From: Shimia sp.
GTDB lineage: Bacteria > Pseudomonadota > Alphaproteobacteria > Rhodobacterales > Rhodobacteraceae
Assembly: GCA_024224295.1 (NCBI GenBank)
Contig: JAAENN010000182.1
Location: 1 to 64,000 of the forward strand
DNA length: 64,000 nucleotides
Direction of reading: 5' to 3'
The position numbers and the translations under genes were made by a program. Positions 1 to 64,000 of this stretch are shown here, one piece after another (the first letter of the stretch is position 1; each line of letters opens with the position of its first letter). The notes under the pieces are model-generated. The model ran no database searches and had not been told where the DNA came from. It saw only the letters and a program-made list of their open reading frames with translations.

Positions 1-1
1 A

Positions 2-106
2 TGGAGGAAACACTACAACACCAAACGACCGCATAGTGCTCTGGGCTACCGCCCGCCGGCGCCGGAAACCGTCGTCCCGATGGACCAGAGGCCAATCATG
101 CACTAA
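2..106 (+). mobile_element. IS3-family transposase (OrfB), C-terminal end, cut by window edge
   Basis: The second reading frame is open from the window edge and encodes 34 residues before TAA at 104-106. It contains the hallmark C-terminal block of IS3-family integrase-core transposases (YNTKRPHSALGYRPPAPE). The 5' part of the element lies outside the window. The following bases, about 114-140, read ACTGGACCACTTGGGTGG followed by GGCTGATCA and look like the right terminal inverted repeat, but the left end is not available for comparison. An insertion sequence therefore abuts the iron-uptake island. Confidence 0.85.
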
Positions 107-113
107 CAATCAA

Positions 114-140
114 ACTGGACCACTTGGGTGGGGCTGATCA
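114..140. repeat. Probable right terminal inverted repeat of the IS3-family element
   Basis: It lies 7 bases after the transposase stop codon and ends in GGGGCTGATCA, a form common for the outer ends of IS3-type elements in alphaproteobacteria. The matching left repeat lies outside the window, so the exact boundary and any target duplication cannot be verified. Confidence 0.45.
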
Positions 141-264
141 CGCCCGGCAGAGATCGATGCTGTTGCCGGAGTGTTTTTCAAAAAGCTGGGATGTAGTTTC
201 ATGAGCTGCAGAGGCGTATTCCCAAAGCTGTTGCACTGAAGCGATAGTAATGGCGCGCATCATT

Positions 265-280
265 ACATGCACTTGCATGT
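265..280. promoter_or_regulatory. Perfect inverted repeat upstream of the first TonB receptor
   Basis: ACATGCA and TGCATGT flank a 2-base centre (CT), about 90 bases before the receptor start codon. The symmetry and position suggest an operator for a dimeric regulator; the MarR-type gene just downstream of the receptor is one candidate. The rest of 141-370 shows no gene. Confidence 0.35.
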
Positions 281-370
281 CAGAGAGACTAAGGCTACGA
301 GCCGGGATATCTCAGCCAGACTTTCTGAAAGACAGCCAGAGCATCACACCAACAAGGAGAAGGTGAGCTC

Positions 371-2323
371 ATGACTGTTTCACCAATTGGCAGCCGCGCG
401 CGGCTGCTGGGCAGCTGTTTTGCCGCAGCATTACCAGCAACGATTGCAACAGCTGAAGATCTAGAGGATTCGTATTACACGCTTGATACGATAACGATTG
501 AACAACAAGATGAGCAGAACGGCGAAGCCGATCGCGGCGCGTCGGTTTATGTTGCTGATGCGGAGCTTGAGCGCGCGCGGACCGGCGACATGAAAGACGT
601 GTTTGCCGGCATTGCAAACGTGTCTGTCGGCGGGGCTATTCCAATTGCTCAGAAGATCTTCGTTAACGGCGTAGACATGCTAAACTTGGTTGTGTCTGTG
701 GACGGTGTTTTGCAAAATAACCGTGGCTTCCACCACGTCAGCGCCAATGTTTTTGACCCCGGCTTCTTGAAATTTGTGCGTGTAGATCCTGGTGTCGCAG
801 CTGCGGACACCGGTCCAAACGCCGTTGCTGGTGCTGTGATTATGGAAACAGTCGATGCCAGTGATGTCGTAGCAGACGGCGAAACTTTTGGCGGAAATGT
901 GCGGTTGAACTATGCGGATAACGGCAAAACACTCAACGCGTCTACTACGCTTGCTGGAGTAGCCGATGGGTTTGAGTATCTAATCTATGGTCGCAGTGTC
1001 ACCGGCGACAACTATGAAGATGGCAGCGGTGTTGAATCCAGCGGGACTGCAGCAAACATGCAGTCCGGTCTGCTGAAACTTGCCTACGAGAGCGAAACTG
1101 GCCACCGCTTTGAGTTGTCTGGACAAGCTTTGCGAGACGATGAGCTCCGCAATGCGCGTGCGAACTTCGGCAATGGTTGGCCCTTGGTCAACTATGATAG
1201 TGAGCGTAACACCTATGCGTTTAACTATAGCCAAACAAACGCGACGGGCATGTGGGATCCGGAGGTGGTGCTTGGCTATTCACAAAGCTATCTGCATGCG
1301 CCGGTCACCCCTGGCTATAATAGCCACAATGATACGAACACATTGTCCGGGAAGTTCCAAAACACGTTCAATCTATCGGAAACCAACACCATCGTCGCTG
1401 GTCTCGATTTCTATGACCGGACGGGACACTATTACGATGACAATAGGTCGATCAAAGAAAACGCCAAAAACATCGGTGTTTTTGCGCAAGCACGGTTTGA
1501 GCCAGGCGAGCGTTGGAAAATTTCGACAGGTCTGCGGGCAGATTTCCAGTCTCTTAAGGGAACGGATGGATCTAAGAATGACTATTCTGGTCTAAGCGGC
1601 AATTTTTCTGCGATTTATGATCTGACAGATCAGTTGGCACTGCGCGGCGGCTACTCTAACGTGTTTGGCGGAGTACCTATCGAGGATGCTTATGTCTTTG
1701 ACCCTAGTTGGGATTATGCCTCGCTCAGCGCGACACGTTCACAAAACATCAACTTGGGTCTGGACTGGACGTCTGGTAATTTTCAGGCCGGTGGCGAAGT
1801 CTTTCAAACCGACGTAAAAAATGCGCGGGAAGCCGCAGGCAACTTTGATTTCGCAACCGAAGGTCTAAACTTGTACGCGTCGTATGTTTGGGGGCTGGGA
1901 TCTGCGCGGTTCACATACTCTGATACAGAAGCTACACGTGATGGCCGTTTGATGCACTCCGGTGACATTGTCGACTACGGTGCGCCGCTTGGAAAAATCA
2001 TGGCCTTTGAAGTCATGCACCGAATTCCTCAAGCAAATGACCTTATCGTCGGCGGTAGCCTGGATGTCGCTCTTGACTACAATCCGACCTACGATTCCGC
2101 GCGTCCTTGGCCAACCCAAGGCTTGGAAGGCTATGAGGTTCTTAACTTGTTTGCAGAGTATACACCGCCATCGCTTCCCAACCTGACATTTAGGGGGGAG
2201 GTTTTGAATGTGTTTGACAAAGATTATTCAGACCGTGCGAGCTACGGCGGTGACTTCCCTGGCTTCACGCCGATTAAGGAACCTGGGCGCACACTTGTTC
2301 TTACAGCAGTTGCGCGTTTCTAA
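371..2323 (+). CDS. TonB-dependent outer-membrane receptor (siderophore/heme type)
   Basis: This 650-residue protein has the size of a TonB-dependent outer-membrane receptor. An N-terminal signal sequence ends near ATIATAED. It is followed by a TonB-box-like stretch (LDTITI), a plug domain at about residues 50-165 (VNGVDMLN, VSVDGVLQNN, VRVDPGVAAADTG) and a long beta-barrel. The protein ends in Phe within TAVARF, as expected for BAM-dependent insertion. GGAG about 10 bases upstream supports the start. It is paralogous to the receptor at 11037-13007: the two share the plug layout and motifs such as GDNYEDG/GEDYKDG. The ligand cannot be read from sequence; the nearby FatB-type transporter suggests a ferric siderophore. 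Confidence 0.88.
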   Translation: MTVSPIGSRARLLGSCFAAALPATIATAEDLEDSYYTLDTITIEQQDEQNGEADRGASVYVADAELERARTGDMKDVFAGIANVSVGGAIPIAQKIFVNGVDMLNLVVSVDGVLQNNRGFHHVSANVFDPGFLKFVRVDPGVAAADTGPNAVAGAVIMETVDASDVVADGETFGGNVRLNYADNGKTLNASTTLAGVADGFEYLIYGRSVTGDNYEDGSGVESSGTAANMQSGLLKLAYESETGHRFELSGQALRDDELRNARANFGNGWPLVNYDSERNTYAFNYSQTNATGMWDPEVVLGYSQSYLHAPVTPGYNSHNDTNTLSGKFQNTFNLSETNTIVAGLDFYDRTGHYYDDNRSIKENAKNIGVFAQARFEPGERWKISTGLRADFQSLKGTDGSKNDYSGLSGNFSAIYDLTDQLALRGGYSNVFGGVPIEDAYVFDPSWDYASLSATRSQNINLGLDWTSGNFQAGGEVFQTDVKNAREAAGNFDFATEGLNLYASYVWGLGSARFTYSDTEATRDGRLMHSGDIVDYGAPLGKIMAFEVMHRIPQANDLIVGGSLDVALDYNPTYDSARPWPTQGLEGYEVLNLFAEYTPPSLPNLTFRGEVLNVFDKDYSDRASYGGDFPGFTPIKEPGRTLVLTAVARF

Positions 2324-2344
2324 TAGTTGATCTGGACGAGAAGG

Positions 2345-2380
2345 GCCCCGGCAGCATGAGATGCGCCGGGGCTTTTCTAT
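2345..2380 (+). terminator. Rho-independent terminator after the first TonB receptor
   Basis: GCCCCGGC at 2345-2352 pairs with GCCGGGGC at 2365-2372, with additional GCAT/ATGC pairing inside. A T-rich run (TTTTCTATTT) follows. It lies between the receptor and the convergent MarR gene. Confidence 0.85.
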
Positions 2381-2391
2381 TTCACGGCGGA

Positions 2392-2880
2392 CTATGGCAA
2401 TAAGCGTAGTAGGAAACGGGCTAAATCGTAGGCCTCATCCGTGTTCAAAAGTGGTCCCATTTCGGCTTTCAGGGTGTTAAGATACAAAGGCCAGACAATT
2501 TCCAAGCGTCTGGTGCCTTCTGTTGTCAAAAAAAGCACCTGTTTTCGGCGGCCGTCCGAAATATGTTCCCGTCGCAGCAAGTTCGCTTTCTCCATGCGTG
2601 AGACATGTCTGGAAAGACCGTATTGCGGTAGCAGAAGTTTAGGTTCCAACTCCCCCATCAGCTTGCCGGTTGGTCCGGCTTGGTCGATCTCGAACAAAAT
2701 CTCATACCAAACGGGATCACCCAAGCCTTCATCTTTCAACGCCTGTGAGAACTTCAGTATAAACTTGCGTTGGTTTTTGAGAATGTAGAACCAAACTCGA
2801 CTGTAGGCTATATTCGGATCATCATCGCCGAAGTAGGCGGCATTCGGAGACTTAGTGTCGGAAGAAGTTTTTTCACTCAT
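2392..2880 (-). CDS. MarR-family transcriptional regulator
   Basis: This 162-residue protein has a MarR-type winged helix. An N-terminal dimerisation helix is followed by a recognition region (LLLPQYGLSRHVSRMEKANLL, about residues 83-103) and a wing with the typical D-G-R-R (SDGRRKQVLFLTTEG, about 108-122). It is convergent with the TonB receptor and sits between it and the siderophore transporter, so control of the local iron genes is plausible but inferred. The ribosome-binding site is weak, so a slightly different start is possible. Confidence 0.85.
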   Translation of the reverse strand: MSEKTSSDTKSPNAAYFGDDDPNIAYSRVWFYILKNQRKFILKFSQALKDEGLGDPVWYEILFEIDQAGPTGKLMGELEPKLLLPQYGLSRHVSRMEKANLLRREHISDGRRKQVLFLTTEGTRRLEIVWPLYLNTLKAEMGPLLNTDEAYDLARFLLRLLP

Positions 2881-2921
2881 TACAGTACATTGGTCGTGGA
2901 GAGTATATGTCGCAAGTTGGC

Positions 2922-3206
2922 TCAGACGGTCCAGTCCATGTTTTTGAAGTCTTCACGGAATGCGAACCTTTCCAGATGCACGTCGATGACGTGTTTGACC
3001 TGTATGAGGTCTTCTGTGTGACTGACCTTAACCTCTACGCATAGCTGCTCAGAATTGGCCAACATGGCGGCGCTGCCCATTGGAAAAGTGCAGTGTCCTT
3101 TGGTGTCGTCGTAGGCCACGTCAATTTTGTGGGCGAAGTGTTTACACATTTGCGTAAGGTATTTGGATGCATGTCTTGTGGAAAAGGTGCCAGTGGCCGT
3201 CAGCAT
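2922..3206 (-). CDS. DUF2218 family protein
   Basis: This 94-residue cytoplasmic protein has no signal peptide or membrane segment. It shows the DUF2218 pattern: an N-terminal strand (TATGTFST), then ASKYLTQMCKHFAHK, a central block with FPMG, and a C-terminal HLERFAFRED ending in W. The family has no assigned biochemical role. Here it is divergent from the siderophore-binding protein gene, with 120 bases between them, and lies next to two receptors. A role linked to iron or siderophore handling is inference from context only. AGGA sits about 9 bases before the ATG. Confidence 0.8.
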   Translation of the reverse strand: MLTATGTFSTRHASKYLTQMCKHFAHKIDVAYDDTKGHCTFPMGSAAMLANSEQLCVEVKVSHTEDLIQVKHVIDVHLERFAFREDFKNMDWTV

Positions 3207-3326
3207 CGGTCAGGTTCCTGAGTAAAACAATTTGTTACTCTGGACTCGCGCAAATTGAACGGATAATCAAGCTGCAATCGCGTTAAGCCAGATAAATAGC
3301 CAGACGCCGTAAACTGGAGAAGTCCA

Positions 3327-4211
3327 TTGTTTAAGCGTATTTTTTGCGCGCTGGCTCTGAGCGTAACCTCGATATATGCGGCCGAAGTCGACACCTACAC
3401 CGGGAAGTCCGCCGTAAATGAAAACCCGGGTAAAGTTGCCGTCTTGGATATTGCTGCGATTGACACATTGGCGGCACTTGAGGTGCCACTCGCGGGTGTT
3501 CCAGAAAATGTCTATGTTGATTACTTGCTCGAGGCGACCAAGGGCGCTGCTACCATTGGCAACCTTTTTGAGCCGGACTTTGAAGCAATCAACGCATTGT
3601 CCCCAGATCTGGTTGTTGTTGGCGGGCGCTCGTCCAAACAATTTAAAGCGATGTCTGAAATGGCGCCCACCATCGACATGACAATCTGGGAAGACACTGT
3701 TGGTCAGGGTTTGGACCGGTTGGCTGCTTACGGCACGATCTTTGATAAAGAAGCTGAAGCTGACGCTTTGAAAGCAGCGTTTATGGATAAGCTGGCCCAC
3801 ACAAAGGCCGCGCTTGATGGTAAAGGCACTGCGCTTATCGTTTTGACAAATGGTCCTAAGATCTCTGCCTATGGCGCTGGCGGTCGTTTCGACTGGCTAC
3901 ACACCAAACTTGGCCTGGAGGAAGCGGTAAAAGACGTTGAGCATACGGCGCATGGCGAAGCGATTTCGTTCGAGTTCATCAAGGATGCCAACCCTGACAT
4001 CTTAATTGTGATCGACCGTTTGGCGGCAATTGGCCGTCCAGGTGAGAGCGCACAGACCACGTTGGATAACCCTCTGGTGGCAGAAACCACAGCGTGGAAA
4101 AACGGAGATGTTGTGTATCTGAACGCTGCGGACATCTACATTGCCGGTGGTGGCATTCAGTCTATGTCCCGCACTCTGGACGCGTTCCTGAGTGCCTTCA
4201 CATCGGGCTAA
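3327..4211 (+). CDS. Siderophore ABC transporter, periplasmic binding protein (FatB/CeuE/YclQ type)
   Basis: The protein has 294 residues with a TTG start and GGAGA about 7 bases upstream; no ATG fits before the mature domain. A Sec signal peptide ends near SIYA|AEV. The mature part carries the type III (cluster A-2) binding-protein layout: VAVLDIAAIDTLAAL, then INALSPDLVVVGGR, GRFDWLHTKLGL and NPDILIVIDR. It lacks the Cys of a lipobox, so it should be soluble. It is first in an operon with two permeases and an ATPase (6 bases, then overlaps), giving a complete iron-siderophore importer. FatB/YclQ relatives bind catecholate or mixed siderophores; the substrate here is unknown. Confidence 0.88.
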   Translation: MFKRIFCALALSVTSIYAAEVDTYTGKSAVNENPGKVAVLDIAAIDTLAALEVPLAGVPENVYVDYLLEATKGAATIGNLFEPDFEAINALSPDLVVVGGRSSKQFKAMSEMAPTIDMTIWEDTVGQGLDRLAAYGTIFDKEAEADALKAAFMDKLAHTKAALDGKGTALIVLTNGPKISAYGAGGRFDWLHTKLGLEEAVKDVEHTAHGEAISFEFIKDANPDILIVIDRLAAIGRPGESAQTTLDNPLVAETTAWKNGDVVYLNAADIYIAGGGIQSMSRTLDAFLSAFTSG

Positions 4212-4217
4212 CGCCAA

Positions 4218-5180
4218 ATGCGTCGACACTCCGCGGCATTTTTGTTGGCGGCTGGAACCTTGGTTCTGGCCGCCATTTCCTTGTTTTTTGGGGTCATTTC
4301 CCTGCGACCTAGCGAGATCTTTTCCAACAGCGAAGCTTTTGGTTTGATGGTGGACAGCCGCCTGCCACGGACTTTGGCCACCTTAATTGCAGGCGCCGCC
4401 TTGGCTGCGTGCGGGATGATTATGCAAATGCTGGTGCGCAACCGTTTTGTCGAGCCGATGACTGCGGGAACCGGGCAGGGAGCCGCGTTGGGCATTTTGA
4501 TTGTTGTTCTGTTATTCCCAAGCGCGTCAATCCTTGTGAAAATGTGCATCGCCACAGCGACGGCATTGCTTTCAAGTATTGGATTTTTGCTGATTGTGCG
4601 GCGGTTGCCGCCAGCGCAGCCCCTGCTGGTTCCGTTGGTAGCGATGATTTATGGCGGCATTATCGGGGCGGGTGTGACCTTTGTCGCCTACCAGTGGGAT
4701 ATGCTGCAATACATTGATACCTGGCTGAACGGTGACTTCAGCGGGGTGATGCGCGGTCGCTATGAGCTTTTGTGGATTGCGGCCCTAATGACGGCGCTGA
4801 CCTATGTAATTGCTGATCAGTTTGCGATTGCCGGGCTTGGTCGGGAAGCAAGTATCAACCTTGGCCTGAATTATGATCAGGTGATGATCCTTGGTTTACT
4901 GGCGATTTCTGTAGTGGCGGCCTTAACCGTGATCACCGTTGGCGCAATTCCGTTTGTGGGACTGATTGTGCCCAATATCATCAGTCGCCGGTTTGGCGAC
5001 AATCTGCGCGCCACGCTTCCACTAACGGCGCTGTGCGGAGCGTCACTGGTATTGGTGTCCGATATTATTGGTCGTGTTATCCGAGCGCCTTATGAAATTC
5101 CCGTCGGTACTGTGCTTGGCGTATTGGGGGCTGTTGTCTTCTTGTGGTTACTCTATGCGAGGCCGAAACATGCGCGCTAA
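4218..5180 (+). CDS. Iron-siderophore ABC transporter permease (FecCD family), first subunit
   Basis: This 320-residue hydrophobic protein has about nine to ten membrane segments. FecCD features include LPRTLATLIAGAALAACG near residue 50, a mid-protein WLNGDFSGVMRGRYELLW, and IPFVGLIVPNIISRRFGDNLR at about 245-265, the coupling region that contacts the ATPase. It starts 6 bases after the binding-protein gene and overlaps the next permease by 11 bases, so translation is coupled. It should form a heterodimeric channel with that permease. Confidence 0.88.
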   Translation: MRRHSAAFLLAAGTLVLAAISLFFGVISLRPSEIFSNSEAFGLMVDSRLPRTLATLIAGAALAACGMIMQMLVRNRFVEPMTAGTGQGAALGILIVVLLFPSASILVKMCIATATALLSSIGFLLIVRRLPPAQPLLVPLVAMIYGGIIGAGVTFVAYQWDMLQYIDTWLNGDFSGVMRGRYELLWIAALMTALTYVIADQFAIAGLGREASINLGLNYDQVMILGLLAISVVAALTVITVGAIPFVGLIVPNIISRRFGDNLRATLPLTALCGASLVLVSDIIGRVIRAPYEIPVGTVLGVLGAVVFLWLLYARPKHAR

Positions 5181-6114
5181 GTCACTACTAATTTGCGGTG
5201 TCTTGCTTGTGGTCTGCTGTGTTCTGTTCATGACGCTGCAATCTCGAGGCAACTGGGACTTTGTTTTGTGGTTCCGCGGCCGCAAGTTGGCAGCCTTGTT
5301 GTTGGTCGGTGCTGCAGTATCAACCGCGACTTTGCTGTTTCAGACCATCTCGCGAAATCATATTCTGACGCCGTCTATAATGGGTTTTGATGCGCTGTTC
5401 ACTTTGATCGTAACGCTGGCGGTCTTTACGATTGGGGCTGCGGGTTACAATCATTTGCCGCTGGTGTTTTTGTTCTTTGTGAATCTGATTTTGCTTATCG
5501 GCGCTGCGCTTCTTCTGTTTGGGACGCTGCTTGGTCAACATCGTGTAGATTTGATGCGTATGGTTTTGACGGGGATCATTTTTGGCATTCTGTTCCGTTC
5601 GTTGACGTCCTTTGTGTTCCGGATGATTGATCCAAGTGAGTTCGCCACTATTCAGGTAAGTTCGTACGCACGGTTCAATTACATCGAGTTGAACCTTCTA
5701 TGGTTGGCGGCTGTGCTGACATTGGCGACTTTAGTTTTGTGCTGGCGCATGCGGCGGCAGTTGGATGTATTGGGGCTTGGGTTTGAGATAGCGACAAACC
5801 TTGGCGAGCCCGTTGCAAAACGTCAGAAGCAAGCATTGGTGTTGGTTGCTGTATTGGTCGCGGTGAGCACGGCGCTGGTTGGTCCGGTGGCGTTTCTTGG
5901 CCTTTTGGTAGTGTCGATTGCCCGCCTGATCGCGCCCAACGAAACCCATGCTGCGTTGATACCGTTGTCTGCAATAATCGCGGGTATTGTTCTGGTAGGC
6001 GGGCAGACCATTCTGGAACGGGTTCTGGGTATGTCAACGCCTTTGGCAGTGGTCATTGATTTTGTAGGTGGCTTTGTATTTCTGGCGCTTTTGTTGCGGA
6101 GAGGATGGACATGA
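5170..6114 (+). CDS. Iron-siderophore ABC transporter permease (FecCD family), second subunit
   Basis: This is a 314-residue membrane protein. The start at 5170 is chosen because GCGAGG lies 7 bases upstream; in-frame upstream ATGs (for example 5155) lack a ribosome-binding site and would add residues encoded inside the previous gene. FecCD motifs include GRKLAALLLVGAAVSTATLLFQ near the N terminus, NHILTPSIMGFD, and the coupling region VGPVAFLGLLVVSIARLIAP. It is the partner of the preceding permease. Its stop overlaps the ATPase start in ATGA. Confidence 0.87.
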   Translation: MRAKSLLICGVLLVVCCVLFMTLQSRGNWDFVLWFRGRKLAALLLVGAAVSTATLLFQTISRNHILTPSIMGFDALFTLIVTLAVFTIGAAGYNHLPLVFLFFVNLILLIGAALLLFGTLLGQHRVDLMRMVLTGIIFGILFRSLTSFVFRMIDPSEFATIQVSSYARFNYIELNLLWLAAVLTLATLVLCWRMRRQLDVLGLGFEIATNLGEPVAKRQKQALVLVAVLVAVSTALVGPVAFLGLLVVSIARLIAPNETHAALIPLSAIIAGIVLVGGQTILERVLGMSTPLAVVIDFVGGFVFLALLLRRGWT

Positions 6115-6863
6115 TTGTCGTTGAAAACCTGAACTATTCGGTGGCGGCTTCCCAAATTTTAAAGGATGTATCTGTGACACTGCCGAAAGGTGGGATTACA
6201 GCACTTATCGGCCCCAATGGTGCAGGCAAGTCGTCGCTGTTTTCGCACATTGCACGTTTATTGCCGTTGCAGTCCGGCCGGATCTCTGTGGACGGGATGG
6301 AAGTGACGCCTGCCAACCGCCAAGAATTGTCCCGCAAGCTCGCGATTTTGCCGCAACAGGTGCATTTTGCCACACGGTTGACAGTGAAAGAGCTCGTTCA
6401 ATTTGGACGGTATCCGCATTGTCAGGGGCGGTTGCAAGCTGAAGATCACAAGATGGTTGAGGCGGCTTTGAAAGCATTTGAATTGACGCCCTTGTCTCAC
6501 CGTTTCTTAGATACCCTTTCTGGCGGCCAACGGCACAAGGCGCATGTGGCGATGACCTATGCGCAGGACACGAACTATCTTTTGTTAGACGAGCCGCTTA
6601 ACAATCTTGATATCGCGGCCTCGCGCGCGTTGATGGCGCTGTTGCGGCGGTTGGCTGACGAGGAGGGCAAGACCGTTGTGATCGTATTGCACGACATAAA
6701 CTTTGCCGCGCAATACGCCGATCATTTGGTGGTGCTCAAAGATGGGTGTATTGAGCGGGAGGGCAAGCCCTCCGACATGGTCACGGGAGCGCTGCTGTCT
6801 GATGTGTTTGGCACGGATGCACAGGTCGCGGTTATCGGCGATACACCGTTTGTGGTGCCTTAA
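6111..6863 (+). CDS. Iron-siderophore ABC transporter ATP-binding protein
   Basis: This 250-residue ABC ATPase has a Walker A (GPNGAGKSS), Q-loop (LPQQVHFA), signature (LSGGQRHKAHVAMTYAQ), Walker B (YLLLDEPLNNLD) and switch His (VIVLHDINFA). The ATG at 6111 overlaps the permease stop (ATGA) and has GGAGAGG upstream; an ATG two codons earlier is less well spaced. It energises the FatB-type importer and is the last gene of that operon. It is convergent with tonB, with 6 bases between the stop codons. Confidence 0.9.
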   Translation: MIVVENLNYSVAASQILKDVSVTLPKGGITALIGPNGAGKSSLFSHIARLLPLQSGRISVDGMEVTPANRQELSRKLAILPQQVHFATRLTVKELVQFGRYPHCQGRLQAEDHKMVEAALKAFELTPLSHRFLDTLSGGQRHKAHVAMTYAQDTNYLLLDEPLNNLDIAASRALMALLRRLADEEGKTVVIVLHDINFAAQYADHLVVLKDGCIEREGKPSDMVTGALLSDVFGTDAQVAVIGDTPFVVP

Positions 6864-6869
6864 GGCGGA

Positions 6870-7877
6870 CTATTTGACCCGCACAGGCAGAGTAAAGCCA
6901 TAGCTGCCTTTGGTGAGTTGTTTTGGTGCTTTCGCAAATTTCCCGATGCGGCGCACGGAATTGAGCACGGCCTGGTCAACTTTTGCCGAGCCAGAAGATT
7001 TTGAGATTGATGCGCTTTGCAAGCGACCGTTCGGCGCGACCTTCAAGCGGATCAAGACACGGTTCGTTGCGCCTTGCGCTCTTCCAACATGTACGCCGCG
7101 TTGAAGCCGGGATTGAATTTTCCCTGCCCAAACAGACATCAAACTGGCCTCTTTTCCCTTGCCGAGTGCATTGGATTTTTTGGAGCTTCCCGCCTGATTG
7201 CTCTTGCCTGCACCCGCCGCTTTTTGTGTCGCAGCACCCGCCGAGGCCGCAGAAGTCTTGTCCGCAACTTTTTTGTTTGGATCCGGTTTTTTCTCAGGTT
7301 TCTTTTCCGGAGCAGGTTTCGGCTCTGGTTTCTTGACAGGCTCCGGCGCTGGCTCTGGCGTATCAATTGTCTGGTCAATGGTGGGTTCTGAAGGTCTTAA
7401 CGTCGGCCGCTTGGGTGGCGCTACGGGCGCTGGCGCTGTTTCGCGAAGCATCGGTGCAGGGGCGGTTTCAGGCAGCTGGAGCGTGAGTGTTGTGGGAGTG
7501 GTGAGCGTCGGTTGTGTCGGCAACGGCGTACGCGCCAGATCGACATCCGGTTGATTGGGTAGGTCTGTTGGTTGAAGCGCCGCGACTTTGATGTCTGCAT
7601 TGGGCGCTTCATGCAATGCCATTGCTGGCACGTTGAGCGCATTTCTAATGTCGAGATCAGGTTGTTTGATTTCCATTACCTGAGCTTGATGAGTAGGGGA
7701 GGCAGTCCATTCTGCCAAAACGGTTTCGATGGCCGCTGGCGCGCCTGTGATGGAAACAAATGCGTCCCCGCCCGCACCATTTGCATCGCCGCCATCCTCC
7801 GCGCTGCGCATGGCCATTAGGACATGAATACCGAGTGCGAGGCTCAGGAAAACAATCAATTCTGAGATTTTTTTCAT
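6870..7877 (-). CDS. tonB: TonB energy-transducing protein
   Basis: The 335-residue protein has an N-terminal membrane anchor (about residues 6-23), a long periplasmic spacer rich in Pro, Thr and Lys (PEPAPEPVKKPEPKPAPEKK), a Ser/Ala/Gly/Lys region and a C-terminal TonB domain. That domain runs from about residue 255 (WAGKIQSRLQR, VLIRLKVAPNGRLQSASI, DQAVLNSVRRIGKFAKAP). It is last in the exbB-exbD-exbD-tonB operon and its start overlaps the upstream exbD stop (ATGA). It should couple the proton-motive force to the receptors encoded on both sides. The spacer is long for TonB. Confidence 0.92.
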   Translation of the reverse strand: MKKISELIVFLSLALGIHVLMAMRSAEDGGDANGAGGDAFVSITGAPAAIETVLAEWTASPTHQAQVMEIKQPDLDIRNALNVPAMALHEAPNADIKVAALQPTDLPNQPDVDLARTPLPTQPTLTTPTTLTLQLPETAPAPMLRETAPAPVAPPKRPTLRPSEPTIDQTIDTPEPAPEPVKKPEPKPAPEKKPEKKPDPNKKVADKTSAASAGAATQKAAGAGKSNQAGSSKKSNALGKGKEASLMSVWAGKIQSRLQRGVHVGRAQGATNRVLIRLKVAPNGRLQSASISKSSGSAKVDQAVLNSVRRIGKFAKAPKQLTKGSYGFTLPVRVK

Positions 7878-8257
7878 GGCGCTTGTACTATCACTTCGAC
7901 CCGAGAGAACCCGACAGCGGATAGTCGTTGCATTATCTGCGCAAGGCGATCGCCATCGAGGGAGGCATCAATTCGGAGCTGTAGGGCTTGGCCGTCACCT
8001 GCCGCTGCGGCAATTGCGGTAAAGGCGGCTTCGCCTGCGGTGTCCTGAAATTGTAAAGCGGACTCTTTGCCCACGTATAGGATCAGTTCTCCGTCTGGTT
8101 CTGCTGCTTTTTCCGCTGTGGGAGGGGACACCTCAAAAGGTTCAGGTGGCGCAATTTGGGCCGTCATCAAAAAGAAGATCAGCAGTAAGAACACCACATT
8201 GATCATCGGGACGATGCTCTCAGCGCGGGGCTTGCGAGGGGAGGCGTCAAAATCCAT
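7874..8257 (-). CDS. exbD: ExbD-type biopolymer transport protein, variant with Asn at the motor position
   Basis: This 127-residue ExbD/TolR-fold protein has a short cytoplasmic N terminus, one membrane segment at about residues 17-36 and a periplasmic domain. The family motif PMIDVVFLLL reads PMINVVFLLL here: the codon is AAT at residue 19, so the Asp that carries protons in ExbD/TolR is replaced by Asn. It is encoded 2 bases after a second exbD that keeps the Asp and overlaps tonB by 4 bases. The likely reading is a heteromeric ExbD pair within one ExbB ring; a purely structural role for this copy is the main alternative. Confidence 0.88.
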   Translation of the reverse strand: MDFDASPRKPRAESIVPMINVVFLLLIFFLMTAQIAPPEPFEVSPPTAEKAAEPDGELILYVGKESALQFQDTAGEAAFTAIAAAAGDGQALQLRIDASLDGDRLAQIMQRLSAVGFSRVEVIVQAP

Positions 8258-8259
8258 TT

Positions 8260-8637
8260 CTATTCCACTAAGACAATTGAGGTGAAGCCCGCCGCGCGAA
8301 GATACTCTGATATGGCAACAACTCGTTGCACAGTGGCGCCGTCTGTGCTGCGCAAGACGATGGTTTTCGTTGGTTTTTCCATTACGTCCGTGAGTGCTGC
8401 CAAAAGGTCTTGGGAAGATCGTGAAATACCGTTGAGGCGTAAGTCTTCTGGCAGGATATCGACTAGCTTAGGGTTCCCGGAAAAATCTTCGCCGGACGAA
8501 GCCAGCGGTATTGGTAGCACTTGATCCATGCCAAACCGTGACGCCAGCATGAAAAACACCAGCAGAAGAAAAACGACATCAATCATGGGCGTTAAGCTAG
8601 GTTTACGACGAAATCGGCGTGTGTCGGTGAACTGCAT
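8260..8637 (-). CDS. exbD: ExbD-type biopolymer transport protein, canonical
   Basis: This 125-residue protein has the standard ExbD segment LTPMIDVVFLLLVFFML at about residues 15-31, with the conserved Asp present at residue 20. A periplasmic domain of about 90 residues follows. It lies between exbB (3 bases upstream) and the Asn-variant exbD (2 bases downstream). With ExbB it forms the proton-driven motor that powers TonB. Confidence 0.92.
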   Translation of the reverse strand: MQFTDTRRFRRKPSLTPMIDVVFLLLVFFMLASRFGMDQVLPIPLASSGEDFSGNPKLVDILPEDLRLNGISRSSQDLLAALTDVMEKPTKTIVLRSTDGATVQRVVAISEYLRAAGFTSIVLVE

Positions 8638-8640
8638 TGT

Positions 8641-9735
8641 TCATTCAGCCGCCAAGGCTGGCATGTCACGGGCTTCCATTTCTTTGCGGGTTACAAATAT
8701 CCGCATGGCTGCGTCCTCGATGTCACGGCGCATACGATCAATGACCGCCTCAAACCATGTCAGTGCCGCAGAAGCCGGAATGGCCACAGCCATACCCGCG
8801 GCCGTGGTCAGCAACGCTTCCCAAATGCCCCCTGCAAGTAAGGACGGATCAGCCCGACTGCCGCTTTCCTGAAGGGCTTGGAAGGCGGCGATCATGCCCA
8901 AAACAGTTCCCAATAGGCCAAGTAAAGGTGCAATGGTGGCGATCAGTTCTAGGGCGCGCAATCCAACGGCAGCATCACCGAGTTCGCGCTTGGCCACGCG
9001 GGATGTTTCTTCGCGCGCAGCGTTTTCAGTTAGCGTTTCGCGTGCCGTGATCGCAGCGTTGACGACTTTGGAGCGCAGACCTTTTCGACGGGAAATCAAC
9101 TCAAGTGCAGCGTCAGTGTGGCCGTCTTCATATAAAGTGACAGCCTTCTGGGCTTTGCCCCGAGCCCAGGCACCGATGAGTGCAAGGCGCCAGATTTTCC
9201 AGAGGATTAGGGCTACGGTGATAACGGAGAGTGACGCGATGGCCCAAATAGACGGACCGCCGTCCTGCAGAAAGGTGGCCGCGCGTTTTGCGGCAGCTTC
9301 GACTTGCTCAGTTGTTGATTGTGGTGTGACGATTGGTGCCGCTGTTGGTGTCTCGTCAGTAGTTTCGTCTGTTAGGACGCTCGGTTCTATGGCGACAGGG
9401 GATTCTTGGTCTGAAACTGCAACAGGTTGGCCACTTAAAGCACCCGTGTCGTCTATATCGGCAACGGGTCTTGGAATTGACGTGCTGTCGTCAGTAAGGG
9501 TCTCATCTGCTGCCGGAGTCCCTAGGGATTGGGGGCCCGAAGGGGGAGCGGCAGTTCCCTGGCTGTTGGTTGTCGAAGGTACCTGTTGTGGCGCGGCATC
9601 AGTGATTGGGGACGCTGGAAGCTGAGGCGCAGTGGACGTGTCCTCTTGGGCCGATACCAGGGTCATTCCTGTGAGAAAGACTGCCCCGGACAGCGACAGT
9701 GTTTTCAGGATTGAAGAGGTCAAACGGACAGACAT
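8641..9735 (-). CDS. exbB: ExbB/MotA/TolQ-family proton channel protein with N-terminal extension
   Basis: The protein has 364 residues from the ATG at 9735, which has GGAG upstream; a longer frame from 9924 has no ribosome-binding site and unlikely composition. A signal peptide (LSGAVFLTGMTLVSAQE) is followed by a periplasmic stretch rich in Pro, Thr, Ser and Asp to about residue 150. The MotA/TolQ/ExbB core has three membrane segments; key blocks are LELIATIAPLLGLLGTVLGMI and GGIWEALLTTAAGMAVAIPA. It is first in the exbB-exbD-exbD-tonB operon. Such N-terminal periplasmic extensions occur in some ExbB families and are absent from E. coli ExbB. Confidence 0.9.
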   Translation of the reverse strand: MSVRLTSSILKTLSLSGAVFLTGMTLVSAQEDTSTAPQLPASPITDAAPQQVPSTTNSQGTAAPPSGPQSLGTPAADETLTDDSTSIPRPVADIDDTGALSGQPVAVSDQESPVAIEPSVLTDETTDETPTAAPIVTPQSTTEQVEAAAKRAATFLQDGGPSIWAIASLSVITVALILWKIWRLALIGAWARGKAQKAVTLYEDGHTDAALELISRRKGLRSKVVNAAITARETLTENAAREETSRVAKRELGDAAVGLRALELIATIAPLLGLLGTVLGMIAAFQALQESGSRADPSLLAGGIWEALLTTAAGMAVAIPASAALTWFEAVIDRMRRDIEDAAMRIFVTRKEMEARDMPALAAE

Positions 9736-9871
9736 GGCGACTCCAGTTCTCTCAAAGACGAATGGCTTGAGACAGAAGGCCCGTGTTTGGTTTTCAAGTC
9801 TCAAGCAATACAAGATGACTTCTTGGCGAGCCGCGTTGCAGAGTTTTGAGCATGGCTGGAAGCGTTGCTCT

Positions 9872-9900
9872 GCGTTAGAAAGATTGATGTTTTTTGTCAA
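9872..9900 (-). promoter_or_regulatory. Candidate sigma-70 promoter of the exbB-exbD-exbD-tonB operon
   Basis: On the minus strand a perfect TTGACA (9900-9895) is followed after 17 bases by TAACGC (9877-9872), a weak -10. It lies about 137 bases before the exbB start. The poor -10 suggests weak or activated transcription. Confidence 0.4.
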
Positions 9901-9933
9901 GTAGTCACCCCTTTGACGGAGCATGGGGCGAAA

Positions 9934-10875
9934 CTACCGGCGTTTAACAGTGGACGGGGCTGTGCCAAACGTGCGTCGGAAAGCCGTTGCGAAATTCTCG
10001 GGTGAGGAAAATCCCGCAAACTCTGCGGCTTGCAAAACGGTTGCGGAGTGGCTTTCTAGGTGTTGTTTAGCCATGCGCAATCGGACAGTGCGCGCATACG
10101 TCAAAGGTGGGCAGCCATGGGCTTTCTTCACCAATCGGCGTAAGGATGACATGCTAACACCACCGGCCTTTGCCAGAGCTGCGAGGTCCGGTAATGGTCC
10201 AGGAGTTTGCACAAGATCTTCAACCCGATTGAGTTGAATCTGTTCTCGCAGTGTCAGATTAACGACATGCTCTTCCTCTGATAGGGTTTCAAAGGTTGAA
10301 GCGACCAGTTCTAACACCATGGCTTCCCCTTTTAGGTGTGTGATTGGCGAACTGAAGCCTTTCATTGAAGCAAGATTTTCAAGAACCTGAATGTCTTTGG
10401 GGGTGGCTTGCCAGTCTGCTCGAAATTGTTTTTTTGATTTTAAGTCGGCATGTTGCGGGATCTTCAGTCCTTGCTCCTGAAGCCACTCATGCGACATTTG
10501 AATGCTCACTTTCCGCACATATTCTCCAGGTGCACTGCGACGTCTAAAACTCATTGATTCATCAATTGCCGATAGGGAAAGCATCACTGGCTTGTTGGGG
10601 TGCCGGCCAAGGTCCATAGGTTTTTCGTCCAGCCAAGCGTCGGTGGCCCCTTCTAAGAAGCAATTCAGGATGACACCTGATACGCGCTCAGTTTTTGTCT
10701 CAAAGCTTTGCTGAGCTTGCGCGTTTAAAGTGTGCACCCCCAATCCTTCGCGAAATTCCGTCGCGGTAACAAGGCCGTCAAAAACATTGTCCGAAGGGAG
10801 GTCCGCGCGACGAAACCAATTGATTTTGTCAGTATTTGGAGCGCCTTTGTAGAAGGCCGTGTGGGGATTTGCCAT
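9934..10875 (-). CDS. AraC-family transcriptional regulator
   Basis: The 313-residue protein starts at the ATG at 10875, with GAGAG upstream; the frame is open to 11199 but those codons look non-coding. The C-terminal 100 residues form the AraC double helix-turn-helix (DLAALAKAGGVSMSSLRRLVKKAHG, then LQAAEFAGFSSPENFATAFRRTFGTAP). The N-terminal domain is not recognisable. The gene is divergent from the second TonB receptor (161 bases apart) and upstream of the exbB operon on the same strand. That placement fits siderophore-responsive AraC regulators that activate their receptor gene; this role is inferred. Confidence 0.87.
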   Translation of the reverse strand: MANPHTAFYKGAPNTDKINWFRRADLPSDNVFDGLVTATEFREGLGVHTLNAQAQQSFETKTERVSGVILNCFLEGATDAWLDEKPMDLGRHPNKPVMLSLSAIDESMSFRRRSAPGEYVRKVSIQMSHEWLQEQGLKIPQHADLKSKKQFRADWQATPKDIQVLENLASMKGFSSPITHLKGEAMVLELVASTFETLSEEEHVVNLTLREQIQLNRVEDLVQTPGPLPDLAALAKAGGVSMSSLRRLVKKAHGCPPLTYARTVRLRMAKQHLESHSATVLQAAEFAGFSSPENFATAFRRTFGTAPSTVKRR

Positions 10876-11036
10876 GCTATTGCATCTCTCGTTCAATAGT
10901 CCCTGAGAGCTTGGCGTTGCGATTTTGCACGGCTCGCAAAGGTTTTTGAACAGGCCGCAAAGATCATCGTCTGGCGTGGGGTCGAAGCGCAGTCTACTTA
11001 CCTGACAATAATAGTCAATAAATGAAGGGACAAAGT

Positions 11037-13007
11037 ATGACCCATCCGCTCTCGCGCCTGAAGCTGTTGGCCACAACGGCGCTTTGTGCGCCGTTTCTAA
11101 CAACGCCAACCCATGCTCAAGACTTGGCAGAAGATTACGAACTTGATGAAATCCGGATTGAGTCGGAAAGCGCTCAAACCGTACTGGGAAACCACACAAT
11201 TTCTCAAAAAGACATCGAACAACGCAACCCAGCTACGATTAGCGATGTTTTTGACGGTGAAACTGCTGTGACTGCCAGCGGTGGCGCAGCCATTGCGAAG
11301 AAGGTGTACGTCAACGGTATTGAAGAAAGCCTTCTCAACGTGACTATTGACGGCGCCCGACAAAATAAGTCGGCGTTCCACCACACTGGCAACGTTTTGA
11401 TCGATCCGGGGCTTCTAAAGGCGGTGGAGGTGACTTCAGGTTTGGCGCCTGCGGACGGTGGTCCCGGCAGTTTGGGCGGCTCAATCGCCTACACCACAAA
11501 AGATGCTGCTGACATGCTTGATGAAGGCGATACCTTTGGGGGACGCTTAACCTTTGGAGCTGGCAGTAATGGCTTTGGCCTGCGTTCGACTTTGTCGCTC
11601 TATGGTCAGACCGGCGGGTTTGATTACGTGCTCCACGGCGCGCGTCACAAAGGTGAGGATTACAAAGACGGCGGTGGTACGACTGTACAAGGCACTCAAG
11701 CCGATTTGACCGACTACGTAGCCAAGTTCTCCTATACGTCTGATGATGGACATCGCGTGGCGTTTTCCGCATCTGATACACGCGATACCGGCGATCGTGC
11801 GGCGCAAATGGGTCCTGGTCCGTTCGTCTTTGTCCGACCTGACTTCAGCGGTTTGACCACCGGGCCCAACATGATCATCGACGCGTTGGCGCGCCGAACT
11901 TCATACTCTGTGACTTACTCTAAAGAGGATGCTCAGGGGTGGTTCGACCCGTTTTTCCAGATTGCTTACAACGAGCAGGAAATTGATGCCGGAGACGGTT
12001 GGGGGGAAAACACCAGCCTAAGCGGGACATTCAAAAATACCTTCCAGTTGGGCAATGGTACAGTGACGGCCGGCCTAGACTTCTTTGATGAACAGGCAGA
12101 AGGCCGCACGGCGAGCGCCGTTGCGCCATTGGCGTTTGGTGGTTCGGAGAAGTTGCGCAATATCGGAGTGTTTGCGCAGGCTCGACAGGACTTGTCCAAC
12201 CGAGCGTCCTTGTCTTATGGCGCGCGCTTCGATATTCAGAACTTTACCGGCGCTGATGGTTCTAAGTTTGACGACAGTGGCTTTAGCGCCAACGCCGCGA
12301 TCGATTACATGTTGTCTGATTTTTGGACGTTGAACGCTGGGGTCGCGTCCACATTTGGAGGCTATGAGCTCGGAGAAGCCACTATCATCAACTTTTTCGA
12401 TACCTGGGATTATACCGGGTTTGAAACGTCGCGCAGCAACAGCGCGCGATTGGGTCTTCGGTTTGACAATGGCCCTTGGGTAGCTAATGGCGCGCTTTTC
12501 TACACTGAAATCAACAATCTGGCTTCTGTGTTGCCACGTGGCGGCCTGCGCGGCGCATCCACTGACATTACGTCCCAAGGCTTTGACGGGTCGGTGGCGT
12601 ATAACTGGGGCTCGGGTTTTGCCCGAATGAACTACACCTATGCCAATGTGAAAGAAGATGGAGGGACCATCGGTTCAACAGACTACTATCGTGGCCGCCC
12701 ATTGGGTCACTTGATTGGGTTGGAAACTGCGTGGCAGTCTAGCAATGGCTGGACTATTGGCGGAACGGCAGAAATTGCGCCAAGTTACAGTGATGCAAAC
12801 ATGGACGCCTACTCGGTTTGGAATGCCTATGCAGAGTATGTTCCACCAAACATCGACAACCTGCGCGTTCGGTTAGACCTGCGTAACCTGTTTGATGAAA
12901 CCTATGTGGCGCGTGCCAATGACTCTGCCGGCGACACATCGGGGCGTCCGATCCCGATGAACGAACCTGGGCGTACTATTGCTGTAACAGCAACATTGAC
13001 GTTCTAA
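11037..13007 (+). CDS. TonB-dependent outer-membrane receptor (siderophore/heme type), second paralogue
   Basis: The protein has 656 residues from the ATG at 11037, chosen because AAGGGA lies 7 bases upstream; an ATG five codons earlier is less well placed. A signal peptide ends near THAQD. A TonB-box-like stretch (LDEIRIES), a plug domain (YVNGIEESLLNVTIDGARQ, VEVTSGLAPADGGPGSLGG) and a beta-barrel follow, ending in LTF. It is clearly related to the receptor at 371-2323 (shared FHH in the plug, SLSGTFKNTFQL/TLSGKFQNTFNL in the barrel). It is probably controlled by the divergent AraC gene. The ligand is unknown. Confidence 0.88.
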   Translation: MTHPLSRLKLLATTALCAPFLTTPTHAQDLAEDYELDEIRIESESAQTVLGNHTISQKDIEQRNPATISDVFDGETAVTASGGAAIAKKVYVNGIEESLLNVTIDGARQNKSAFHHTGNVLIDPGLLKAVEVTSGLAPADGGPGSLGGSIAYTTKDAADMLDEGDTFGGRLTFGAGSNGFGLRSTLSLYGQTGGFDYVLHGARHKGEDYKDGGGTTVQGTQADLTDYVAKFSYTSDDGHRVAFSASDTRDTGDRAAQMGPGPFVFVRPDFSGLTTGPNMIIDALARRTSYSVTYSKEDAQGWFDPFFQIAYNEQEIDAGDGWGENTSLSGTFKNTFQLGNGTVTAGLDFFDEQAEGRTASAVAPLAFGGSEKLRNIGVFAQARQDLSNRASLSYGARFDIQNFTGADGSKFDDSGFSANAAIDYMLSDFWTLNAGVASTFGGYELGEATIINFFDTWDYTGFETSRSNSARLGLRFDNGPWVANGALFYTEINNLASVLPRGGLRGASTDITSQGFDGSVAYNWGSGFARMNYTYANVKEDGGTIGSTDYYRGRPLGHLIGLETAWQSSNGWTIGGTAEIAPSYSDANMDAYSVWNAYAEYVPPNIDNLRVRLDLRNLFDETYVARANDSAGDTSGRPIPMNEPGRTIAVTATLTF

Positions 13008-13015
13008 GCGCAAAA

Positions 13016-13045
13016 CGGCGCCCTTCCCGTTATAGAGGGGCGTCG
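13016..13045 (+). terminator. Hairpin after the second TonB receptor, without a T-run
   Basis: A 10-bp stem (CGGCGCCCTT with AGGGGCGTCG, one G-T and otherwise Watson-Crick pairs) starts 8 bases after the receptor stop. No uridine-rich run follows, so intrinsic termination is uncertain and it may only protect the 3' end. Confidence 0.4.
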
Positions 13046-13312
13046 ACAACCGGCCTTGCTGTTACCTGATTGTTTTAGTATGAATTGTGTGAATCAACCT
13101 GAGGTTTGATATGCGCGCGACAGAAAAAACATCATTTTCAAGAGAGGATCTGGACAGGCCTAGCCTCGTGGATCTGTTCTTTGAGATTTCTTGGCCCGGC
13201 ACATGGTGCACTGATCGCTTCATGGACAAGATCGCGCAAACAAGCACTCAACATCAGCGATGCCGCTGACAATTTTCGCTTTCTTCCTATCAAGATCACA
13301 CTGGAGACGGAC
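13046..13312. other. Non-coding region upstream of hemP
   Basis: No convincing gene is seen here. A few palindromic or Irr-like fragments occur (for example TTTTAGTATGAATTGTG near 13074-13090), but none matches an iron-regulator consensus well enough to call. It probably carries the iron-regulated hemP promoter. Confidence 0.4.
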
Positions 13313-13468
13313 ATGTCCGAAGGCTCTTCCCCCACAATCACCAGCACCACGCCAGTCTACAGCGCGGAGGAGTTGACCGCTGGCGGCAACCTTGCCCAAA
13401 TTCGGCTATCCGAGGCCGTCTATATCCTGCGGATTACCCGCCAGGGAAAGTTGATACTGACCAAATAA
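13313..13468 (+). CDS. hemP: Hemin uptake protein HemP
   Basis: This small 51-residue protein ends in the signature of HemP: YILRITRQGKLILTK. ATG at 13313 has GGAG 8 bases upstream; the frame continues upstream but HemP proteins are normally 40-80 residues. HemP/HmuP is found at heme-uptake loci and in some bacteria is needed for expression of the heme receptor. Here it sits beside hmuR (convergent, across a terminator) and close to hmuSTUV. It is preceded by about 265 bases without another gene, which should hold its promoter and a long leader. Confidence 0.87.
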   Translation: MSEGSSPTITSTTPVYSAEELTAGGNLAQIRLSEAVYILRITRQGKLILTK

Positions 13469-13506
13469 TAGTCACCTGATCGGCACCATTTGTTTTTAGT
13501 ACGTAA

Positions 13507-13536
13507 AAAAGGCCCCTTAGAGGGGCCTTTTCTTTT
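13507..13536. terminator. Bidirectional terminator between hemP and hmuR
   Basis: GGCCCC (13511-13516) and GGGGCC (13522-13527) form a stem with a TTAGA loop, extended by flanking AAAA and TTTT. T-runs on both strands suit termination of the two convergent genes. Confidence 0.9.
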
Positions 13537-13556
13537 AATGTGGTGAACGTTGTAGT

Positions 13557-15548
13557 TTAGAATGTCGCGGTCACAAACACGCTGGCATTGCGGCCTGCGC
13601 CGGGAATTTGGTCCACGGCGTGGTAGGAGCGATCAAAGATATTGCCAATCTCAAAGCTCATGCCCAGATTATCGGTCAGATCTACGGTGCCACGTAGGTT
13701 CAATGTACCATAGCCACCGTAGCGTGTGCCGTCTGTATCTGTATTGCCGCTTTCGCCACGAACAAAGACATCCCATGTGCCTGAAGTGGATTGCAGCCCC
13801 CAATCCCCACGTACACCAATGTCACCCGACCAGGTGGGCGTGCCTGTGTTCTTTGTGGTTGAACCGTCTTCGAATTTAAACGTGCGGTTTACGTTAGAGA
13901 TATTCACATATGGGCGCACGCCACCCCACCAACCAGGATCAAACTCTGCGGCGAGCTCAAAGCCCCAGGTTTCCGCTGCATTCACGTTTTCGTAGCGCGA
14001 CTCCCTAGGTACGCCTGTTGCCAGGGACGCAATGTAGTTCTTTGAGTCCGTGTAGAACAAGGCTGTGTCCAAGACGAGCCTCCCATTGTCGATCCGGGCG
14101 CCAATCTCATAGTTAATTGCGTCTTCGGGTTTTAGATTGGGGTTCCCAATCACCGTGCCTCCCGCTCCGACAGAGGTCAGGAACAGCTGGCTTAGAGATG
14201 GGTAGTTGTAGCCCTGGGAGATGTTTGCACGCAAAACTGAGTTTTCGTTCAGCTGATGCACCACACCAATTGACCCTAACAGCCGGTCATCGGAGTTCTT
14301 TTGAGAGGGCTGCGCGACGCTATTTACGATATACCGGCTTAGTTCGCTCTCGACATTGTAGTAGCGCATACCCAAAGTGGCTGTTGTGGCCTGTCCCATT
14401 TCCATTTCATGCTGGGCGAAGAGAGAGGTCGTTTTGATGGTGGCGTCGGAGTACCGCGTGGTCACGGAAGGCGGACCGCCCACAACTCTGGTCGCAAGCT
14501 TGTCAGAAATCAGACCGTCATTTTCGTATTCAAAACCAACCACGGTGCGATGTCCGGCAGCAAATTCCATGTTTGCCGTTGCTTTGAACCCTGACGTTTT
14601 TTGATCGTCGTTCGAGGTCGAATTGCTAAACATACCTGGACCGAAAGCCATATTGCTCTCAAATTCGCGGTCCACAGTTTGCGTGTAGGCATCTATTTCA
14701 AGCAGTGACATCCATGGTGTCAGGTCTTCGCCTTCGTAGAAAGCGCTGTACTTCCGCAGATCTCGCTTCGGCAGGTTAATTTCAAAGCCCGGCACGCCGA
14801 CATAGACGTCAGCAGACAGGTCATAGTCCTGCGCTCTTACTCCAATATAGTGTTGGCCCATGCGATACCCGAGGAAGGCATTGATGTCTCTATCGTCACT
14901 TCCGGATGGGTCGAGTTCGCCGTCGGGTGTTTCGCGGTTTTTGAGATCGGATTGAGACCACCCCAACCTGTAGTCAAAATCGCCAACTGTACCTGCGAGA
15001 CTGGTATTGGCGCGGTAGCCTTTGTTGGCGCCCAGGTATCCCGCAGACACTGTGGCTTCTACGGGCTTGTCCGCGCCGCGTTTGGTGATGATGTTCACGA
15101 CACCACCAATTGCAGCGTTACCAGAGGTGACAGAGGATGGCCCCCGTACAACTTCGATGCGTTCAATCTCCGTTGGCGAGATCAGGATGGGTGTACCGTA
15201 GTTGGTGTGGTCGGTTATTTTCTGACCATCAATCATGATTGCTACGCGCTGGGAGCTCTCGCCACGGATCTTGATGCGCTCGATACCGGATTCAGTCACG
15301 CGAATTCCGGGCACGCCCTTTAGCAGGTTTGCAACCGAACTTGGTGGGATCTTTTTGATTTCTTCTTCGTCTACCACAGTCACAGAGGACGGGCTGTTCA
15401 TGACTTTGGTCGGAAGTCCGCTGCCGGTGATCGTAATGGTGTCCAGGGCATAGTCGGTTTCGTCTTGGGCAAAGGCGGGGGGGGCAAATACCGCGCCCAG
15501 CAGCGCGGCAGAGGCCATGGATAAGCAGCTAACATTTTTCACAGTCAT
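13557..15548 (-). CDS. hmuR: TonB-dependent heme receptor
   Basis: This 663-residue outer-membrane receptor has a signal peptide (to AFAQD), a TonB box (LDTITITG) and a classical plug (SSVTVVDEEEIKKIP, VANLLKGVPGIRV, RIEVVRGPSSVTSGNAAIGGVVNIITKRG). The barrel carries NPNLKPEDAINYEIG, a typical receptor block, and the protein ends in VTATF. It is divergent from hmuSTUV and convergent with hemP, the usual layout of alphaproteobacterial heme-uptake loci, so heme is the likely ligand. It is not closely similar to the two receptors encoded upstream. Confidence 0.87.
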   Translation of the reverse strand: MTVKNVSCLSMASAALLGAVFAPPAFAQDETDYALDTITITGSGLPTKVMNSPSSVTVVDEEEIKKIPPSSVANLLKGVPGIRVTESGIERIKIRGESSQRVAIMIDGQKITDHTNYGTPILISPTEIERIEVVRGPSSVTSGNAAIGGVVNIITKRGADKPVEATVSAGYLGANKGYRANTSLAGTVGDFDYRLGWSQSDLKNRETPDGELDPSGSDDRDINAFLGYRMGQHYIGVRAQDYDLSADVYVGVPGFEINLPKRDLRKYSAFYEGEDLTPWMSLLEIDAYTQTVDREFESNMAFGPGMFSNSTSNDDQKTSGFKATANMEFAAGHRTVVGFEYENDGLISDKLATRVVGGPPSVTTRYSDATIKTTSLFAQHEMEMGQATTATLGMRYYNVESELSRYIVNSVAQPSQKNSDDRLLGSIGVVHQLNENSVLRANISQGYNYPSLSQLFLTSVGAGGTVIGNPNLKPEDAINYEIGARIDNGRLVLDTALFYTDSKNYIASLATGVPRESRYENVNAAETWGFELAAEFDPGWWGGVRPYVNISNVNRTFKFEDGSTTKNTGTPTWSGDIGVRGDWGLQSTSGTWDVFVRGESGNTDTDGTRYGGYGTLNLRGTVDLTDNLGMSFEIGNIFDRSYHAVDQIPGAGRNASVFVTATF

Positions 15549-15864
15549 GTCCCTTATTCGTTAGGGCATTTGCCCCATTGTGGAACACGGTCGCCCCTTA
15601 AGGCTCCGTGTCGAGTTAGTTCCTGGCTGAAAGCTGGGTCATGCTTGCAAAAGGCACTTTTTACTTAGCCTTTGTGCGAGTCGTAGGCGGCGTAAAGGAT
15701 TCGAAAGGTAAATACTATATTGTTTTTGTCAGAAAATGAGTGGGGGCTCTTGCAGTGCGACTTATTTGCACTTAGTGCCTTTGTTATATCAGCAAAGCAC
15801 AGCCAACGTTGCCGATTCCCTCGGTCGTAGCCACTGCTCCTTCCTATCTAGTCGGAGGATGCAA
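15549..15864. promoter_or_regulatory. Divergent hmuR / hmuS promoter region
   Basis: This 316-base region has no supported gene. It carries two copies of a related string, ACTTAGCCTTTGTG (about 15664-15677) and ACTTAGTGCCTTTGTT (about 15770-15785), and two short GCAC/GTGC inverted repeats nearby. These may be regulator sites for the divergent heme genes, but they do not match a consensus I can name. Confidence 0.4.
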
Positions 15865-16920
15865 ATGGCACCTATAACGTTTCTTTCGGACTCTGAAATT
15901 CGTCAAGCACGCTTAGGCAATCCGAAAATGCGAGAGCGAGATCTCGCGGATAAGCTGGGGATATCTGAAGCGCAGCTTCTTTCGGCACATCTAGGCCAAG
16001 GCGTGACACGCATCACACCGGATCTGGATGCCGTGATGCCCGCCGTGATGCGATTAGGTGAGGTAATGGCGCTGACCCGCAACGAAAGCTGTGTGATCGA
16101 AAAGACCGGCGCGTATGCCGATTATCGCGGCGGCCCGCACGCCGCTTTGGTGGTTAATGAAGAAATTGACTTGCGGATGTTCCCTGGGCATTGGAAGTTT
16201 GCGTTCGCTGTTGAGAAAGCCCTTGAAGGTGGCGCAGTGCGACGCTCTCTGCAGGTTTTTGATGCTGCTGGAGATGCCGTCCACAAAGTATTTTTGAAAG
16301 ACAGCTCCATTCAAGAGGAGTGGCCGGGTGTGGTCGCGGAACTGGAGATGTCTGAACAATCCTCGAACCTACGAACCGAGCGGAGACAGCCAACCGAACC
16401 GGCAAAAAGTGACAGTGACAAGGCAGAGCGTTTGCGTGCTGAGTGGGACAAGATCACGGACACCCATCAGTTCTTGCAGATGGTAAAAAAGCTAAAGATG
16501 AACCGGCTTGGCGCCTACCGGGTGGCCGGGTCTCCTTATGTACGCGCCTTGAAGACGTCTGCGGTTTCAGACCTGCTTGAACAAGCGCGAGATAAGGCTC
16601 TGCCAATCATGATTTTTGTGGGCAATCGTGGGTGCATTGAAATCCATACAGGACCAATTGAAACCGTGAAGCCAATGGGGCCGTGGATCAATATTCTTGA
16701 CCCTAGATTCAACCTGCATCTGCGTAATGATCATATTGCTGAAGTCTGGCAGGCAACAAAATCCACACGCCGTGGTGATGCCGTTTCTGTTGAAGCATTT
16801 GACAGCGAAGGCGGGTTGATTTTGCAAATTTTTGGAGTTTTGGCGGAGCCCGAAGCCGCTGCAAAATGGAACGCCCTTGTTGAAGGTCTGCCGAGCATGA
16901 AAGAGGAGATCGTGGCATGA
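15865..16920 (+). CDS. hmuS: Hemin-degrading/hemin transport factor HmuS (HemS/ChuS family)
   Basis: The 351-residue cytoplasmic protein starts at ATG 15865, which has CGGAGG 6 bases upstream; an open frame reaches 15736 but lacks a start signal. HemS/ChuS proteins consist of two tandem homologous halves. Both are visible: ARLGNPKMRERDLADKLGISEAQLLSA with MPAVMRLGEVMALTRNESCV in the first, and GAYRVAGSPYVRALKTSAVSDLLEQA with IMIFVGNRGCIEIHTGPIE in the second. Members bind or degrade heme after import. It overlaps hmuT (ATGA) in the hmuSTUV operon. Confidence 0.92.
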   Translation: MAPITFLSDSEIRQARLGNPKMRERDLADKLGISEAQLLSAHLGQGVTRITPDLDAVMPAVMRLGEVMALTRNESCVIEKTGAYADYRGGPHAALVVNEEIDLRMFPGHWKFAFAVEKALEGGAVRRSLQVFDAAGDAVHKVFLKDSSIQEEWPGVVAELEMSEQSSNLRTERRQPTEPAKSDSDKAERLRAEWDKITDTHQFLQMVKKLKMNRLGAYRVAGSPYVRALKTSAVSDLLEQARDKALPIMIFVGNRGCIEIHTGPIETVKPMGPWINILDPRFNLHLRNDHIAEVWQATKSTRRGDAVSVEAFDSEGGLILQIFGVLAEPEAAAKWNALVEGLPSMKEEIVA

Positions 16921-17795
16921 TGCGCTTCTCGTTACTCAGTAAAATACAAATGGCTATGGTGGCCGCTTTGTTGGCACTTTTGACTGTGGTTGTTGTGCGT
17001 GATGCCGGCGCACAAACAGCGCCGACACGGATCATCTCGGTTGGCGGCTCTGTGACGGAAATTGTCTATGCGCTGGGCCAAGAGCATCGTCTGGTCGCGC
17101 GAGACACAACGTCAAACTTTCCGGCAGAGGCGCGCGCGCTTCCAGATGTCGGCTATGTTCGCCGCCTTTCGCCTGAAGGGCTGCTTTCAGTCGAACCGGA
17201 TATGATCCTGGCGGAGGAGGGGGCTGGCCCTCCTGAGACCTTTGATGTTTTAGCAGGTACAGGCTTGCCGGTTGTCTCGATTCCGATGGGGTATGATCTG
17301 CTTGCAGTGGAGCGCAAAATCCGCGCGGTCGCCAAGGCGCTAGACGTCGAAGATGCAGGCGTAGAATTGGCTACTCAAGTTGCGGCTGATGTTGCAGAAG
17401 CCAGCCAGCTTGCAGGATTGCGGGATCAAAAAGTATTGTTTGTGTTGTCAATGCAAGGCGGGCGGATCATGGCCGCCGGAGCTGACACAGCTGCGCAAGG
17501 CGTACTGGAATTGGCGGGCGCACAGAATGCGATCTCTGGTTTTCAAGGGTACAAGCTGGTATCTGATGAAGCCGTGTTGACCGCGGCGCCGGATGTGATT
17601 TTGATGATGCAGTCACATCGTCCCGGCGCGACAAAGCCTGCGGATGTATTGGCGCACCCTGTCGTTGCCGCGACACCAGCAGGGCGCGCGCAAGCGGTTT
17701 TGCAAATGGATGGTATGTTGCTACTTGGCTTTTCCGTGCGCACTGGGCAGGCGGTCTCGGAATTGGCCGCCGGTTTGGCGGCGGCAGGTAGTTAA
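16917..17795 (+). CDS. hmuT: Heme ABC transporter, periplasmic binding protein
   Basis: The 292-residue protein has an N-terminal signal peptide (hydrophobic residues 13-28, cleavage near AGAQT). Type III binding-protein blocks follow: RIISVGGSVTEIVYALGQEHRLVARDTTS, LPDVGYVRRLSPEGLLSVEPDMILAEEGAGP and PDVILMMQSH. This block pattern is typical of HmuT/ShuT heme-binding proteins. Its start overlaps the hmuS stop (ATGA) and its stop is 3 bases before hmuU, so the operon is coupled. Confidence 0.92.
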   Translation: MMRFSLLSKIQMAMVAALLALLTVVVVRDAGAQTAPTRIISVGGSVTEIVYALGQEHRLVARDTTSNFPAEARALPDVGYVRRLSPEGLLSVEPDMILAEEGAGPPETFDVLAGTGLPVVSIPMGYDLLAVERKIRAVAKALDVEDAGVELATQVAADVAEASQLAGLRDQKVLFVLSMQGGRIMAAGADTAAQGVLELAGAQNAISGFQGYKLVSDEAVLTAAPDVILMMQSHRPGATKPADVLAHPVVAATPAGRAQAVLQMDGMLLLGFSVRTGQAVSELAAGLAAAGS

Positions 17796-17798
17796 GCG

Positions 17799-18866
17799 AT
17801 GGTCGCTACGACAATAGACGTTGTTTCCCGCCATGATGGTGACCGCACCGGAGGCGCGCGTAAAGTTACGGCCGCCTTGGTTCTATTGCTGATTTTGGTT
17901 TCCATCACGGGTCTTGCAATTGGCGCAGCAGATACATCCCTGTGGTCTGGCTTGCTGGCTTTCGTACAGGGCGAAGAGTTGTCGGTGCGTGACAAAATTG
18001 TGTTGTTACACATTCGCCTCCCGCGGTTGCTGACCGGGGTAACAGTTGGCGCGGCTTTGGCCACGTCAGGTGCCCTGTTGCAGGGGTTGTTTCGCAATCC
18101 TCTGGCCGATCCGGGTATCATTGGCGTAAGCGCAGGTGCGAGCTTTGGGGCGGTTTGTGCGATTGTTCTCGGCACTGTACTGCCGTTCGCGAGCGCGCTT
18201 GGGATGGCCCTATTGCCAATTTTTGCTTTTGCCGGTGCATGGAGTGCAACCCTCCTTTTATATGGGATCGCCACGCGTCAGGGGCGTACATCGGTGGCAA
18301 CGATGTTGCTTGCCGGGATCGCCTTGTCGGCTCTGACCATGGCATTGACCGGTGTGTTGATCTACATGGCGGACGATGCGCAGATGCGTGATTTCACCTT
18401 TTGGAACATGGGGTCATTGTCCGGGGCAAATTGGAGCAAACTCACAATTGCCGCTCCCGTTATCCTCGTGTCTCTGATCGTTGCACAGGCTTTGGCATCT
18501 GGTCTCAACTCCATGGCGCTGGGCGAAGCTGCAGCGCGTCATATGGGAGTGTCCGTGCAACTGGTCAAAAGGCTCACAATTCTCTGTGTGGCTGCCGCGA
18601 CAGGGGTAGCTGTGGCGATTAGTGGTGGGATAGGTTTTGTTGGCATTGTTGTGCCGCATATTCTGCGGCTCTTGTCTGGCCCTGACCATAGGCGGCTCTT
18701 GCTCAATTCTGCGCTCCTGGGGGCATGTGTGCTTGTGCTGGCCGATGTTGTGGCACGGGTGATCATCGCGCCAGCAGAGCTCCCGATTGGCATTATCACT
18801 GCCATCTTGGGTGGCCCGTTCTTCTTATGGATTTTGTTGCGCCAGCGTGGCGTTGTGGACCTTTGA
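17799..18866 (+). CDS. hmuU: Heme ABC transporter permease
   Basis: This 355-residue FecCD-family permease has about ten membrane segments. Characteristic blocks are RLPRLLTGVTVGAALATSGALLQGLFRNPLADPGIIGVSAGA, LNSMALGEAAARHMGV and the ATPase-coupling loop GGIGFVGIVVPHILRL. Homodimers of HmuU form the inner-membrane heme channel. It lies between hmuT and hmuV in the same operon. Confidence 0.93.
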   Translation: MVATTIDVVSRHDGDRTGGARKVTAALVLLLILVSITGLAIGAADTSLWSGLLAFVQGEELSVRDKIVLLHIRLPRLLTGVTVGAALATSGALLQGLFRNPLADPGIIGVSAGASFGAVCAIVLGTVLPFASALGMALLPIFAFAGAWSATLLLYGIATRQGRTSVATMLLAGIALSALTMALTGVLIYMADDAQMRDFTFWNMGSLSGANWSKLTIAAPVILVSLIVAQALASGLNSMALGEAAARHMGVSVQLVKRLTILCVAAATGVAVAISGGIGFVGIVVPHILRLLSGPDHRRLLLNSALLGACVLVLADVVARVIIAPAELPIGIITAILGGPFFLWILLRQRGVVDL

Positions 18867-18877
18867 GTGAGCGTGTG

Positions 18878-19651
18878 ATGAGTCTGATTGCTAAAGAAAT
18901 TGACGTCGTGGCCGGAAAGAAGGCGTTGCTCAAAGCGGTGTCGTTCAAAGCGTCTGCCGGGAAAATTACAGCGATTGTGGGCCCATCCGGCGCGGGTAAA
19001 TCGACGTTGATCTCTGCCCTGTCCGGGGACGTGCCTTATTCGGGCACTGTAACGCTGAACGACATCAACATCAAAGGTGTGACCGCACCCAGTTTGGCGC
19101 AACTTCGGGCTGTTCTGGCACAGGCTACACCTTTGGCGTTCCCCTTTACAGTTTTTGAAATTGTACGCCTTGGAGTACCTGCTGATGCGGATATCAACAT
19201 TGTTACGCGTGCCTTGCACAACGTTGGTTTGGCAGGCTTTGAAGGGCAGTATTATCAATCGCTTTCTGGTGGAGAGCAGCAACGAGTCCAATTGGCGCGT
19301 GTCCTATGCCAGGTTTGGCAACCAGTGAAGGACGGTGTTCCGCGTTGGTTGTTTTTGGATGAGCCTGTCTCAAGCCTTGATATCGGCCAACAACTGCGGG
19401 TTATGCAAAACGCTCGAGACTTTGCTGATCGTGGCGGGGGCGTTGTGGTGGTTATGCATGACTTGAACTTAACCGCCATGTTTGCAGACGAGGTCGCTTT
19501 GATTGTGGGAGGTGAGTTGGTGATACAAGAAACACCTGCAATGGCACTGACCTCCGAGCGGCTCAGTGCAGCTTATGGGTGTGATGTGCGTGTTCGTACG
19601 GCTCCTGAAATCGACTTTTTTGTTTTGCCGCAAATGACGCGGGTGTCTTAG
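18878..19651 (+). CDS. hmuV: Heme ABC transporter ATP-binding protein
   Basis: The 257-residue ABC ATPase has Walker A (GPSGAGKST), Q-loop (LAQATPLAFPF, typical of HmuV), signature (LSGGEQQRVQLARVL), Walker B (WLFLDEPVSSLD) and switch His (VVMHDLNL). ATG at 18878 is chosen, 11 bases after the hmuU stop; a TTG at 18863 is an alternative. It completes hmuSTUV and is convergent with the histidine phosphatase gene. Confidence 0.92.
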   Translation: MSLIAKEIDVVAGKKALLKAVSFKASAGKITAIVGPSGAGKSTLISALSGDVPYSGTVTLNDINIKGVTAPSLAQLRAVLAQATPLAFPFTVFEIVRLGVPADADINIVTRALHNVGLAGFEGQYYQSLSGGEQQRVQLARVLCQVWQPVKDGVPRWLFLDEPVSSLDIGQQLRVMQNARDFADRGGGVVVVMHDLNLTAMFADEVALIVGGELVIQETPAMALTSERLSAAYGCDVRVRTAPEIDFFVLPQMTRVS

Positions 19652-19692
19652 CGCGTTCACTTTTTTCTTTTCGTTCGCCCGAAAACAAGAAC

Positions 19693-20286
19693 TCAAAGTG
19701 TAGACGACCAAAGCGTCTCCTGACCGGAGGTGACATCGTACACAGCCCCTTGGGGGCGATCCAAGAATTCAATTTCTTTGCGGCTTAACGCGCGTAGCAG
19801 GCCTCGGATCATACAGAGAGTAACCGAATGGGAAACCACGATTGTGGGTTTCTCAAGTTGTTGTAAAAAGCTCTCACAGCGATTGCGTAACGCGTCAAAA
19901 CCTTCACCACCCGGGGCGGTCAGGAAAAGCCGCATTAAGTCCTGCTCTTCAAATCCAGAGTGTGTTTTTTGGATGTCGGCGAAGGTTTTACCTTCCCAGC
20001 CACCAGCATTGATTTCAGCGACATTGGGATCCAGTCGTGGAAGTTTTCCAATCGTTCCAAGCGCAATCCTAGCGGTTTCCTGAGCTCGACCAAGAGGGCT
20101 GCAAACCGCGTCGAAACTTTCGATGCCCTGAATTTTCTTCAGGATATCGCCCTGCTGGCGGGCTTGCGCCCGCCCCAGGTCCGTGAGTGGTGAGCTTTTG
20201 CGTCCCTGAAGCCGGCCCTGCCGGTTCCATTCTGTTTCGCCGTGGCGCAACAGCAGCAGGCGCGGGCCGGTGTAGGTAAAGCTCAT
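19693..20286 (-). CDS. Histidine phosphatase family protein (phosphoglycerate mutase-like)
   Basis: The 197-residue cytoplasmic enzyme carries the phosphohistidine motif LLLRHGETEWNRQGRLQG at about residues 11-28, a second Arg in SPLGRAQETARIAL, Glu in the EINAGGWEGKTF block and the second His in VVSHSVTLCMIRGLLR. These are the residues of the two-histidine active site. No signal peptide is present. Its start overlaps the stop of the ABC ATPase gene (ATGA), making it the last gene of the importer operon. The coupling suggests that it dephosphorylates the imported compound; the substrate is inferred. Confidence 0.9.
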   Translation of the reverse strand: MSFTYTGPRLLLLRHGETEWNRQGRLQGRKSSPLTDLGRAQARQQGDILKKIQGIESFDAVCSPLGRAQETARIALGTIGKLPRLDPNVAEINAGGWEGKTFADIQKTHSGFEEQDLMRLFLTAPGGEGFDALRNRCESFLQQLEKPTIVVSHSVTLCMIRGLLRALSRKEIEFLDRPQGAVYDVTSGQETLWSSTL

Positions 20287-21344
20287 GTGGCTACGATCAC
20301 CGCTTCATTGGTGTTGACTTTCAGGTGCACATCGCTGCCGGTGTCACGCCAATCATGTCCGACATGGTGAAACTGATCGACAATCATTTCCGTGCCGGAC
20401 GTGCGCACAATGTAGCGCACCTGACTGCCCATAAATTCGCGATGCAAAATGGTGCCGGGCAAGGTGTCTGCGCCCGCTTGGTCCACGATCTGCATGTTCT
20501 GTGGTCTCAGAACAATCGATCCTGCGCCTTCTTGGCCGTCACCGAGTGGCAGCACATCGCCGGCGCTGGTGCGGAAACGTTTGGCACCGCCGTCGCTTTC
20601 CACCTGTCCACCGAGGATATTGGCGGTGCCAAGGAACTCAGCCACAAACAAGTTTTCCGGCGTGTCATACAGCACCTGAGGTGTGCCAATTTGTTGGATC
20701 ACGCCTTTGTCCAACACTGCCATGCGATCTGCGGTGGTGTTGGCCTCTTCCTGATCGTGGGTCACAAAGATGGTGGTTAAGCCTAGCTTGCGTTGCAGCG
20801 CCAGCAATTCGCGGCGCATTTGCACCCGCAGGCTGGCGTCCAAGTTGGATAGCGGTTCGTCCAACAGCAAAACCTCTGGTTCCACAACCACCGTTCGGGC
20901 TAGGGCGATCCTTTGTTGTTGCCCACCAGACAGCTGATTGGGCATCCGGTCTGCCAAATGAGACAGACCGACAAGATCCAGCGCAGCGTCGACTTTTGGC
21001 GCTATCTCTGATGCAGGCATTTTACGTTCCTTGAGGCCAAAGCCCACATTGTCACGCACGGACATATGCGGCCAAAGCGCGTAAGACTGGAATACCATAC
21101 CAACATTGCGTTTCCACGGTGGCAGGCTCACCACGTCACGTCCGCCTATGCGGATGCTGCCACGCGGGGTTGGGCCGAAGCCTGCGATCGAGCGCAGCAG
21201 AGTGGACTTGCCGGACCCGGAGGGGCCAAGGAAGGCGAAGAATTCGCCCGGCTGGATGTCGAGGTTCACCCCGGTCAACACTTCGGTTTCACCAAAGGAG
21301 AGGTGCAGATCGTTGATTTCAATTCCGACCATTTGATTTGTCAT
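20283..21344 (-). CDS. ABC transporter ATP-binding protein (AfuC/FbpC/PotA type)
   Basis: This is a 353-residue ATPase: Walker A (GPSGSGKST), Q-loop (VFQSYALWPHM), signature (LSGGQQQRIALART), Walker B (LLLDEPLSNLD), switch His (FVTHDQEEA), then a C-terminal TOBE-type regulatory domain from about residue 245. It belongs with the two-domain permease and binding protein upstream. The family is often annotated as ferric iron or spermidine, but the binding protein and the neighbours argue for a phosphorylated organic substrate. It overlaps the phosphatase gene. Confidence 0.9.
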   Translation of the reverse strand: MTNQMVGIEINDLHLSFGETEVLTGVNLDIQPGEFFAFLGPSGSGKSTLLRSIAGFGPTPRGSIRIGGRDVVSLPPWKRNVGMVFQSYALWPHMSVRDNVGFGLKERKMPASEIAPKVDAALDLVGLSHLADRMPNQLSGGQQQRIALARTVVVEPEVLLLDEPLSNLDASLRVQMRRELLALQRKLGLTTIFVTHDQEEANTTADRMAVLDKGVIQQIGTPQVLYDTPENLFVAEFLGTANILGGQVESDGGAKRFRTSAGDVLPLGDGQEGAGSIVLRPQNMQIVDQAGADTLPGTILHREFMGSQVRYIVRTSGTEMIVDQFHHVGHDWRDTGSDVHLKVNTNEAVIVAT

Positions 21345-21364
21345 AGTTCTTTACTCCCGCACGT

Positions 21365-23116
21365 TTAGTGCGACTGATCCGTGGATTTGAATTTTTTGTC
21401 GCGCTCTATCATCAGCTGCGACAGGAAGGTGCCGAGGCCGACGATGATGACAGCAACCACACCAAGGGCTGCGCCAGCGCCACGTCCGGACGGCGTTTGC
21501 ATGAAGAGGTAGATGCCATAAGCCAGCGGCGCGTCACTTTCTGAACTCACCAGCATGATGGTGGCCGAGAGTTCCACCGCTGCGGTGGCAACGGAGGTCA
21601 CGAACCCCGCCAGAATACCACCCGACATCAGCGGGATCACAATCCGGCGGATGGTGGAGCCTTTGGTGGCGCCAAGGCTTTCCGCTGCTTCCTCTAATGC
21701 AAGCGATACCTGTTGCAAGGCCGCAGTACAGGCCCGCAATGCATAGGGTAGGCGGCGTATCATCAGCGCAAGCGCAATGATCACCCACCAGCTGGCCATC
21801 GGTTTGTCGGTGAACGGGATGTCGATGGAGTGGAACACCCGCAGGTAGCCAATGCCCAGTACCACACCCGGCACAGCCAGCGCAGCTGTCGCGAGATAAT
21901 CGAGCGACTTACGGCCCCAGATGCCGGTCCGGATCACGATGTAGGCAATGGCTGTGCCAATGATCACGTCGAGGACGGCCGCGATGCCCGCATAGATCAC
22001 TGTGTTGGTGATGAACTGCTTCGAGTTCTCCCACATCACGACGTAATTCTGTATGGTGAACCCGTCAGGCAGAGGGGCAAAGCTCCAGATGGTGGCAAAG
22101 CTGAGCAGGGTCAGGCCAATGTGTGGGCTGAGCACCAGAATGAGAATGAAGGCCACCACAGCGTAAGCGGCAATCTTCTCCCCGGTGCGTAGGTCACGCC
22201 GAGACAGACCGCCGCCGCCTTTTTGCACGGTGGAATAGTCTTTGCCGCGCATAACAAGGAAGGACGCCCAGAGCGAGAAGATCGAGAAGGCCACAAGGAT
22301 GAAGCTGATGACATAACCCATCGGGTCGCTGATCCCGATCGAACTGATCCGCAGGAAGGCCTGTGGCGCAAGCATGTTGTTCACGTTCAAAAGCAGGGGC
22401 GTGCCAAGATCATCAAACACCTTGATGAACACCAGCGCGGCACCCGCCACATAACCCGGCATGGCCAGCGGGAATACAATTCGGCGGAACAGACGCATGC
22501 CTTGCGAGCCAAGGTTTTGCGCAGCCTCTTCCATGGAGCGGTCGATGTTACGCAGGCTGGTGGAGAGGTTGATCAGGATAAACGGGAAGTAGTGGATCGA
22601 TTGCACCAGAATGACGCCATTGAGGCCCTCCATGAAGGGGATGTTGATGCCAAACTTCTCTTCTATCAGCAGGTTGAGGGTGCCGTTGCGACCAAAGATC
22701 AACTGCATCGCCACTGCGCCCACAAAGGGCGGCATGATCAGCGGGATGAAACCGAGGCTTTGAATCACCACGGAGCCCGCAAAATTGAAGCGGGTGGTGA
22801 TGTAGGCCAAGGGCAAGGCGATGACGGTGGCAAACACCACGGACATGGCCGAAACATAAAACGAGTTCCAGAAACTTTCACGGAAGAGGGTTGTACGGAA
22901 GAAGTCCACAAAGTTCTGCAGCGTCAAAGCGCCGGTGTTGGGATCGAGAAAGGCAACGTAAATCACCTGAAGGACGGGGATGATCAGCAGGCCGATCAGC
23001 AGGATGGCAATGATCAGCGCGGCGGCATGAAGTCCGGACACGCGCGGAAAGATCGACGCCGGAAGACGGTCAAGCAGAGACGGACCGCCGTTGGAGTGCG
23101 GCGAGGCATTCGACAT
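21365..23116 (-). CDS. ABC transporter permease with two fused membrane domains (AfuB/FbpB type)
   Basis: The 583-residue protein is a tandem fusion of two BPD-type permease units, each with about six membrane segments. The first unit spans about residues 30-290 and has the EAA-like loop EEAAQNLGSQGMRLFRRIVFPLAMPG. The second spans about 320-570 and has EEAAESLGATKGSTIRRIVIPLMSGG. This is the AfuB/FbpB architecture. It lies between the binding-protein gene (107-base gap with a stem-loop) and the ATPase gene. Confidence 0.92.
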   Translation of the reverse strand: MSNASPHSNGGPSLLDRLPASIFPRVSGLHAAALIIAILLIGLLIIPVLQVIYVAFLDPNTGALTLQNFVDFFRTTLFRESFWNSFYVSAMSVVFATVIALPLAYITTRFNFAGSVVIQSLGFIPLIMPPFVGAVAMQLIFGRNGTLNLLIEEKFGINIPFMEGLNGVILVQSIHYFPFILINLSTSLRNIDRSMEEAAQNLGSQGMRLFRRIVFPLAMPGYVAGAALVFIKVFDDLGTPLLLNVNNMLAPQAFLRISSIGISDPMGYVISFILVAFSIFSLWASFLVMRGKDYSTVQKGGGGLSRRDLRTGEKIAAYAVVAFILILVLSPHIGLTLLSFATIWSFAPLPDGFTIQNYVVMWENSKQFITNTVIYAGIAAVLDVIIGTAIAYIVIRTGIWGRKSLDYLATAALAVPGVVLGIGYLRVFHSIDIPFTDKPMASWWVIIALALMIRRLPYALRACTAALQQVSLALEEAAESLGATKGSTIRRIVIPLMSGGILAGFVTSVATAAVELSATIMLVSSESDAPLAYGIYLFMQTPSGRGAGAALGVVAVIIVGLGTFLSQLMIERDKKFKSTDQSH

Positions 23117-23147
23117 GGGAAATTACCCGAGAATTTAGAGGAGAGTG

Positions 23148-23180
23148 GCTTTGGTGCCGGGGAGTGACCTGCACCAAAGC
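23148..23180 (-). other. Intercistronic stem-loop downstream of the binding-protein gene
   Basis: A perfect 10-bp inverted repeat, GCTTTGGTGC (23148-23157) and GCACCAAAGC (23171-23180), encloses a 13-base loop. It lies in the gap between the binding-protein and permease genes. There is no T-run. Such structures commonly stabilise the upstream message so that the binding protein is made in excess. Confidence 0.6.
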
Positions 23181-23223
23181 GCGAAGTGCAGGGCGACGCA
23201 TGGCCACCCTGCGGGAGGCGCCG

Positions 23224-24549
23224 TTACAGAGCGGCGGCTTTGTCAGCCAGCTCTTTGGCTTTGCGGTAGTTTTCAACCACCATCGCATCCCAGCGTTGTT
23301 CAACTTCGGCCTGACGCTCGCCAACCGTGTCGGTGGCTTTCTTGCGCTTTTTGGTGAAGATACCGGCAAACTCCGGATCCATCGATGTGGCTTCGTCAAT
23401 GGGGTTGGCATCGATCAACGCACGGGCCTCAGCGATCAGCGCCTGGGCCTCGGCATTGTCGCCACCAGCGTGTTTGGCTTCCGCCTGTTGCACCGCACCA
23501 ACAGCGGCGCGCAGATCGTCCAGACGGTAAGTGATCATCACGTCAAACATGGAATTCACCAGGTTGTAACGTGCACCGGATTTGGCAACGTCAAACTTCA
23601 CAGCCGCCCCAATGGAGCCGTCCTCAAACGGGTTTGGAAACCCTTCTGGTGCACTTGTGTAGGTGGCCGGATTGATCGGCAAACGCATGATTGCCGGGTC
23701 CAGCAACACTTCCTGACCGGCTGGGGTCAGCAGGTACTCCACAAAGGTTTTGGCCGCTGCCTCATTTGGCGCGTTGTTCACCACAGCGATGTTGGCGGGC
23801 ACCAGGGCTGTGACCTCAGGATAGGCGAAGTCCACCGGGAACCCGGAGGCTTTGGAGCTGAAGCCAAAGAAGTCGATCACAATACCAAGGCCAAAGTTAC
23901 CAGTGTTCACGCCATCTGGCACACCAAATGAGCGCTCGGTCACGGTGGAGAAGTTGCCGCCAATCCATTTCCATTCGGCCCAGCCTTTGTCCCAGCCTTC
24001 CCCCTGCAAAACAGTCTCTACAGTCAGGTGGGTGGTGCCGGAGCGCGATGGCGCGGACATGCCCACGTGGCCATGATAGGTGGCGTCTTTCAGGTCCGCC
24101 CAATTCTTGGCAGGCTCCAGTTTCTTGGCCTTCAGATACCGTTCATTCCACATGATGCCGTAACCCGCAGCGGCAAAGCCATAGTATTTGCCGTCCGGGT
24201 CATTCATCGGATAGGCGCCAATTTTTTCGGGGATGCCGTCAGAGTTGATCTCAACAGAGGCCAGCAGATTGTCGCCCTTTAGTACCTCAAACGCGTCCGG
24301 CGCGGAGGCCCAGAAGATGTCCGCTGTGTTGGCGTCAGAAATCTCTTGAATGTATTTCACACCTGCTGAGGTCTTCTTGTTCAAAATCTCCAGATCAATG
24401 CCCGGGTTGGCCGCTTCAAAAGCCGCCTCAATTGGGCCTGTCATCGAGTTGGGGAACGAGGTGACCACAACCACCTTGTCCGCCGCAAAAGCTGCGGATG
24501 CGGAACTCAGAGCCAGAGCGGCCACAGATGTGCGAAAAGTTCGTTTCAT
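23224..24549 (-). CDS. ABC transporter periplasmic substrate-binding protein (AfuA/PgtC-related)
   Basis: The 441-residue protein starts at ATG 24549 with GGGAGG upstream. A signal peptide ends at AFAAD. The type II binding-protein fold is recognisable from VVVVTSFPNSMTGPIEAAFEAANPG, ADIFWASAPDAFEVL, SAPSRSGTTHLTVETVLQG and VIDFFGFSS. The C-terminal 100 residues are helical and charged and exceed the usual AfuA length of about 340. It is paralogous to the PgtC-like protein at 27953: both have S-R-S-G-(T/S)-T-H, R-S-F and I-D-F at matching places. Its operon encodes the importer and phosphatase. Confidence 0.88.
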   Translation of the reverse strand: MKRTFRTSVAALALSSASAAFAADKVVVVTSFPNSMTGPIEAAFEAANPGIDLEILNKKTSAGVKYIQEISDANTADIFWASAPDAFEVLKGDNLLASVEINSDGIPEKIGAYPMNDPDGKYYGFAAAGYGIMWNERYLKAKKLEPAKNWADLKDATYHGHVGMSAPSRSGTTHLTVETVLQGEGWDKGWAEWKWIGGNFSTVTERSFGVPDGVNTGNFGLGIVIDFFGFSSKASGFPVDFAYPEVTALVPANIAVVNNAPNEAAAKTFVEYLLTPAGQEVLLDPAIMRLPINPATYTSAPEGFPNPFEDGSIGAAVKFDVAKSGARYNLVNSMFDVMITYRLDDLRAAVGAVQQAEAKHAGGDNAEAQALIAEARALIDANPIDEATSMDPEFAGIFTKKRKKATDTVGERQAEVEQRWDAMVVENYRKAKELADKAAAL

Positions 24550-24576
24550 GTTTTCCTCCCATGGATGGGCCACACA

Positions 24577-24582
24577 AGTATA
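24577..24582 (-). promoter_or_regulatory. Candidate -10 element of the importer operon
   Basis: On the minus strand TATACT (24582-24577) lies 28 bases before the start codon. The expected -35 position reads CTAGGG, a very poor match, so activation would be required. This is consistent with an upstream activator acting from the palindromes at 24638-24700. Confidence 0.4.
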
Positions 24583-24637
24583 GCCCAACAATGTCCAAAC
24601 CCTAGCCAGCCAATAACAAATGGCTCAACGGATGATT

Positions 24638-24700
24638 TCGAAACTGTTTCGATTGTGGGTTTGGGTCAAATTTGACACGAGAAACTGTGTCAAGTTTGAC
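24638..24700. promoter_or_regulatory. Cluster of palindromic sites, candidate PgtA-binding upstream activating sequence
   Basis: GTCAAATTTGAC at 24665-24676 is a perfect 12-bp palindrome. GTCAAGTTTGAC at 24689-24700 is the same site with one change, 24 bp away centre to centre, so both lie on nearly the same helix face. A third, different palindrome, TCGAAACTGTTTCGA, spans 24638-24652. All lie between the response-regulator stop and the importer operon. The spacing relative to the candidate -10 (about 70-130 bases) fits an upstream activator. Confidence 0.65.
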
Positions 24701-24706
24701 CGATTT

Positions 24707-25951
24707 TCAGTCGATGCCGCAGTGCTTCAGTCGCAAGTAAAGCCGCTTGCGCGGAATGCCGAGCAACTCTGCCGCCGTCGCTTTGCGCCCGCCGCTTTGA
24801 ATCAGAGCATTGCTTAATAGGTCCCGCTCATGCCTCAGCATCGCGTCATCGTAGGTTTCGGTGACTGCGGTCGAGGCGCGCTCGTCCAAACGCACGGTTA
24901 GGCCCACCACTAGTTTTTCGGCGACGTTGCGCAGCTCACGCACGTTGCCGGGCCAAGTGTATTTTCCAAGCGCGTCGAGATCAGGCACAGGCAACGCCTT
25001 TTGCGACTTACCGTGACGCGCGGCAGCGCGCTGAATGAAATGATCCAGTAAGACAAACACATCCCGGCCACGCTCCCTGAGCGGAGGCATTTCAATCTGT
25101 GCCACATTGATCCGGTACAGCAGGTCGCTGCGCAGTTTGCCTGCGACGAGAAGATCTTCTGGCTTTTGACTAACTGAGGCCACGACACGCGGCGCGTCGG
25201 CGTTGTCAAAAATCCGCAGCAATTGCGCCTGCAACTGGTCGGACAGGGCTTCCACATCCTGCAAATGCAAGGTGCCGCCCGATGCCCGCGTCACTGCGCC
25301 ACCGCCTTCAAACAACGTGCGCTCAATTGTGTCTTGCGATACGGCGGAACAGTTCACCACAACAAAAGTCCCACCAGCATTGGGGGACAGATCGTGGATC
25401 GCCCGCGCCGCGGCGGTCTTGCCGGTGCCATCCTGTCCCCACAAAAGCACATCTACCTGCAATGGCGCCACCGCTTGCAGATCACGCCGCACAAACCGCA
25501 TGACCTTGGAGCGGCCCACAAGCTGTTCTTCCAAAGGCAGTGTTGACCTGGTCCTGTGTTGCAGGTTGGTCAGTTCCACCTGCAGGCTGCGCATTTTCAA
25601 GGCCCGCAATACTACTTGATGCAGGTGATCTGGATGGACAGGCTTTTCGAGAAACTCAAAGGCCCCGTTGCGCATGGCCTGCACGGCAACCGGCACATCT
25701 CCATGGCCGGTGAACAGGATCACAGGCACATCCGGCGCAAGCCGTTTGACCTCTTCCTGAAAGGCCAGCCCATCCATGCCGGGCATGCGAATGTCGCTGA
25801 GCACCACGCCAGGCCACTCCGGGTCAAGTGCCCCCAGCGCATCGGCTGCGCGGGCAAACCCTTTGGCGGTCAGTTTGTGTTTTTCAAAGGTGTCCAGAAC
25901 CGCGTCGCGCAGATCGTCGTCGTCATCCACCAAGAATATCTGCGGCTGCAT
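24707..25951 (-). CDS. pgtA: PgtA-like response regulator, AAA+ type without GAFTGA loop
   Basis: The 414-residue protein starts at ATG 25951 (GGGGGAG 3 bases upstream). The receiver domain spans 1-120 with phospho-acceptor Asp53 (VVLSDIRMPGMDG). The AAA+ domain at about 145-345 has Walker A GQDGTGKT and the WPGNVREL block. A Fis-type helix-turn-helix ends the protein (RKATAAELLGIPRKRLYLRLK). The segment that should contain GAFTGA is shortened: after NCSAVSQDTIERTLFEGGG it runs straight to AVTRASGGTLHL. GAFTGA is needed to contact sigma-54, so sigma-70-dependent action is likely. The gene overlaps pgtB by 29 bases. Confidence 0.88.
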   Translation of the reverse strand: MQPQIFLVDDDDDLRDAVLDTFEKHKLTAKGFARAADALGALDPEWPGVVLSDIRMPGMDGLAFQEEVKRLAPDVPVILFTGHGDVPVAVQAMRNGAFEFLEKPVHPDHLHQVVLRALKMRSLQVELTNLQHRTRSTLPLEEQLVGRSKVMRFVRRDLQAVAPLQVDVLLWGQDGTGKTAAARAIHDLSPNAGGTFVVVNCSAVSQDTIERTLFEGGGAVTRASGGTLHLQDVEALSDQLQAQLLRIFDNADAPRVVASVSQKPEDLLVAGKLRSDLLYRINVAQIEMPPLRERGRDVFVLLDHFIQRAAARHGKSQKALPVPDLDALGKYTWPGNVRELRNVAEKLVVGLTVRLDERASTAVTETYDDAMLRHERDLLSNALIQSGGRKATAAELLGIPRKRLYLRLKHCGID

Positions 25952-27956
25952 CTGCTCCCCCTTTGCGTAGAACAAGCGTTGCCGTCGCGCCCGGCCCATC
26001 CGTGTTGGGGCTCAGTTGCAAGTCGCCGTTCAGGTCTTTCATGATGTTGTAGGAAATCGACAAGCCCAGTCCCAGCCCCTTTCCAACCTCTTTGGTGGTC
26101 ACAAAGGGGTCCAGGGCTTCGGCGGCGGGGATCAGGTCGAACCCCGCACCGTTGTCGCGCACCGCGAGATGCACGGCGTTGTCGATCAGTTGGGCGCCGA
26201 TGGTGATCTGGCCCGGTCGCTCTGCTTGCTGGGTCGCGTCCAGCGCGTTGGACAGGATGTTGACCAGCACCTGTTCGATCAGGATTTTGTCCCCGATCAC
26301 AGTCAATTGGGGCAGGTCATCTGCCACCGTGATCTCGGTGGCCTCCTGCGCAATCCGGGCTTTCAAGAGCGCCAAAGAGTCACTCACCAGCTCATCCAAC
26401 GGGAGCTTGTCCTCGCTGAATTCGGAACGCCGAGCAAAGTTGCGCAGATAGGCGATCGTGCGGGTCATGCGCTCAATCAGACCGTCCAGACGGGACAGCT
26501 GCCGCGCGGTCATCTCGGCATCGCCTTCGGCCACATAGTCGTCCAGCAATTGCAAACGGTGCTGCATCGCGGCCAGCGGTTGATTCAACTCGTGCGCAAT
26601 CCCGGCCGACATCTGTCCCAGCGCAGCCATCTTCCCCGCCTGGATCAGTTCCTTCTGGGTTTGTTTCAAAGTCTCCACAGCGCGGCGGCGTTCCTGCACT
26701 TCGGTCTCCAGAGACCTCAGCGCTGCATCGCGGGTTTGAATAGAGCGTTCAAATTCGGAAATTGCCACAGACAGCTGCACAATTTCATCGTCTTCTTTGT
26801 TGGGGGGCAGCATCAAGTTCTGGCCCTGCGCAATATCACTCAACCGTTTGGTCATGCGCCTCAACGGGCGCACAATGCCGGTGCGGATATAGCCAAACAG
26901 CACACCAAATCCGATCATTGCCGCCAGCGCGGTCAGACCAATCAACCAGCGGATGGCCAATGTGGTGTCCCGCCGTGACCGTTCGGTCTGCGCCAAAATC
27001 CGTGCGCGCTGTTCTTGGCCGGCCCTTGAAAGGAGAAGTTGCAGATTGCCCAGGTCAGTCTGCAGTGCTGCGAGGCTCGCCAGCATATCGGCTTGCGCGT
27101 CTAGCCAAGCCAGTCGCAGGCGAAAGATGCCGGTCTCGCTGGTTGCAACCGGCACCAAGGCCTCCACGGATTGCCGGAGCGTGGTCAGTTCGGGTTCGTC
27201 CTGTAGCTGGGTCCGCAGCCTCGCGATGCGCACCAAAGCGTCGTCCGTCAGCCCTTGCAACTGTGCCAGCCGCTCCCTGTTTTCCGCAACCGCTGCCTGA
27301 AAGATCAACGTCACTGTATTGGCCGTGCTGTCCCCCAATCGCCGCACGGTATCGCGCTGTTGGCCTTCGTCTTCAATCAACCGCGCCTGCCGCGCGCGAA
27401 AATCCGGGTCCGCACTGGTCACCAGACTGCTCATCGCAATGGAGATATTGAAGGCAAAGTCACTGAGCAGCGGGTCCACCTCATCCTGCACATCCGCATT
27501 CAACCACCGTAGCGCATTGAGCTGCGTGCCCATATCACGCTCCGCCTGCCCAATGGCCCCTTGCAGTCTCTGGATCTGCGCCAGCCCCTCGCTGACCCGC
27601 ACAACGATCTCCGGCGCGTCCCCAGTCCCTTCGGTCTGTGAAATTGGGGCCAGGCTTGCGGTCAGACCAGAGACAATTTCTCCCAATTCCAACTGCGCCG
27701 CCGTGTCCGGCGTTCCGCTTTGCCCCACAATCTGTGTTGCCACAGTGGACAGCTGCGCCGAATACTCCGCCAGGGCGCTCACCGCCGCTAGCGCCGGGAT
27801 CTGCTCGGACGCAATCGCCGCGTAATCGCGTTGCGCCTTCAGGAAAAACAGGATCGACACCGCCAGCACCAACCAAACCGTCAAGATGATGCCCGAAATC
27901 GTGAGCAGCAGCCGGTTCCACACTGATGCGCGCGTTAAAATATTCGGCAGTCTCAT
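25923..27956 (-). CDS. pgtB: PgtB-like sensor histidine kinase
   Basis: This 677-residue membrane kinase has a first membrane segment at about 14-36 and a large mostly helical periplasmic domain. The second membrane segment is at about 335-355, followed by a HAMP region, a coiled coil (about 400-435) and the phospho-acceptor block GIAHELNQPLAAM with His near 450. The HATPase domain carries VLVNILSNALDATQ, DNGAGFD and GKGLGLGLSISYNIM. It overlaps the binding-protein gene upstream by 4 bases and the regulator downstream by 29. In Salmonella, PgtB works with PgtC and PgtA to induce phosphoglycerate uptake. Confidence 0.87.
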   Translation of the reverse strand: MRLPNILTRASVWNRLLLTISGIILTVWLVLAVSILFFLKAQRDYAAIASEQIPALAAVSALAEYSAQLSTVATQIVGQSGTPDTAAQLELGEIVSGLTASLAPISQTEGTGDAPEIVVRVSEGLAQIQRLQGAIGQAERDMGTQLNALRWLNADVQDEVDPLLSDFAFNISIAMSSLVTSADPDFRARQARLIEDEGQQRDTVRRLGDSTANTVTLIFQAAVAENRERLAQLQGLTDDALVRIARLRTQLQDEPELTTLRQSVEALVPVATSETGIFRLRLAWLDAQADMLASLAALQTDLGNLQLLLSRAGQEQRARILAQTERSRRDTTLAIRWLIGLTALAAMIGFGVLFGYIRTGIVRPLRRMTKRLSDIAQGQNLMLPPNKEDDEIVQLSVAISEFERSIQTRDAALRSLETEVQERRRAVETLKQTQKELIQAGKMAALGQMSAGIAHELNQPLAAMQHRLQLLDDYVAEGDAEMTARQLSRLDGLIERMTRTIAYLRNFARRSEFSEDKLPLDELVSDSLALLKARIAQEATEITVADDLPQLTVIGDKILIEQVLVNILSNALDATQQAERPGQITIGAQLIDNAVHLAVRDNGAGFDLIPAAEALDPFVTTKEVGKGLGLGLSISYNIMKDLNGDLQLSPNTDGPGATATLVLRKGGADAAADILGG

Positions 27957-29236
27957 TCGCTGCGCACCAAGGCTTTAGCCCGTTCCGCTTCCAACACCCG
28001 CAGCAAACCGTTTGCCTCATCCAGCAAAGATTGCGATGCTGCATGCCACTCTCTCAGGCTGGCCTCCTGTCGCTCAGACAGGGTGGCAAAGGCATTTGCA
28101 TTGGTCGCGCGCCCCTCGTTGCCGACCGCATCCTCGGCAACCGGCATCGTGGTCAGCAAGCGGCGAATGTCGTGCATCGCCACACTTGGAGCTGCCTGTT
28201 CTTCTTCCAAAACACGCAGCCTACGCCAGGTTTCCCTACGAACCTCAAACACCTCAAATACAAAAGCATCAAACAGCGCGTTCACCGCCCAGTACCGCTC
28301 ACTTGCCAACGCGGCATCATACTCCAGCCAATTCAGCGTCAGAGCATCTTCCAGAACCTGATGATAGGGGGCTGTGGCTTCGGCCCGGATGTGCGCCGCA
28401 TGTGGCGTGCGCGCAATTTCTGGTGTCATCAACAGCCGTTGCCCTGCGTCCGAGACAATAAAATCCACAAAGGACCGGGCCTGTTCTGGCACCTTGCCGT
28501 CCGCCAAAACCGCAATCCGTGCGGTGGTCACCATAACCGGCGTGCCGTAGACAAAGCTCAGGTCTTCGTCAGCGCGGGAATGGGCGAGAAAATCGATGGT
28601 CAGTCCAATGTCAAACCGCCCGTTTGCCACACCATCCAGCACGGTGAAGCTGCGCGCGGTGATGGTGCTGAGGTTGCCCGCCAGTTCCAGCAAATAGGCC
28701 CAACCCTCCTGCCAGCCGCGCACCTGCAAGGAGCGCTCCAGCACCATATGGGTTGATCCGGAGCGCGAGGGGCGGGCCATGGCAATTGCACCTGCGTTCT
28801 CCGCTGCCAAGAGCGCGTCCCATCCCGCGGAGGTCGCGACCGCACCGCTTTGTTTTTGGGTCCACCCCAGAGCCGAATAGGCAAAGGAGTGCACATCCGG
28901 TTCGTCGGTGGTTGGTAAACTCGCCAGATGTCCGTTCTGCTTGAGCAGCTCAAAAGCCTCGGGGGACGAGGACCAGAACACATCAAATTGTCGCTCGTTG
29001 CCGCGCAGGATTTCATCCACCGAGGCGTTGGTGTTTTTGTTGAGCGTGATGACGTCGACGTCGGGATGTTGCTTCGAAAAGGCCGCAACAAAAGGCTGGT
29101 AAAAACTTGGCGGCATAGATGTCAAAACCCGGAGTTTGTCGGCCCAGAGTTGTGTGCCAAATACGGTCACGAGCATCACGGCCAAAGCTGTTTTTGCTTT
29201 TCGCCAGCCGCAAGTGTTTCTTGTTGCTCGTGTCAC
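27953..29236 (-). CDS. pgtC: PgtC-like periplasmic sensing binding protein
   Basis: The protein has about 427 residues if it starts at the GTG at 29236 (GGGGA upstream), which gives a normal signal peptide ending at LWA|DKL. The frame stays open to 29302, so the start is uncertain. It is a type II binding protein (VLTSMPPSFYQPFVAAFSKQHPD, FDVFWSSSPEAFELL, ARPSRSGSTHMVLERSL, GLTIDFLAHS) with a long helical C-terminal part. It is co-encoded with the kinase and regulator rather than with a permease, so a ligand-presenting role is likely. It is paralogous to the importer's own binding protein. Confidence 0.8.
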   Translation of the reverse strand: MTRATRNTCGWRKAKTALAVMLVTVFGTQLWADKLRVLTSMPPSFYQPFVAAFSKQHPDVDVITLNKNTNASVDEILRGNERQFDVFWSSSPEAFELLKQNGHLASLPTTDEPDVHSFAYSALGWTQKQSGAVATSAGWDALLAAENAGAIAMARPSRSGSTHMVLERSLQVRGWQEGWAYLLELAGNLSTITARSFTVLDGVANGRFDIGLTIDFLAHSRADEDLSFVYGTPVMVTTARIAVLADGKVPEQARSFVDFIVSDAGQRLLMTPEIARTPHAAHIRAEATAPYHQVLEDALTLNWLEYDAALASERYWAVNALFDAFVFEVFEVRRETWRRLRVLEEEQAAPSVAMHDIRRLLTTMPVAEDAVGNEGRATNANAFATLSERQEASLREWHAASQSLLDEANGLLRVLEAERAKALVRSE

Positions 29237-29449
29237 TTCAGTTCCCCAAACGCGGTCTTCTTGGCCTACCTTACAGACCCAAGGTGCGTGTCGAGGCAGC
29301 ATAACGTTCGATTGTTGGCTGGCAACCGGCTGTGTTCAGTGTGTCCTATGTAGAGAAAACGTCAAAGAAGCGGTGTGTTTTCATGTTATGTATTTGGCCG
29401 TATACGTTAAGAACACGATGGCAATTTACCGACATGATGAGGGCTCACC

Positions 29450-29956
29450 ATGGAAAAACGACGCATTGTCTCTTCACGCCACCTCGCCGAAGGCGACGGA
29501 TGGGAAGCTTCAGAAGTCGAATACGGCATGATCATTGCCTACAATGCATTTTCGCGCTGGATGACCCGCTGCATGGCGGCGGCGGGCAATGCCGATATGA
29601 CACCGTTGGAAATTCTGGTTCTGCACAATCTTAATCACCGAGATCGGGATAAACGTCTGACAGATATTGGTTTTTTATTGAACATCGAAGACAGTCACAC
29701 CGTCAACTATGCGCTTAAAAAGTTGCTGAAAATGGGTCTGATTGAATCTGAGAAGCGCGGCAAGGAGGTGTTTTATCGCCCTTCTGAAGCCGGCATTGCA
29801 CTTTGCGAAGATTATCGCACAGTGCGCGACCGCTGCTTTGTCGAAGGGCTGTCGCGTTTGGACATGAGTGGAGACGACATGCGTGACATCGCCTCCAGTC
29901 TGCGTTTGCTATCTGGCCAATATGATCAGGCCAGCCGGGCCGCTGCCTCGCTTTAG
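29450..29956 (+). CDS. Winged-helix regulator, MarR-like (COG5631 type)
   Basis: This 168-residue protein has a winged helix at about 50-125 (MTPLEILVLHNLNHRDRDKRLTDIGFLLN, YALKKLLKMGLIESEKRGKEVFYRPSEAG). It matches the predicted MarR-like regulators grouped as COG5631. It is divergent from pgtC and convergent with the TRAP large-permease gene, overlapping it by 4 bases at the stop codons. Either neighbour could be its target; no ligand domain is recognised. Confidence 0.82.
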   Translation: MEKRRIVSSRHLAEGDGWEASEVEYGMIIAYNAFSRWMTRCMAAAGNADMTPLEILVLHNLNHRDRDKRLTDIGFLLNIEDSHTVNYALKKLLKMGLIESEKRGKEVFYRPSEAGIALCEDYRTVRDRCFVEGLSRLDMSGDDMRDIASSLRLLSGQYDQASRAAASL

Positions 29957-31254
29957 CGGCTCATCAATTCGGGCAGATAGGTCACGATCTGCGGGAATAC
30001 CGCGATCAGGCCTACGCCCACCAGAAGCAACAGGAAGAAGGGAAAGGCCGCTTTGGCCACCTCCAGGATATTGATGCCGGTCATGCCTTGGATGACAAAT
30101 AGGTTGAAACCCACCGGCGGGGTGATCTGGCTCATCTCCACTACAATAACGAGGTAGATGCCAAACCACAGCGGGTCGATGCCTACGGCAGCGATCATCG
30201 GCATGATGATCGAGGTGGTCAGTACGACCACAGAAATGCCGTCAAGGAAGCACCCTAAGATGATGAAGAAGATGGTCAGCGCGAAGAGAAGCATCGGTGC
30301 AGAGAGATTCATCTCGGCAATCCATGCCGCGAGGTTGCGTGGCAGACCGGTGAAGCCCATCGCGACGGAAAGGTAAGCTGCGCCCAGCAGGATAAAAGCA
30401 ATCATGCAAGAGGTGCGTGTTGCCGACAGCAGCGCTTCCATGAAATGCTTCCAGCCAAATCCGCCGGAAAGCCACGCCAGCAAGGTTGCCAGAACCACGC
30501 CCAAAGCTGCGGCGTCCGTGGGGGACGCGAGGCCGGTGTAAATCGAACCAATGACCCCAATGATCAGTAATGCCACTGGGATCAAGTTGCGGGAAGCTTT
30601 TATGCGCTCGAAAAAGCTGAACTGTTTGGCCTCTTGTGGGATCAACTCGGGATTCATCCAAGCACGCACGGCCACATACCCGGCAAACAAGGTGATCAGC
30701 ATAAAGCCGGGCAGCACACCCGCAATAAACAAGCGGGCAATCGATTGTTCGGTGGCGACCCCATAGACAATCAAGATGATTGACGGCGGAATCAGCAGGC
30801 CCAGCGTGGCAGACCCGGCCAACGTGCCGAGGATCAGGCTTTGTGGGTAGCCGCGTTCGGTCAGCTCCGGCACCGACATCCGACCAATCGTGGCGGCAGT
30901 GGCAGCGGAAGATCCAGAGACGGCGGCAAAGATGGCGCAGCCAAAGACATTCACATGCAAAAGTCGTCCCGGGGCGCGGCCCAACCATGGTGCAAGGCCG
31001 GAGAACATGTCGTTGCTAAGGCGCGATCTCAGGAGGATTTCGCCCATCAGAATAAAGAGGGGCAGGGCGGTGAGCGCCCAGCTGTGCGAGTGCCCCCAGA
31101 AGGTGGTGGCCAGCACAAGTCCGGCTGGCGCGTTGGAAAAGGCCAGCAAGGCAATCAGCGCCACTACGCCCAAGGACATCGCCACCCACAGGCCTGCGGC
31201 GAGACAAAGCAACAAAAGACCCAGAAGAGTCAGAGCAATCAACGGATCAGCCAT
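29953..31254 (-). CDS. TRAP transporter large permease (DctM family)
   Basis: The 433-residue membrane protein has about twelve segments and family blocks LATTFWGHSHSWALTALPLFILMGEIL, AAVSGSSAATAATIGRMSVPELTERGYP and GSATLGLLIPPSIILIVYGV. It performs sodium-coupled transport together with the small subunit encoded 3 bases upstream. The operon order is dctP-dctQ-dctM. Its genetic partner across the divergent promoter is a 5-oxoprolinase, so the substrate is probably 5-oxoproline. Confidence 0.93.
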   Translation of the reverse strand: MADPLIALTLLGLLLLCLAAGLWVAMSLGVVALIALLAFSNAPAGLVLATTFWGHSHSWALTALPLFILMGEILLRSRLSNDMFSGLAPWLGRAPGRLLHVNVFGCAIFAAVSGSSAATAATIGRMSVPELTERGYPQSLILGTLAGSATLGLLIPPSIILIVYGVATEQSIARLFIAGVLPGFMLITLFAGYVAVRAWMNPELIPQEAKQFSFFERIKASRNLIPVALLIIGVIGSIYTGLASPTDAAALGVVLATLLAWLSGGFGWKHFMEALLSATRTSCMIAFILLGAAYLSVAMGFTGLPRNLAAWIAEMNLSAPMLLFALTIFFIILGCFLDGISVVVLTTSIIMPMIAAVGIDPLWFGIYLVIVVEMSQITPPVGFNLFVIQGMTGINILEVAKAAFPFFLLLLVGVGLIAVFPQIVTYLPELMSR

Positions 31255-31257
31255 AGC

Positions 31258-31782
31258 TTAGACCTCATCTGGTGTATTGAGCACCGAAGTGCCGGTGGTG
31301 ATCAGGTCGACCAATGTGTGCAAAAGTGCGACCAGCAGGAGCCCGATGCCAAAGGTCATAGCGGATTGGGTGAGCCAAAGCGGCACAGGGATGATGCCGT
31401 TTGACACATCGCTGTAGTGCAGGCTCTCAAGCATAAGTGCGACGCTGAAAAAGAGTGCGTAGCCTACAAAGGCACTGGCAACGGCGAGCGTGAGAAACTC
31501 GGCTATCAGGGTCATACGGGGAGAAAGATTTTGTACCACGAGGTTCACCCGGATGTGCCCGCCAGAACGCAGGGTGTACGCCATTGCAAGGAAAGTGGCC
31601 CCGGCGAGCATAAAGCCTGCAAAATCCGCATAGGATGGGATAGTCGAGGGCAATAGGCCTGGCATCAAACGGCCCATGCCATTGAGCACAATCTGCGCGC
31701 TTATCAACAGGCAAATTGCCAGGATCAGAAAAGCGCTGAACATCCCTGCGGCCTTATAAGTTGCGTTTAGAAAACGGTGCAT
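31258..31782 (-). CDS. TRAP transporter small permease (DctQ family)
   Basis: This 174-residue protein has four predicted membrane segments (about 12-34, 47-67, 88-110 and 136-157) and the DctQ layout, including ATFLAMAYTLRSGGHIRVNLV. It forms the membrane complex with the large permease, whose gene begins 3 bases downstream. It is separated from the binding-protein gene by an attenuator-like hairpin. Confidence 0.9.
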   Translation of the reverse strand: MHRFLNATYKAAGMFSAFLILAICLLISAQIVLNGMGRLMPGLLPSTIPSYADFAGFMLAGATFLAMAYTLRSGGHIRVNLVVQNLSPRMTLIAEFLTLAVASAFVGYALFFSVALMLESLHYSDVSNGIIPVPLWLTQSAMTFGIGLLLVALLHTLVDLITTGTSVLNTPDEV

Positions 31783-31814
31783 ACAAACCTCTCCCCATCG
31801 GTTTGGTGATACAA

Positions 31815-31847
31815 AAAGACCGGCGGCACGGGGTGTCGCCGGTCTTT
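31815..31847 (-). terminator. Intercistronic attenuator between TRAP dctP-type and dctQ-type genes
   Basis: AGACCGGCG and CGCCGGTCT form a perfect 9-bp stem (31817-31825 with 31837-31845), followed on the minus strand by a short T-run. It lies between the binding protein and the permeases. Partial termination here would give the excess of binding protein usual for such systems. Confidence 0.75.
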
Positions 31848-31859
31848 CTTGAGTGGTGG

Positions 31860-32819
31860 TTATTGCTGGTAAGTGGTCAGGATCGACAGTGCAGCGTCAG
31901 ACGCATTGCCTTTCCAGTTGTCCAGCATTTTGGTGCCGATGCCCTGCAGGCCTTCAACCAGTGCCGCGCTTGGCTGGTAAACGGTAATGCCGTTTGCTGC
32001 GAGCTCCGCGGTTTTTGCCTCAGCTTCCGCTGCAGACATCTCCCAACCGCGTGTCTCCGCAGTGGCTGCGGCTGCCAGTACGGCCGCCTTTGTGTCGTCG
32101 CTCAGCTTGTCGAACACACGCTGGTTCACAACAACGATGTTCTTAGGAACCCAAGCGTTGATCGGGCTATAGTGGGTCACAAAGTCCCACGCGGTGGAGT
32201 TCACACCAGTAGAGGGCGAGGTGATCATCGCCTGCACCTGACCGGTGGAGAATGCCTGCGGAATGTTGGAGGCTTCTACCTGTACCGGTGCGGCACCTGC
32301 CAGTGTAGCAAACTCTTCCAGCGCTGCATTGTAGGCGCGGAACCGCAGACCGTTCAGGTCGTCCACAGTGGCAATTTCGCCGTTGGTGTACAGACCTTGC
32401 GCAGGCCATGGCACGGAGAACAGTGGCACCAGGCCCTGCTCTGCCAGTAGCTCAGTCACAACCGGTTTCTGTGCATCCCAGAGCTTTTTAGCTTCGTCAT
32501 AAGAGGTCGCAACCAGTGGCTGGCTGTCGATGCCATAAGCCAGATCTTCGTTGGACAGGCGAGACAGGAAGAACTCACCAGCCGGCACCTGACGCGAACG
32601 CACGGCGTTTTTGATCTCTGCATGTGGGATCAGCGAACCCGCGCTGTGCAGGGTGATGTCCAGATCTCCATTGGTGGCTTCGCGCACATCGTCCGCAAAT
32701 TTGGCGATGTTCTGTGTGTGGAAAGTGCTGTCACCATAAGGTGTCGGCATGTCCCACGCATCTGCATAAGCTGGCGCGGCGCAGACCAACGCCGCCGTAA
32801 AAGCGATTACATGTTTCAT
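31860..32819 (-). CDS. TRAP transporter periplasmic binding protein (DctP family), probable 5-oxoproline binder
   Basis: The 319-residue protein has a signal peptide ending at APAYA|DAW and DctP-family blocks such as PYGDSTFHTQNIAKFADDV, LDITLHSAGSLIPHAEIKNAVR, LNGLRFRAYNAALEEFATLAGA and VVVNQRVFDKLSDDTKAAV. An Arg in the LRFRAYN block is the usual carboxylate-binding residue of the family. Bordetella pertussis DctP6 and DctP7 were reported to bind pyroglutamate. The divergent 5-oxoprolinase supports the same ligand here, by inference. Confidence 0.9.
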   Translation of the reverse strand: MKHVIAFTAALVCAAPAYADAWDMPTPYGDSTFHTQNIAKFADDVREATNGDLDITLHSAGSLIPHAEIKNAVRSRQVPAGEFFLSRLSNEDLAYGIDSQPLVATSYDEAKKLWDAQKPVVTELLAEQGLVPLFSVPWPAQGLYTNGEIATVDDLNGLRFRAYNAALEEFATLAGAAPVQVEASNIPQAFSTGQVQAMITSPSTGVNSTAWDFVTHYSPINAWVPKNIVVVNQRVFDKLSDDTKAAVLAAAATAETRGWEMSAAEAEAKTAELAANGITVYQPSAALVEGLQGIGTKMLDNWKGNASDAALSILTTYQQ

Positions 32820-32856
32820 AGGTGCTCCCTGTTCGTTTTTTGATTCTTACAATCAC

Positions 32857-32883
32857 ATAACGTTGACAAATTGTCAGCGTTAT
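32857..32883. promoter_or_regulatory. 27-bp palindromic operator between TRAP and 5-oxoprolinase genes
   Basis: ATAACGTTGACAA and TTGTCAGCGTTAT flank a single central base; 12 of 13 positions are symmetric. The core TGACAA/TTGTCA resembles operators of GntR-family regulators. It lies 38 bases from the TRAP binding-protein start and 41 bases from the oxoprolinase start, so one regulator could control both directions. Confidence 0.75.
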
Positions 32884-32923
32884 AAACATAAAGCAACTAT
32901 AAAGTTGATTCGAGGAGAACGGC

Positions 32924-35900
32924 ATGTCCACGCAACCAGCAGAGAAGTGGCAGTTTTGGGTCGACCGTGGCGGCACGTTCACGGACATCGTGGCCAAGGC
33001 CCCAAACGGCGCGCTGCACAGCCATAAGCTCTTGTCAGAAAACCCGGAAATCTATCGGGACGCGGCGGTGCATGGCATCCGCACTTTGCTGAATCTGGAC
33101 ACAGACACAACGATTCCAGAGGGCAAAATCGCCGCCGTAAAAATGGGCACTACGGTTGCGACCAACGCGCTCTTGGAGCGCAAAGGTGAGCCAGTGCTGC
33201 TGCTGATCACCAAAGGTCTGCGCGATTTGCTGCGGATCGGCTACCAGAATCGCCCGAAACTTTTTGACCTGGATATCCAACTGCCCGAACTCCTCTATGA
33301 TGAGGTTATCGAAATCGACGAACGTCTCGACGCCGACGGCAACATCATCACAGAGCTGGATGAAGCTGCCGCCCGTACCGCGCTGGCCGAGGCCCATGCC
33401 AAAGGCTTCCGCTCCGTTGCCATCGCGTTGATGCACGCCTACCGCTTCCCGGATCATGAACAGCGTCTTGGCAAACTGGCCGAGGATATCGGCTTCTCGC
33501 AAATCTCTCTCAGCCATGAAGCCAGCCCGCTGATCAAACTGGTCGGTCGCGGCGACACCGCTGTGGTCGATGCTTATCTCTCGCCCATTTTGCGCCGCTA
33601 TGTGGATCAGGTGGCGGACGCGCTGGGTGCTGACCAAGGCGGCTGCGACCGGCTGATGTTCATGCAGTCCAATGGCGGCCTGACCGACGCCAGCCTGTTT
33701 CAGGGCCGCGACGCCATTCTCTCCGGTCCCGCTGGGGGCGTCGTCGGCATGGTGCGATCTGCCGCAGAATTGGGTTTTGATAAGCTCATCGGCTTTGACA
33801 TGGGCGGCACCTCAACCGATGTGTGCCACTATGCGGGCGAATATGAGCGCTCCTTTGAGACCGAGGTGGCCGGTGTGCGCATGCGCGCCCCGATGATGTC
33901 GATCCATACCGTGGCGGCAGGCGGCGGTTCTATCCTGTCTTATCGTGACGGCCGCATGCAGGTTGGCCCAGAAAGCGCCGGTGCCAATCCCGGACCCTGT
34001 GCCTATCGTCGCGGCGGGCCTCTCACAGTCACCGATTGCAACGTGCTGCTGGGCAAATTGCATCCAGATCACTTCCCACATGTCTTTGGCCCCAATGGCG
34101 ATCTGCCGCTGGACGCGGACGCTGTGCGCGCCAAATTCGAAGCTCTGAAAGCCGAAATTGGCACCGAAAAATCTGTTGAAGACTTGGCCGAAGGCTTCCT
34201 GCGCATTGCCGTGGAAAACATGGCCAACGCGATCAAGAAAATCTCGGTTCAACGAGGCTATGACGTGACCCGCTACACCATGAACTGCTTTGGCGGTGCA
34301 GGCGGGCAGCACGCCTGTCTGGTGGCTGACGCGCTGGGCATGGAAAGCATCTTTATCCACCCCTTTGCTGGCGTGCTCTCTGCCTTTGGCATGGGGCTGG
34401 CCGACATCCGCGCCATGCGCGAGGCGCAACTGGGCTGCGCGCTGGAAGACAGCAACGTTGCGGCGCAGCTGGCAGAGATTGCCGCTGCCGCCCGTACTGA
34501 GGTCGCCAGCCAAGGCGTGGCTGAGGCGGACATCATCGTGGAGCAGCGCGTTCATATTCGCCCACAAGGCGCACAGCAGAGCTTGCCGGTGGAGTTCGGT
34601 AATGCAGATAAAATGCGCGCGGCTTTTGTCACCGCCCACAAGCAACGATTTGGCTTTACGCCTGACACCGATGATCTGATCATTGACGTCTCGGAAGCAG
34701 AGGCCATTGGCCAAACGGGCGAGGTGGTGACAATGCCGGACCCATCCGGTGCTGCGCGTTCTGATGCCACTGTACCGTTCCACCTCAACGGCACGTGGCA
34801 GGACATCCCGCTGGTCGATCGCACCACTTTGGCTGTGGGTGACAGTGTGACCGGCCCGGCGATCCTGACCGAACCCACCGGCACCAATATGATCGAAGAC
34901 GGCTGGCAGGCGACCTGTGCGGCCGGCGGCAACCTCGTGCTCAAACGCATTGTGCCGCTGGCTCGCAAGGAGGCGATTGGCACCTCTGTGGATCCGGTAA
35001 TGTTGGAAGTGTTCAACAACCTCTTCATGTCGATTGCCGAACAGATGGGCGCCACTCTGGCCAACACGGCTTATTCGGTGAACATCAAAGAGCGCTACGA
35101 TTTCTCCTGCGCGATGTTTGATCAAAATGGAGATCTTGTGGCCAACGCGCCGCATGTGCCGGTGCACCTCGGTTCCATGTCCGAAAGCGTGCGCACCGTG
35201 TTGCACGCAAACGCGGGCAAAATCCGTCCGGGCGATGTGTTCATGATGAACAACCCGTTTAACGGCGGCACACACCTGCCTGACGTGACCGTCATCACCC
35301 CAGTGTTTGATACGGCGGGGGAAAACATCCTCTACACGGTGGCGTCACGTGGTCACCACGCCGACATTGGCGGCAAAACACCGGGCTCCGCCCCGCCCGA
35401 TAGCCGCACCATCGACGAAGAAGGAATTGTGATCGACAACTTCCTGTTGGTGGATCGCGGCACCCTGCGTGAAGAAGCCGCGCGCGAGTTGCTCGCGTCT
35501 GGCCCTTACCCGTGTCGCAACGTAGGTCAGAACATGGCCGACCTCGCGGCACAGATTGCCGCCAACGAAACCGGCGCAACCGAACTGCGGAAGATCACAA
35601 CGCAGTTTGGCCATGGCACAGTGCAGGCCTACATGGGCCACGTGCAGGACAACGCCGAAGAAAGCGTGCGCCGCGTGCTCGACGTTCTGCATGATTGCAG
35701 CTTCTCCTATCCGCTGGATGGCGGTGCTAAAATTGAGGTGGCCATTTCGGTCGATAAAGCCGCGCGCAGCGCCACCATCGATTTCACCGGCACCTCGGAT
35801 CAGAGTCCGCTGAATTACAACGCGCCGATGGCGATCTGTCGGGCTGTTGTGCTCTATGTTTTCCGCACCATGGTGGGCAGCGACATTCCAATGAACGAAG

Positions 35901-36517
35901 GCTGTTTGAAGCCGCTTAGTCTGATTGTGCCCGAAGGCAGCATGATCAACCCGCGCTATCCGGCGGCTGTGATCTCCGGCAACACCGAGGTCAGTCAGGC
36001 GATCTGTGACACCCTCTACGGCGCGCTGGGCGTGATAGCCGGAAGCCAAGGCACCATGAACAACTTTGTCTATGGCAACGATACGCATCAGAACTACGAA
36101 ACCATCTGTGGCGGTACTGGGGCAGGGAACGGCTTTGACGGCGCCAGCGCGGTGCACAGTCATATGACCAACACCCGTATGACTGATCCCGAGGTTCTGG
36201 AAACCCGCTTCCCGGTGCGTGTGGACGAGTTCTCGATCCGTCACGGTTCTGGCGGGCAGGGGCAAACATCTGGCGGCAACGGCATTTTGCGGCGCTTGCG
36301 GTTCAACGAGCCGATGACCGTGACGGTGTTGTCATCCCATCGGGTTGTGCAGCCCCATGGCGCGCAGGGCGGTGGTGCTGGCGCGGTTGGTGAAAACAGC
36401 GTTGTACGCGCGGATGGTGCCGTGTTGGAGTTGGAGGGCAACGATCAGGCGGCCCTTGAAGTGGGCGACGTGTTTGTGATGAAAACCCCCGGTGGGGGTG
36501 GATTTGGCGCGCTCTAA
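32924..36517 (+). CDS. 5-oxoprolinase, fused HyuA-HyuB (ATP-dependent)
   Basis: This 1197-residue cytoplasmic protein joins both halves of the hydantoinase/oxoprolinase family. HyuA spans about residues 1-680, with DRGGTFTDIVAKAP at the start and LIGFDMGGTSTDV near 285. HyuB spans about 685-1197, with RYDFSCAMFDQNGDLVANAPHVPVHLGSM and VMKTPGGGGFG at the end. The fused order is that of eukaryotic-type 5-oxoprolinase, which hydrolyses 5-oxo-L-proline to glutamate with ATP. GGAG precedes the ATG. The TRAP transporter and the downstream pyroglutamyl peptidase support this assignment over hydantoin hydrolysis. Confidence 0.9.
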   Translation: MSTQPAEKWQFWVDRGGTFTDIVAKAPNGALHSHKLLSENPEIYRDAAVHGIRTLLNLDTDTTIPEGKIAAVKMGTTVATNALLERKGEPVLLLITKGLRDLLRIGYQNRPKLFDLDIQLPELLYDEVIEIDERLDADGNIITELDEAAARTALAEAHAKGFRSVAIALMHAYRFPDHEQRLGKLAEDIGFSQISLSHEASPLIKLVGRGDTAVVDAYLSPILRRYVDQVADALGADQGGCDRLMFMQSNGGLTDASLFQGRDAILSGPAGGVVGMVRSAAELGFDKLIGFDMGGTSTDVCHYAGEYERSFETEVAGVRMRAPMMSIHTVAAGGGSILSYRDGRMQVGPESAGANPGPCAYRRGGPLTVTDCNVLLGKLHPDHFPHVFGPNGDLPLDADAVRAKFEALKAEIGTEKSVEDLAEGFLRIAVENMANAIKKISVQRGYDVTRYTMNCFGGAGGQHACLVADALGMESIFIHPFAGVLSAFGMGLADIRAMREAQLGCALEDSNVAAQLAEIAAAARTEVASQGVAEADIIVEQRVHIRPQGAQQSLPVEFGNADKMRAAFVTAHKQRFGFTPDTDDLIIDVSEAEAIGQTGEVVTMPDPSGAARSDATVPFHLNGTWQDIPLVDRTTLAVGDSVTGPAILTEPTGTNMIEDGWQATCAAGGNLVLKRIVPLARKEAIGTSVDPVMLEVFNNLFMSIAEQMGATLANTAYSVNIKERYDFSCAMFDQNGDLVANAPHVPVHLGSMSESVRTVLHANAGKIRPGDVFMMNNPFNGGTHLPDVTVITPVFDTAGENILYTVASRGHHADIGGKTPGSAPPDSRTIDEEGIVIDNFLLVDRGTLREEAARELLASGPYPCRNVGQNMADLAAQIAANETGATELRKITTQFGHGTVQAYMGHVQDNAEESVRRVLDVLHDCSFSYPLDGGAKIEVAISVDKAARSATIDFTGTSDQSPLNYNAPMAICRAVVLYVFRTMVGSDIPMNEGCLKPLSLIVPEGSMINPRYPAAVISGNTEVSQAICDTLYGALGVIAGSQGTMNNFVYGNDTHQNYETICGGTGAGNGFDGASAVHSHMTNTRMTDPEVLETRFPVRVDEFSIRHGSGGQGQTSGGNGILRRLRFNEPMTVTVLSSHRVVQPHGAQGGGAGAVGENSVVRADGAVLELEGNDQAALEVGDVFVMKTPGGGGFGAL

Positions 36518-36556
36518 GCGCCCAAATACGCACCTCCGTGATACAGTCGCGATACA

Positions 36557-36585
36557 GACGTCCCAAAACCGCATTTTGGGGCGTC
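36557..36585 (+). other. Intercistronic hairpin between oxoprolinase and pyroglutamyl peptidase genes
   Basis: GACGTCCCAAAA and TTTTGGGGCGTC form a 12-bp stem with one mismatch and a CCGCA loop. No T-run follows, so it is more likely a processing or stability element than a terminator. Confidence 0.6.
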
Positions 36586-36599
36586 TTAAGAGGGGCGAA

Positions 36600-37238
36600 A
36601 TGACAGAAAAACCAACCATCCTTGTAACCGGATATGGCCCCTGGGCCGTTGCCCAAAACAACCCCGCCGCTCAGGTCGCAGCACGCCTCGCGCAAGAGCA
36701 ATTTGACTGCTGTAATCTGGTAACGGCTGAGTTGGATGTAGATACTAACGCTCTGCAAGATAACGTAAATTATCTGCTGGATAAACATCAGCCGGATGGT
36801 TGGATTGGCCTGGGTGTGTCTCGGTCAGCGGTTGTAAAACCCGAAATGGTGGGTATCAACTGGCGTCACTTTGGCGTTCCGGACGTGACCGGCGCGCGCC
36901 TTCAAGCCACCCCAATTGTCGCAAACGGCCCCGCCGCCTACAACGCCACGCTCCCCTGCACCGAAATGGTAGAGACCCTCCGCGCCAACCACATCCCAGC
37001 AATGTTGTCTTTTTCCGCGGGAACACATCTGTGCAATCAGTTGATCTATGTGCTCGGACACACAACGAACGAGCGCAGTATTGATCTCCGCAGCGGGTTT
37101 GTACACATTCCCCAATCACTTGAGAACATTTCCGAAAAATGCAGGGTGGACGAAAATAATGCGTCGATGGATCTCGCCATGTCCACGCGCGCTATTAGGC
37201 TTTGTGTGCAAGTCTTCGCAGCTGAGTTGGCTGCTTAG
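36600..37238 (+). CDS. pcp: Pyroglutamyl peptidase I (peptidase C15)
   Basis: The 212-residue cytoplasmic cysteine peptidase starts at ATG 36600, with AGGGG upstream. All three catalytic residues of the family are in place: Glu82 (VKPEMVGIN), Cys145 (SAGTHLCNQLIY) and His169 (GFVHIPQ). The N-terminal TGYGPW and NPAA match the substrate pocket. It removes N-terminal pyroglutamate from peptides, releasing the substrate of the oxoprolinase encoded upstream on the same strand. Confidence 0.9.
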   Translation: MTEKPTILVTGYGPWAVAQNNPAAQVAARLAQEQFDCCNLVTAELDVDTNALQDNVNYLLDKHQPDGWIGLGVSRSAVVKPEMVGINWRHFGVPDVTGARLQATPIVANGPAAYNATLPCTEMVETLRANHIPAMLSFSAGTHLCNQLIYVLGHTTNERSIDLRSGFVHIPQSLENISEKCRVDENNASMDLAMSTRAIRLCVQVFAAELAA

Positions 37239-37248
37239 TTTGGCGCAG

Positions 37249-38826
37249 TTAGTCCGCGAAAAGGTACTCTGTACGAGCAATTTCACGAGCCTGATCTTCG
37301 GGAATGTGGAGAAAGTTCCTTACCGCGGTTACATGTTCGTCCTCTGTGCCTGATTGAATCATGCGGCTCACGTTTTCGAACTCGGCATCCCGAATACGGT
37401 CGCTCTCACTCAGTATGTCTCGGCGAATGGTTGGCAATAGTCGCTCAAGTGTTTCAGGAGATGTCTGGTCGCCGGCCAGCCCAATACGAATAGCATGACC
37501 TGTGAGGTACTCGTCAGTAAACTCACATTGTATCTCCAGCATCCTGGTTGTGGAACGATCACCGAAGAAATCCTGCATCAGGTCCATCGCGCTTGGATCC
37601 AAGCAGACGACGAGGCGGTTAGTATCATAATAGTCAAACAGCATCCGCATCAATGCTCTGCGGTGCCGGGTCCGTTTGCCAAGCGTGGACTGTATTCCTC
37701 CCAAGTCGGGAAGAGGCGTACTTTCCTCATTAAAAAGGTAAGCGATAGTTGGAAGGTCAGTAACCTGGTCGACCTTTTCAACCAACCGTTTGGCAACATG
37801 CCATTTTTTGCAAACGATTAACATTAACTCGCGGTCACGCCCTAGGGTACTCTCGGTCTCCCAAAAACGGCTGGCAAACCGTTTGCCTTGCCGTCCACGC
37901 CCCGTCAGAAACTTAAAAAGACTAGGCCCTTCTGCTGATATCTGGAAGTTTGCGCCTTCCTCTGCGTAGAGCTGTCCCAGACGTTCCTTGAGGTCTAACG
38001 CATCTGGGCTGATTTTTCGCGCAAAAAGGTAATCTTGGCTTATCAACAGGTCGTAATGATCATTGTAAAACGTGAGCGGCATTCCGTAGTCTGTGAACAT
38101 CAGGAAAGTGAGAGTACGGGTGCGGATTTCATTTGATGGAACCAAATGGCGCACAATGGTTTGAAAAAATGTTTCGTCTGGAATCCATGTGGTTTTGAAG
38201 AAGCGCATCACATCTCGCCGGGATTCAGTAAAATGGAGCACGGCTTCAATGGTTTGGCGCCGCAAGCACCACCATTGACTTCCAATCATGACTTGGATGT
38301 CAGATGGTATTTCACGTGTTAGGCCAAGTCTTTTTTGAAAATTGAAAGTTGCATAAAAGCGGCGTTTTTGTGTTCGCTCGTTGAACCAGTGTCGGTAAAT
38401 CAGCCGCTCTGACTTCATACCGGTTTTGATCCAGTCACTTTCAAAAAAATCGTAGCTTTCAATAAAGTCGACGTCGTTATCATCCAGAAATTCGTGAATG
38501 TACTCGGAGGATTTGATTACCATGCAGTCGCCGGAGAGCATGTAAAAATGTGAGGCACGAGGGAACTTTTTGACTGCAGTTTGCACAGCGTAAAGCGTCG
38601 CCTCTACAAGGCTCCATTCCCCCCAGCCGCATTTGATGCGCTTTTCCGAAAAGGCTACGTTGGGGTTGGGGCCAAGCACCTCTTGTAGCAGCATAAAATG
38701 CTCGGTTTTCTCCCGCGCATCAAAGTGAATGGAGATATAGTCTCCAGTTGCCGTGAGCCGTTCTGCCTGCTTTATGATCGCTTCTGGATCCTTGTGGCAC
38801 AGAAGAATGTAAGCAATTCTCGCCAT
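37249..38826 (-). CDS. GT14-type beta-1,6-N-acetylglucosaminyltransferase with DUF5928 C-terminal domain
   Basis: The 525-residue protein has no signal peptide. The N-terminal half (about 1-265) is a core-2/I-branching (GT14) glycosyltransferase domain: IAYILLCHKDPEAI, YISIHFDAREK, SHFYMLSGDCMVIKS, and IGSQWWCLRRQTIEAVL followed by PDETFFQTI. The C-terminal half matches DUF5928, a domain seen with this enzyme in Rhodobacteraceae. GT14 enzymes in animals branch O-glycans or start glycosaminoglycans with xylose; the acceptor here is unknown. It is divergent from a carbohydrate sulfotransferase, suggesting that both act on one surface glycan. Confidence 0.85.
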   Translation of the reverse strand: MARIAYILLCHKDPEAIIKQAERLTATGDYISIHFDAREKTEHFMLLQEVLGPNPNVAFSEKRIKCGWGEWSLVEATLYAVQTAVKKFPRASHFYMLSGDCMVIKSSEYIHEFLDDNDVDFIESYDFFESDWIKTGMKSERLIYRHWFNERTQKRRFYATFNFQKRLGLTREIPSDIQVMIGSQWWCLRRQTIEAVLHFTESRRDVMRFFKTTWIPDETFFQTIVRHLVPSNEIRTRTLTFLMFTDYGMPLTFYNDHYDLLISQDYLFARKISPDALDLKERLGQLYAEEGANFQISAEGPSLFKFLTGRGRQGKRFASRFWETESTLGRDRELMLIVCKKWHVAKRLVEKVDQVTDLPTIAYLFNEESTPLPDLGGIQSTLGKRTRHRRALMRMLFDYYDTNRLVVCLDPSAMDLMQDFFGDRSTTRMLEIQCEFTDEYLTGHAIRIGLAGDQTSPETLERLLPTIRRDILSESDRIRDAEFENVSRMIQSGTEDEHVTAVRNFLHIPEDQAREIARTEYLFAD

Positions 38827-38974
38827 CTAGCCTCTTCGATCCCCACTTTGACGTCCTGAGTTTATCCATTTAAAGATGAAAGTGCGTTGAATAAACAGGC
38901 TTTGTTCAGATTTTTTTGACAAGCACTTAGACCGTGACCAAAGCAATAACCACGGCGGCTATGGAGGCAGAAAT

Positions 38975-39793
38975 ATGGGATTTCCCGGCACTTGGATGAC
39001 AGAAAGCGAAAGCGTGGTGTATCGGGTTGTGCCCAAGTGTGCCTGCTCCACAATCGGTCAGATTATGTTCTATTCAGATCACGGCGAATTCTTTGATGGC
39101 GATATCCACGATGCCAAAGGGGGCATGCACAAGTGGGCCCTTGAGGAAAGCCACCAGCCGATTACACACAATGTGCGAGAACATCGCTCCTATGCGTTTA
39201 CTTGTGTGCGAAATCCTTACACACGTATTTTGTCGTCATTCTTTGACAAAATTTGCGGCATTCAAAGGAATGGAAAACGTTATCGTGGCAACCTTGTGCC
39301 AATGTTGATCCAAAAATATGGTATCGAAGTTGGCGGGGATGACGGCAAACAGGAGTTTGACCAAATTCAGAGCTTCCGTCGTTTTTTGCTGTTTGCACGC
39401 GACACCATCCGCTGGCGCCGCCCAATGGACCCTGATATCCACTGGTCGGCCATGTCCGGTCACGTGTCGACCTTTATTGTGAACGGCGGTACCTACGACA
39501 AAATTTTTTGGACAGAACAGTTTAACGACGGAATGCAAGGCGTTTTGGATAGCGTCGAAACGCCGTATACCGTCGATCTGACACAGATTCCACGGTTCAA
39601 CGAGTCCGAAGGACATGGGCCGAAACGGGCGCATCCTGTGGAAGACTACTTTGACGATTTGTCGATGCATTTGGTCTATGAAATTTTTAAGCGTGATTTC
39701 CAGTTGTTCAAATATGACTTTGAGAATCCTGGAAATAAGTTGCCGATTGGCGAAATTGACCTTGATGAAGTGCACGCCAAGCTCGGAGATTGA
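38975..39793 (+). CDS. Carbohydrate sulfotransferase, family 2 (PAPS-dependent)
   Basis: The 272-residue protein has the two PAPS-binding motifs of this family: the 5'-phosphosulfate loop VVPKCACSTIGQIM at about residues 18-31, and the 3'-phosphate motif VRNPYTRILSSFFDK at about 78-92. No membrane anchor is seen, unlike Golgi homologues. The family transfers sulfate from PAPS to sugar hydroxyls. It is divergent from the GT14 enzyme gene. GGAGG precedes the ATG. Confidence 0.85.
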   Translation: MGFPGTWMTESESVVYRVVPKCACSTIGQIMFYSDHGEFFDGDIHDAKGGMHKWALEESHQPITHNVREHRSYAFTCVRNPYTRILSSFFDKICGIQRNGKRYRGNLVPMLIQKYGIEVGGDDGKQEFDQIQSFRRFLLFARDTIRWRRPMDPDIHWSAMSGHVSTFIVNGGTYDKIFWTEQFNDGMQGVLDSVETPYTVDLTQIPRFNESEGHGPKRAHPVEDYFDDLSMHLVYEIFKRDFQLFKYDFENPGNKLPIGEIDLDEVHAKLGD

Positions 39794-39953
39794 GCGCGTC
39801 AAACTACGATTTCAGGAGTGAGCCCGTTTTCTGTTCCGGGCGTGGCATTGCGATGTTTGTGTGACGTTTTTTCAGGCTGGGGCACCACTCCTTGCCCAAT
39901 TGCGCCCCATTCGCTAAAGGCACAGGCGTAATTATTTCACAAGGACCATAGCT

Positions 39954-41444
39954 ATGGCCAAGCAGAAGAAAGCCCCCCGTCCCAAGGCGATCACGCCAAA
40001 GGGCTTCCGCGATTATTTTGGTATTGAGGTGACCGAACGCGCCGAGATGTTGCATCAGATCGCTGGGGTGTATCATCGCTATGGTTTTGAAGCTTTGGAA
40101 AGTAGCGCGGTGGAAACCGTCGACGCTCTGGGCAAGTTCCTTCCGGACGTGGACCGCCCCAATGAAGGCGTGTTTGCGTGGCAGGAATTTGACGAAAAAG
40201 ACAACGGCGACTGGATGGCGCTGCGCTATGATCTGACCGCGCCTTTGGCGCGTGTATACGCACAGCACCGCAATGAATTGCCTAACCCTTATCGCCGTTA
40301 TGCGATGGGGCCGGTGTGGCGCAACGAGAAGCCAGGCCCTGGCCGGTATCGCCAGTTTTATCAATGCGATGCGGACACAGTGGGCACAGCGTCCATGGCA
40401 GCGGATGCCGAGATTTGCGCCATGCTGTCGGACACGCTAGAGGCCGTGGGCATTCCGCGCGGGGATTATCTTGTACGTGTGAACAACCGCAAAGTGATGA
40501 ACGGTGTGCTTGAAGTCATGGGGCTTGGCGAAGACCAAGCGGCCAAAGACGACGTTTTGCGCACCATCGATAAGTTCGATAAAGTGGGCGAAAACGGTGT
40601 GCGTAAGCTTTTGGGCAAGGGGCGCCTGGACGCCTCCGGCGCCTATATTGATGGCGTTGGCTTGAGCGATGATCAGATTGAGCCAGTGATCGCGTTTTTG
40701 ACGTCCAAAGCGGATGACGCGGCCAAGACCTTTGAAAACCTTCGAGGAGCGGTTGGCGGTTCGGCCGTTGGTGCTGAAGGTATTGGAGAACTGGAACAGA
40801 TCGGCGATTTGTTGGCGGCCGGCGGCTATGGCAGCAATCGGATCGAGATTGATCCATCAATTGTCCGTGGCTTGGGCTACTACACCGGACCGGTGTTTGA
40901 AGCGGAACTGACTTTTGAAATCTATGATGAAAAAGGTCGTAAGCGTCAGTTTGGCTCTGTATCCGGTGGCGGTCGCTATGATGATTTGGTGAAACGCTTC
41001 ACCGGTCAGGCCGTGCCCGCGACCGGCTTGTCGATTGGCGTGGATCGCCTTTTGGCTGCGCTGCGCGAGAAAGGCCGCATGGGTGGCACATCCACTGGAC
41101 CGGTCGTAGTGACCGTGATGGATCGCGATCGGATGGCGGACTATCAATCGATGGTGGCAGAGCTGCGCAATGCGGGCATTCGCGCCGAAGTGTATCTTGG
41201 CAATCCGAAAAACTTCGGCAACCAGCTCAAATATGCGGATAAGCGTAATTCTCCTGTGGCGGTCATTGAAGGCGGCGATGAGCAAGATCGCGGTATGGTT
41301 CAGATCAAGGACTTGATCTTGGGCGCAAAGATTGCCGAGACCGCGACCCATGAAGAGTGGAAAGAGCGGCCCAGCCAGTTTGAAGTCCCCCGCAGTGAAT
41401 TGGTCGCCAAAGTGCGCGAAATCCTTGAGGGGCAGGCGGACTGA
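39954..41444 (+). CDS. hisS: Histidyl-tRNA synthetase
   Basis: This 496-residue class II synthetase shows motif 2 ([22 protein letters not shown]) and motif 3 ([14 protein letters not shown]), plus the histidine-binding block [13 protein letters not shown]. It is longer than E. coli HisRS (424). The motif 2 loop ([22 protein letters not shown]) follows the divergent form of the alphaproteobacterial clade whose tRNA-His lost the G-1 identity base. It overlaps hisZ by one base (TGATGG), forming hisS-hisZ-hisG. Confidence 0.95.
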
Positions 41445-42529
41445 TGGCGGACAAAGCGAAAATCAGAGCGCGGGCGGCAAAGCTGTCTGCGGAATTTGAG
41501 GCGGCTGGAGCTTTGCCGGTGGAGATGCCGGTGCTGTTGCCAGCGGACGTATTGCTGGATCTGTATGGCGAGGACATTCGTGGGCGGGCCTACGTAACGT
41601 CTGACGCCTTGCGTGGGGAGCAGATGCTGCGCCCCGACTTTACGGTGCCGGTTGTACAGATGCACATGGCGCATGGTGCCGATCCCGCGCGCTACACTTA
41701 TGCGGGGGAAGTCTTTCGTCGGCAGGAGGAAGATCAGACTCGCGCAAATGAGTATATGCAGGTCGGTTACGAGGTTTTTGACCGCGAGAACTCTGCGGCA
41801 AGCGATGCTGAGGTCTTTGCGGTGATGCAGGAGGCGTTGAAAGGTGTCGAGTTACGCGCTGCTACAGGAGACATTGGCATTCTGGCTGCTGCTGTGGCTG
41901 GTCTGGAAACCACCGTGCGCCGTAAACGTGCGCTGGCGCGTCATATCTGGCGACCACGCAAGTTTAAGGCCCTTCTAGATCGTTATTCCGGCAAGGCGGA
42001 AATGCCTGCGAGCCGCGCTGCGTTGTTGGCTGCAGACGATCCCATGACACATGATTACCCAGATATTGGCTTGCGGTCGCAGGCCGAAGTGGCCGAGCGT
42101 ATCCAGGGGCTGCGGGCGGATGCAAACGCTGATCCAATTTCGCCATTGCAGGTTGAATTGATTGAAGCGCTCCTGAATGTGCGAGAGACTCTGCCCAACG
42201 CGTTGGAGCACATCCGCGTTTTGGCGGTGGACATGCCAGCGATCACTGAGGCGGCCTTTTGCCTGCGTGATCGCATGCATGCGCTTGAGGCGCGCGGAGT
42301 GGATGTCGACACCTTGGAGTTTGAGGCCAGCTATGGCCGCACGTCGATGGAGTATTACGACGGCTTTGTCTTCGGTTTTTATGTGCCAGGCCGCGCGGAC
42401 TTACCCCCAGTGGCCACCGGTGGACGGTATGACGCCTTAACTCAAGTGCTTGGTCAAGGGCGTGAAATTCCCGCCGTTGGTGGTGTCATTCGCCCCGGCA
42501 TCTTGGTGCAATTGGAGGATGCAGCATGA
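41444..42529 (+). CDS. hisZ: ATP phosphoribosyltransferase regulatory subunit
   Basis: This 361-residue paralogue of the HisRS catalytic core lacks tRNA-binding parts. Blocks include MLRPDFTVPVVQMHMA, RYTYAGEVFRRQEEDQTRANEYMQVGYEVF and YYDGFVFGFYVPG. It is required for activity of the short form of HisG, encoded next with a 4-base overlap. Direct linkage to hisS illustrates their common origin. Confidence 0.94.
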   Translation: MADKAKIRARAAKLSAEFEAAGALPVEMPVLLPADVLLDLYGEDIRGRAYVTSDALRGEQMLRPDFTVPVVQMHMAHGADPARYTYAGEVFRRQEEDQTRANEYMQVGYEVFDRENSAASDAEVFAVMQEALKGVELRAATGDIGILAAAVAGLETTVRRKRALARHIWRPRKFKALLDRYSGKAEMPASRAALLAADDPMTHDYPDIGLRSQAEVAERIQGLRADANADPISPLQVELIEALLNVRETLPNALEHIRVLAVDMPAITEAAFCLRDRMHALEARGVDVDTLEFEASYGRTSMEYYDGFVFGFYVPGRADLPPVATGGRYDALTQVLGQGREIPAVGGVIRPGILVQLEDAA

Positions 42530-43224
42530 CCATTAAACTGGGTGTACCTTCCAAAGGGCGTCTGATGGAAAAGACCTTTGATTGGTTTGGTGCGCGTGGG
42601 GTAACCTTGAGCCGGATCGGGTCAGACCGCGAATATGCGGGCGCGGTTTCGGGCGTGGATGGTGTCGAGCTGGTCTTGTTGTCTGCGGGCGAAATACCGC
42701 GGGAGCTGGCAGCAGGTCGTATTCACCTTGGCGTGACCGGAACCGACTTGGTGCGAGAAAAGCTCGGTCAATGGGAGCAGCAGGTGCAAGAGAAGGCGGA
42801 GCTTGGCTTTGGGCATGCTGATCTGATAATTGGGGTTCCCGCTTGTTGGGTTGATGTCGATACGCTTGAAGATCTGGATGCCGCCGCGGCGGCGTTCCGA
42901 CGAGCTCATGGTTTCCGGCTTCGGATTGCGACCAAGTACCACCGTCTGGTTCGTGAGTTCCTGCAGGACAATGGCGTAGCGGACTATCAACTGGTCGACA
43001 GCCAAGGCGCTACAGAGGGCACCATCAAAAACCTGACGGCAGAGGGTGTTGCGGATATCACCTCGACTGGTGATACCCTCCGCGCCAACCACCTCAAGAT
43101 ATTGAGCGATGCGGTGATGTTGAAATCTCAAGCCACATTGTTCAAGAGTCGGAAAGCGGACATGGACGATGAAGAGCGCTCGGCTATGGGCACGCTGCTG
43201 GTGCAGCTCGGTCTTGATGGCTGA
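42526..43224 (+). CDS. hisG: ATP phosphoribosyltransferase catalytic subunit, short form
   Basis: This 232-residue HisG carries GVPSKGRLMEKTFDWF at the N terminus and the PRPP-binding segment EGTIKNLTAEGVADITSTGDTL at about residues 165-186. The C-terminal regulatory domain of the long form is absent, consistent with dependence on HisZ. It catalyses the first step of histidine biosynthesis. Confidence 0.95.
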   Translation: MTIKLGVPSKGRLMEKTFDWFGARGVTLSRIGSDREYAGAVSGVDGVELVLLSAGEIPRELAAGRIHLGVTGTDLVREKLGQWEQQVQEKAELGFGHADLIIGVPACWVDVDTLEDLDAAAAAFRRAHGFRLRIATKYHRLVREFLQDNGVADYQLVDSQGATEGTIKNLTAEGVADITSTGDTLRANHLKILSDAVMLKSQATLFKSRKADMDDEERSAMGTLLVQLGLDG

Positions 43225-43499
43225 CACGTAGGTCAGTCGTTGCTTCGGTTCACCACCGAGGCGACGCACGGTGCCTTGTGGATCATCGAATTTGCATGCC
43301 ATGTTTTTCTGATTTTTCTAAGAGTGCCTATCTCTTGGGTCACTTTTCGTGAGCACAGTTTAAAGTTCGCTGAATATTCAATTTTGCACAGGGGTATTGA
43401 GCCGCCTGGCAAGTTTTTCTATCCGGCCCATTCGGCTCTTGGCGCGGCTCGATAGGCTGGTAAGAAGGGTATTCCAACTCATATCAGGAGAAACTTTTC
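43225..43499. other. Non-coding gap between hisG and tex
   Basis: About 275 bases without a supported gene. A stem (GCTTCGGT with ACCGAGGC, 43242-43262) lies 18 bases after the hisG stop but has no T-run. The rest should hold the tex promoter; no clear elements are seen. Confidence 0.5.
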
Positions 43500-45851
43500 G
43501 TGGATATCAGCACTCGCATTTTCCGCACCATCGCAGGCGAAATTGCAGCCAAACCCGATCAAGTTTCTGCCGCTGTGAAGCTGTTGGATGAGGGTGCTAC
43601 GGTGCCGTTTGTGGCGCGCTATCGAAAAGAAGCCACCGGTGGGTTGGACGACACGCAGTTGAGGACTCTTGCAGATCGGCTGGCCTATTTGCGTGAACTA
43701 GAGGCACGGCGAGAAACCGTTGCTGCGTCGATCGCTGAGCAAGGTAAGATGACCGACCTCTTGGCCAAGGCGATTGTTGGGGCGGACACCAAAGCGGCCT
43801 TGGAAGACATTTACCTACCTTACAAGCCAAAACGACGCACCAAGGGGATGATTGCCCGGGAGAACGGATTGCAGGCATTGGCGGAAGCAATTTTGGCAGA
43901 TCGCTCCGCGGATCCGGAGGTGCTGGCGGCGGGTTACGTTACCGAGACGGTTGCGGATGCGAAGTCGGCGCTAAATGGTGCGCGGGACATCGTTGCCGAA
44001 GGGCTGACCGAGAATGCTGCGCTGTTGGGGGAACTGCGTAAATTTTTGCAGGATGAGGCGATTGTGTCTGCCAAGGTGATTGCGGGGCAAGAGCAGGCGG
44101 GCGCGAAGTTCTCTGATTACTTTGAACATTCTGAGCCGTGGTCCAAAGTGCCAAGCCACCGAGCGCTGGCGATGATGCGGGCGTCCAAAGAAGGCGTAAT
44201 CACGCTGGATATCGGACCTGATCCAGAGGGCGGTAAGGAGCGCGCTGAGGCGATGGTGGCGAGCTATCTGGATACCCGCACAGACGGGCCCGGCGATGTG
44301 TGGCTGCGCAAGATTGCTGGGTGGACATGGCGCGTTAAGCTAAGCCTGACGATGACTGTGGATTTGATGGGCGAATTGCGCACGCGGGCGCAGGAAGAAG
44401 CTATTCAAGTCTTTGCTCGCAATCTCAAAGACCTGTTGCTGGTGGCGCCGGCGGGTGCGAAAGCGACGCTTGGCCTTGATCCAGGCATTCGTACCGGTTG
44501 CAAAGTGGCGGTAGTGGATGCCACTGGTAAGTTGCTGGATACCGCAACGATCTATCCGTTTCAGCCAAAGAATGATGTGCGGGGCGCGGAGGCGACCCTT
44601 ATGGCGCTGATTGCAAAACATGGCGTTGAATTGGTAGCGATCGGCAATGGCACGGCGAGCCGGGAGAGCGAAAAGCTCGTGGGCGAAACGCTGAAGTTGT
44701 TACCCAAAGGTATGAAAGAGCCAACTAAAGTTGTGGTGAGCGAAGCCGGGGCGTCCGTGTATTCGGCTAGTGAATTGGCAGCGCGGGAGTTCCCGGAGTT
44801 GGACGTGAGTCTGCGTGGTGCTGTGTCGATTGCGCGCCGACTGCAGGATCCGCTAGCGGAACTGGTGAAGATTGAGCCTAAGTCGATTGGCGTGGGGCAG
44901 TATCAGCACGACGTGGACCAGCATCGCTTGGGCAAGTCTCTGGAAGCGGTTATTGAGGACGCCGTGAACGCGGTTGGGGTGGATCTCAACATGGCTTCCG
45001 CCCCGCTCTTGGCACATGTGTCAGGCCTTGGGCCATCTTTGGCGGAGGCGATTGTGGCGCACCGCGATGCTAATGGGGCCTTTGGTTCACGCAAAGCGTT
45101 GTTGGATGTGGCGCGATTGGGCCCTGCCGCCTTTGAGCAATGCGCAGGGTTCTTGCGCATCACCGAGGGGGAAGAGCCGCTGGATGCCAGTGCGGTGCAC
45201 CCGGAAGCCTATGACGTTGCACGTAAAATCGTGTCAGCTTGTGGACGTGATGTGCGCACGTTGATGGGGGATGGCGCCGCGCTAAAGCGTTTGCGTGCGG
45301 AGGAATTTGTCTCGGAACGGTTTGGTCTGCCCACCGTGCGTGACATCCTCTCCGAATTGGAGAAACCGGGGCGCGATCCACGGCCATCCTTTAAGACAGC
45401 GACTTTTGCCGATGGTGTCGAGGAAATCTCCGACCTGAAGCCAGGAATGTCCTTGGAAGGGACCGTTACAAACGTGGCCGCGTTCGGGGCTTTTGTGGAT
45501 GTTGGCGTGCATCAGGATGGATTGGTGCATGTGAGCCAGTTGGCGGATCGGTTTGTGAAAGACCCGCACGAAGTTGTGAAAGCTGGGGATGTGGTGAAAG
45601 TCACCGTTACGGAAGTGGATGTGCCTCGCAAGCGTATTGGTTTGTCTATGCGTAAGGATGGTGGGGCCTCTGCCAAAGAAGATCGCAATGCGCGCTCCGG
45701 GTTCGGCAGTAAGGGGCGTGGTGGTCCTGGCGCTGGCCCACGCGGTAAAGGGGCACGCGGCGGCGGCAACTACAGTGCCAAACCAAAGCAGCAGGATGAT
45801 GGCAATGGAGCGCTGGGCGCGGCGTTGCTGGATGCTATGCGGAAGAAATGA
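43500..45851 (+). CDS. tex: Tex-family S1 RNA-binding transcription accessory protein
   Basis: The 783-residue protein starts with GTG at 43500; CAGGAGAA lies 9 bases upstream. The Tex layout is an N-terminal helical region, a YqgF-like RNase H fold at about residues 320-430 (TLGLDPGIRTGCKVAVVDATG), helix-hairpin-helix motifs (LLAHVSGLGPSLAEAIVAHR) and an S1 domain at about 640-715. The C-terminal tail of about 65 residues is rich in Gly, Arg and Lys. Tex acts on nucleic acids in the cytoplasm and influences transcription. Confidence 0.95.
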   Translation: MDISTRIFRTIAGEIAAKPDQVSAAVKLLDEGATVPFVARYRKEATGGLDDTQLRTLADRLAYLRELEARRETVAASIAEQGKMTDLLAKAIVGADTKAALEDIYLPYKPKRRTKGMIARENGLQALAEAILADRSADPEVLAAGYVTETVADAKSALNGARDIVAEGLTENAALLGELRKFLQDEAIVSAKVIAGQEQAGAKFSDYFEHSEPWSKVPSHRALAMMRASKEGVITLDIGPDPEGGKERAEAMVASYLDTRTDGPGDVWLRKIAGWTWRVKLSLTMTVDLMGELRTRAQEEAIQVFARNLKDLLLVAPAGAKATLGLDPGIRTGCKVAVVDATGKLLDTATIYPFQPKNDVRGAEATLMALIAKHGVELVAIGNGTASRESEKLVGETLKLLPKGMKEPTKVVVSEAGASVYSASELAAREFPELDVSLRGAVSIARRLQDPLAELVKIEPKSIGVGQYQHDVDQHRLGKSLEAVIEDAVNAVGVDLNMASAPLLAHVSGLGPSLAEAIVAHRDANGAFGSRKALLDVARLGPAAFEQCAGFLRITEGEEPLDASAVHPEAYDVARKIVSACGRDVRTLMGDGAALKRLRAEEFVSERFGLPTVRDILSELEKPGRDPRPSFKTATFADGVEEISDLKPGMSLEGTVTNVAAFGAFVDVGVHQDGLVHVSQLADRFVKDPHEVVKAGDVVKVTVTEVDVPRKRIGLSMRKDGGASAKEDRNARSGFGSKGRGGPGAGPRGKGARGGGNYSAKPKQQDDGNGALGAALLDAMRKK

Positions 45852-45906
45852 GTGAAGGGCACAGGCAGTTTTGTCCGAGCCTTTTCGTGTGCTTTGAGCG
45901 TTTGGC

Positions 45907-46344
45907 TTAGCTGAGCAGCGTGCCCATATGGCGCATCGCAAGCGTGTAGCCGTTCACGCCACATCCGGCGATCACGCCTTCGGCGCGCGCAGAGACAAAG
46001 CTGTGATGGCGAAATTCTTCGCGTTTGTGGATATTGGAAATGTGTATTTCCAGTACTGGGCCATCAAAGGTGTTGAGCGCATCTAGAATGGCCACAGAGG
46101 TGTGGCTGTAGGCGGCCGGGTTGATGATGATCCCAGCGGCGTTGTCGCGCGCGTCGTGGATCATTTCGACAATTTCGCCCTCGTGGTTTGACTGCATCAA
46201 CTTCACCGACAGGCCAAGTTCCTGCCCAACCTTCGCACAGTTGGTCTCTACGTCGGCGAGCGTGTTTTTGCCATAAACCTCCGGCTGCCGCTTCCCCAGA
46301 AGGTTCAGGTTCGGGCCGTTCAGGATGTAGATTGTCTTGCTCAT
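45907..46344 (-). CDS. aroQ: 3-dehydroquinate dehydratase, type II
   Basis: The 145-residue protein carries the type II signature [16 protein letters not shown], with the active-site Arg19 and Tyr24. [12 protein letters not shown] and [17 protein letters not shown] follow, containing the catalytic His region. It performs the third step of the shikimate pathway. It is transcribed in the same direction as the Lrp gene upstream, 62 bases away. Confidence 0.95.
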
Positions 46345-46406
46345 GGAAGAGGCTCACTTCTGTTGTCGGCTTTGAGCTAGCCGAAAAAAAGGTAGGGGAG
46401 CAAGGT

Positions 46407-46847
46407 TTAGGACTTCAGATCGCGCAGGATAACATTGGTTTGTGCCGAACTTACCGCAGGCAAAGTGAAGAGAAAGTCCTCCAAGAAGCGATTGTAGGCC
46501 TCAATATCGGTGCAGTGCACACGCATGTGGTAGTCTGCAGTGCCGGTGGTGGCAAAACACATGCGGATCTCCTCGCGCGCGGTCACCGCTTCGATAAACC
46601 GTTTGAGATTGGCCGGATCATGACGCGTGAGTTGAACATGAACAATGGCGTGGAACGTGAACCCGAGTTTTTCCTGACTTAGGCGTGCGCCATAACCGGC
46701 GATCAATCCGGCCTCTTCAAAGGCACGAATGCGGCGCCAGCATGCGGAGGTCGACATGCCCACTTCGGCCGCCAAATCTGCGTTCGACTGGCGGCAGTCC
46801 TTTTCCAGTAGGGTGAGGAGTTTTCGATCTTTCGAATCGAGGTTCAT
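46407..46847 (-). CDS. Lrp/AsnC-family transcriptional regulator
   Basis: The 146-residue protein starts at ATG 46847. An N-terminal helix-turn-helix (LLTLLEKDCRQSNADLAAEVGMSTSACWRRIRAFEEAGLI) is followed by a RAM ligand domain (VTAREEIRMCFATTGTADYHMRVHC). It is divergent from the indolepyruvate oxidoreductase gene, so it probably senses an amino acid and controls that gene. Confidence 0.92.
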   Translation of the reverse strand: MNLDSKDRKLLTLLEKDCRQSNADLAAEVGMSTSACWRRIRAFEEAGLIAGYGARLSQEKLGFTFHAIVHVQLTRHDPANLKRFIEAVTAREEIRMCFATTGTADYHMRVHCTDIEAYNRFLEDFLFTLPAVSSAQTNVILRDLKS

Positions 46848-46860
46848 GGCATTCTGTTCC

Positions 46861-46886
46861 AATTTTTGGCTGCTAGCCGAATTTTA
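46861..46886. promoter_or_regulatory. Candidate Lrp-type operator
   Basis: AATTTTTGGCT and AGCCGAATTTT flank a 3-base centre (GCT), with 8 of 11 positions symmetric. It lies immediately upstream of the lrp-type gene and in the divergent promoter of the oxidoreductase. AT-rich imperfect palindromes of this kind are typical Lrp sites. Confidence 0.4.
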
Positions 46887-46974
46887 AACTCGATAATAAG
46901 CCGAAATCCAGAGAGTTTGAAACGGGAAACCGGCGGCTTTGTGGGAAAATGCCTCAGTTTAGGAGGAGCGCGCG

Positions 46975-49900
46975 ATGACTCAAGCCAGCCACGATTTTCG
47001 AAATTATGCCTTGTCAGACCGGTACGACCAACCAAAGGGGCGAGTGTTTCTGACCGGAACACAAGCGCTGGTCAGGATTATGTTTGATCAAGCTAGGCGG
47101 GATCGTGAAGCCGGGTTGAATACTGGAGGCTTTGTCTCCGGGTATCGAGGGTCCCCGCTTGGCGGATTGGATTTGGAGTTCTGGCGAGAACGAAATCGCA
47201 CCAAAGAGCAGAACATCAATTTCCTGCCCGCCGTGAATGAAGACCTTGGTGCCACAGCTGTTTTGGGAGCCCAGCAAGCCACGCTAGATCCGAATTGCGA
47301 CGTCGAGGGGCTGTTCTCGATGTGGTATGGCAAAGGCCCGGGTGTAGATCGCTCTGGCGACGCGCTCAAACACGGCAATGCCTATGGTTCCTCCCCGAAA
47401 GGTGGTGTGCTGGTTGTCGCGGGTGACGACCACGGATGTGTCAGTTCTTCGATGCCGCATCAATCGGATGTGGCCTTTATGTCTTGGTTCATGCCCACGT
47501 TGAATCCGGCCAGTGTTGATGAATACTTGGCGTTTGGTGAATACGGCATCGCGCTCAGCCGATTTAGTGGCACATGGGTCGGCTTTAAGGCGATTTCTGA
47601 GACGGTCGAGTCGGGCCGGTCTGTGGAGTTGCAAGCAGACCGCAAGTTCGTGACGCCAGAGTTCGACATGCCGGCGGGGGGCGTGCACGTGCGCCCGAGC
47701 GATCTGCCCAGCCCCGAAATAGAAACCCGCATTGGTCACAAGTTGCGCGCGGTGGAGGCTTTTGTTGAAGCGAACCCAATTGACCAGCGCATCTATGACA
47801 TTCCAGAGGCGGCGTTTGGGTTTGTAACCACTGGCAAGGGCCATCTGGATTTGATGGAGGCGCTGCGCCTTTTGGGGCTGGACGAGGAGGCCTGTCGCCG
47901 TCTTGGCATCGACATCTATAAGGTGGGGATGGTGTGGCCGCTTGCCCGCCGCGACGCGCTAGCCTTTGTGCGTGGTAAAACCGAAGTGTTGGTGGTCGAA
48001 GAGAAGCGCGGCATCATCGAGAGCCAGTTCAAGGAATACTTCTACGATTGGCCTGGCGATAAACCGGAGAAGATGGTCGGCAAACACCGCGCCGTTGGTG
48101 ATCCACTGTTGCCATGGACTGGCGAACTTTCCCCCAAGATGCTGGTTCCTGCGGTGGCAGAGCGGTTGGCACGCTTGTTCCCGGATGAAGGCTTGCTTGA
48201 AAAGGCCGCAGCGCTTACCGAGGAAAAGCCGCCTGTGCTGAATGTCTCGGGAGCAAACCGTACGCCGTATTTCTGCTCCGGTTGCCCACATAATACTTCC
48301 ACCAAACTGCCGGATGGATCCAAGGCCATGAGCGGCATAGGTTGCCACGTCATGGCCAGCTGGATGAACCGGGAGACGGGCGGCTATGCCCAGATGGGTG
48401 GCGAAGGCGTGCCTGTGGCGGTTGCGCAAAAGTACAACGGCAACAAGCATATCTTCCAGAACCTCGGGGAGGGTACCTGGTATCACTCGGGCTCGTTGGC
48501 CATTCGTCAGGCGATCGCCGCCAAGGCCAACATCACGTACAAAGTGTTGTTCAATGACGCGGTTGCCATGACCGGCGGACAGCCTGTGGACGGCCCGGTA
48601 TCGGTCCATGGCATCGCCTGGAACGTGCGCGTCGAAGGTGTGGCCCGTATTGCCTTGGTCAGTGATGACATTTCCAAATTTTCCAAAGCAGATTTTCCTC
48701 CAGATACATCATTCCATGATCGCAAAGACATGGATCCTGTGCAGCGCGAATTGCGCGAAATCGAAGGTGTGACCTTGCTGATTTACGAGCAAACCTGTGC
48801 CACGGAAAAACGCCGTCGCCGCAAGCGCGGGAAAATGGAAGACCCCGACACATTTGCTTTTATCAATGAGTTGGTTTGTGAGGGATGCGGTGATTGTTCC
48901 AAAGCGTCCAATTGTCTGAGTGTGGAGCCGGTTGAGACCGAGTTTGGGCGTAAGCGGAAGATCAATCTGAGCACCTGCAACAAGGACTACTCCTGCGTGG
49001 ACGGATTCTGCCCGAGCTTTGTGACCGTGACTGGCGCTAAGCGGCGCAAAAAGGATGGCGCGAATGTCGATGTGGCTGGCCTGTTGTCTAAGGTTCCCGC
49101 ACCCAGCGTGCCTTCACTGGACAAACCGTTTGACCTCTTGGTGACCGGGGTGGGGGGCACAGGTGTTGTGACTGTCGGTGCGTTGATAACCATGGCGGCG
49201 CATCTGGAAGGGTTGGGCAGTTCCGTGCTCGACTTTACGGGTTTCGCACAGAAGTTTGGTACAGTGTTGAGCTATATCCGTCTTGGAACCAGCCCAGCAG
49301 CGGTCAATCAGGTGCGTATTGAAAGCGGTGCAGCGGACGCGGTCATCGGGTGTGACGTGGTGGTGAGTTCCGCGCCCAAAGCCAGTGTCCATTATCGTAA
49401 AGGGGCTCAGGTGGTGCTTAACACAGCGGAGATGCCTACCGGAGATTTGGTCCTCAACAGGGACGCTGACCTGAAAGTGGGCGTACGGGAAGAGGTCATT
49501 CGCAACGCTGTGGGTACCGACAATGTGCGCGCGCTAAATGCCAATAAGATAGCCGAGATGGTCATGGGGGACAGCGTTTTTGCCAATGTGATGATGCTTG
49601 GATTTGCGTATCAGAGAGGTCTGGTTCCGGTGAGCGAAGTGGCCTTAAAACAGGCAATCCTGCTTAACGGTGTTGCCGTTGAGAAAAACGCCAAGGCCTT
49701 CGATATTGGCCGTGTTCTGGCGCATGATCCGGATGCCATCCCCCTGGCGGTGCCGTGTGTTGCGGAAAAGGCGGACAAAGTGATAGCCAAACGATCTGTG
49801 TTTTTGGCCGACTACCAAAATGCCAAATACGCCGCGCGGTTTGAAGCGCGCATGATGAAACTGGCACAAGTTCTGCCGGAGGATCTGCTGATCGAGGCAG

Positions 49901-50388
49901 CAAAGTCACTGTTTAAGCTTATGGCTTACAAAGACGAATACGAAGTTGCACGCTTGCACATGGATGCCGCATTTGCTGAGCGCCTGAACGAAGAGTTCGA
50001 GGGCGATTTCAAGGTGAACTATCACATGGCGCCTCCGATGTTGCCACTTGGCCGTGATGCACTGGGGCGGTCTAGGAAGGTCAAGTTGGGGTCATGGATG
50101 CAGCTTTTGTTAGGGGCGCTTTCCAAGGCGCGCGGGGTGCGTGGGTCGTTCTTGGATCCGTTCCGTTTCAGTGCGGACCGAAAGCTGGATCGGGAGCTGC
50201 TTGAGTGGTTTGAGTGCGTTTTAGATCTCGTTGAGCGTGGATACAGTGAAAACGACCGTGACACCTGTTGGGCCCTGTTGACGGCGCCGAAAGAAATTCG
50301 CGGATACGGCATTGTGCGCGAGGAAGCCGCAGAAGGCGTACGCAAAAGTGCCATGATGTTGGAAACCTTGCTCTCTGCGAAAGTCTAG
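46975..50388 (+). CDS. Indolepyruvate ferredoxin oxidoreductase, fused alpha-beta subunits
   Basis: This 1137-residue oxidoreductase has GGAGGAG upstream of the ATG. The N-terminal pyruvate-ferredoxin-type domain (GGFVSGYRGSPLGGLDLEFW) is followed by the thiamine-diphosphate domain (CSGCPHNTSTKLP, then IGCHVMASWM). A ferredoxin-like cysteine cluster at about residues 635-650 reads CEGCGDCSKASNC. A C-terminal gamma-type domain (LLVTGVGGTGVVTVGALI) completes it. It oxidatively decarboxylates aryl-pyruvates from aromatic amino acids to acyl-CoA. The Lrp gene is divergent. Confidence 0.92.
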   Translation: MTQASHDFRNYALSDRYDQPKGRVFLTGTQALVRIMFDQARRDREAGLNTGGFVSGYRGSPLGGLDLEFWRERNRTKEQNINFLPAVNEDLGATAVLGAQQATLDPNCDVEGLFSMWYGKGPGVDRSGDALKHGNAYGSSPKGGVLVVAGDDHGCVSSSMPHQSDVAFMSWFMPTLNPASVDEYLAFGEYGIALSRFSGTWVGFKAISETVESGRSVELQADRKFVTPEFDMPAGGVHVRPSDLPSPEIETRIGHKLRAVEAFVEANPIDQRIYDIPEAAFGFVTTGKGHLDLMEALRLLGLDEEACRRLGIDIYKVGMVWPLARRDALAFVRGKTEVLVVEEKRGIIESQFKEYFYDWPGDKPEKMVGKHRAVGDPLLPWTGELSPKMLVPAVAERLARLFPDEGLLEKAAALTEEKPPVLNVSGANRTPYFCSGCPHNTSTKLPDGSKAMSGIGCHVMASWMNRETGGYAQMGGEGVPVAVAQKYNGNKHIFQNLGEGTWYHSGSLAIRQAIAAKANITYKVLFNDAVAMTGGQPVDGPVSVHGIAWNVRVEGVARIALVSDDISKFSKADFPPDTSFHDRKDMDPVQRELREIEGVTLLIYEQTCATEKRRRRKRGKMEDPDTFAFINELVCEGCGDCSKASNCLSVEPVETEFGRKRKINLSTCNKDYSCVDGFCPSFVTVTGAKRRKKDGANVDVAGLLSKVPAPSVPSLDKPFDLLVTGVGGTGVVTVGALITMAAHLEGLGSSVLDFTGFAQKFGTVLSYIRLGTSPAAVNQVRIESGAADAVIGCDVVVSSAPKASVHYRKGAQVVLNTAEMPTGDLVLNRDADLKVGVREEVIRNAVGTDNVRALNANKIAEMVMGDSVFANVMMLGFAYQRGLVPVSEVALKQAILLNGVAVEKNAKAFDIGRVLAHDPDAIPLAVPCVAEKADKVIAKRSVFLADYQNAKYAARFEARMMKLAQVLPEDLLIEAAKSLFKLMAYKDEYEVARLHMDAAFAERLNEEFEGDFKVNYHMAPPMLPLGRDALGRSRKVKLGSWMQLLLGALSKARGVRGSFLDPFRFSADRKLDRELLEWFECVLDLVERGYSENDRDTCWALLTAPKEIRGYGIVREEAAEGVRKSAMMLETLLSAKV

Positions 50389-50454
50389 GAGCTGTTCTGG
50401 TGGAGTAAGCAAGCGGTGGACAGAAATGTTCGCCGCTGTTCGCGTGTGGTTATT

Positions 50455-50489
50455 CAAAAGAAAAGCCCGGATGGCGGTCCATCCGAGCT
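50455..50489 (-). terminator. Terminator of the tRNA gene
   Basis: AGCTCGGATGG and CCATCCGGGCT (minus-strand reading) form an 11-bp stem with one mismatch and a 4-base loop. A T-rich run follows on the minus strand. It starts 11 bases after the tRNA 3' end. Confidence 0.8.
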
Positions 50490-50499
50490 CTGAAATTCT

Positions 50500-50576
50500 T
50501 GGTGGCGGTACAGGGACTTGAACCCCGGACACGCGGATTATGATTCCGCTGCTCTAACCAACTGAGCTATACCGCC
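50500..50576 (-). tRNA. tRNA-Met (anticodon CAT)
   Basis: The 77-base gene includes an encoded CCA. The acceptor stem is GGCGGTA/TACCGCC, the D arm GCTCAGTTGGTTAGAGC, the anticodon stem GCGGA/TCCGC with loop ATCATAA (anticodon CAT), and the T arm has TTCAAGT. The D and acceptor arms fit an elongator Met tRNA. A tRNA-Ile2 whose C34 becomes lysidine has the same anticodon and cannot be excluded by anticodon alone. It does not have the features of the initiator. Confidence 0.93.
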
Positions 50577-50743
50577 GTAAGTGCAGTGCGATTTAGGCTC
50601 TTCCTTGTGTGGGGTCAAGAGAGAAATCACATCGAAAGCACAGGTTTTTTGTTTCTTGGGACCCGTGCCCAAAATGTGAAAGCAGCGACGGCCGACTCCA
50701 AGCTTTTCAGACGTAAAGCTTACCCCTTCGGTACCCCCAAATG

Positions 50744-50771
50744 AAAAGCCCCGACGACTGCCGGGGCTTTT
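50744..50771. terminator. Terminator after pckA
   Basis: AAAAGCCCCG (50744-50753) pairs with CGGGGCTTTT (50762-50771) around an 8-base loop, 21 bases beyond the pckA stop. Flanking A and T runs allow action in both directions. The region 50577-50743 between this element and the tRNA holds no gene that I can see. Confidence 0.88.
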
Positions 50772-50792
50772 CGAAACGGGAGTTTAGAGCTT

Positions 50793-52391
50793 TTAGCCGA
50801 TGGCCGCTGCTTTCACATCTGCGTCGATGTAGGGTAGGTATTGTTCAAAGTTGTCAGCAAACATGCCCACGAGTTTAGCGGCCTGCGCATCATAAGCACT
50901 TTTGTCTGCCCATGTGCCGCGTGGGTCAAGCAACGCATCATCCACACCTGGCACAGAGACTGGCACTTCAAAGCCAAAGTTGGCGTCTTTTCGGAACTCA
51001 ACGTGGTTGAGTGAGCCATCGAGAGCCGCGGTCAACAGCGCGCGGGTGGCTTTGATTGGCATGCGGGAGCCTGTGCCGTACGCCCCACCGGTCCAGCCTG
51101 TGTTCACTAGCCAACATGTGGTGCCAAACTCCGCGATCTTTTTACGCAGCAGCGCGCCATAAACTTCAGGGCGACGTGGCATAAACGGCGCGCCAAAACA
51201 GGTGGAGAAGGCGGGCGTCGGTTCGGTCAAGCCACGCTCGGTGCCTGCCATTTTGGCAGTGAAGCCGGACAGGAAGTGGTACTCAGCTTGGGCCGGTGTT
51301 AGGCGGGCCACAGGAGGCAAAACACCGAAGGCGTCACACGTCAGCATGATCACGTTTTTTGGGTGACCGCCGAGACCATTGTCCGAAGCGTTTGGGATTG
51401 AATCCAGCGGGTAAGCACAACGCATGTTTTCGGTGAGGCTCTTGTCCTCAAAATCGAGTTCCTTGGTTTCTTCGTCAAAAACCATGTTTTCGATCACGGT
51501 GCCAAACATTTTGGTCGTGGCGTAGATTTCTGGCTCGGCTTCTGGATTCAAACCGATGGTTTTGGCATAACAGCCACCCTCGAAGTTGAAGGTGCCACGA
51601 TCGGACCAGCCGTGTTCGTCGTCGCCAATCAGGGTGCGGTTTGGATCTGCGGAGAGTGTGGTTTTGCCGGTGCCGGACAGGCCAAAGAACACGGCGCTGT
51701 CGACTGGGTTGTCCTTAGCGTGGTTGGCGGAGCAGTGCATTGGCATGATGCCCTTTTCAGGCAGCAGGTAGTTCAGTAGACCAAAGACGGATTTTTTATT
51801 TTCACCGGCGTATTCAGTGTTGCCGATTAAGATCATCTTCTTTTCGATGTTAACGGCAATAACCGTTTCGGTGCGACAGCCGTGTTTGGCCGGGTCCGCT
51901 TTGAAGCTCGGGCAATTGATTATTGTGTAATCTGCTACGAATTCGTCGAGTGCACTGCGGTCGGGGCGGCGCAGCAGGTGGCGGATGAAGAGATTGTGCC
52001 AAGCCAGTTCGTTCACAACACGTACGTTGATGGCGTGGGTTGGATCTGCGCCAGCGGTAAGGTCCTGCACAAAGTAGTCACGGCCCTTCATGTGCTGCAG
52101 CATGTCAGCATGAAGGCGATCAAACGCGTCCGATTCCATCGGGGCGTTGTTTTCCCACCAGATAGTGTCTTCTGTCATTGGAGACCGAACGGTGAATTTG
52201 TCCTTGGGTGAGCGACCAGTGAATTCGCCGGTGCTTACCAAAAAGGCGCCGCCATTGCCCAAAGTACCCTCGCCGCGTTTGAGCGCGGATTCGATGAGGG
52301 CAGGCTCCATAAAGTTGTAATAGACATCTCCCAGACCTTCGATCCCTTGATCTTGTAGGCGGAATTGCGGGTTTACCCGTCCAAATGTCAT
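50793..52391 (-). CDS. pckA: Phosphoenolpyruvate carboxykinase (ATP)
   Basis: The 532-residue enzyme starts at ATG 52391 with AGGAG upstream. The kinase-1a loop is [18 protein letters not shown]; the metal and substrate region includes HCSANH and [24 protein letters not shown]. It forms PEP from oxaloacetate in gluconeogenesis. It is divergent from chvI, a conserved alphaproteobacterial arrangement, with 374 bases between the genes. Confidence 0.96.
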
Positions 52392-52529
52392 TATCTTACT
52401 CCTGTAGCCGCTTGTCCTGTTGCGGCGGTCCTTGAAAGTCCTCGGAGCGAAATTTTCTTGCGCGTCTATGTGCCCCGAAGTGCGACATGGGCCTCTTAAC
52501 ATGCCGGTTGTTAATAAGAACAGGACGCT

Positions 52530-52571
52530 TTAGCGCAGTTAGCGCAATCAAATGCAGGTTAGCGCAATCAA
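52530..52571. promoter_or_regulatory. Triple TTAGCGCA repeat in the pckA-chvI intergenic region
   Basis: TTAGCGCA occurs at 52530-52537, 52539-52546 and 52559-52566 in the same orientation. The last two belong to a longer 14-base direct repeat, GTTAGCGCAATCAA (52538-52551 and 52558-52571), 20 bp apart. The 374-base gap holds no gene. Near its chvI end there is also TTGCG/CGCAA with an 8-base spacer (about 52708-52725). Direct repeats with whole-turn spacing suggest a cooperatively binding regulator. Confidence 0.6.
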
Positions 52572-52765
52572 GTGTTCCGATCGGAAAAGGTCGGCAGCAA
52601 TTGTCGGTGAAAGTGAGACAATTTAGTCATTGCTCAAGGATTTTCTGGCTAAATAAGTTCGGTTTACGACCCGAATCGCACTTTTACGTTGATTGACCGA
52701 GACTGACTTGCGCATAATGTCGCAAAAAAACAGACATAATAAGAGCAGTAATAAGGACCGATCCC

Positions 52766-53467
52766 ATGTCGAAAATTGCCCTAGTGGATGACGACAGGAA
52801 TATCCTGACGTCGGTTTCGATCACCCTTGAGGCAGAGGGGTTTGAGGTTGAAACCTACAATGATGGCCAGCAAGCGCTGGACGCATTCAATAAAAAACTC
52901 CCGGATATGGCCGTCTTGGATATCAAGATGCCTCGCATGGATGGCATGGATCTTTTGCAGCGCCTGCGACAGAAAACCAGTATGCCGGTAATTTTCTTGA
53001 CTTCCAAAGACGATGAGATCGACGAGGTTCTGGGGCTACGTATGGGTGCCGACGACTACGTCAAAAAACCATTCAGTCAGCGTTTGCTGGTGGAACGCAT
53101 TCGGGCGCTACTTCGCCGCCAGGAAGCTGTCGACGGCGAAATTGTTGGCGACACAGAAGATACAAAGATTATGGAGCGGGGCGACCTGACGATGGATCCG
53201 CTGCGTCACTCTGTAAGCTGGAAAGGTCAGGACGTTACGCTGACTGTTACGGAGTTTCTTTTGCTGCAGGCGCTTGCACAGAGGCCGGGTTTTGTGAAAA
53301 GCCGGGATCAGTTGATGGATGTGGCCTATGATGACCAAGTCTATGTGGACGACAGAACCATCGACAGCCATATCAAGCGCTTGCGTAAAAAGATGCGAAC
53401 GGCCGACCGTGATTTCTCTGCAATTGAGACGCTCTACGGCATCGGTTATAGGTACAACGAAGAGTAA
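52766..53467 (+). CDS. chvI: Response regulator ChvI
   Basis: This 233-residue OmpR-type regulator has a receiver domain with acidic pocket DDD (8-10), phospho-acceptor Asp52 ([11 protein letters not shown]) and Lys in VKKPF. The C-terminal winged helix ([46 protein letters not shown]) matches the family. Order and content match ChvI of ChvG-ChvI, a system controlling envelope and acid responses in alphaproteobacteria. chvG follows 24 bases downstream. Confidence 0.94.
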
Positions 53468-53491
53468 CGACACTAGGCCGGAAGGACCAAC

Positions 53492-55186
53492 GTGCAAGAC
53501 ATGGCCCAAGGGCGGGACGGAGACGTTGTTTTGGGCGATGATTGGGTCGCTCCAGAATCTAATGTCGAGGAAGAGTTGCAAGGCCGGCGCGAACGTCGCC
53601 GGCTTTTGCCTCTCGGGAAGTCCCCACTAACACGCAAAATCATTACCTTTAACATGATCGCCCTTTTGGTGCTGGTCGCAGGTATTCTGTTTCTCAATAG
53701 CGCGCGTGACAGTTTTGCTGTGCAACGTGCCACTGGTCTAGTGACTGAAGCGCGTTTGATTGCTGGCGCGTTTGAAGCACAGTTACCATCTGGCGCCCCT
53801 GTCAATTTAGCCACGAATGACGGTGTTGATGTCCGCGCGACGCTCGAAAAGCTGCCGCTTCAAGTGGGCACTACAGTGCATGTTTTTGATGCGGCAGGCC
53901 AAAAGGCTGGAGTTAAGGCTGGCAGGGCGTCTGCAGAGGCTGCTGAAGTATTAGCGGAGCGTCCAGACGGTGCCCCGCTCACTTCTGCCCTTGACAAAAT
54001 TTGGAGTTCAATCTCCGGAAAAGGCGATGCCGTTGAGGCGTCCGCGGATCAGCTAAACAGCCAACTTTATGCAATGGCCCAGTCTGCGGTCGCGGGTTCT
54101 GAAACTTTAGAAACACTTGTTGCCGCAGACGGCGGGCATGTGTTTTCTATGGCAGTACCAATTGAACAAAATGATAGGGTTGTTGGTGCGGTGGTGTTGT
54201 CCAGTGCTTCGGGAGAGCTAGACCGCATGGTAAGTTCGGAGCGTGAACGGGTACTGCAGATGTTTTTGATCGCGACGGTGGTGTCTGTTGGGCTGTCGAT
54301 GGTGTTAGCATCGACAATTTCCAATCCTCTATCCGATTTGGCTGCAGCAGCAGAACTTGGTAGAGACAGCGACAGCCGGAAAGTAAATCCTGGGCGGGTT
54401 CGCATTCCGGATTTGACAGCCCGCCCCGACGAGATTGGTCGGTTGTCTGGCGCCTTACGAGGTATGGTCTCTGCGTTGTACGAGAGGATTGACAGCAACG
54501 AGCAATTCGCTGCGGATGTGGCGCATGAAATAAAGAACCCTCTGGCTTCTTTGAGGTCCGCTGTCGGCTCCTTAAGGTTAGTAAAAAAGGAAGAACATCG
54601 GGAAAAGTTACTCAATGTGATTGAGCATGATGTGCGTAGATTGGATCGTTTGGTGAGCGACATTTCCAATGCATCTCGCTTGGACAGCGAGTTGGTCAAG
54701 GAGGAAGAGGAATCTTTCAATCTGATGGGAATGGTTGGTAATCTTACGCAGTATTTGGGTGAAGACGCTCAAGGGAAAGGTATCGATTTCATCACCGACT
54801 TGCCCGATAAACCAATTCAGATAACCGGCTTGGAAGCACGTCTTGCACAAGTCTTTGTCAACCTGATCACCAATGCCATCAGTTTTTGTGAAGACGGGGA
54901 CGCGATCCGTGTTTGGGCGCGTAAGCGTGAAAATCGCGTTTTGGTAGTGGTTGAGGACACTGGACCGGGCATTCCCGAACAGGCCTTGAATAAGATTTTC
55001 AACCGGTTCTATTCGCATCGTCCGGAATCTCAATTCGGGAATAACTCCGGATTGGGCTTGGCGATATCTAAACAAATTGTGGAGGCACACGGCGGGGTGG
55101 TTTGGGCGGAGAATATTCGCCCAACCGATGTGGATGTAACATCCGAGCCTCTAGGAGCCCGGTTTGTTGTAGGGTTGCCGGTGTAA
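53492..55186 (+). CDS. chvG: Sensor histidine kinase ChvG
   Basis: The 564-residue protein has membrane segments at about 51-72 and 250-272, a periplasmic sensor domain between them, a HAMP region and the H-box FAADVAHEIKNPLASLRSAV with His near 351. The ATPase domain follows (NLITNAISFCEDGDAI, VEDTGPGIP, NSGLGLAISKQIVEAHGG). The start is a GTG at 53492, with AAGGA upstream. It phosphorylates ChvI. hprK begins 3 bases after its stop. Confidence 0.93.
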   Translation: MQDMAQGRDGDVVLGDDWVAPESNVEEELQGRRERRRLLPLGKSPLTRKIITFNMIALLVLVAGILFLNSARDSFAVQRATGLVTEARLIAGAFEAQLPSGAPVNLATNDGVDVRATLEKLPLQVGTTVHVFDAAGQKAGVKAGRASAEAAEVLAERPDGAPLTSALDKIWSSISGKGDAVEASADQLNSQLYAMAQSAVAGSETLETLVAADGGHVFSMAVPIEQNDRVVGAVVLSSASGELDRMVSSERERVLQMFLIATVVSVGLSMVLASTISNPLSDLAAAAELGRDSDSRKVNPGRVRIPDLTARPDEIGRLSGALRGMVSALYERIDSNEQFAADVAHEIKNPLASLRSAVGSLRLVKKEEHREKLLNVIEHDVRRLDRLVSDISNASRLDSELVKEEEESFNLMGMVGNLTQYLGEDAQGKGIDFITDLPDKPIQITGLEARLAQVFVNLITNAISFCEDGDAIRVWARKRENRVLVVVEDTGPGIPEQALNKIFNRFYSHRPESQFGNNSGLGLAISKQIVEAHGGVVWAENIRPTDVDVTSEPLGARFVVGLPV

Positions 55187-55189
55187 GTC

Positions 55190-55645
55190 ATGCGGCAAAC
55201 AGACGATTTGCTTTCGGCTATTTCCAATGAAGAGAGCCTCCTGCATGCCTCTTGTGTGTCCCACAACAGGCGCGCGGTTCTCATTCGTGGCGCTTCGGGT
55301 AGCGGGAAATCGAGCCTAGCCTTGCAGCTCATGGCTTATGGAGCAGAGTTGGTTTCGGACGATCAAACTATAGTTCGGCTCAATGCAGGGCGTGTCTTAG
55401 CCTCTGCGCCAGATACTTCTTGTGGTTTGATTGAGGCCCGCAGAGTTGGGATACTGCGGGCGGCTCCTGTCCAAAATGTGCCGTTACATTTGGTGGTGGA
55501 TCTGGATCAAAATGAAGATCAAAGGTTGCCCCACCCAAGGCAGGTGCAAATCTTGGGGCATAATTTTTCGATGCTTTTTGGCGTTGATGCTCCCTATTTT
55601 GCCGCCGCAGTATTTCAGATGTTGCGGCATGGAAGGAACTCATAA
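55190..55645 (+). CDS. hprK: HPr kinase/phosphorylase, short alphaproteobacterial form
   Basis: The 151-residue protein keeps the catalytic P-loop IRGASGSGKSSLALQL (about 31-46) and the following VSDDQTIVRL block. It lacks the N-terminal domain of the 310-residue Firmicutes enzyme. It should phosphorylate HPr on Ser, and the HPr encoded downstream has that Ser. It is sandwiched between chvG and rapZ, with its stop directly followed by the rapZ ATG. Confidence 0.92.
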   Translation: MRQTDDLLSAISNEESLLHASCVSHNRRAVLIRGASGSGKSSLALQLMAYGAELVSDDQTIVRLNAGRVLASAPDTSCGLIEARRVGILRAAPVQNVPLHLVVDLDQNEDQRLPHPRQVQILGHNFSMLFGVDAPYFAAAVFQMLRHGRNS

Positions 55646-56563
55646 ATGACCACGGAAGACACTGTGGATAAGGTTCCAATGGTGCTTCTTACCGGTCCTT
55701 CTGGTGCTGGACGTTCTACAGCTATCAAGGCACTTGAAGATGCGGGTTTTGAAACGATCGATAACCTTCCGTTGGGACTGCTGCCGCGTCTCTTGTCTGG
55801 CCAACCGCTCAAACGGCCCATGGCGTTGAGCTTAGATGTCCGCAACCGCGACTTCTCTCCTGCGGCGATCCTTGATGCCCTGAAGCTCGTGGATCAATTG
55901 ACCAATGTCGCGCCGGAACTGCTATACCTTGATTGTCGGGCTGAAGTTTTGCGACGCCGTTACAATGAAACCCGGCGCAGTCACCCTTTAGATCGACATG
56001 AAGATCCTAATACAGGTATCGAGGCTGAGTTGTCGCTTTTGCAGGAGATCCGCGGCTGGGCTACAGTATTAATGGACACATCAGAGCTCACTCCTCACGA
56101 GCTGCGCCATGCTGTGCAAAGCCGATTTGCTCCACAAGATGGTCAATCCATTGGTATGACACTGCAATCTTTCAGCTACAAACGCGGTATTCCTCAGGGT
56201 GCAGATTTGGTGATCGACTGCCGCTTTTTGCAGAATCCGCACTGGCAACACGAACTCCGACCTATGGATGGTGGAGATGTGCCCGTTGGCATCTATGTCG
56301 CCGCTGATCCGGGCTTCGAGCCGTTTATCGCGAATTTGCAAGAGATGTTGCAGCACGCTTTGCCTGGTTACATTCGAGAAGGGCGCAGTCATCTTCATGT
56401 TGCTTTTGGGTGTACTGGAGGCAAACACCGGTCTGTCTACATGACCGAGAGGATTGCCGAATCCCTTGCAAATAGGGGCTGGCAGGTGTCTATAAGACAT
56501 CGCGAGCTTAATCGTTACGCTGTGCTGGGTGCGCGTACGCAGATCGCAGAAGATGGGGAATAA
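55646..56563 (+). CDS. rapZ: RapZ-family nucleotide-binding protein
   Basis: The 305-residue protein has an N-terminal P-loop domain and a C-terminal domain with VAFGCTGGKHRSVYMTERIA. In the P-loop, GPSGAGRS at residues 17-24, the usual Walker A Lys is Arg23. The E. coli relative is an RNase adaptor that controls amino-sugar synthesis. In alphaproteobacteria the gene sits with hprK and PTS genes, as here. Confidence 0.92.
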   Translation: MTTEDTVDKVPMVLLTGPSGAGRSTAIKALEDAGFETIDNLPLGLLPRLLSGQPLKRPMALSLDVRNRDFSPAAILDALKLVDQLTNVAPELLYLDCRAEVLRRRYNETRRSHPLDRHEDPNTGIEAELSLLQEIRGWATVLMDTSELTPHELRHAVQSRFAPQDGQSIGMTLQSFSYKRGIPQGADLVIDCRFLQNPHWQHELRPMDGGDVPVGIYVAADPGFEPFIANLQEMLQHALPGYIREGRSHLHVAFGCTGGKHRSVYMTERIAESLANRGWQVSIRHRELNRYAVLGARTQIAEDGE

Positions 56564-56568
56564 GTAGC

Positions 56569-56961
56569 TTGATCGGTATCGTGATCGTGGCACATGGTGG
56601 TTTGGCCAGTGAATACTTGGCCGCCATGGAACATGTCGTTGGCGCCCAAAATGGCGTCAGCGCGATTACTATTGAGCCGGATCATGACCGTGGCCAGAAA
56701 CAACGCGAAATCTGCTCCGCTGCGGATGCTGTAGACCAAGGGGACGGCGTTGTAGTGGTTACGGATATGTTTGGCGGGTCACCGTCGAATCTGAGCCTCC
56801 GCGCCTGTGCCCCGGCAAATCGCCGCATACTCTACGGTGCAAATTTGCCGATGCTGATTAAGCTGGCCAAGAGCCGTCATCTTGACGTTTCTGATGCAGT
56901 GAAAGCAGCATTGGAAGCTGGTAGAAAGTACATAGATAGCCAAAATATTCAGACAGGGTAA
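56569..56961 (+). CDS. PTS EIIA component, mannose type
   Basis: The 130-residue protein uses a TTG start at 56569, with GGGGA upstream. The phospho-acceptor is His9 in IVIVAHGGLASEYL. VVVTDMFGGSPSNLSLRAC is the second family block. No EIIB or EIIC gene follows, so it probably regulates rather than transports. HPr is encoded 4 bases downstream. Confidence 0.93.
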   Translation: MIGIVIVAHGGLASEYLAAMEHVVGAQNGVSAITIEPDHDRGQKQREICSAADAVDQGDGVVVVTDMFGGSPSNLSLRACAPANRRILYGANLPMLIKLAKSRHLDVSDAVKAALEAGRKYIDSQNIQTG

Positions 56962-56965
56962 GTAG

Positions 56966-57244
56966 ATGAGGGATGTCATCCAACGCACGATGCAAATCGT
57001 GAATGAAAAGGGACTGCATGCTCGCGCCTCTGCAAAGCTTGTCGAGGTAGTCGAAGGTTTTGACGCTTCGGCAGAAGTATCAAAGGATGGCTTGAGTGCG
57101 GGTGGCGACAGTATTATGGGATTGCTGATGTTGGCGGCCTCCAAGGGTACCAGCATTGAAGTGGAAACCAGCGGGCCAGACGCACAGGCCTTGGCCAATG
57201 CCATTGAGGCACTTGTCGCTGACAAGTTTGGCGAAGGGTTTTAA
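56966..57244 (+). CDS. ptsH: Phosphocarrier protein HPr
   Basis: This 92-residue HPr has the EI-dependent phosphorylation site His18 (KGLHARASAKLVEVV) and the regulatory Ser49 (GGDSIMGLLML), the target of HprK. Together with EIIA it forms the incomplete, regulatory PTS branch of alphaproteobacteria. EI is not in the window. Confidence 0.95.
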   Translation: MRDVIQRTMQIVNEKGLHARASAKLVEVVEGFDASAEVSKDGLSAGGDSIMGLLMLAASKGTSIEVETSGPDAQALANAIEALVADKFGEGF

Positions 57245-57271
57245 CTATGGCTGCGATGTAGGAAGACGAAT

Positions 57272-58159
57272 TTGGTAGATACGGTGCCACAGGCGCAGGT
57301 CGGAAAGCCTGCTTCAGATACGGAAGGTCAGAACTACGATCGCCGCACGTTGACCTATGCCAATTCCTTTGATGATCGTTGGACTGCCTTCGCCATTCGT
57401 GCACTCGAATGGATGACCGGTAAAGTAAAAATCTTGCGCATGGTCAAAAAATTCGAACGTAACAATGAAAAGTACCGCGGCCAGAAATTCTGGCGTGGGG
57501 CGCTTAACGTTATGGGCATTGAGCTGAAGACACCGCTCGAGCAGCTCCAGAATATTCCTGCTGAAGGCCCAGTTGTGGTTGTTGCCAATCACCCACATGG
57601 AATGGTGGATGGCATGATTTTTGCGGATTTGATTGGGCGAGTGCGCCAAGACTACCGCATCCTAACCCGGTCCGTGCTGACAGGGCTCGATGAAGCCGCA
57701 TCCAGTTTCATGATTCCGGTGCCATTCCCGCACGATCCGGACGCGCAGCGTAAGATGGTCGAGATGCGCGGCAAGGCGATGGCGCATCTGAAAGACGGTG
57801 GCGTAGTCGCCCTGTTCCCATCTGGCGTTGTTATGAGCTCGGACACCTGGTTTGGGCCAGCGATCGAGCAAGAGTGGAACGTTTTCACGGCTCAGATGAT
57901 CCGTCGCTCCGGCGCGAGAGTTGTCCCGATTTTCTATCCAGGCCAAAACAGCCGCGCCTATCAGATTGCAAACAAGCTATCTCCGATCCTGCGACAAGGC
58001 CTATTGTTGCATGAGATTGTGAGGTCTTGTGACAAGCCGCAGGCGCCGGTCGTCGGTGCACCATTGACTGACGAACAGATGGAACAGCTTCAATCAGATC
58101 CACGTGGATTTATGGCCTGGTTGCGTCAACACACATTGGACCTTGAAAAGAGCATCTGA
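57272..58159 (+). CDS. PlsC-type glycerolipid acyltransferase
   Basis: This 295-residue protein uses a TTG start at 57272, with GGAAG about 8 bases upstream. The acyltransferase motif I is VVVANHPHGMVDG (His-x4-Asp form, about residues 108-120); motif III is GVVALFPSGVVMSS. It should transfer an acyl chain to a lipid. Membrane anchoring is weak in the sequence. It lies 27 bases after ptsH and is probably the last gene of the chvI operon. Confidence 0.85.
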   Translation: MVDTVPQAQVGKPASDTEGQNYDRRTLTYANSFDDRWTAFAIRALEWMTGKVKILRMVKKFERNNEKYRGQKFWRGALNVMGIELKTPLEQLQNIPAEGPVVVVANHPHGMVDGMIFADLIGRVRQDYRILTRSVLTGLDEAASSFMIPVPFPHDPDAQRKMVEMRGKAMAHLKDGGVVALFPSGVVMSSDTWFGPAIEQEWNVFTAQMIRRSGARVVPIFYPGQNSRAYQIANKLSPILRQGLLLHEIVRSCDKPQAPVVGAPLTDEQMEQLQSDPRGFMAWLRQHTLDLEKSI

Positions 58160-58184
58160 GTTTCACGTCTATCGGTTAACTCAG

Positions 58185-58211
58185 AAACGCGAAGCCATGG
58201 CTTCGCGTTTT
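58185..58211. terminator. Terminator between the acyltransferase and 3-hydroxyacyl-CoA dehydrogenase genes
   Basis: A perfect 26-bp palindrome centred at 58197/58198 has arms AAACGCGAAGCCA and TGGCTTCGCGTTT, followed by TTGTGTTTT. It serves convergent genes on both strands. Confidence 0.88.
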
Positions 58212-58221
58212 GTGTTTTGGA

Positions 58222-59097
58222 TCAGCGGGTTGGTACCGGCGTGTCGCCTCTGTAGTCATAGAAACCACGCTTGGTTTTGCGGCCAAGCCACCCAGCTTCC
58301 ACATATTTGGTCAAGAGAGGGCAGGGGCGGTACTTGGTGTCCGCCAGGCCATCATGTAGAACGTTCATGATGGCAAGACAGGTGTCTAGACCAATGAAAT
58401 CCGCCAATTCCAACGGCCCCATTGGGTGGTTTGCTCCTAACTTCATGGCGTTGTCGATAGAGGCCACATTGCCGACGCCTTCATAGAGTGTGTAGCAGGC
58501 CTCGTTGATCATGGGGATGAGGATACGATTTACAATAAAGGCCGGGAAGTCCTCTGCGCTGGCCGCAGTTTTTCCAAGGCGTTCTACGATGCCCAGACAG
58601 GTTTGATAAGTGTCTTCGTCTGTAGCGATGCCGCGGATCAGCTCGACCAACTTCATCATCGGCACCGGGTTCATGAAGTGAAATCCCATGAAACGCTCGG
58701 GGCGATCCGTGCGAGATGCAAGACGCGTTATCGAGATCGATGATGTGTTGGAAGTGAGCAGCGTATCCGGCCCGAGATGAGGTTTCAAAGTATCAAAAAT
58801 TTGATGCTTGATCTCTTCACGTTCTGTGGCCGCTTCGATCACAAGGTCTGTGCTGCCAAGCGCTGGCAACTCGATTGTGGTTTCGATCCGCCCCATTGTG
58901 GCGGCTTTTTCGTCCGCAGAAATCATTTCGCGGCTAACCTGTCGTTCTAGGTTTTTGTCGATGCGCGAAATTGCGACTTCTAGAGCGTTCTGGTTGATAT
59001 CATTAAGAAGTACATCATATCCGGCCAGCGCCATAACATGCGCAATACCGTTGCCCATCTGGCCTGCTCCAACGACGCCAATCGACTTGATGTCCAT
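58222..59097 (-). CDS. 3-hydroxybutyryl-CoA dehydrogenase
   Basis: The 291-residue protein starts at ATG 59097, with GAGAGG upstream. The NAD-binding fold begins with IGVVGAGQMGNGIAHVMALAGYDV. The catalytic region includes TSNTSSISITRLAS and RFMGFHFMNPVPMMKLVELI, with His of the FHFMNP block. It oxidises 3-hydroxyacyl-CoA with NAD or NADP in butyrate or polyhydroxybutyrate metabolism. Confidence 0.93.
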   Translation of the reverse strand: MDIKSIGVVGAGQMGNGIAHVMALAGYDVLLNDINQNALEVAISRIDKNLERQVSREMISADEKAATMGRIETTIELPALGSTDLVIEAATEREEIKHQIFDTLKPHLGPDTLLTSNTSSISITRLASRTDRPERFMGFHFMNPVPMMKLVELIRGIATDEDTYQTCLGIVERLGKTAASAEDFPAFIVNRILIPMINEACYTLYEGVGNVASIDNAMKLGANHPMGPLELADFIGLDTCLAIMNVLHDGLADTKYRPCPLLTKYVEAGWLGRKTKRGFYDYRGDTPVPTR

Positions 59098-59258
59098 ACG
59101 TGAAATCCTCTCAAAATCTCTCGCCGACAATAGGCCCGCGTAGGTAGAGGCTGCAAGGGGATAAGGTCTCTAAAACTTAGCATAAAAGCGCGCATTAGCT
59201 TTTTCGCAAGGGCTTTCGGCGATTCTCTTTAATGGGTGAGAAAATTAGTGGTGAGAAA

Positions 59259-60086
59259 ATGTCTTACGAGAAGATGTCTGGCGCTGAGCTCAATTATGAG
59301 CCGTGCCAATACGGGGAATCGCGATTATCGTTTCGTGGCCCTCAAAAGAAGCTGGATGCTCCTTTTGTTGCGTTTCTTGGCGGTACTGAGACCTATGGCA
59401 AGTTTGTACCACAGCCATTTGTAAATCTGTTGGATGAGGCGCTGCCTATCAACTGTGTGAATTTTGGCTATGTGAACGCGGGTATCGATGCGTTTTTGGC
59501 GGAGCCGTCTGTGTTGCATATTGCGCAGCAATCCGAGATGACCGTTGTACAGGTCATGGGCGCTCAAAACATGTCCAATCGGTATTACAAAGTGCATCCG
59601 CGGCGGAACGATCGCTTTATCGGTGCGTCCAACATGATGCAGATGGTATTCAATGAGATCGACTTCAGCGAGTTTCATTTTACTCGGCATATGCTGGGTA
59701 CGCTCTGTGCCCGCGCGCCGGACCGTTATGCCATGGTGCGTGATGAACTACGGATGGCGTGGAGTGCACGTATGAAGTTGTTGCTAAATACCATTGGCGG
59801 CAAGATTGTCCTGCTCTGGGTGGCAGATCATGCGCCGGAAACAGCAATGGGAACAAGCGGATTGGGGCCCGATCCTTTGTTTGTGGACCGTTTGATGATT
59901 GAAGAGTTGCGACCAATGGTGGATGACATTGTCGAAGTGGTGGTGAGTCAAAGCGCGCAATCGCAGGGGATCACGGGTATGCAATGTACCGATATGGAAC
60001 GTGTGGCGGCCCAGAGAATGTTGGGCGTTGCAGCTCATCAGGAAACGGCTGACGCGCTACATAAGTCGCTGACGCAATTGATTTGA
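59259..60086 (+). CDS. DUF6473 family protein
   Basis: This protein has about 275 residues. ATG 59259 is preferred because GGTGAGA lies 5 bases upstream; ATGs at 59232 and 59274 are alternatives. I recognise it as the Rhodobacteraceae DUF6473 family (FVAFLGGTETYGKF, CVNFGYVNAGIDAFL, VVQVMGAQNMSNRYYKVHPRRNDRF). The glycine-serine-free GGTETYG start and the later VADHA block recall SGNH/GDSL-like folds, but no catalytic triad can be assigned. No signal peptide is present. It is monocistronic, ending at a strong terminator. Confidence 0.72.
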   Translation: MSYEKMSGAELNYEPCQYGESRLSFRGPQKKLDAPFVAFLGGTETYGKFVPQPFVNLLDEALPINCVNFGYVNAGIDAFLAEPSVLHIAQQSEMTVVQVMGAQNMSNRYYKVHPRRNDRFIGASNMMQMVFNEIDFSEFHFTRHMLGTLCARAPDRYAMVRDELRMAWSARMKLLLNTIGGKIVLLWVADHAPETAMGTSGLGPDPLFVDRLMIEELRPMVDDIVEVVVSQSAQSQGITGMQCTDMERVAAQRMLGVAAHQETADALHKSLTQLI

Positions 60087-60109
60087 ACCGGTCATATAGC
60101 TCTCGTAAA

Positions 60110-60137
60110 AAGGGCCCGCCTGGAGAGGCGGGCCCTT
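60110..60137. terminator. Terminator between the DUF6473 gene and etfA
   Basis: AAGGGCCCGCCT and AGGCGGGCCCTT form a perfect 12-bp stem with a GGAG loop. It lies 24 bases after the DUF6473 stop and 24 bases beyond the etfA stop on the other strand. T-runs are short. Confidence 0.85.
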
Positions 60138-60160
60138 ATGCCTTTTGCTGCTGTGGGTGG

Positions 60161-61090
60161 CTAGCCGAGTTTCTCAGTCAGCGCCGGTACCGCTTCAAAA
60201 AGATCTGCGACCAGACCAAAGTCAGCAACCTGGAAAATTGGGGCCTCTTCGTCTTTGTTGATAGCAACAATAATCTTTGAGTCCTTCATCCCTGCAAGGT
60301 GCTGGATCGCGCCGGATATACCCGCTGCGATGTAAAGATCAGGAGCAACTACTTTACCGGTCTGGCCCACTTGCCAGTCGTTTGGTGCGTAACCGGAGTC
60401 AACCGCCGCACGGGAGGCACCAACTGCTGCCCCCAGTTTGTCAGCCAAAGCTTCAATGATTTTGAAGTCTTCTTCCGAGCCAACACCGCGGCCGCCGGAG
60501 ACAACCACACCTGCGGAGGTCAGCTCTGGACGGTCGCTTTCCGCAACTTTGTCTTCAACCCATTCGGACAGACCGGGATTGTCAGCTGCACCAGTGGTTT
60601 CCACAGATGCGGAGCCGCCTTCACCAGCGGCATCGAAAGTCGATGTGCGGAAGGTAATGACTTTGGTCGCGTCGGAGGATTTCACGGTTTGGATCGCGTT
60701 GCCGGCGTAAATTGGACGCTCGAATGTGTCTGCGTCAACAACTGCGGTCACATCAGACAGTACCATCACGTCCAGAAGCGCGGCCACGCGTGGCATCACG
60801 TTTTTGGCGTCGGTGGTCGCTGGCGCTACGATGTGGCTGTAGTCGCCGGCGAGCGAAACGATCAGCGCAGCTGTTGGTTCAGCCAGACGGTGACCAAGGG
60901 AGGCATCCTCAGCAACCAGAACTTTGGCGACACCGTCGATCTTAGCAGCGGCTTCGCCAGCTGCTGTAGCAGAGGCGCCAGCGGCTAGAACGGTCACGTC
61001 ACCCAGCGCCTTGGATGCGGAGACCGCTTTGGCGGTGGCGTCCATAGCCAGTTCGCCGTTGTTGACTTCTGCGAGAAGAAGAACAGCCAT
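60161..61090 (-). CDS. etfA: Electron transfer flavoprotein alpha subunit
   Basis: The 309-residue protein has the N-terminal ETF domain and the FAD-binding C-terminal half: [58 protein letters not shown] and [22 protein letters not shown]. It accepts electrons from acyl-CoA dehydrogenases. Its start overlaps the etfB stop by one base. Confidence 0.96.
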
Positions 61091-61848
61091 TACACAGCCC
61101 CCGCTTCTTTGAGTTTCTCAACTAGCTCGTCGACCGAGCCTACGATGATGCCAGCGGCACGCTCAGATGGCTCGGACGTCTTCACAACTTCCAGACGCGG
61201 AGTGACATCCACGCCGTAGTCGGCAGCGGTTTTTTCATCCAGCGGCTTTTTCTTCGCCTTCATAATGTTTGGTAGGGACGCATAACGCGGCTCGTTCAAA
61301 CGCAGGTCCACGGTGATGATGGTTGGCGTGTTGACCTTGATGGTCTGCAGACCGCCATCCACTTCACGGGTCACGACAGCTTTGTCGCCGTCGATGTCCA
61401 CTTTGGATGCAAAAGTCGCTTGGGACCAGCCCAGCAACGCAGACAACATCTGACCGGTTGCGTTCATGTCGTTGTCGATCGCCTGTTTGCCGCAGAGAAC
61501 AACACCTGGCTGCTCTTCCTCCACAATTTTGGAAAGGATCTTGGCAACGGCCAGCGGCTCGATGTCCTGGTCAACACTGTCCGCAGCCACAACCAGAATG
61601 GCGCGGTCGGCACCCATGGCGAGCGCGGTACGCAGGGTTTCCTGAGCTTGCTTCACACCGATGGAAACTGCGACGATTTCGTCCGCTTTGCCCGCTTCCT
61701 TCAGACGGATGGCCTCTTCAACGGCGATCTCATCAAACGGGTTCATGGACATTTTGACGTTGGCGAGATCGACACCAGTGCCGTCCGCTTTCACGCGGAC
61801 CTTCACGTTGTAGTCAATCACGCGCTTGACAGGTACTAGTACCTTCAT
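61090..61848 (-). CDS. etfB: Electron transfer flavoprotein beta subunit
   Basis: The 252-residue protein starts at [19 protein letters not shown] (ATG 61848, with GGAG about 11 bases upstream); a TTG six codons earlier is possible. AMP-binding and subunit-interface blocks include [16 protein letters not shown]-like [17 protein letters not shown] and [23 protein letters not shown]. It forms the heterodimer with EtfA. Confidence 0.96.
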
Positions 61849-61949
61849 GGGCGTAGGACTCCTCAAAGTTTGTCAAAGCCACCTTCGGGCAGCTCATCGG
61901 AATGCTCTCACCGCGTTGATATAGTGTGCGGCGCGGGTGAAACAGAGCA

Positions 61950-61964
61950 AAATCGTCACGATTT
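61950..61964. promoter_or_regulatory. 15-bp palindrome upstream of etfB
   Basis: AAATCGT and ACGATTT flank a central C, about 100 bases before the etfB start. A second imperfect inverted repeat (GTTACGTAA and TTTACGTCAAC, about 62036-62061) lies further upstream. The 247-base gap 61849-62095 holds no gene. A fatty-acid- or redox-responsive regulator site is possible but unproven. Confidence 0.45.
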
Positions 61965-62095
61965 GGCGCAACGACGTCGCGTACATGCGTTTTCACGCCA
62001 CGTTTTTTGCAAGAATGTTTCCGCGGCGCAGAAAAGTTACGTAAGGGGAATTTACGTCAACTGTTTTGTTGGCGCTAACGGTCTCACTCAACCAT

Positions 62096-62668
62096 TTATC
62101 GATTCGCGCCAGGAATCCACAGAACGTCGGAACGGCCTTCATCGTTGGAAATACGGGCCGCCACAAAGAACCAGTCGCTGAGGCGATTGAGGTAAGTCAC
62201 CGCGTCGGCATTGATGTCTTCGGATTGTGATAATTCAACGGACAACCGCTCTGCACGCCGGGCAACCGTGCGGCACACATGCAGTTGGGCAGCAAGTGCA
62301 GAGCCGCCGGGCAGGATGAAGCTGCGAAGGGGCTCTAGCTGTGCGTTCATAACGTCAATTTCACTTTCAAGACGGGAGATTTGGCTCGCGACAACACGCA
62401 GTGGCGGGTACTCGGCTTCGGCATCTTTTGCCATACCCGGGCGACATAGGTCCGCGCCCAAATCAAAAAGATCATTTTGAATGCGGGCGAGCGCCGTGTC
62501 CATTTCATCTACCGCATGCAGGCGGGCGACGCCTAGGAAGGCGTTGAGCTCGTCTGTGGTGCCATAAGCCGCTACGCGGGCGTCATGTTTGACGACTCTG
62601 TCACCGTTGCCCAAAGCCGTGGTGCCTTTGTCGCCGGTTCGTGTGTAGATCTTATTTAGAACAACCAT
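62096..62668 (-). CDS. pduO: Cob(I)yrinic acid a,c-diamide adenosyltransferase, PduO type
   Basis: The 190-residue protein starts at ATG 62668 with GGAGG upstream. PduO features are KIYTRTGDKGTTALGNGDRV (ATP site, residues 5-24), AYGTTDELNAFLG, FILPGGSALAAQLHVCRTVARRAER and YLNRLSDWFFVAAR. It makes adenosylcobalamin from cob(I)alamin and ATP. Its start follows the stop of the small membrane protein gene after 4 bases. Confidence 0.94.
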   Translation of the reverse strand: MVVLNKIYTRTGDKGTTALGNGDRVVKHDARVAAYGTTDELNAFLGVARLHAVDEMDTALARIQNDLFDLGADLCRPGMAKDAEAEYPPLRVVASQISRLESEIDVMNAQLEPLRSFILPGGSALAAQLHVCRTVARRAERLSVELSQSEDINADAVTYLNRLSDWFFVAARISNDEGRSDVLWIPGANR

Positions 62669-62672
62669 GTGC

Positions 62673-62876
62673 TCAGCCTCCGCTGCGTAGCCAAACAAAA
62701 CCGACGATCAAAACGACTGCCACAAACTGCGCAAGCAGTCGCAGTCGCATAATTTTGTTGGCGTACTTTTTGTTAAACTCGCCACCTTTGGCAAATCCTC
62801 CAATGCCAACCAAAAGGATGAACAGGACGACTAAGCAGGTGACTGCGATTAGCCAAAAGAGGGGGTCATTTGCCAT
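62673..62876 (-). CDS. Small twin-transmembrane protein, HIG1-like
   Basis: The 67-residue protein starts at ATG 62876, with GGAG upstream. It has two membrane helices (about 8-28 and 46-63) separated by a charged loop. The stretch KYANKIMRLRLLAQ resembles the conserved loop-helix of hypoxia-induced-gene-1 (HIG1) domains, which bind respiratory complexes. It is 4 bases upstream of pduO and co-transcribed with it. Confidence 0.75.
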   Translation of the reverse strand: MANDPLFWLIAVTCLVVLFILLVGIGGFAKGGEFNKKYANKIMRLRLLAQFVAVVLIVGFVWLRSGG

Positions 62877-62955
62877 TGGGGTCTCCATGTTCAGCAGTGG
62901 TACAAGTGTAGCGAGTCCCTACTCAAAACTGAACCACCTCTGACACTACGTCGCA

Positions 62956-63789
62956 TCAGGCTTTGGCGATCACCCAGTCAAGCAAAGAAGTAGGCAATAG
63001 GCGCCGGAACACATTCATCATGTGAGCAGGCGTGGTGACCCGGTAGCGTGCTCGAGGACGGTTGGCTTCCAAGGCGTGGATCAGTTTGTTGCAAACTGCC
63101 TCCGCTGGGAGTTCAAAAGGATCGAGGCCTTCCTGCTTTGCGGTAAAGCGTTTGACCAAGCCGTTCCTGTAGTCCTCCGCAAAGGCGGAGTTTTCCCAAT
63201 CGATCCACTCAAAGAATTGCGCGGCGTTGTTCTTGCGCATGTCGGATGTGATTGGACCTGGTTCAACTAGGCTCACATGAATTGGGGTGTCGCGAAGCTC
63301 AATGCGCATACTATCCGTGAGCCCTTCGAGAGCGTGCTTGCTGGCCACATACGCGCCACGGTAGCGCATTGAGACATAGCCCAAAACTGAGGAGTTCTGT
63401 ACAATCCGTCCATATCCTTGAGCGCGCATGACCGGTATCACTTGTCGAGTGAGGTCGTGCCAGCCGATCACGTTGCTTTCCATAAGGTCTCGCAAGCCAG
63501 CGGCAGGCAGGTCTTCTATGGCACCGGGCATGCCGCGCGCCCCGTTGTTGAAGAGCGCATCTAAAGTGCCACCAGTGGCCGCCAAAACCTCTTGCAAGCC
63601 TGAGCGGATGCTTTCAGCGTCGCGTAACTCTATGCGAGGGCTGTCAAAGCCCTCCGCATTTAAGCGTTTGCAGTCGTCGGGATTACGGCAAGAAGCAAAC
63701 ACACGCCAGCCACGGGCGCGCAAGTTGCGCGCTGCTGCAAGACCAATTCCGGACGAACAGCCGGTGATCAAGATGGATTTCTGTGACAT
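62956..63789 (-). CDS. Short-chain dehydrogenase/reductase
   Basis: This 277-residue classical SDR has the cofactor motif TGCSSGIG (residues 9-16), the NNGARG variant of the NNAG motif, catalytic Ser in NSSVLG, and the YVASK pair (Tyr and Lys) at about residues 147-151. The substrate cannot be inferred. It is transcribed toward the HIG1-like gene, with 79 bases between them. Confidence 0.92.
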   Translation of the reverse strand: MSQKSILITGCSSGIGLAAARNLRARGWRVFASCRNPDDCKRLNAEGFDSPRIELRDAESIRSGLQEVLAATGGTLDALFNNGARGMPGAIEDLPAAGLRDLMESNVIGWHDLTRQVIPVMRAQGYGRIVQNSSVLGYVSMRYRGAYVASKHALEGLTDSMRIELRDTPIHVSLVEPGPITSDMRKNNAAQFFEWIDWENSAFAEDYRNGLVKRFTAKQEGLDPFELPAEAVCNKLIHALEANRPRARYRVTTPAHMMNVFRRLLPTSLLDWVIAKA

Positions 63790-63834
63790 CGAAGCCCCGT
63801 CGCGAAAAGAGTTTTCCGCAACTTAAGGGCTCGG

Positions 63835-64000
63835 TCAGTTAGACGCCACAAGCATTTTGCTTGCCATCCACCCGATTCGACCTGTGTCGCTGTCCTTGAG
63901 CTTGACCCAGCCGGATCCATTCTCGCGCAACACTTCCACTTCGCGATCTCGCGGCAGCACCATTAGCACAGCATAAGATGTGCCAGGACCGCCTCGCATG
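63835..64000 (-). CDS. SH3-domain (bacterial SH3_3) protein, C-terminal part, cut by window edge
   Basis: The minus-strand frame enters at the window edge and stops with TGA at 63837-63835. The 54 visible residues match the bacterial SH3 repeat: MRGGPGTSYAVLMVLPRDRE, then GWVKLKDSDTGRIGWMASKML. The N-terminal part, probably with a signal peptide, lies beyond the window. Such domains bind envelope polymers. It is 45 bases upstream of the SDR gene on the same strand. Confidence 0.83.
   Translation of the reverse strand, partial: MRGGPGTSYAVLMVLPRDREVEVLRENGSGWVKLKDSDTGRIGWMASKMLVASN

Follow-up and report, generated by a model that had tools for sequence, protein, structure and literature searches.

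The gene block and its kinship with the Pgt system

The window analyzed here (64,000 nucleotides, the whole stretch of Shimia DNA) carries seven tightly packed genes, all on the - strand, which run from 29236 down to 19693 (Table 1). They encode a sensor binding protein (SBP1), a histidine kinase (HK), an NtrC-family regulator (RR), a transport binding protein (SBP2), a permease, an ATPase, and a histidine phosphatase (HP). The original prediction spoke of six co-directional genes; the shared direction stands, and the count is corrected to the seven that its own list contains. Its overlap of the phosphatase start with the ATPase stop (ATGA) is confirmed at 20286-20283, and it was right that no MFS gene adjoins the block: this is flanked by haem uptake genes at one end and, at the other, by a MarR-type gene, a TRAP transporter, and a hydantoinase.

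Table 1. Genes of the block and the predicted operator, with likely starts and the basis of each assignment
Feature	Coordinates	Strand	Likely start	Basis
SBP1, PgtC-like periplasmic sensor binding protein	27953..29236	-	GTG 29236	Pfam SBP_bac_11, PgtC similarity, ligand-site residues
HK, PgtB-like sensor histidine kinase	25923..27956	-	27956; ATGA overlap with SBP1 stop	Pfam, NCBIfam best match, Salmonella PgtB similarity
RR, PgtA-like NtrC-family regulator without GAFTGA loop	24707..25951	-	ATG 25951, GGGGGAG ahead of start codon; overlaps HK end	Pfam, NCBIfam best match, Salmonella PgtA similarity
Predicted RR operator, two GTCA-N4-TGAC palindromes 24 bp apart	24664..24701	no strand		Genome scan, conservation
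SBP2, PgtC-type transport binding protein	23224..24549	-	ATG 24549, RBS GGGAGG 24560-24555	Pfam, ligand-site alignment
Two-domain ABC permease	21365..23116	-	23116	Two BPD_transp_1 stretches; synteny
ABC ATPase with TOBE_2 domain	20283..21344	-	21344	Pfam; synteny
HP, histidine phosphatase branch 1	19693..20286	-	20286	PF00300; catalytic residues; linkage

Both binding proteins match Pfam SBP_bac_11/1/6, HK has HisKA and HATPase_c (with HAMP below cut-off), and RR combines a receiver, a sigma54-activator domain, and a Fis-type HTH. For SBP2, the TTG at 24591 given as the start in the ORF list was rejected, and the ATG preceded by GGGAGG was preferred.

PgtPABC of Salmonella and other enterics has the same co-directional gene order of binding protein, kinase, and regulator with overlaps, together with shared ligand-site residues, a related operator and HTH, and a regulator that also lacks GAFTGA. 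The sensor, kinase, and regulator are homologous to those of the window at identities of only 26-32%: SBP1 with PgtC at 29.5% over 369 aa, HK with PgtB at 26% over 527 aa, and RR with PgtA at 32% over 401 aa. The HTH of RR ends IPRKRLYLRLK and that of Salmonella PgtA ends IPRKKLYLRMK. In NCBIfam, HK and RR match PgtB and PgtA best, although the scores (210.6 bits against a cut-off of 1000, and 283.6 against 650) lie far below the curated values. Transport is where the systems part: the enterics use the MFS antiporter PgtP, whereas no divergent pgtP adjoins the window's block, which has instead an ABC importer served by a PgtC-type binding protein of its own, and also a gene for a phosphatase. 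By these comparisons, the locus belongs to a new and widespread variant form of the Pgt system, in which an ABC importer replaces the MFS carrier. Among titles and abstract openings in the open-access literature, we found no description of an ABC form of the Pgt system.

The block proper (sensor binding protein, kinase, regulator, transport binding protein, permease, and ATPase) was found again in Rhodobacterales, Maritalea, Azospirillum, Rhizobiales, and Alcaligenaceae, as well as in further genomes and annotated plasmids. Over 80 named loci, several of them on short contigs, the permease adjoins SBP2 in 78, the kinase and regulator lie upstream in 47, and the whole block including the sensor binding protein is present in 43. 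When PgtB was searched for in 398 genomes of the phylum, 8 had a match at E 1e-60; none of the 398 passed the NCBIfam PgtB cut-off, and among the controls E. coli alone did.

The phosphatase slot after the ATPase

HP carries the PF00300 domain with the residues R-H, R, E, and H, which we take to be the catalytic set of branch 1 histidine phosphatases; R14, H15, R67, E91, and H153 are invariant in 21 aligned linked proteins, the window's included. Domain and catalytic residues are common to CobC/PhoE-type histidine phosphatases, but HP differs from these in being tied to an importer operon and in scoring below the cut-off of every NCBIfam model reported, CobC included (84.7 of 162.9 bits). Assignment as a dPGM was rejected (pgm_1, 35.9 of 81.7 bits, below cut-off), and given that score and the HAD enzyme that occupies the same slot in relatives, a mutase is less likely than a phosphatase.

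As originally predicted, the phosphatase stays linked in relatives. All five Shimia-type loci (L032-L036) have it, and in a count that is post hoc because its references (HP, HAD, PdxH, and pyruvate kinase) were picked after viewing the loci, a phosphatase of HP or HAD type lies 3' of the ATPase in 22 of 35 regulator-linked representatives versus 3 of 24 without the regulator (Fisher p 1.4e-4); neither type was seen in the slot of the other 13 regulator-linked representatives. The regulator-less loci were scanned with the same references. The count covers 59 of 74 representatives, 15 having too little flank, and L070 was entered as regulator-less, its regulator being too distant.

Two unrelated families fill the slot, HP and a HAD enzyme of the phosphoglycolate-phosphatase type, with both together in 3. 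A pyruvate kinase gene comes next after HP in 3/35 regulator-linked representatives, which belong to three lineages, and in Vibrio fluvialis pyruvate kinase is encoded beside a pgtP-like MFS gene. The HAD phosphatase and pyruvate kinase of relatives had no place in the original prediction.

Binding proteins and candidate ligands

SBP1 and SBP2 (33% identical over 316 aa) have a ligand-site signature in common with Salmonella PgtC: S184, R220, S221, and D240 do not vary among 32 transport, 27 sensor, and 3 PgtC proteins. The joint alignment and tree comprise 62 rows hand-picked from the loci; the tree flags long branches for PgtC of Vibrio fluvialis, L087, and L057. All residue equivalences given here are read from sequence alignments.

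SBP2 aligns with PgtC over almost its full length (29% over 378 aa, 162 BLAST bits) and with AfuA partially, over about 155 aa (38.8 phmmer bits, a different program from that used for PgtC). Residues aligned with the phosphate contacts of AfuA and P5PA are kept; AfuA Ser37 and Ser148-Gly149-Thr150 correspond to T74 and S184-G185-T186, invariant in the 32 transport proteins. The sugar end is another matter. According to Sit et al. (PMC4546632), AfuA His205, Asp206, and Glu229 are each essential for G6P binding and serve to define AfuA. SBP2 keeps this triad in neither of two alignments, which differ by one column at this end; neither has a His at AfuA His205, and D240 falls within one or two columns of AfuA Asp206. 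The window's importer shares with AfuABC and P5PAB a binding protein with the SGT phosphate motif, but differs in having Arg at two site positions where AfuA has Ser, a C-terminal extension of about 100 residues, and a linked sensor system and phosphatase. P5PA, by alignment, has Lys at R220 and Arg beside R183, so such basic residues also occur outside the PgtC-type proteins. In FbpABC-type ferric importers, an adjacent Tyr pair binds Fe(III); SBP2 has Phe-Phe at the aligned place, invariant in the 32 transport proteins.

With the AfuA triad and the ferric Tyr pair both absent, the importer is, judged from its sequence, PgtC-type rather than Afu-type, and an acid resembling phosphoglycerate or PEP suits it better than a hexose phosphate does. 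The label of "Afu-type importer" in the original prediction does not survive the end-to-end match with PgtC, the partial one with AfuA, and the missing triad; of the two ligands it offered, hexose phosphate becomes the less likely.

Other ligands deserve consideration. A vitamin B6 phosphate (PLP, PNP, or PMP) is unlikely. P5PA, a PLP binder (PMC8427247), is a close solved relative in which each Arg position is matched or adjoined by a basic residue, and PdxH-like genes occur in L068, L071, and L120, replacing the phosphatase in two Alcaligenaceae loci and following HP in P. denitrificans PD1222 (L120). These are, however, just 3 of 35 representatives; the two PdxH-like proteins checked pass the pyridoxal 5'-phosphate synthase subfamily cut-off (175.1 and 169.8 vs 129 bits) but fall below that of the PdxH equivalog (171.0 and 160.4 of 180 bits), and genes for pyruvate kinase and phosphoglycolate-phosphatase-like enzymes do not fit. 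That the same circuit serves a sugar phosphate, as in AfuABC, we hold to be quite improbable: AfuA and P5PA rank in the top three solved relatives of SBP1 and of SBP2, and the SGT motif is kept, but the three sugar-end residues are not kept as aligned and the neighbours encode lower-glycolysis enzymes.

An importer for 2-aminoethylphosphonate or another phosphonate is very unlikely, even though the best NCBIfam matches are PhnS2 for SBP2, PhnU2 for the permease, and PhnT2 for the ATPase. All three stay below cut-off (98.6 of 392.75, 162.5 of 593.25, and 353.5 of 457.7 bits), no phosphonatase or 2-AEP transaminase is annotated in the annotated stretches read (other transaminases occur), and C-P bond cleavage is not expected of a phosphatase. 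Import of ferric iron beside an unrelated phosphatase (e.g., CobC) is barely credible: public records do name the permease "iron ABC transporter permease" and haem uptake genes lie next door, but the Phe-Phe pair, a phosphatase linked in many genera and replaced by a HAD enzyme in some, and the low CobC score of HP all speak against it.

Operator, regulator loop, and proposed circuit

Just after the RR stop, between regulator and importer, lies the predicted tandem operator, which is kept in relatives. At ≤1 mismatch and 24 bp spacing it is the single site in the 4.56 Mb genome, in which the reversed motif and a 23 bp spacing each gave 0. Over all loci scanned, 36 pairs are spaced at 23 bp and 9 at 24 bp, with at most 6 at any other spacing from 13 to 39 bp. 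The operator resembles sites between enteric pgtP and pgtC: a perfect TGGGTCAAAATTGACCCA lies between Providencia pgtP and pgtC (0 of 2000 shuffles). In the pgt regions of E. coli, Proteus, Vibrio, and Klebsiella the matches are inexact and, taken one by one, do not exceed shuffles (58, 143, 94, and 260 of 1000). The same stretch also scored as terminator-like on the + strand.

Operator and regulator loop vary together. The tandem operator is present in 15/15 representatives whose regulator lacks GAFTGA, the window's included, and in 0/14 with it, and a sigma54 site in 14/14 with GAFTGA and 0/15 without. These counts are not independent, because the tree of regulators (from which 11 of 55 rows were dropped as near-copies, or in the case of L092 as another kind of regulator) requires two changes, both losses. 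Collapsing to 14 + 15 representatives also hides exceptions: L065 keeps GAFTGA yet has a tandem operator with 2 mismatches, and L039 (= L149) has lost the loop and has a tandem with 3 mismatches and a sigma54-like match with 2. The promoter table was scanned from 40 bases before the regulator stop and omits L059 and L070, whose regulators are partial or distant. In the promoter scan, the stretch from RR to SBP2 had no sigma70-type site (the region as a whole gave 2, against a shuffle average of 3.2), so sigma70 use draws no direct support from it. NtrC of Rhodobacter capsulatus and Caulobacter is likewise an NtrC-family protein without GAFTGA, and a preprint reports that R. capsulatus NtrC acts with sigma70 (PMC10274813); the regulon differs, and here, across orthologous operons, the loss of GAFTGA goes with loss of the sigma54 promoter. 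Neither the operator nor the lost loop was part of the original prediction.

We consider it probable that these genes make up a complete utilisation operon which regulates itself and whose substrate is a small phosphorylated carboxylic acid; the 2-/3-phosphoglycerate/phosphoenolpyruvate class is the likeliest, and 2-phosphoglycolate is possible. SBP1 would bind the ligand in the periplasm and activate the membrane kinase HK, which would phosphorylate RR. RR, its sigma54-contact loop lost, would bind the predicted operator and activate transcription of SBP2, permease, ATPase, and HP, presumably with the housekeeping RNA polymerase. SBP2, as a second PgtC-family binding protein with the same site signature, would hand the ligand to the ABC importer, and HP would dephosphorylate it in the cytoplasm to Pi and an acid, for example glycerate. 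This glycerate could be re-used by a glycerate kinase encoded elsewhere in the genome, where there is a DUF4147 protein, a family that we take to be glycerate kinases. The self-contained circuit of sensing, import, and dephosphorylation first proposed is thus borne out in outline as a prediction. PgtP carries 2-PGA, 3-PGA, and PEP (PMC10715179). Since PGA and PEP enter metabolism without a phosphatase, the true ligand may be a compound that the cell cannot use directly.

On a broader claim we are evenly divided: that a PgtA-type regulator family, governing a widespread new class of ABC importer for phosphorylated C2-C3 acids, twice lost its sigma54-contact loop, and that the Rhodobacterales/Alcaligenaceae branch simultaneously rewired its promoter from sigma54 -24/-12 to tandem GTCA-N4-TGAC for the housekeeping polymerase, with ligand, kinase, and target operon unchanged. 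Orthologous operons with and without sigma54 promoters make such polymerase switching by an NtrC-type activator directly testable. The binding-protein tree is also relevant to how sensors such as PgtC arose from a family of transport proteins. Finally, as public records list the permease as an iron transporter, marine and soil bacteria may have an uptake route for organic phosphorus and carbon that this label hides.

Cluster and operator

The anatomy of the cluster, as read from sequence, fits a circuit that would sense a small phosphorylated acid, import it and then dephosphorylate it, and we consider a Pgt-like operon of this kind reasonably probable. It shares with the Pgt system its mode of working, the sensor module, the type of operator and the signature of the ligand site, yet it falls below the curated PgtA/PgtB cut-offs and, as the original prediction had said, has no MFS carrier. 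Its flanks belong to other systems: haem uptake on one side, and a MarR-type gene, a TRAP transporter and a hydantoinase on the other. The MFS carrier of Salmonella, PgtP, carries 2-PGA, 3-PGA and PEP (PMC10715179). SBP1, the sensor binding protein, and SBP2, the transport binding protein, share 33% identity across 316 aa, and a search of their genome with SBP2 matched only these two at E 0.001 (six candidates scored).

Positions of the cluster, its operator and neighboring or related loci
Feature	Record	Coordinates	Strand
Seven co-directional genes of the cluster	window	29236-19693	-
Predicted regulator operator (tandem)	window	24664-24701	
Haem uptake and degradation genes (HemS, periplasmic protein, FecCD permease, ATPase), convergent with the phosphatase gene	window	13557-19651	
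TonB receptor, within the haem gene region	window	13557-15548	
Second ABC importer operon, Paracoccus denitrificans PD1222 plasmid 1	L120	5509-11022	
Sensor protein, kinase and regulator, Aminobacter sp. MDW-2	L129	12968-17534	

The stretch GGTCAAACTTGACACAGTTTCTCGTGTCAAATTTGACC, between the regulator (RR) and SBP2, contains two GTCA-N4-TGAC palindromes with a spacing of 24 bp. Allowing at most one mismatch, the 4.56 Mb genome has a single copy of this tandem (reversed control, 0), and none at 23 bp spacing. The pgtP-pgtC intergenic region of Providencia holds a perfect related site (0/2000 shuffles), that of Salmonella one with a single mismatch (13/2000 shuffles; 13/1000 in another run), and those of E. 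coli, Klebsiella, Proteus and Vibrio weaker matches. In addition, the HTH ends of RR and Salmonella PgtA are almost identical.

Promoter type was compared at 68 loci (a redundant set), where 46 regulators are without GAFTGA, the sigma54-contact loop, and 22 have it. The tandem, at two or fewer mismatches, accompanies 44 of the 46 loop-less regulators; the other two (L039 = L149) have it with three mismatches and are the only loop-less loci with sigma54-like matches. All 22 loop-keeping loci have a sigma54 -24/-12 site (at most two mismatches), one of them (L065) together with the tandem. Collapse at 70% regulator identity gave the tandem in 15/15 without the loop and the sigma54 site in 14/14 with it, these exceptions being merged into other representatives. 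The regulator tree needs two loop changes, in the Rhodobacterales/Alcaligenaceae branch and the enteric/Vibrio PgtA branch, so the association represents two events, not many. Which polymerase RR uses we infer from the missing GAFTGA and the R. capsulatus NtrC precedent; a simple scan between RR and SBP2 gave no sigma70-type site.

Conservation and the phosphatase slot

One genome from each of 84,980 species was scanned; at least 594 stretches matched, 484 of them encoding a relative. Among the best 80 of these 484, the permease is present at 78 loci, permease plus ATPase at 75, an upstream kinase and regulator at 47, and the entire block, sensor binding protein included, at 43. SBP1-type sensors occur in Rhodobacterales, Maritalea and Alcaligenaceae; elsewhere (L084, L088, L098, L104 and L107, for example) the sensor is closer to SBP2, and many further loci, chiefly gammaproteobacterial, have the importer without the sensor module. 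Distribution is patchy: 14/385 genomes were positive in the class-level sample and 10/394 in the family-level sample (window's own counted in each), and 6/24 other genomes of the genus, with one of the six truncated.

Further carriers among annotated plasmids are from Paracoccus, Chelatococcus, Pseudochrobactrum and Azospirillum; two plasmid-collection records (L158, L159; 4.1 and 5.4 million bases) are chromosome-like. In two Azospirillum records (L121, L132) aspartate decarboxylase and antiporter genes separate regulator and importer, and the sigma54 site is still immediately before the importer. Aminobacter sp. MDW-2 has the sensor module but no importer within the 27 kb examined, so its regulator may act at a distance. 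Two records, one assigned to Enemella evansiae (Actinomycetota) and one to Euryarchaeota (L056, L084), contain block copies of proteobacterial appearance and probably stem from mislabelled or contaminated assemblies.

For the slot within 1.2 kb downstream of the ATPase, 113 loci were collapsed at 90% SBP2 identity to 74 representatives, of which 35 with a regulator and enough flank, and 24 without a regulator, were counted. The expected phosphatase linkage is found in relatives: 22/35 regulator-linked representatives have at least one phosphatase (histidine in 20, HAD in 5, both in 3) versus 3/24 without a regulator (Fisher p 1.4e-4). The P. zhejiangensis copy has none. Against the phosphoglycolate phosphatase model (cut-off 180 bits), the Aquibaculum HAD enzyme scored 214.8 and two Maritalea proteins, slightly below, 176.0 and 170.5. 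Pyruvate kinase and a PdxH-like gene each occur in 3/35 regulator-linked representatives; since pyruvate kinase also adjoins the MFS gene of the Vibrio fluvialis Pgt-type cluster, it is a companion of both the carrier and the ABC types.

PD1222 plasmid 1 has a second ABC importer operon, which includes genes for an inositol monophosphatase and a MurR/RpiR regulator, directly preceding aphA and the Pgt-type block; this operon may serve to import another phospho-compound, with a dedicated phosphatase.

Ligand site

The solved proteins nearest to the SBP2 profile, and likewise to SBP1, are 8X1A, P5PA and AfuA. Positions that hold the phosphate in AfuA or P5PA align with T74, S184-G185-T186 and S221 of SBP2. 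When 32 transport, 27 sensor and 3 PgtC proteins are aligned together, S184, R220, S221 and D240 are invariant, R183 is conserved except in two sensors, and Thr stands at position 74, replaced in PgtC by Ser or Ala. The two basic residues, R183 and R220, could accommodate a phosphate and a carboxylate. In the binding-protein tree, which carries long-branch warnings, transport proteins form one clade, sensors are spread over at least two branches and PgtC branches off separately.

A vitamin B6 phosphate seems an improbable ligand. In its favor, P5PA, a PLP binder, carries a basic residue at or next to each of the two Arg positions: in the printed alignment it has Ser at R183, with an adjoining Arg, and Lys at R220. 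These residues, with the missing sigma70-type site, slightly lowered our confidence in the Pgt-like operon and slightly raised that in vitamin B6. The originally proposed "Afu-type" identity is rejected, as AfuA-defining residues are not kept in the alignment: Asp or Phe stands at the place of AfuA His205, and Val at that of Glu229. At both Arg positions AfuA has Ser.

Elsewhere, this genome encodes a phosphoglycolate phosphatase and a glycerate kinase-family (DUF4147) protein. For the Pgt-like operon, a phosphatase would be most sensible for a compound barred from direct entry to metabolism, such as 2-phosphoglycolate, or if Pi were the prize.
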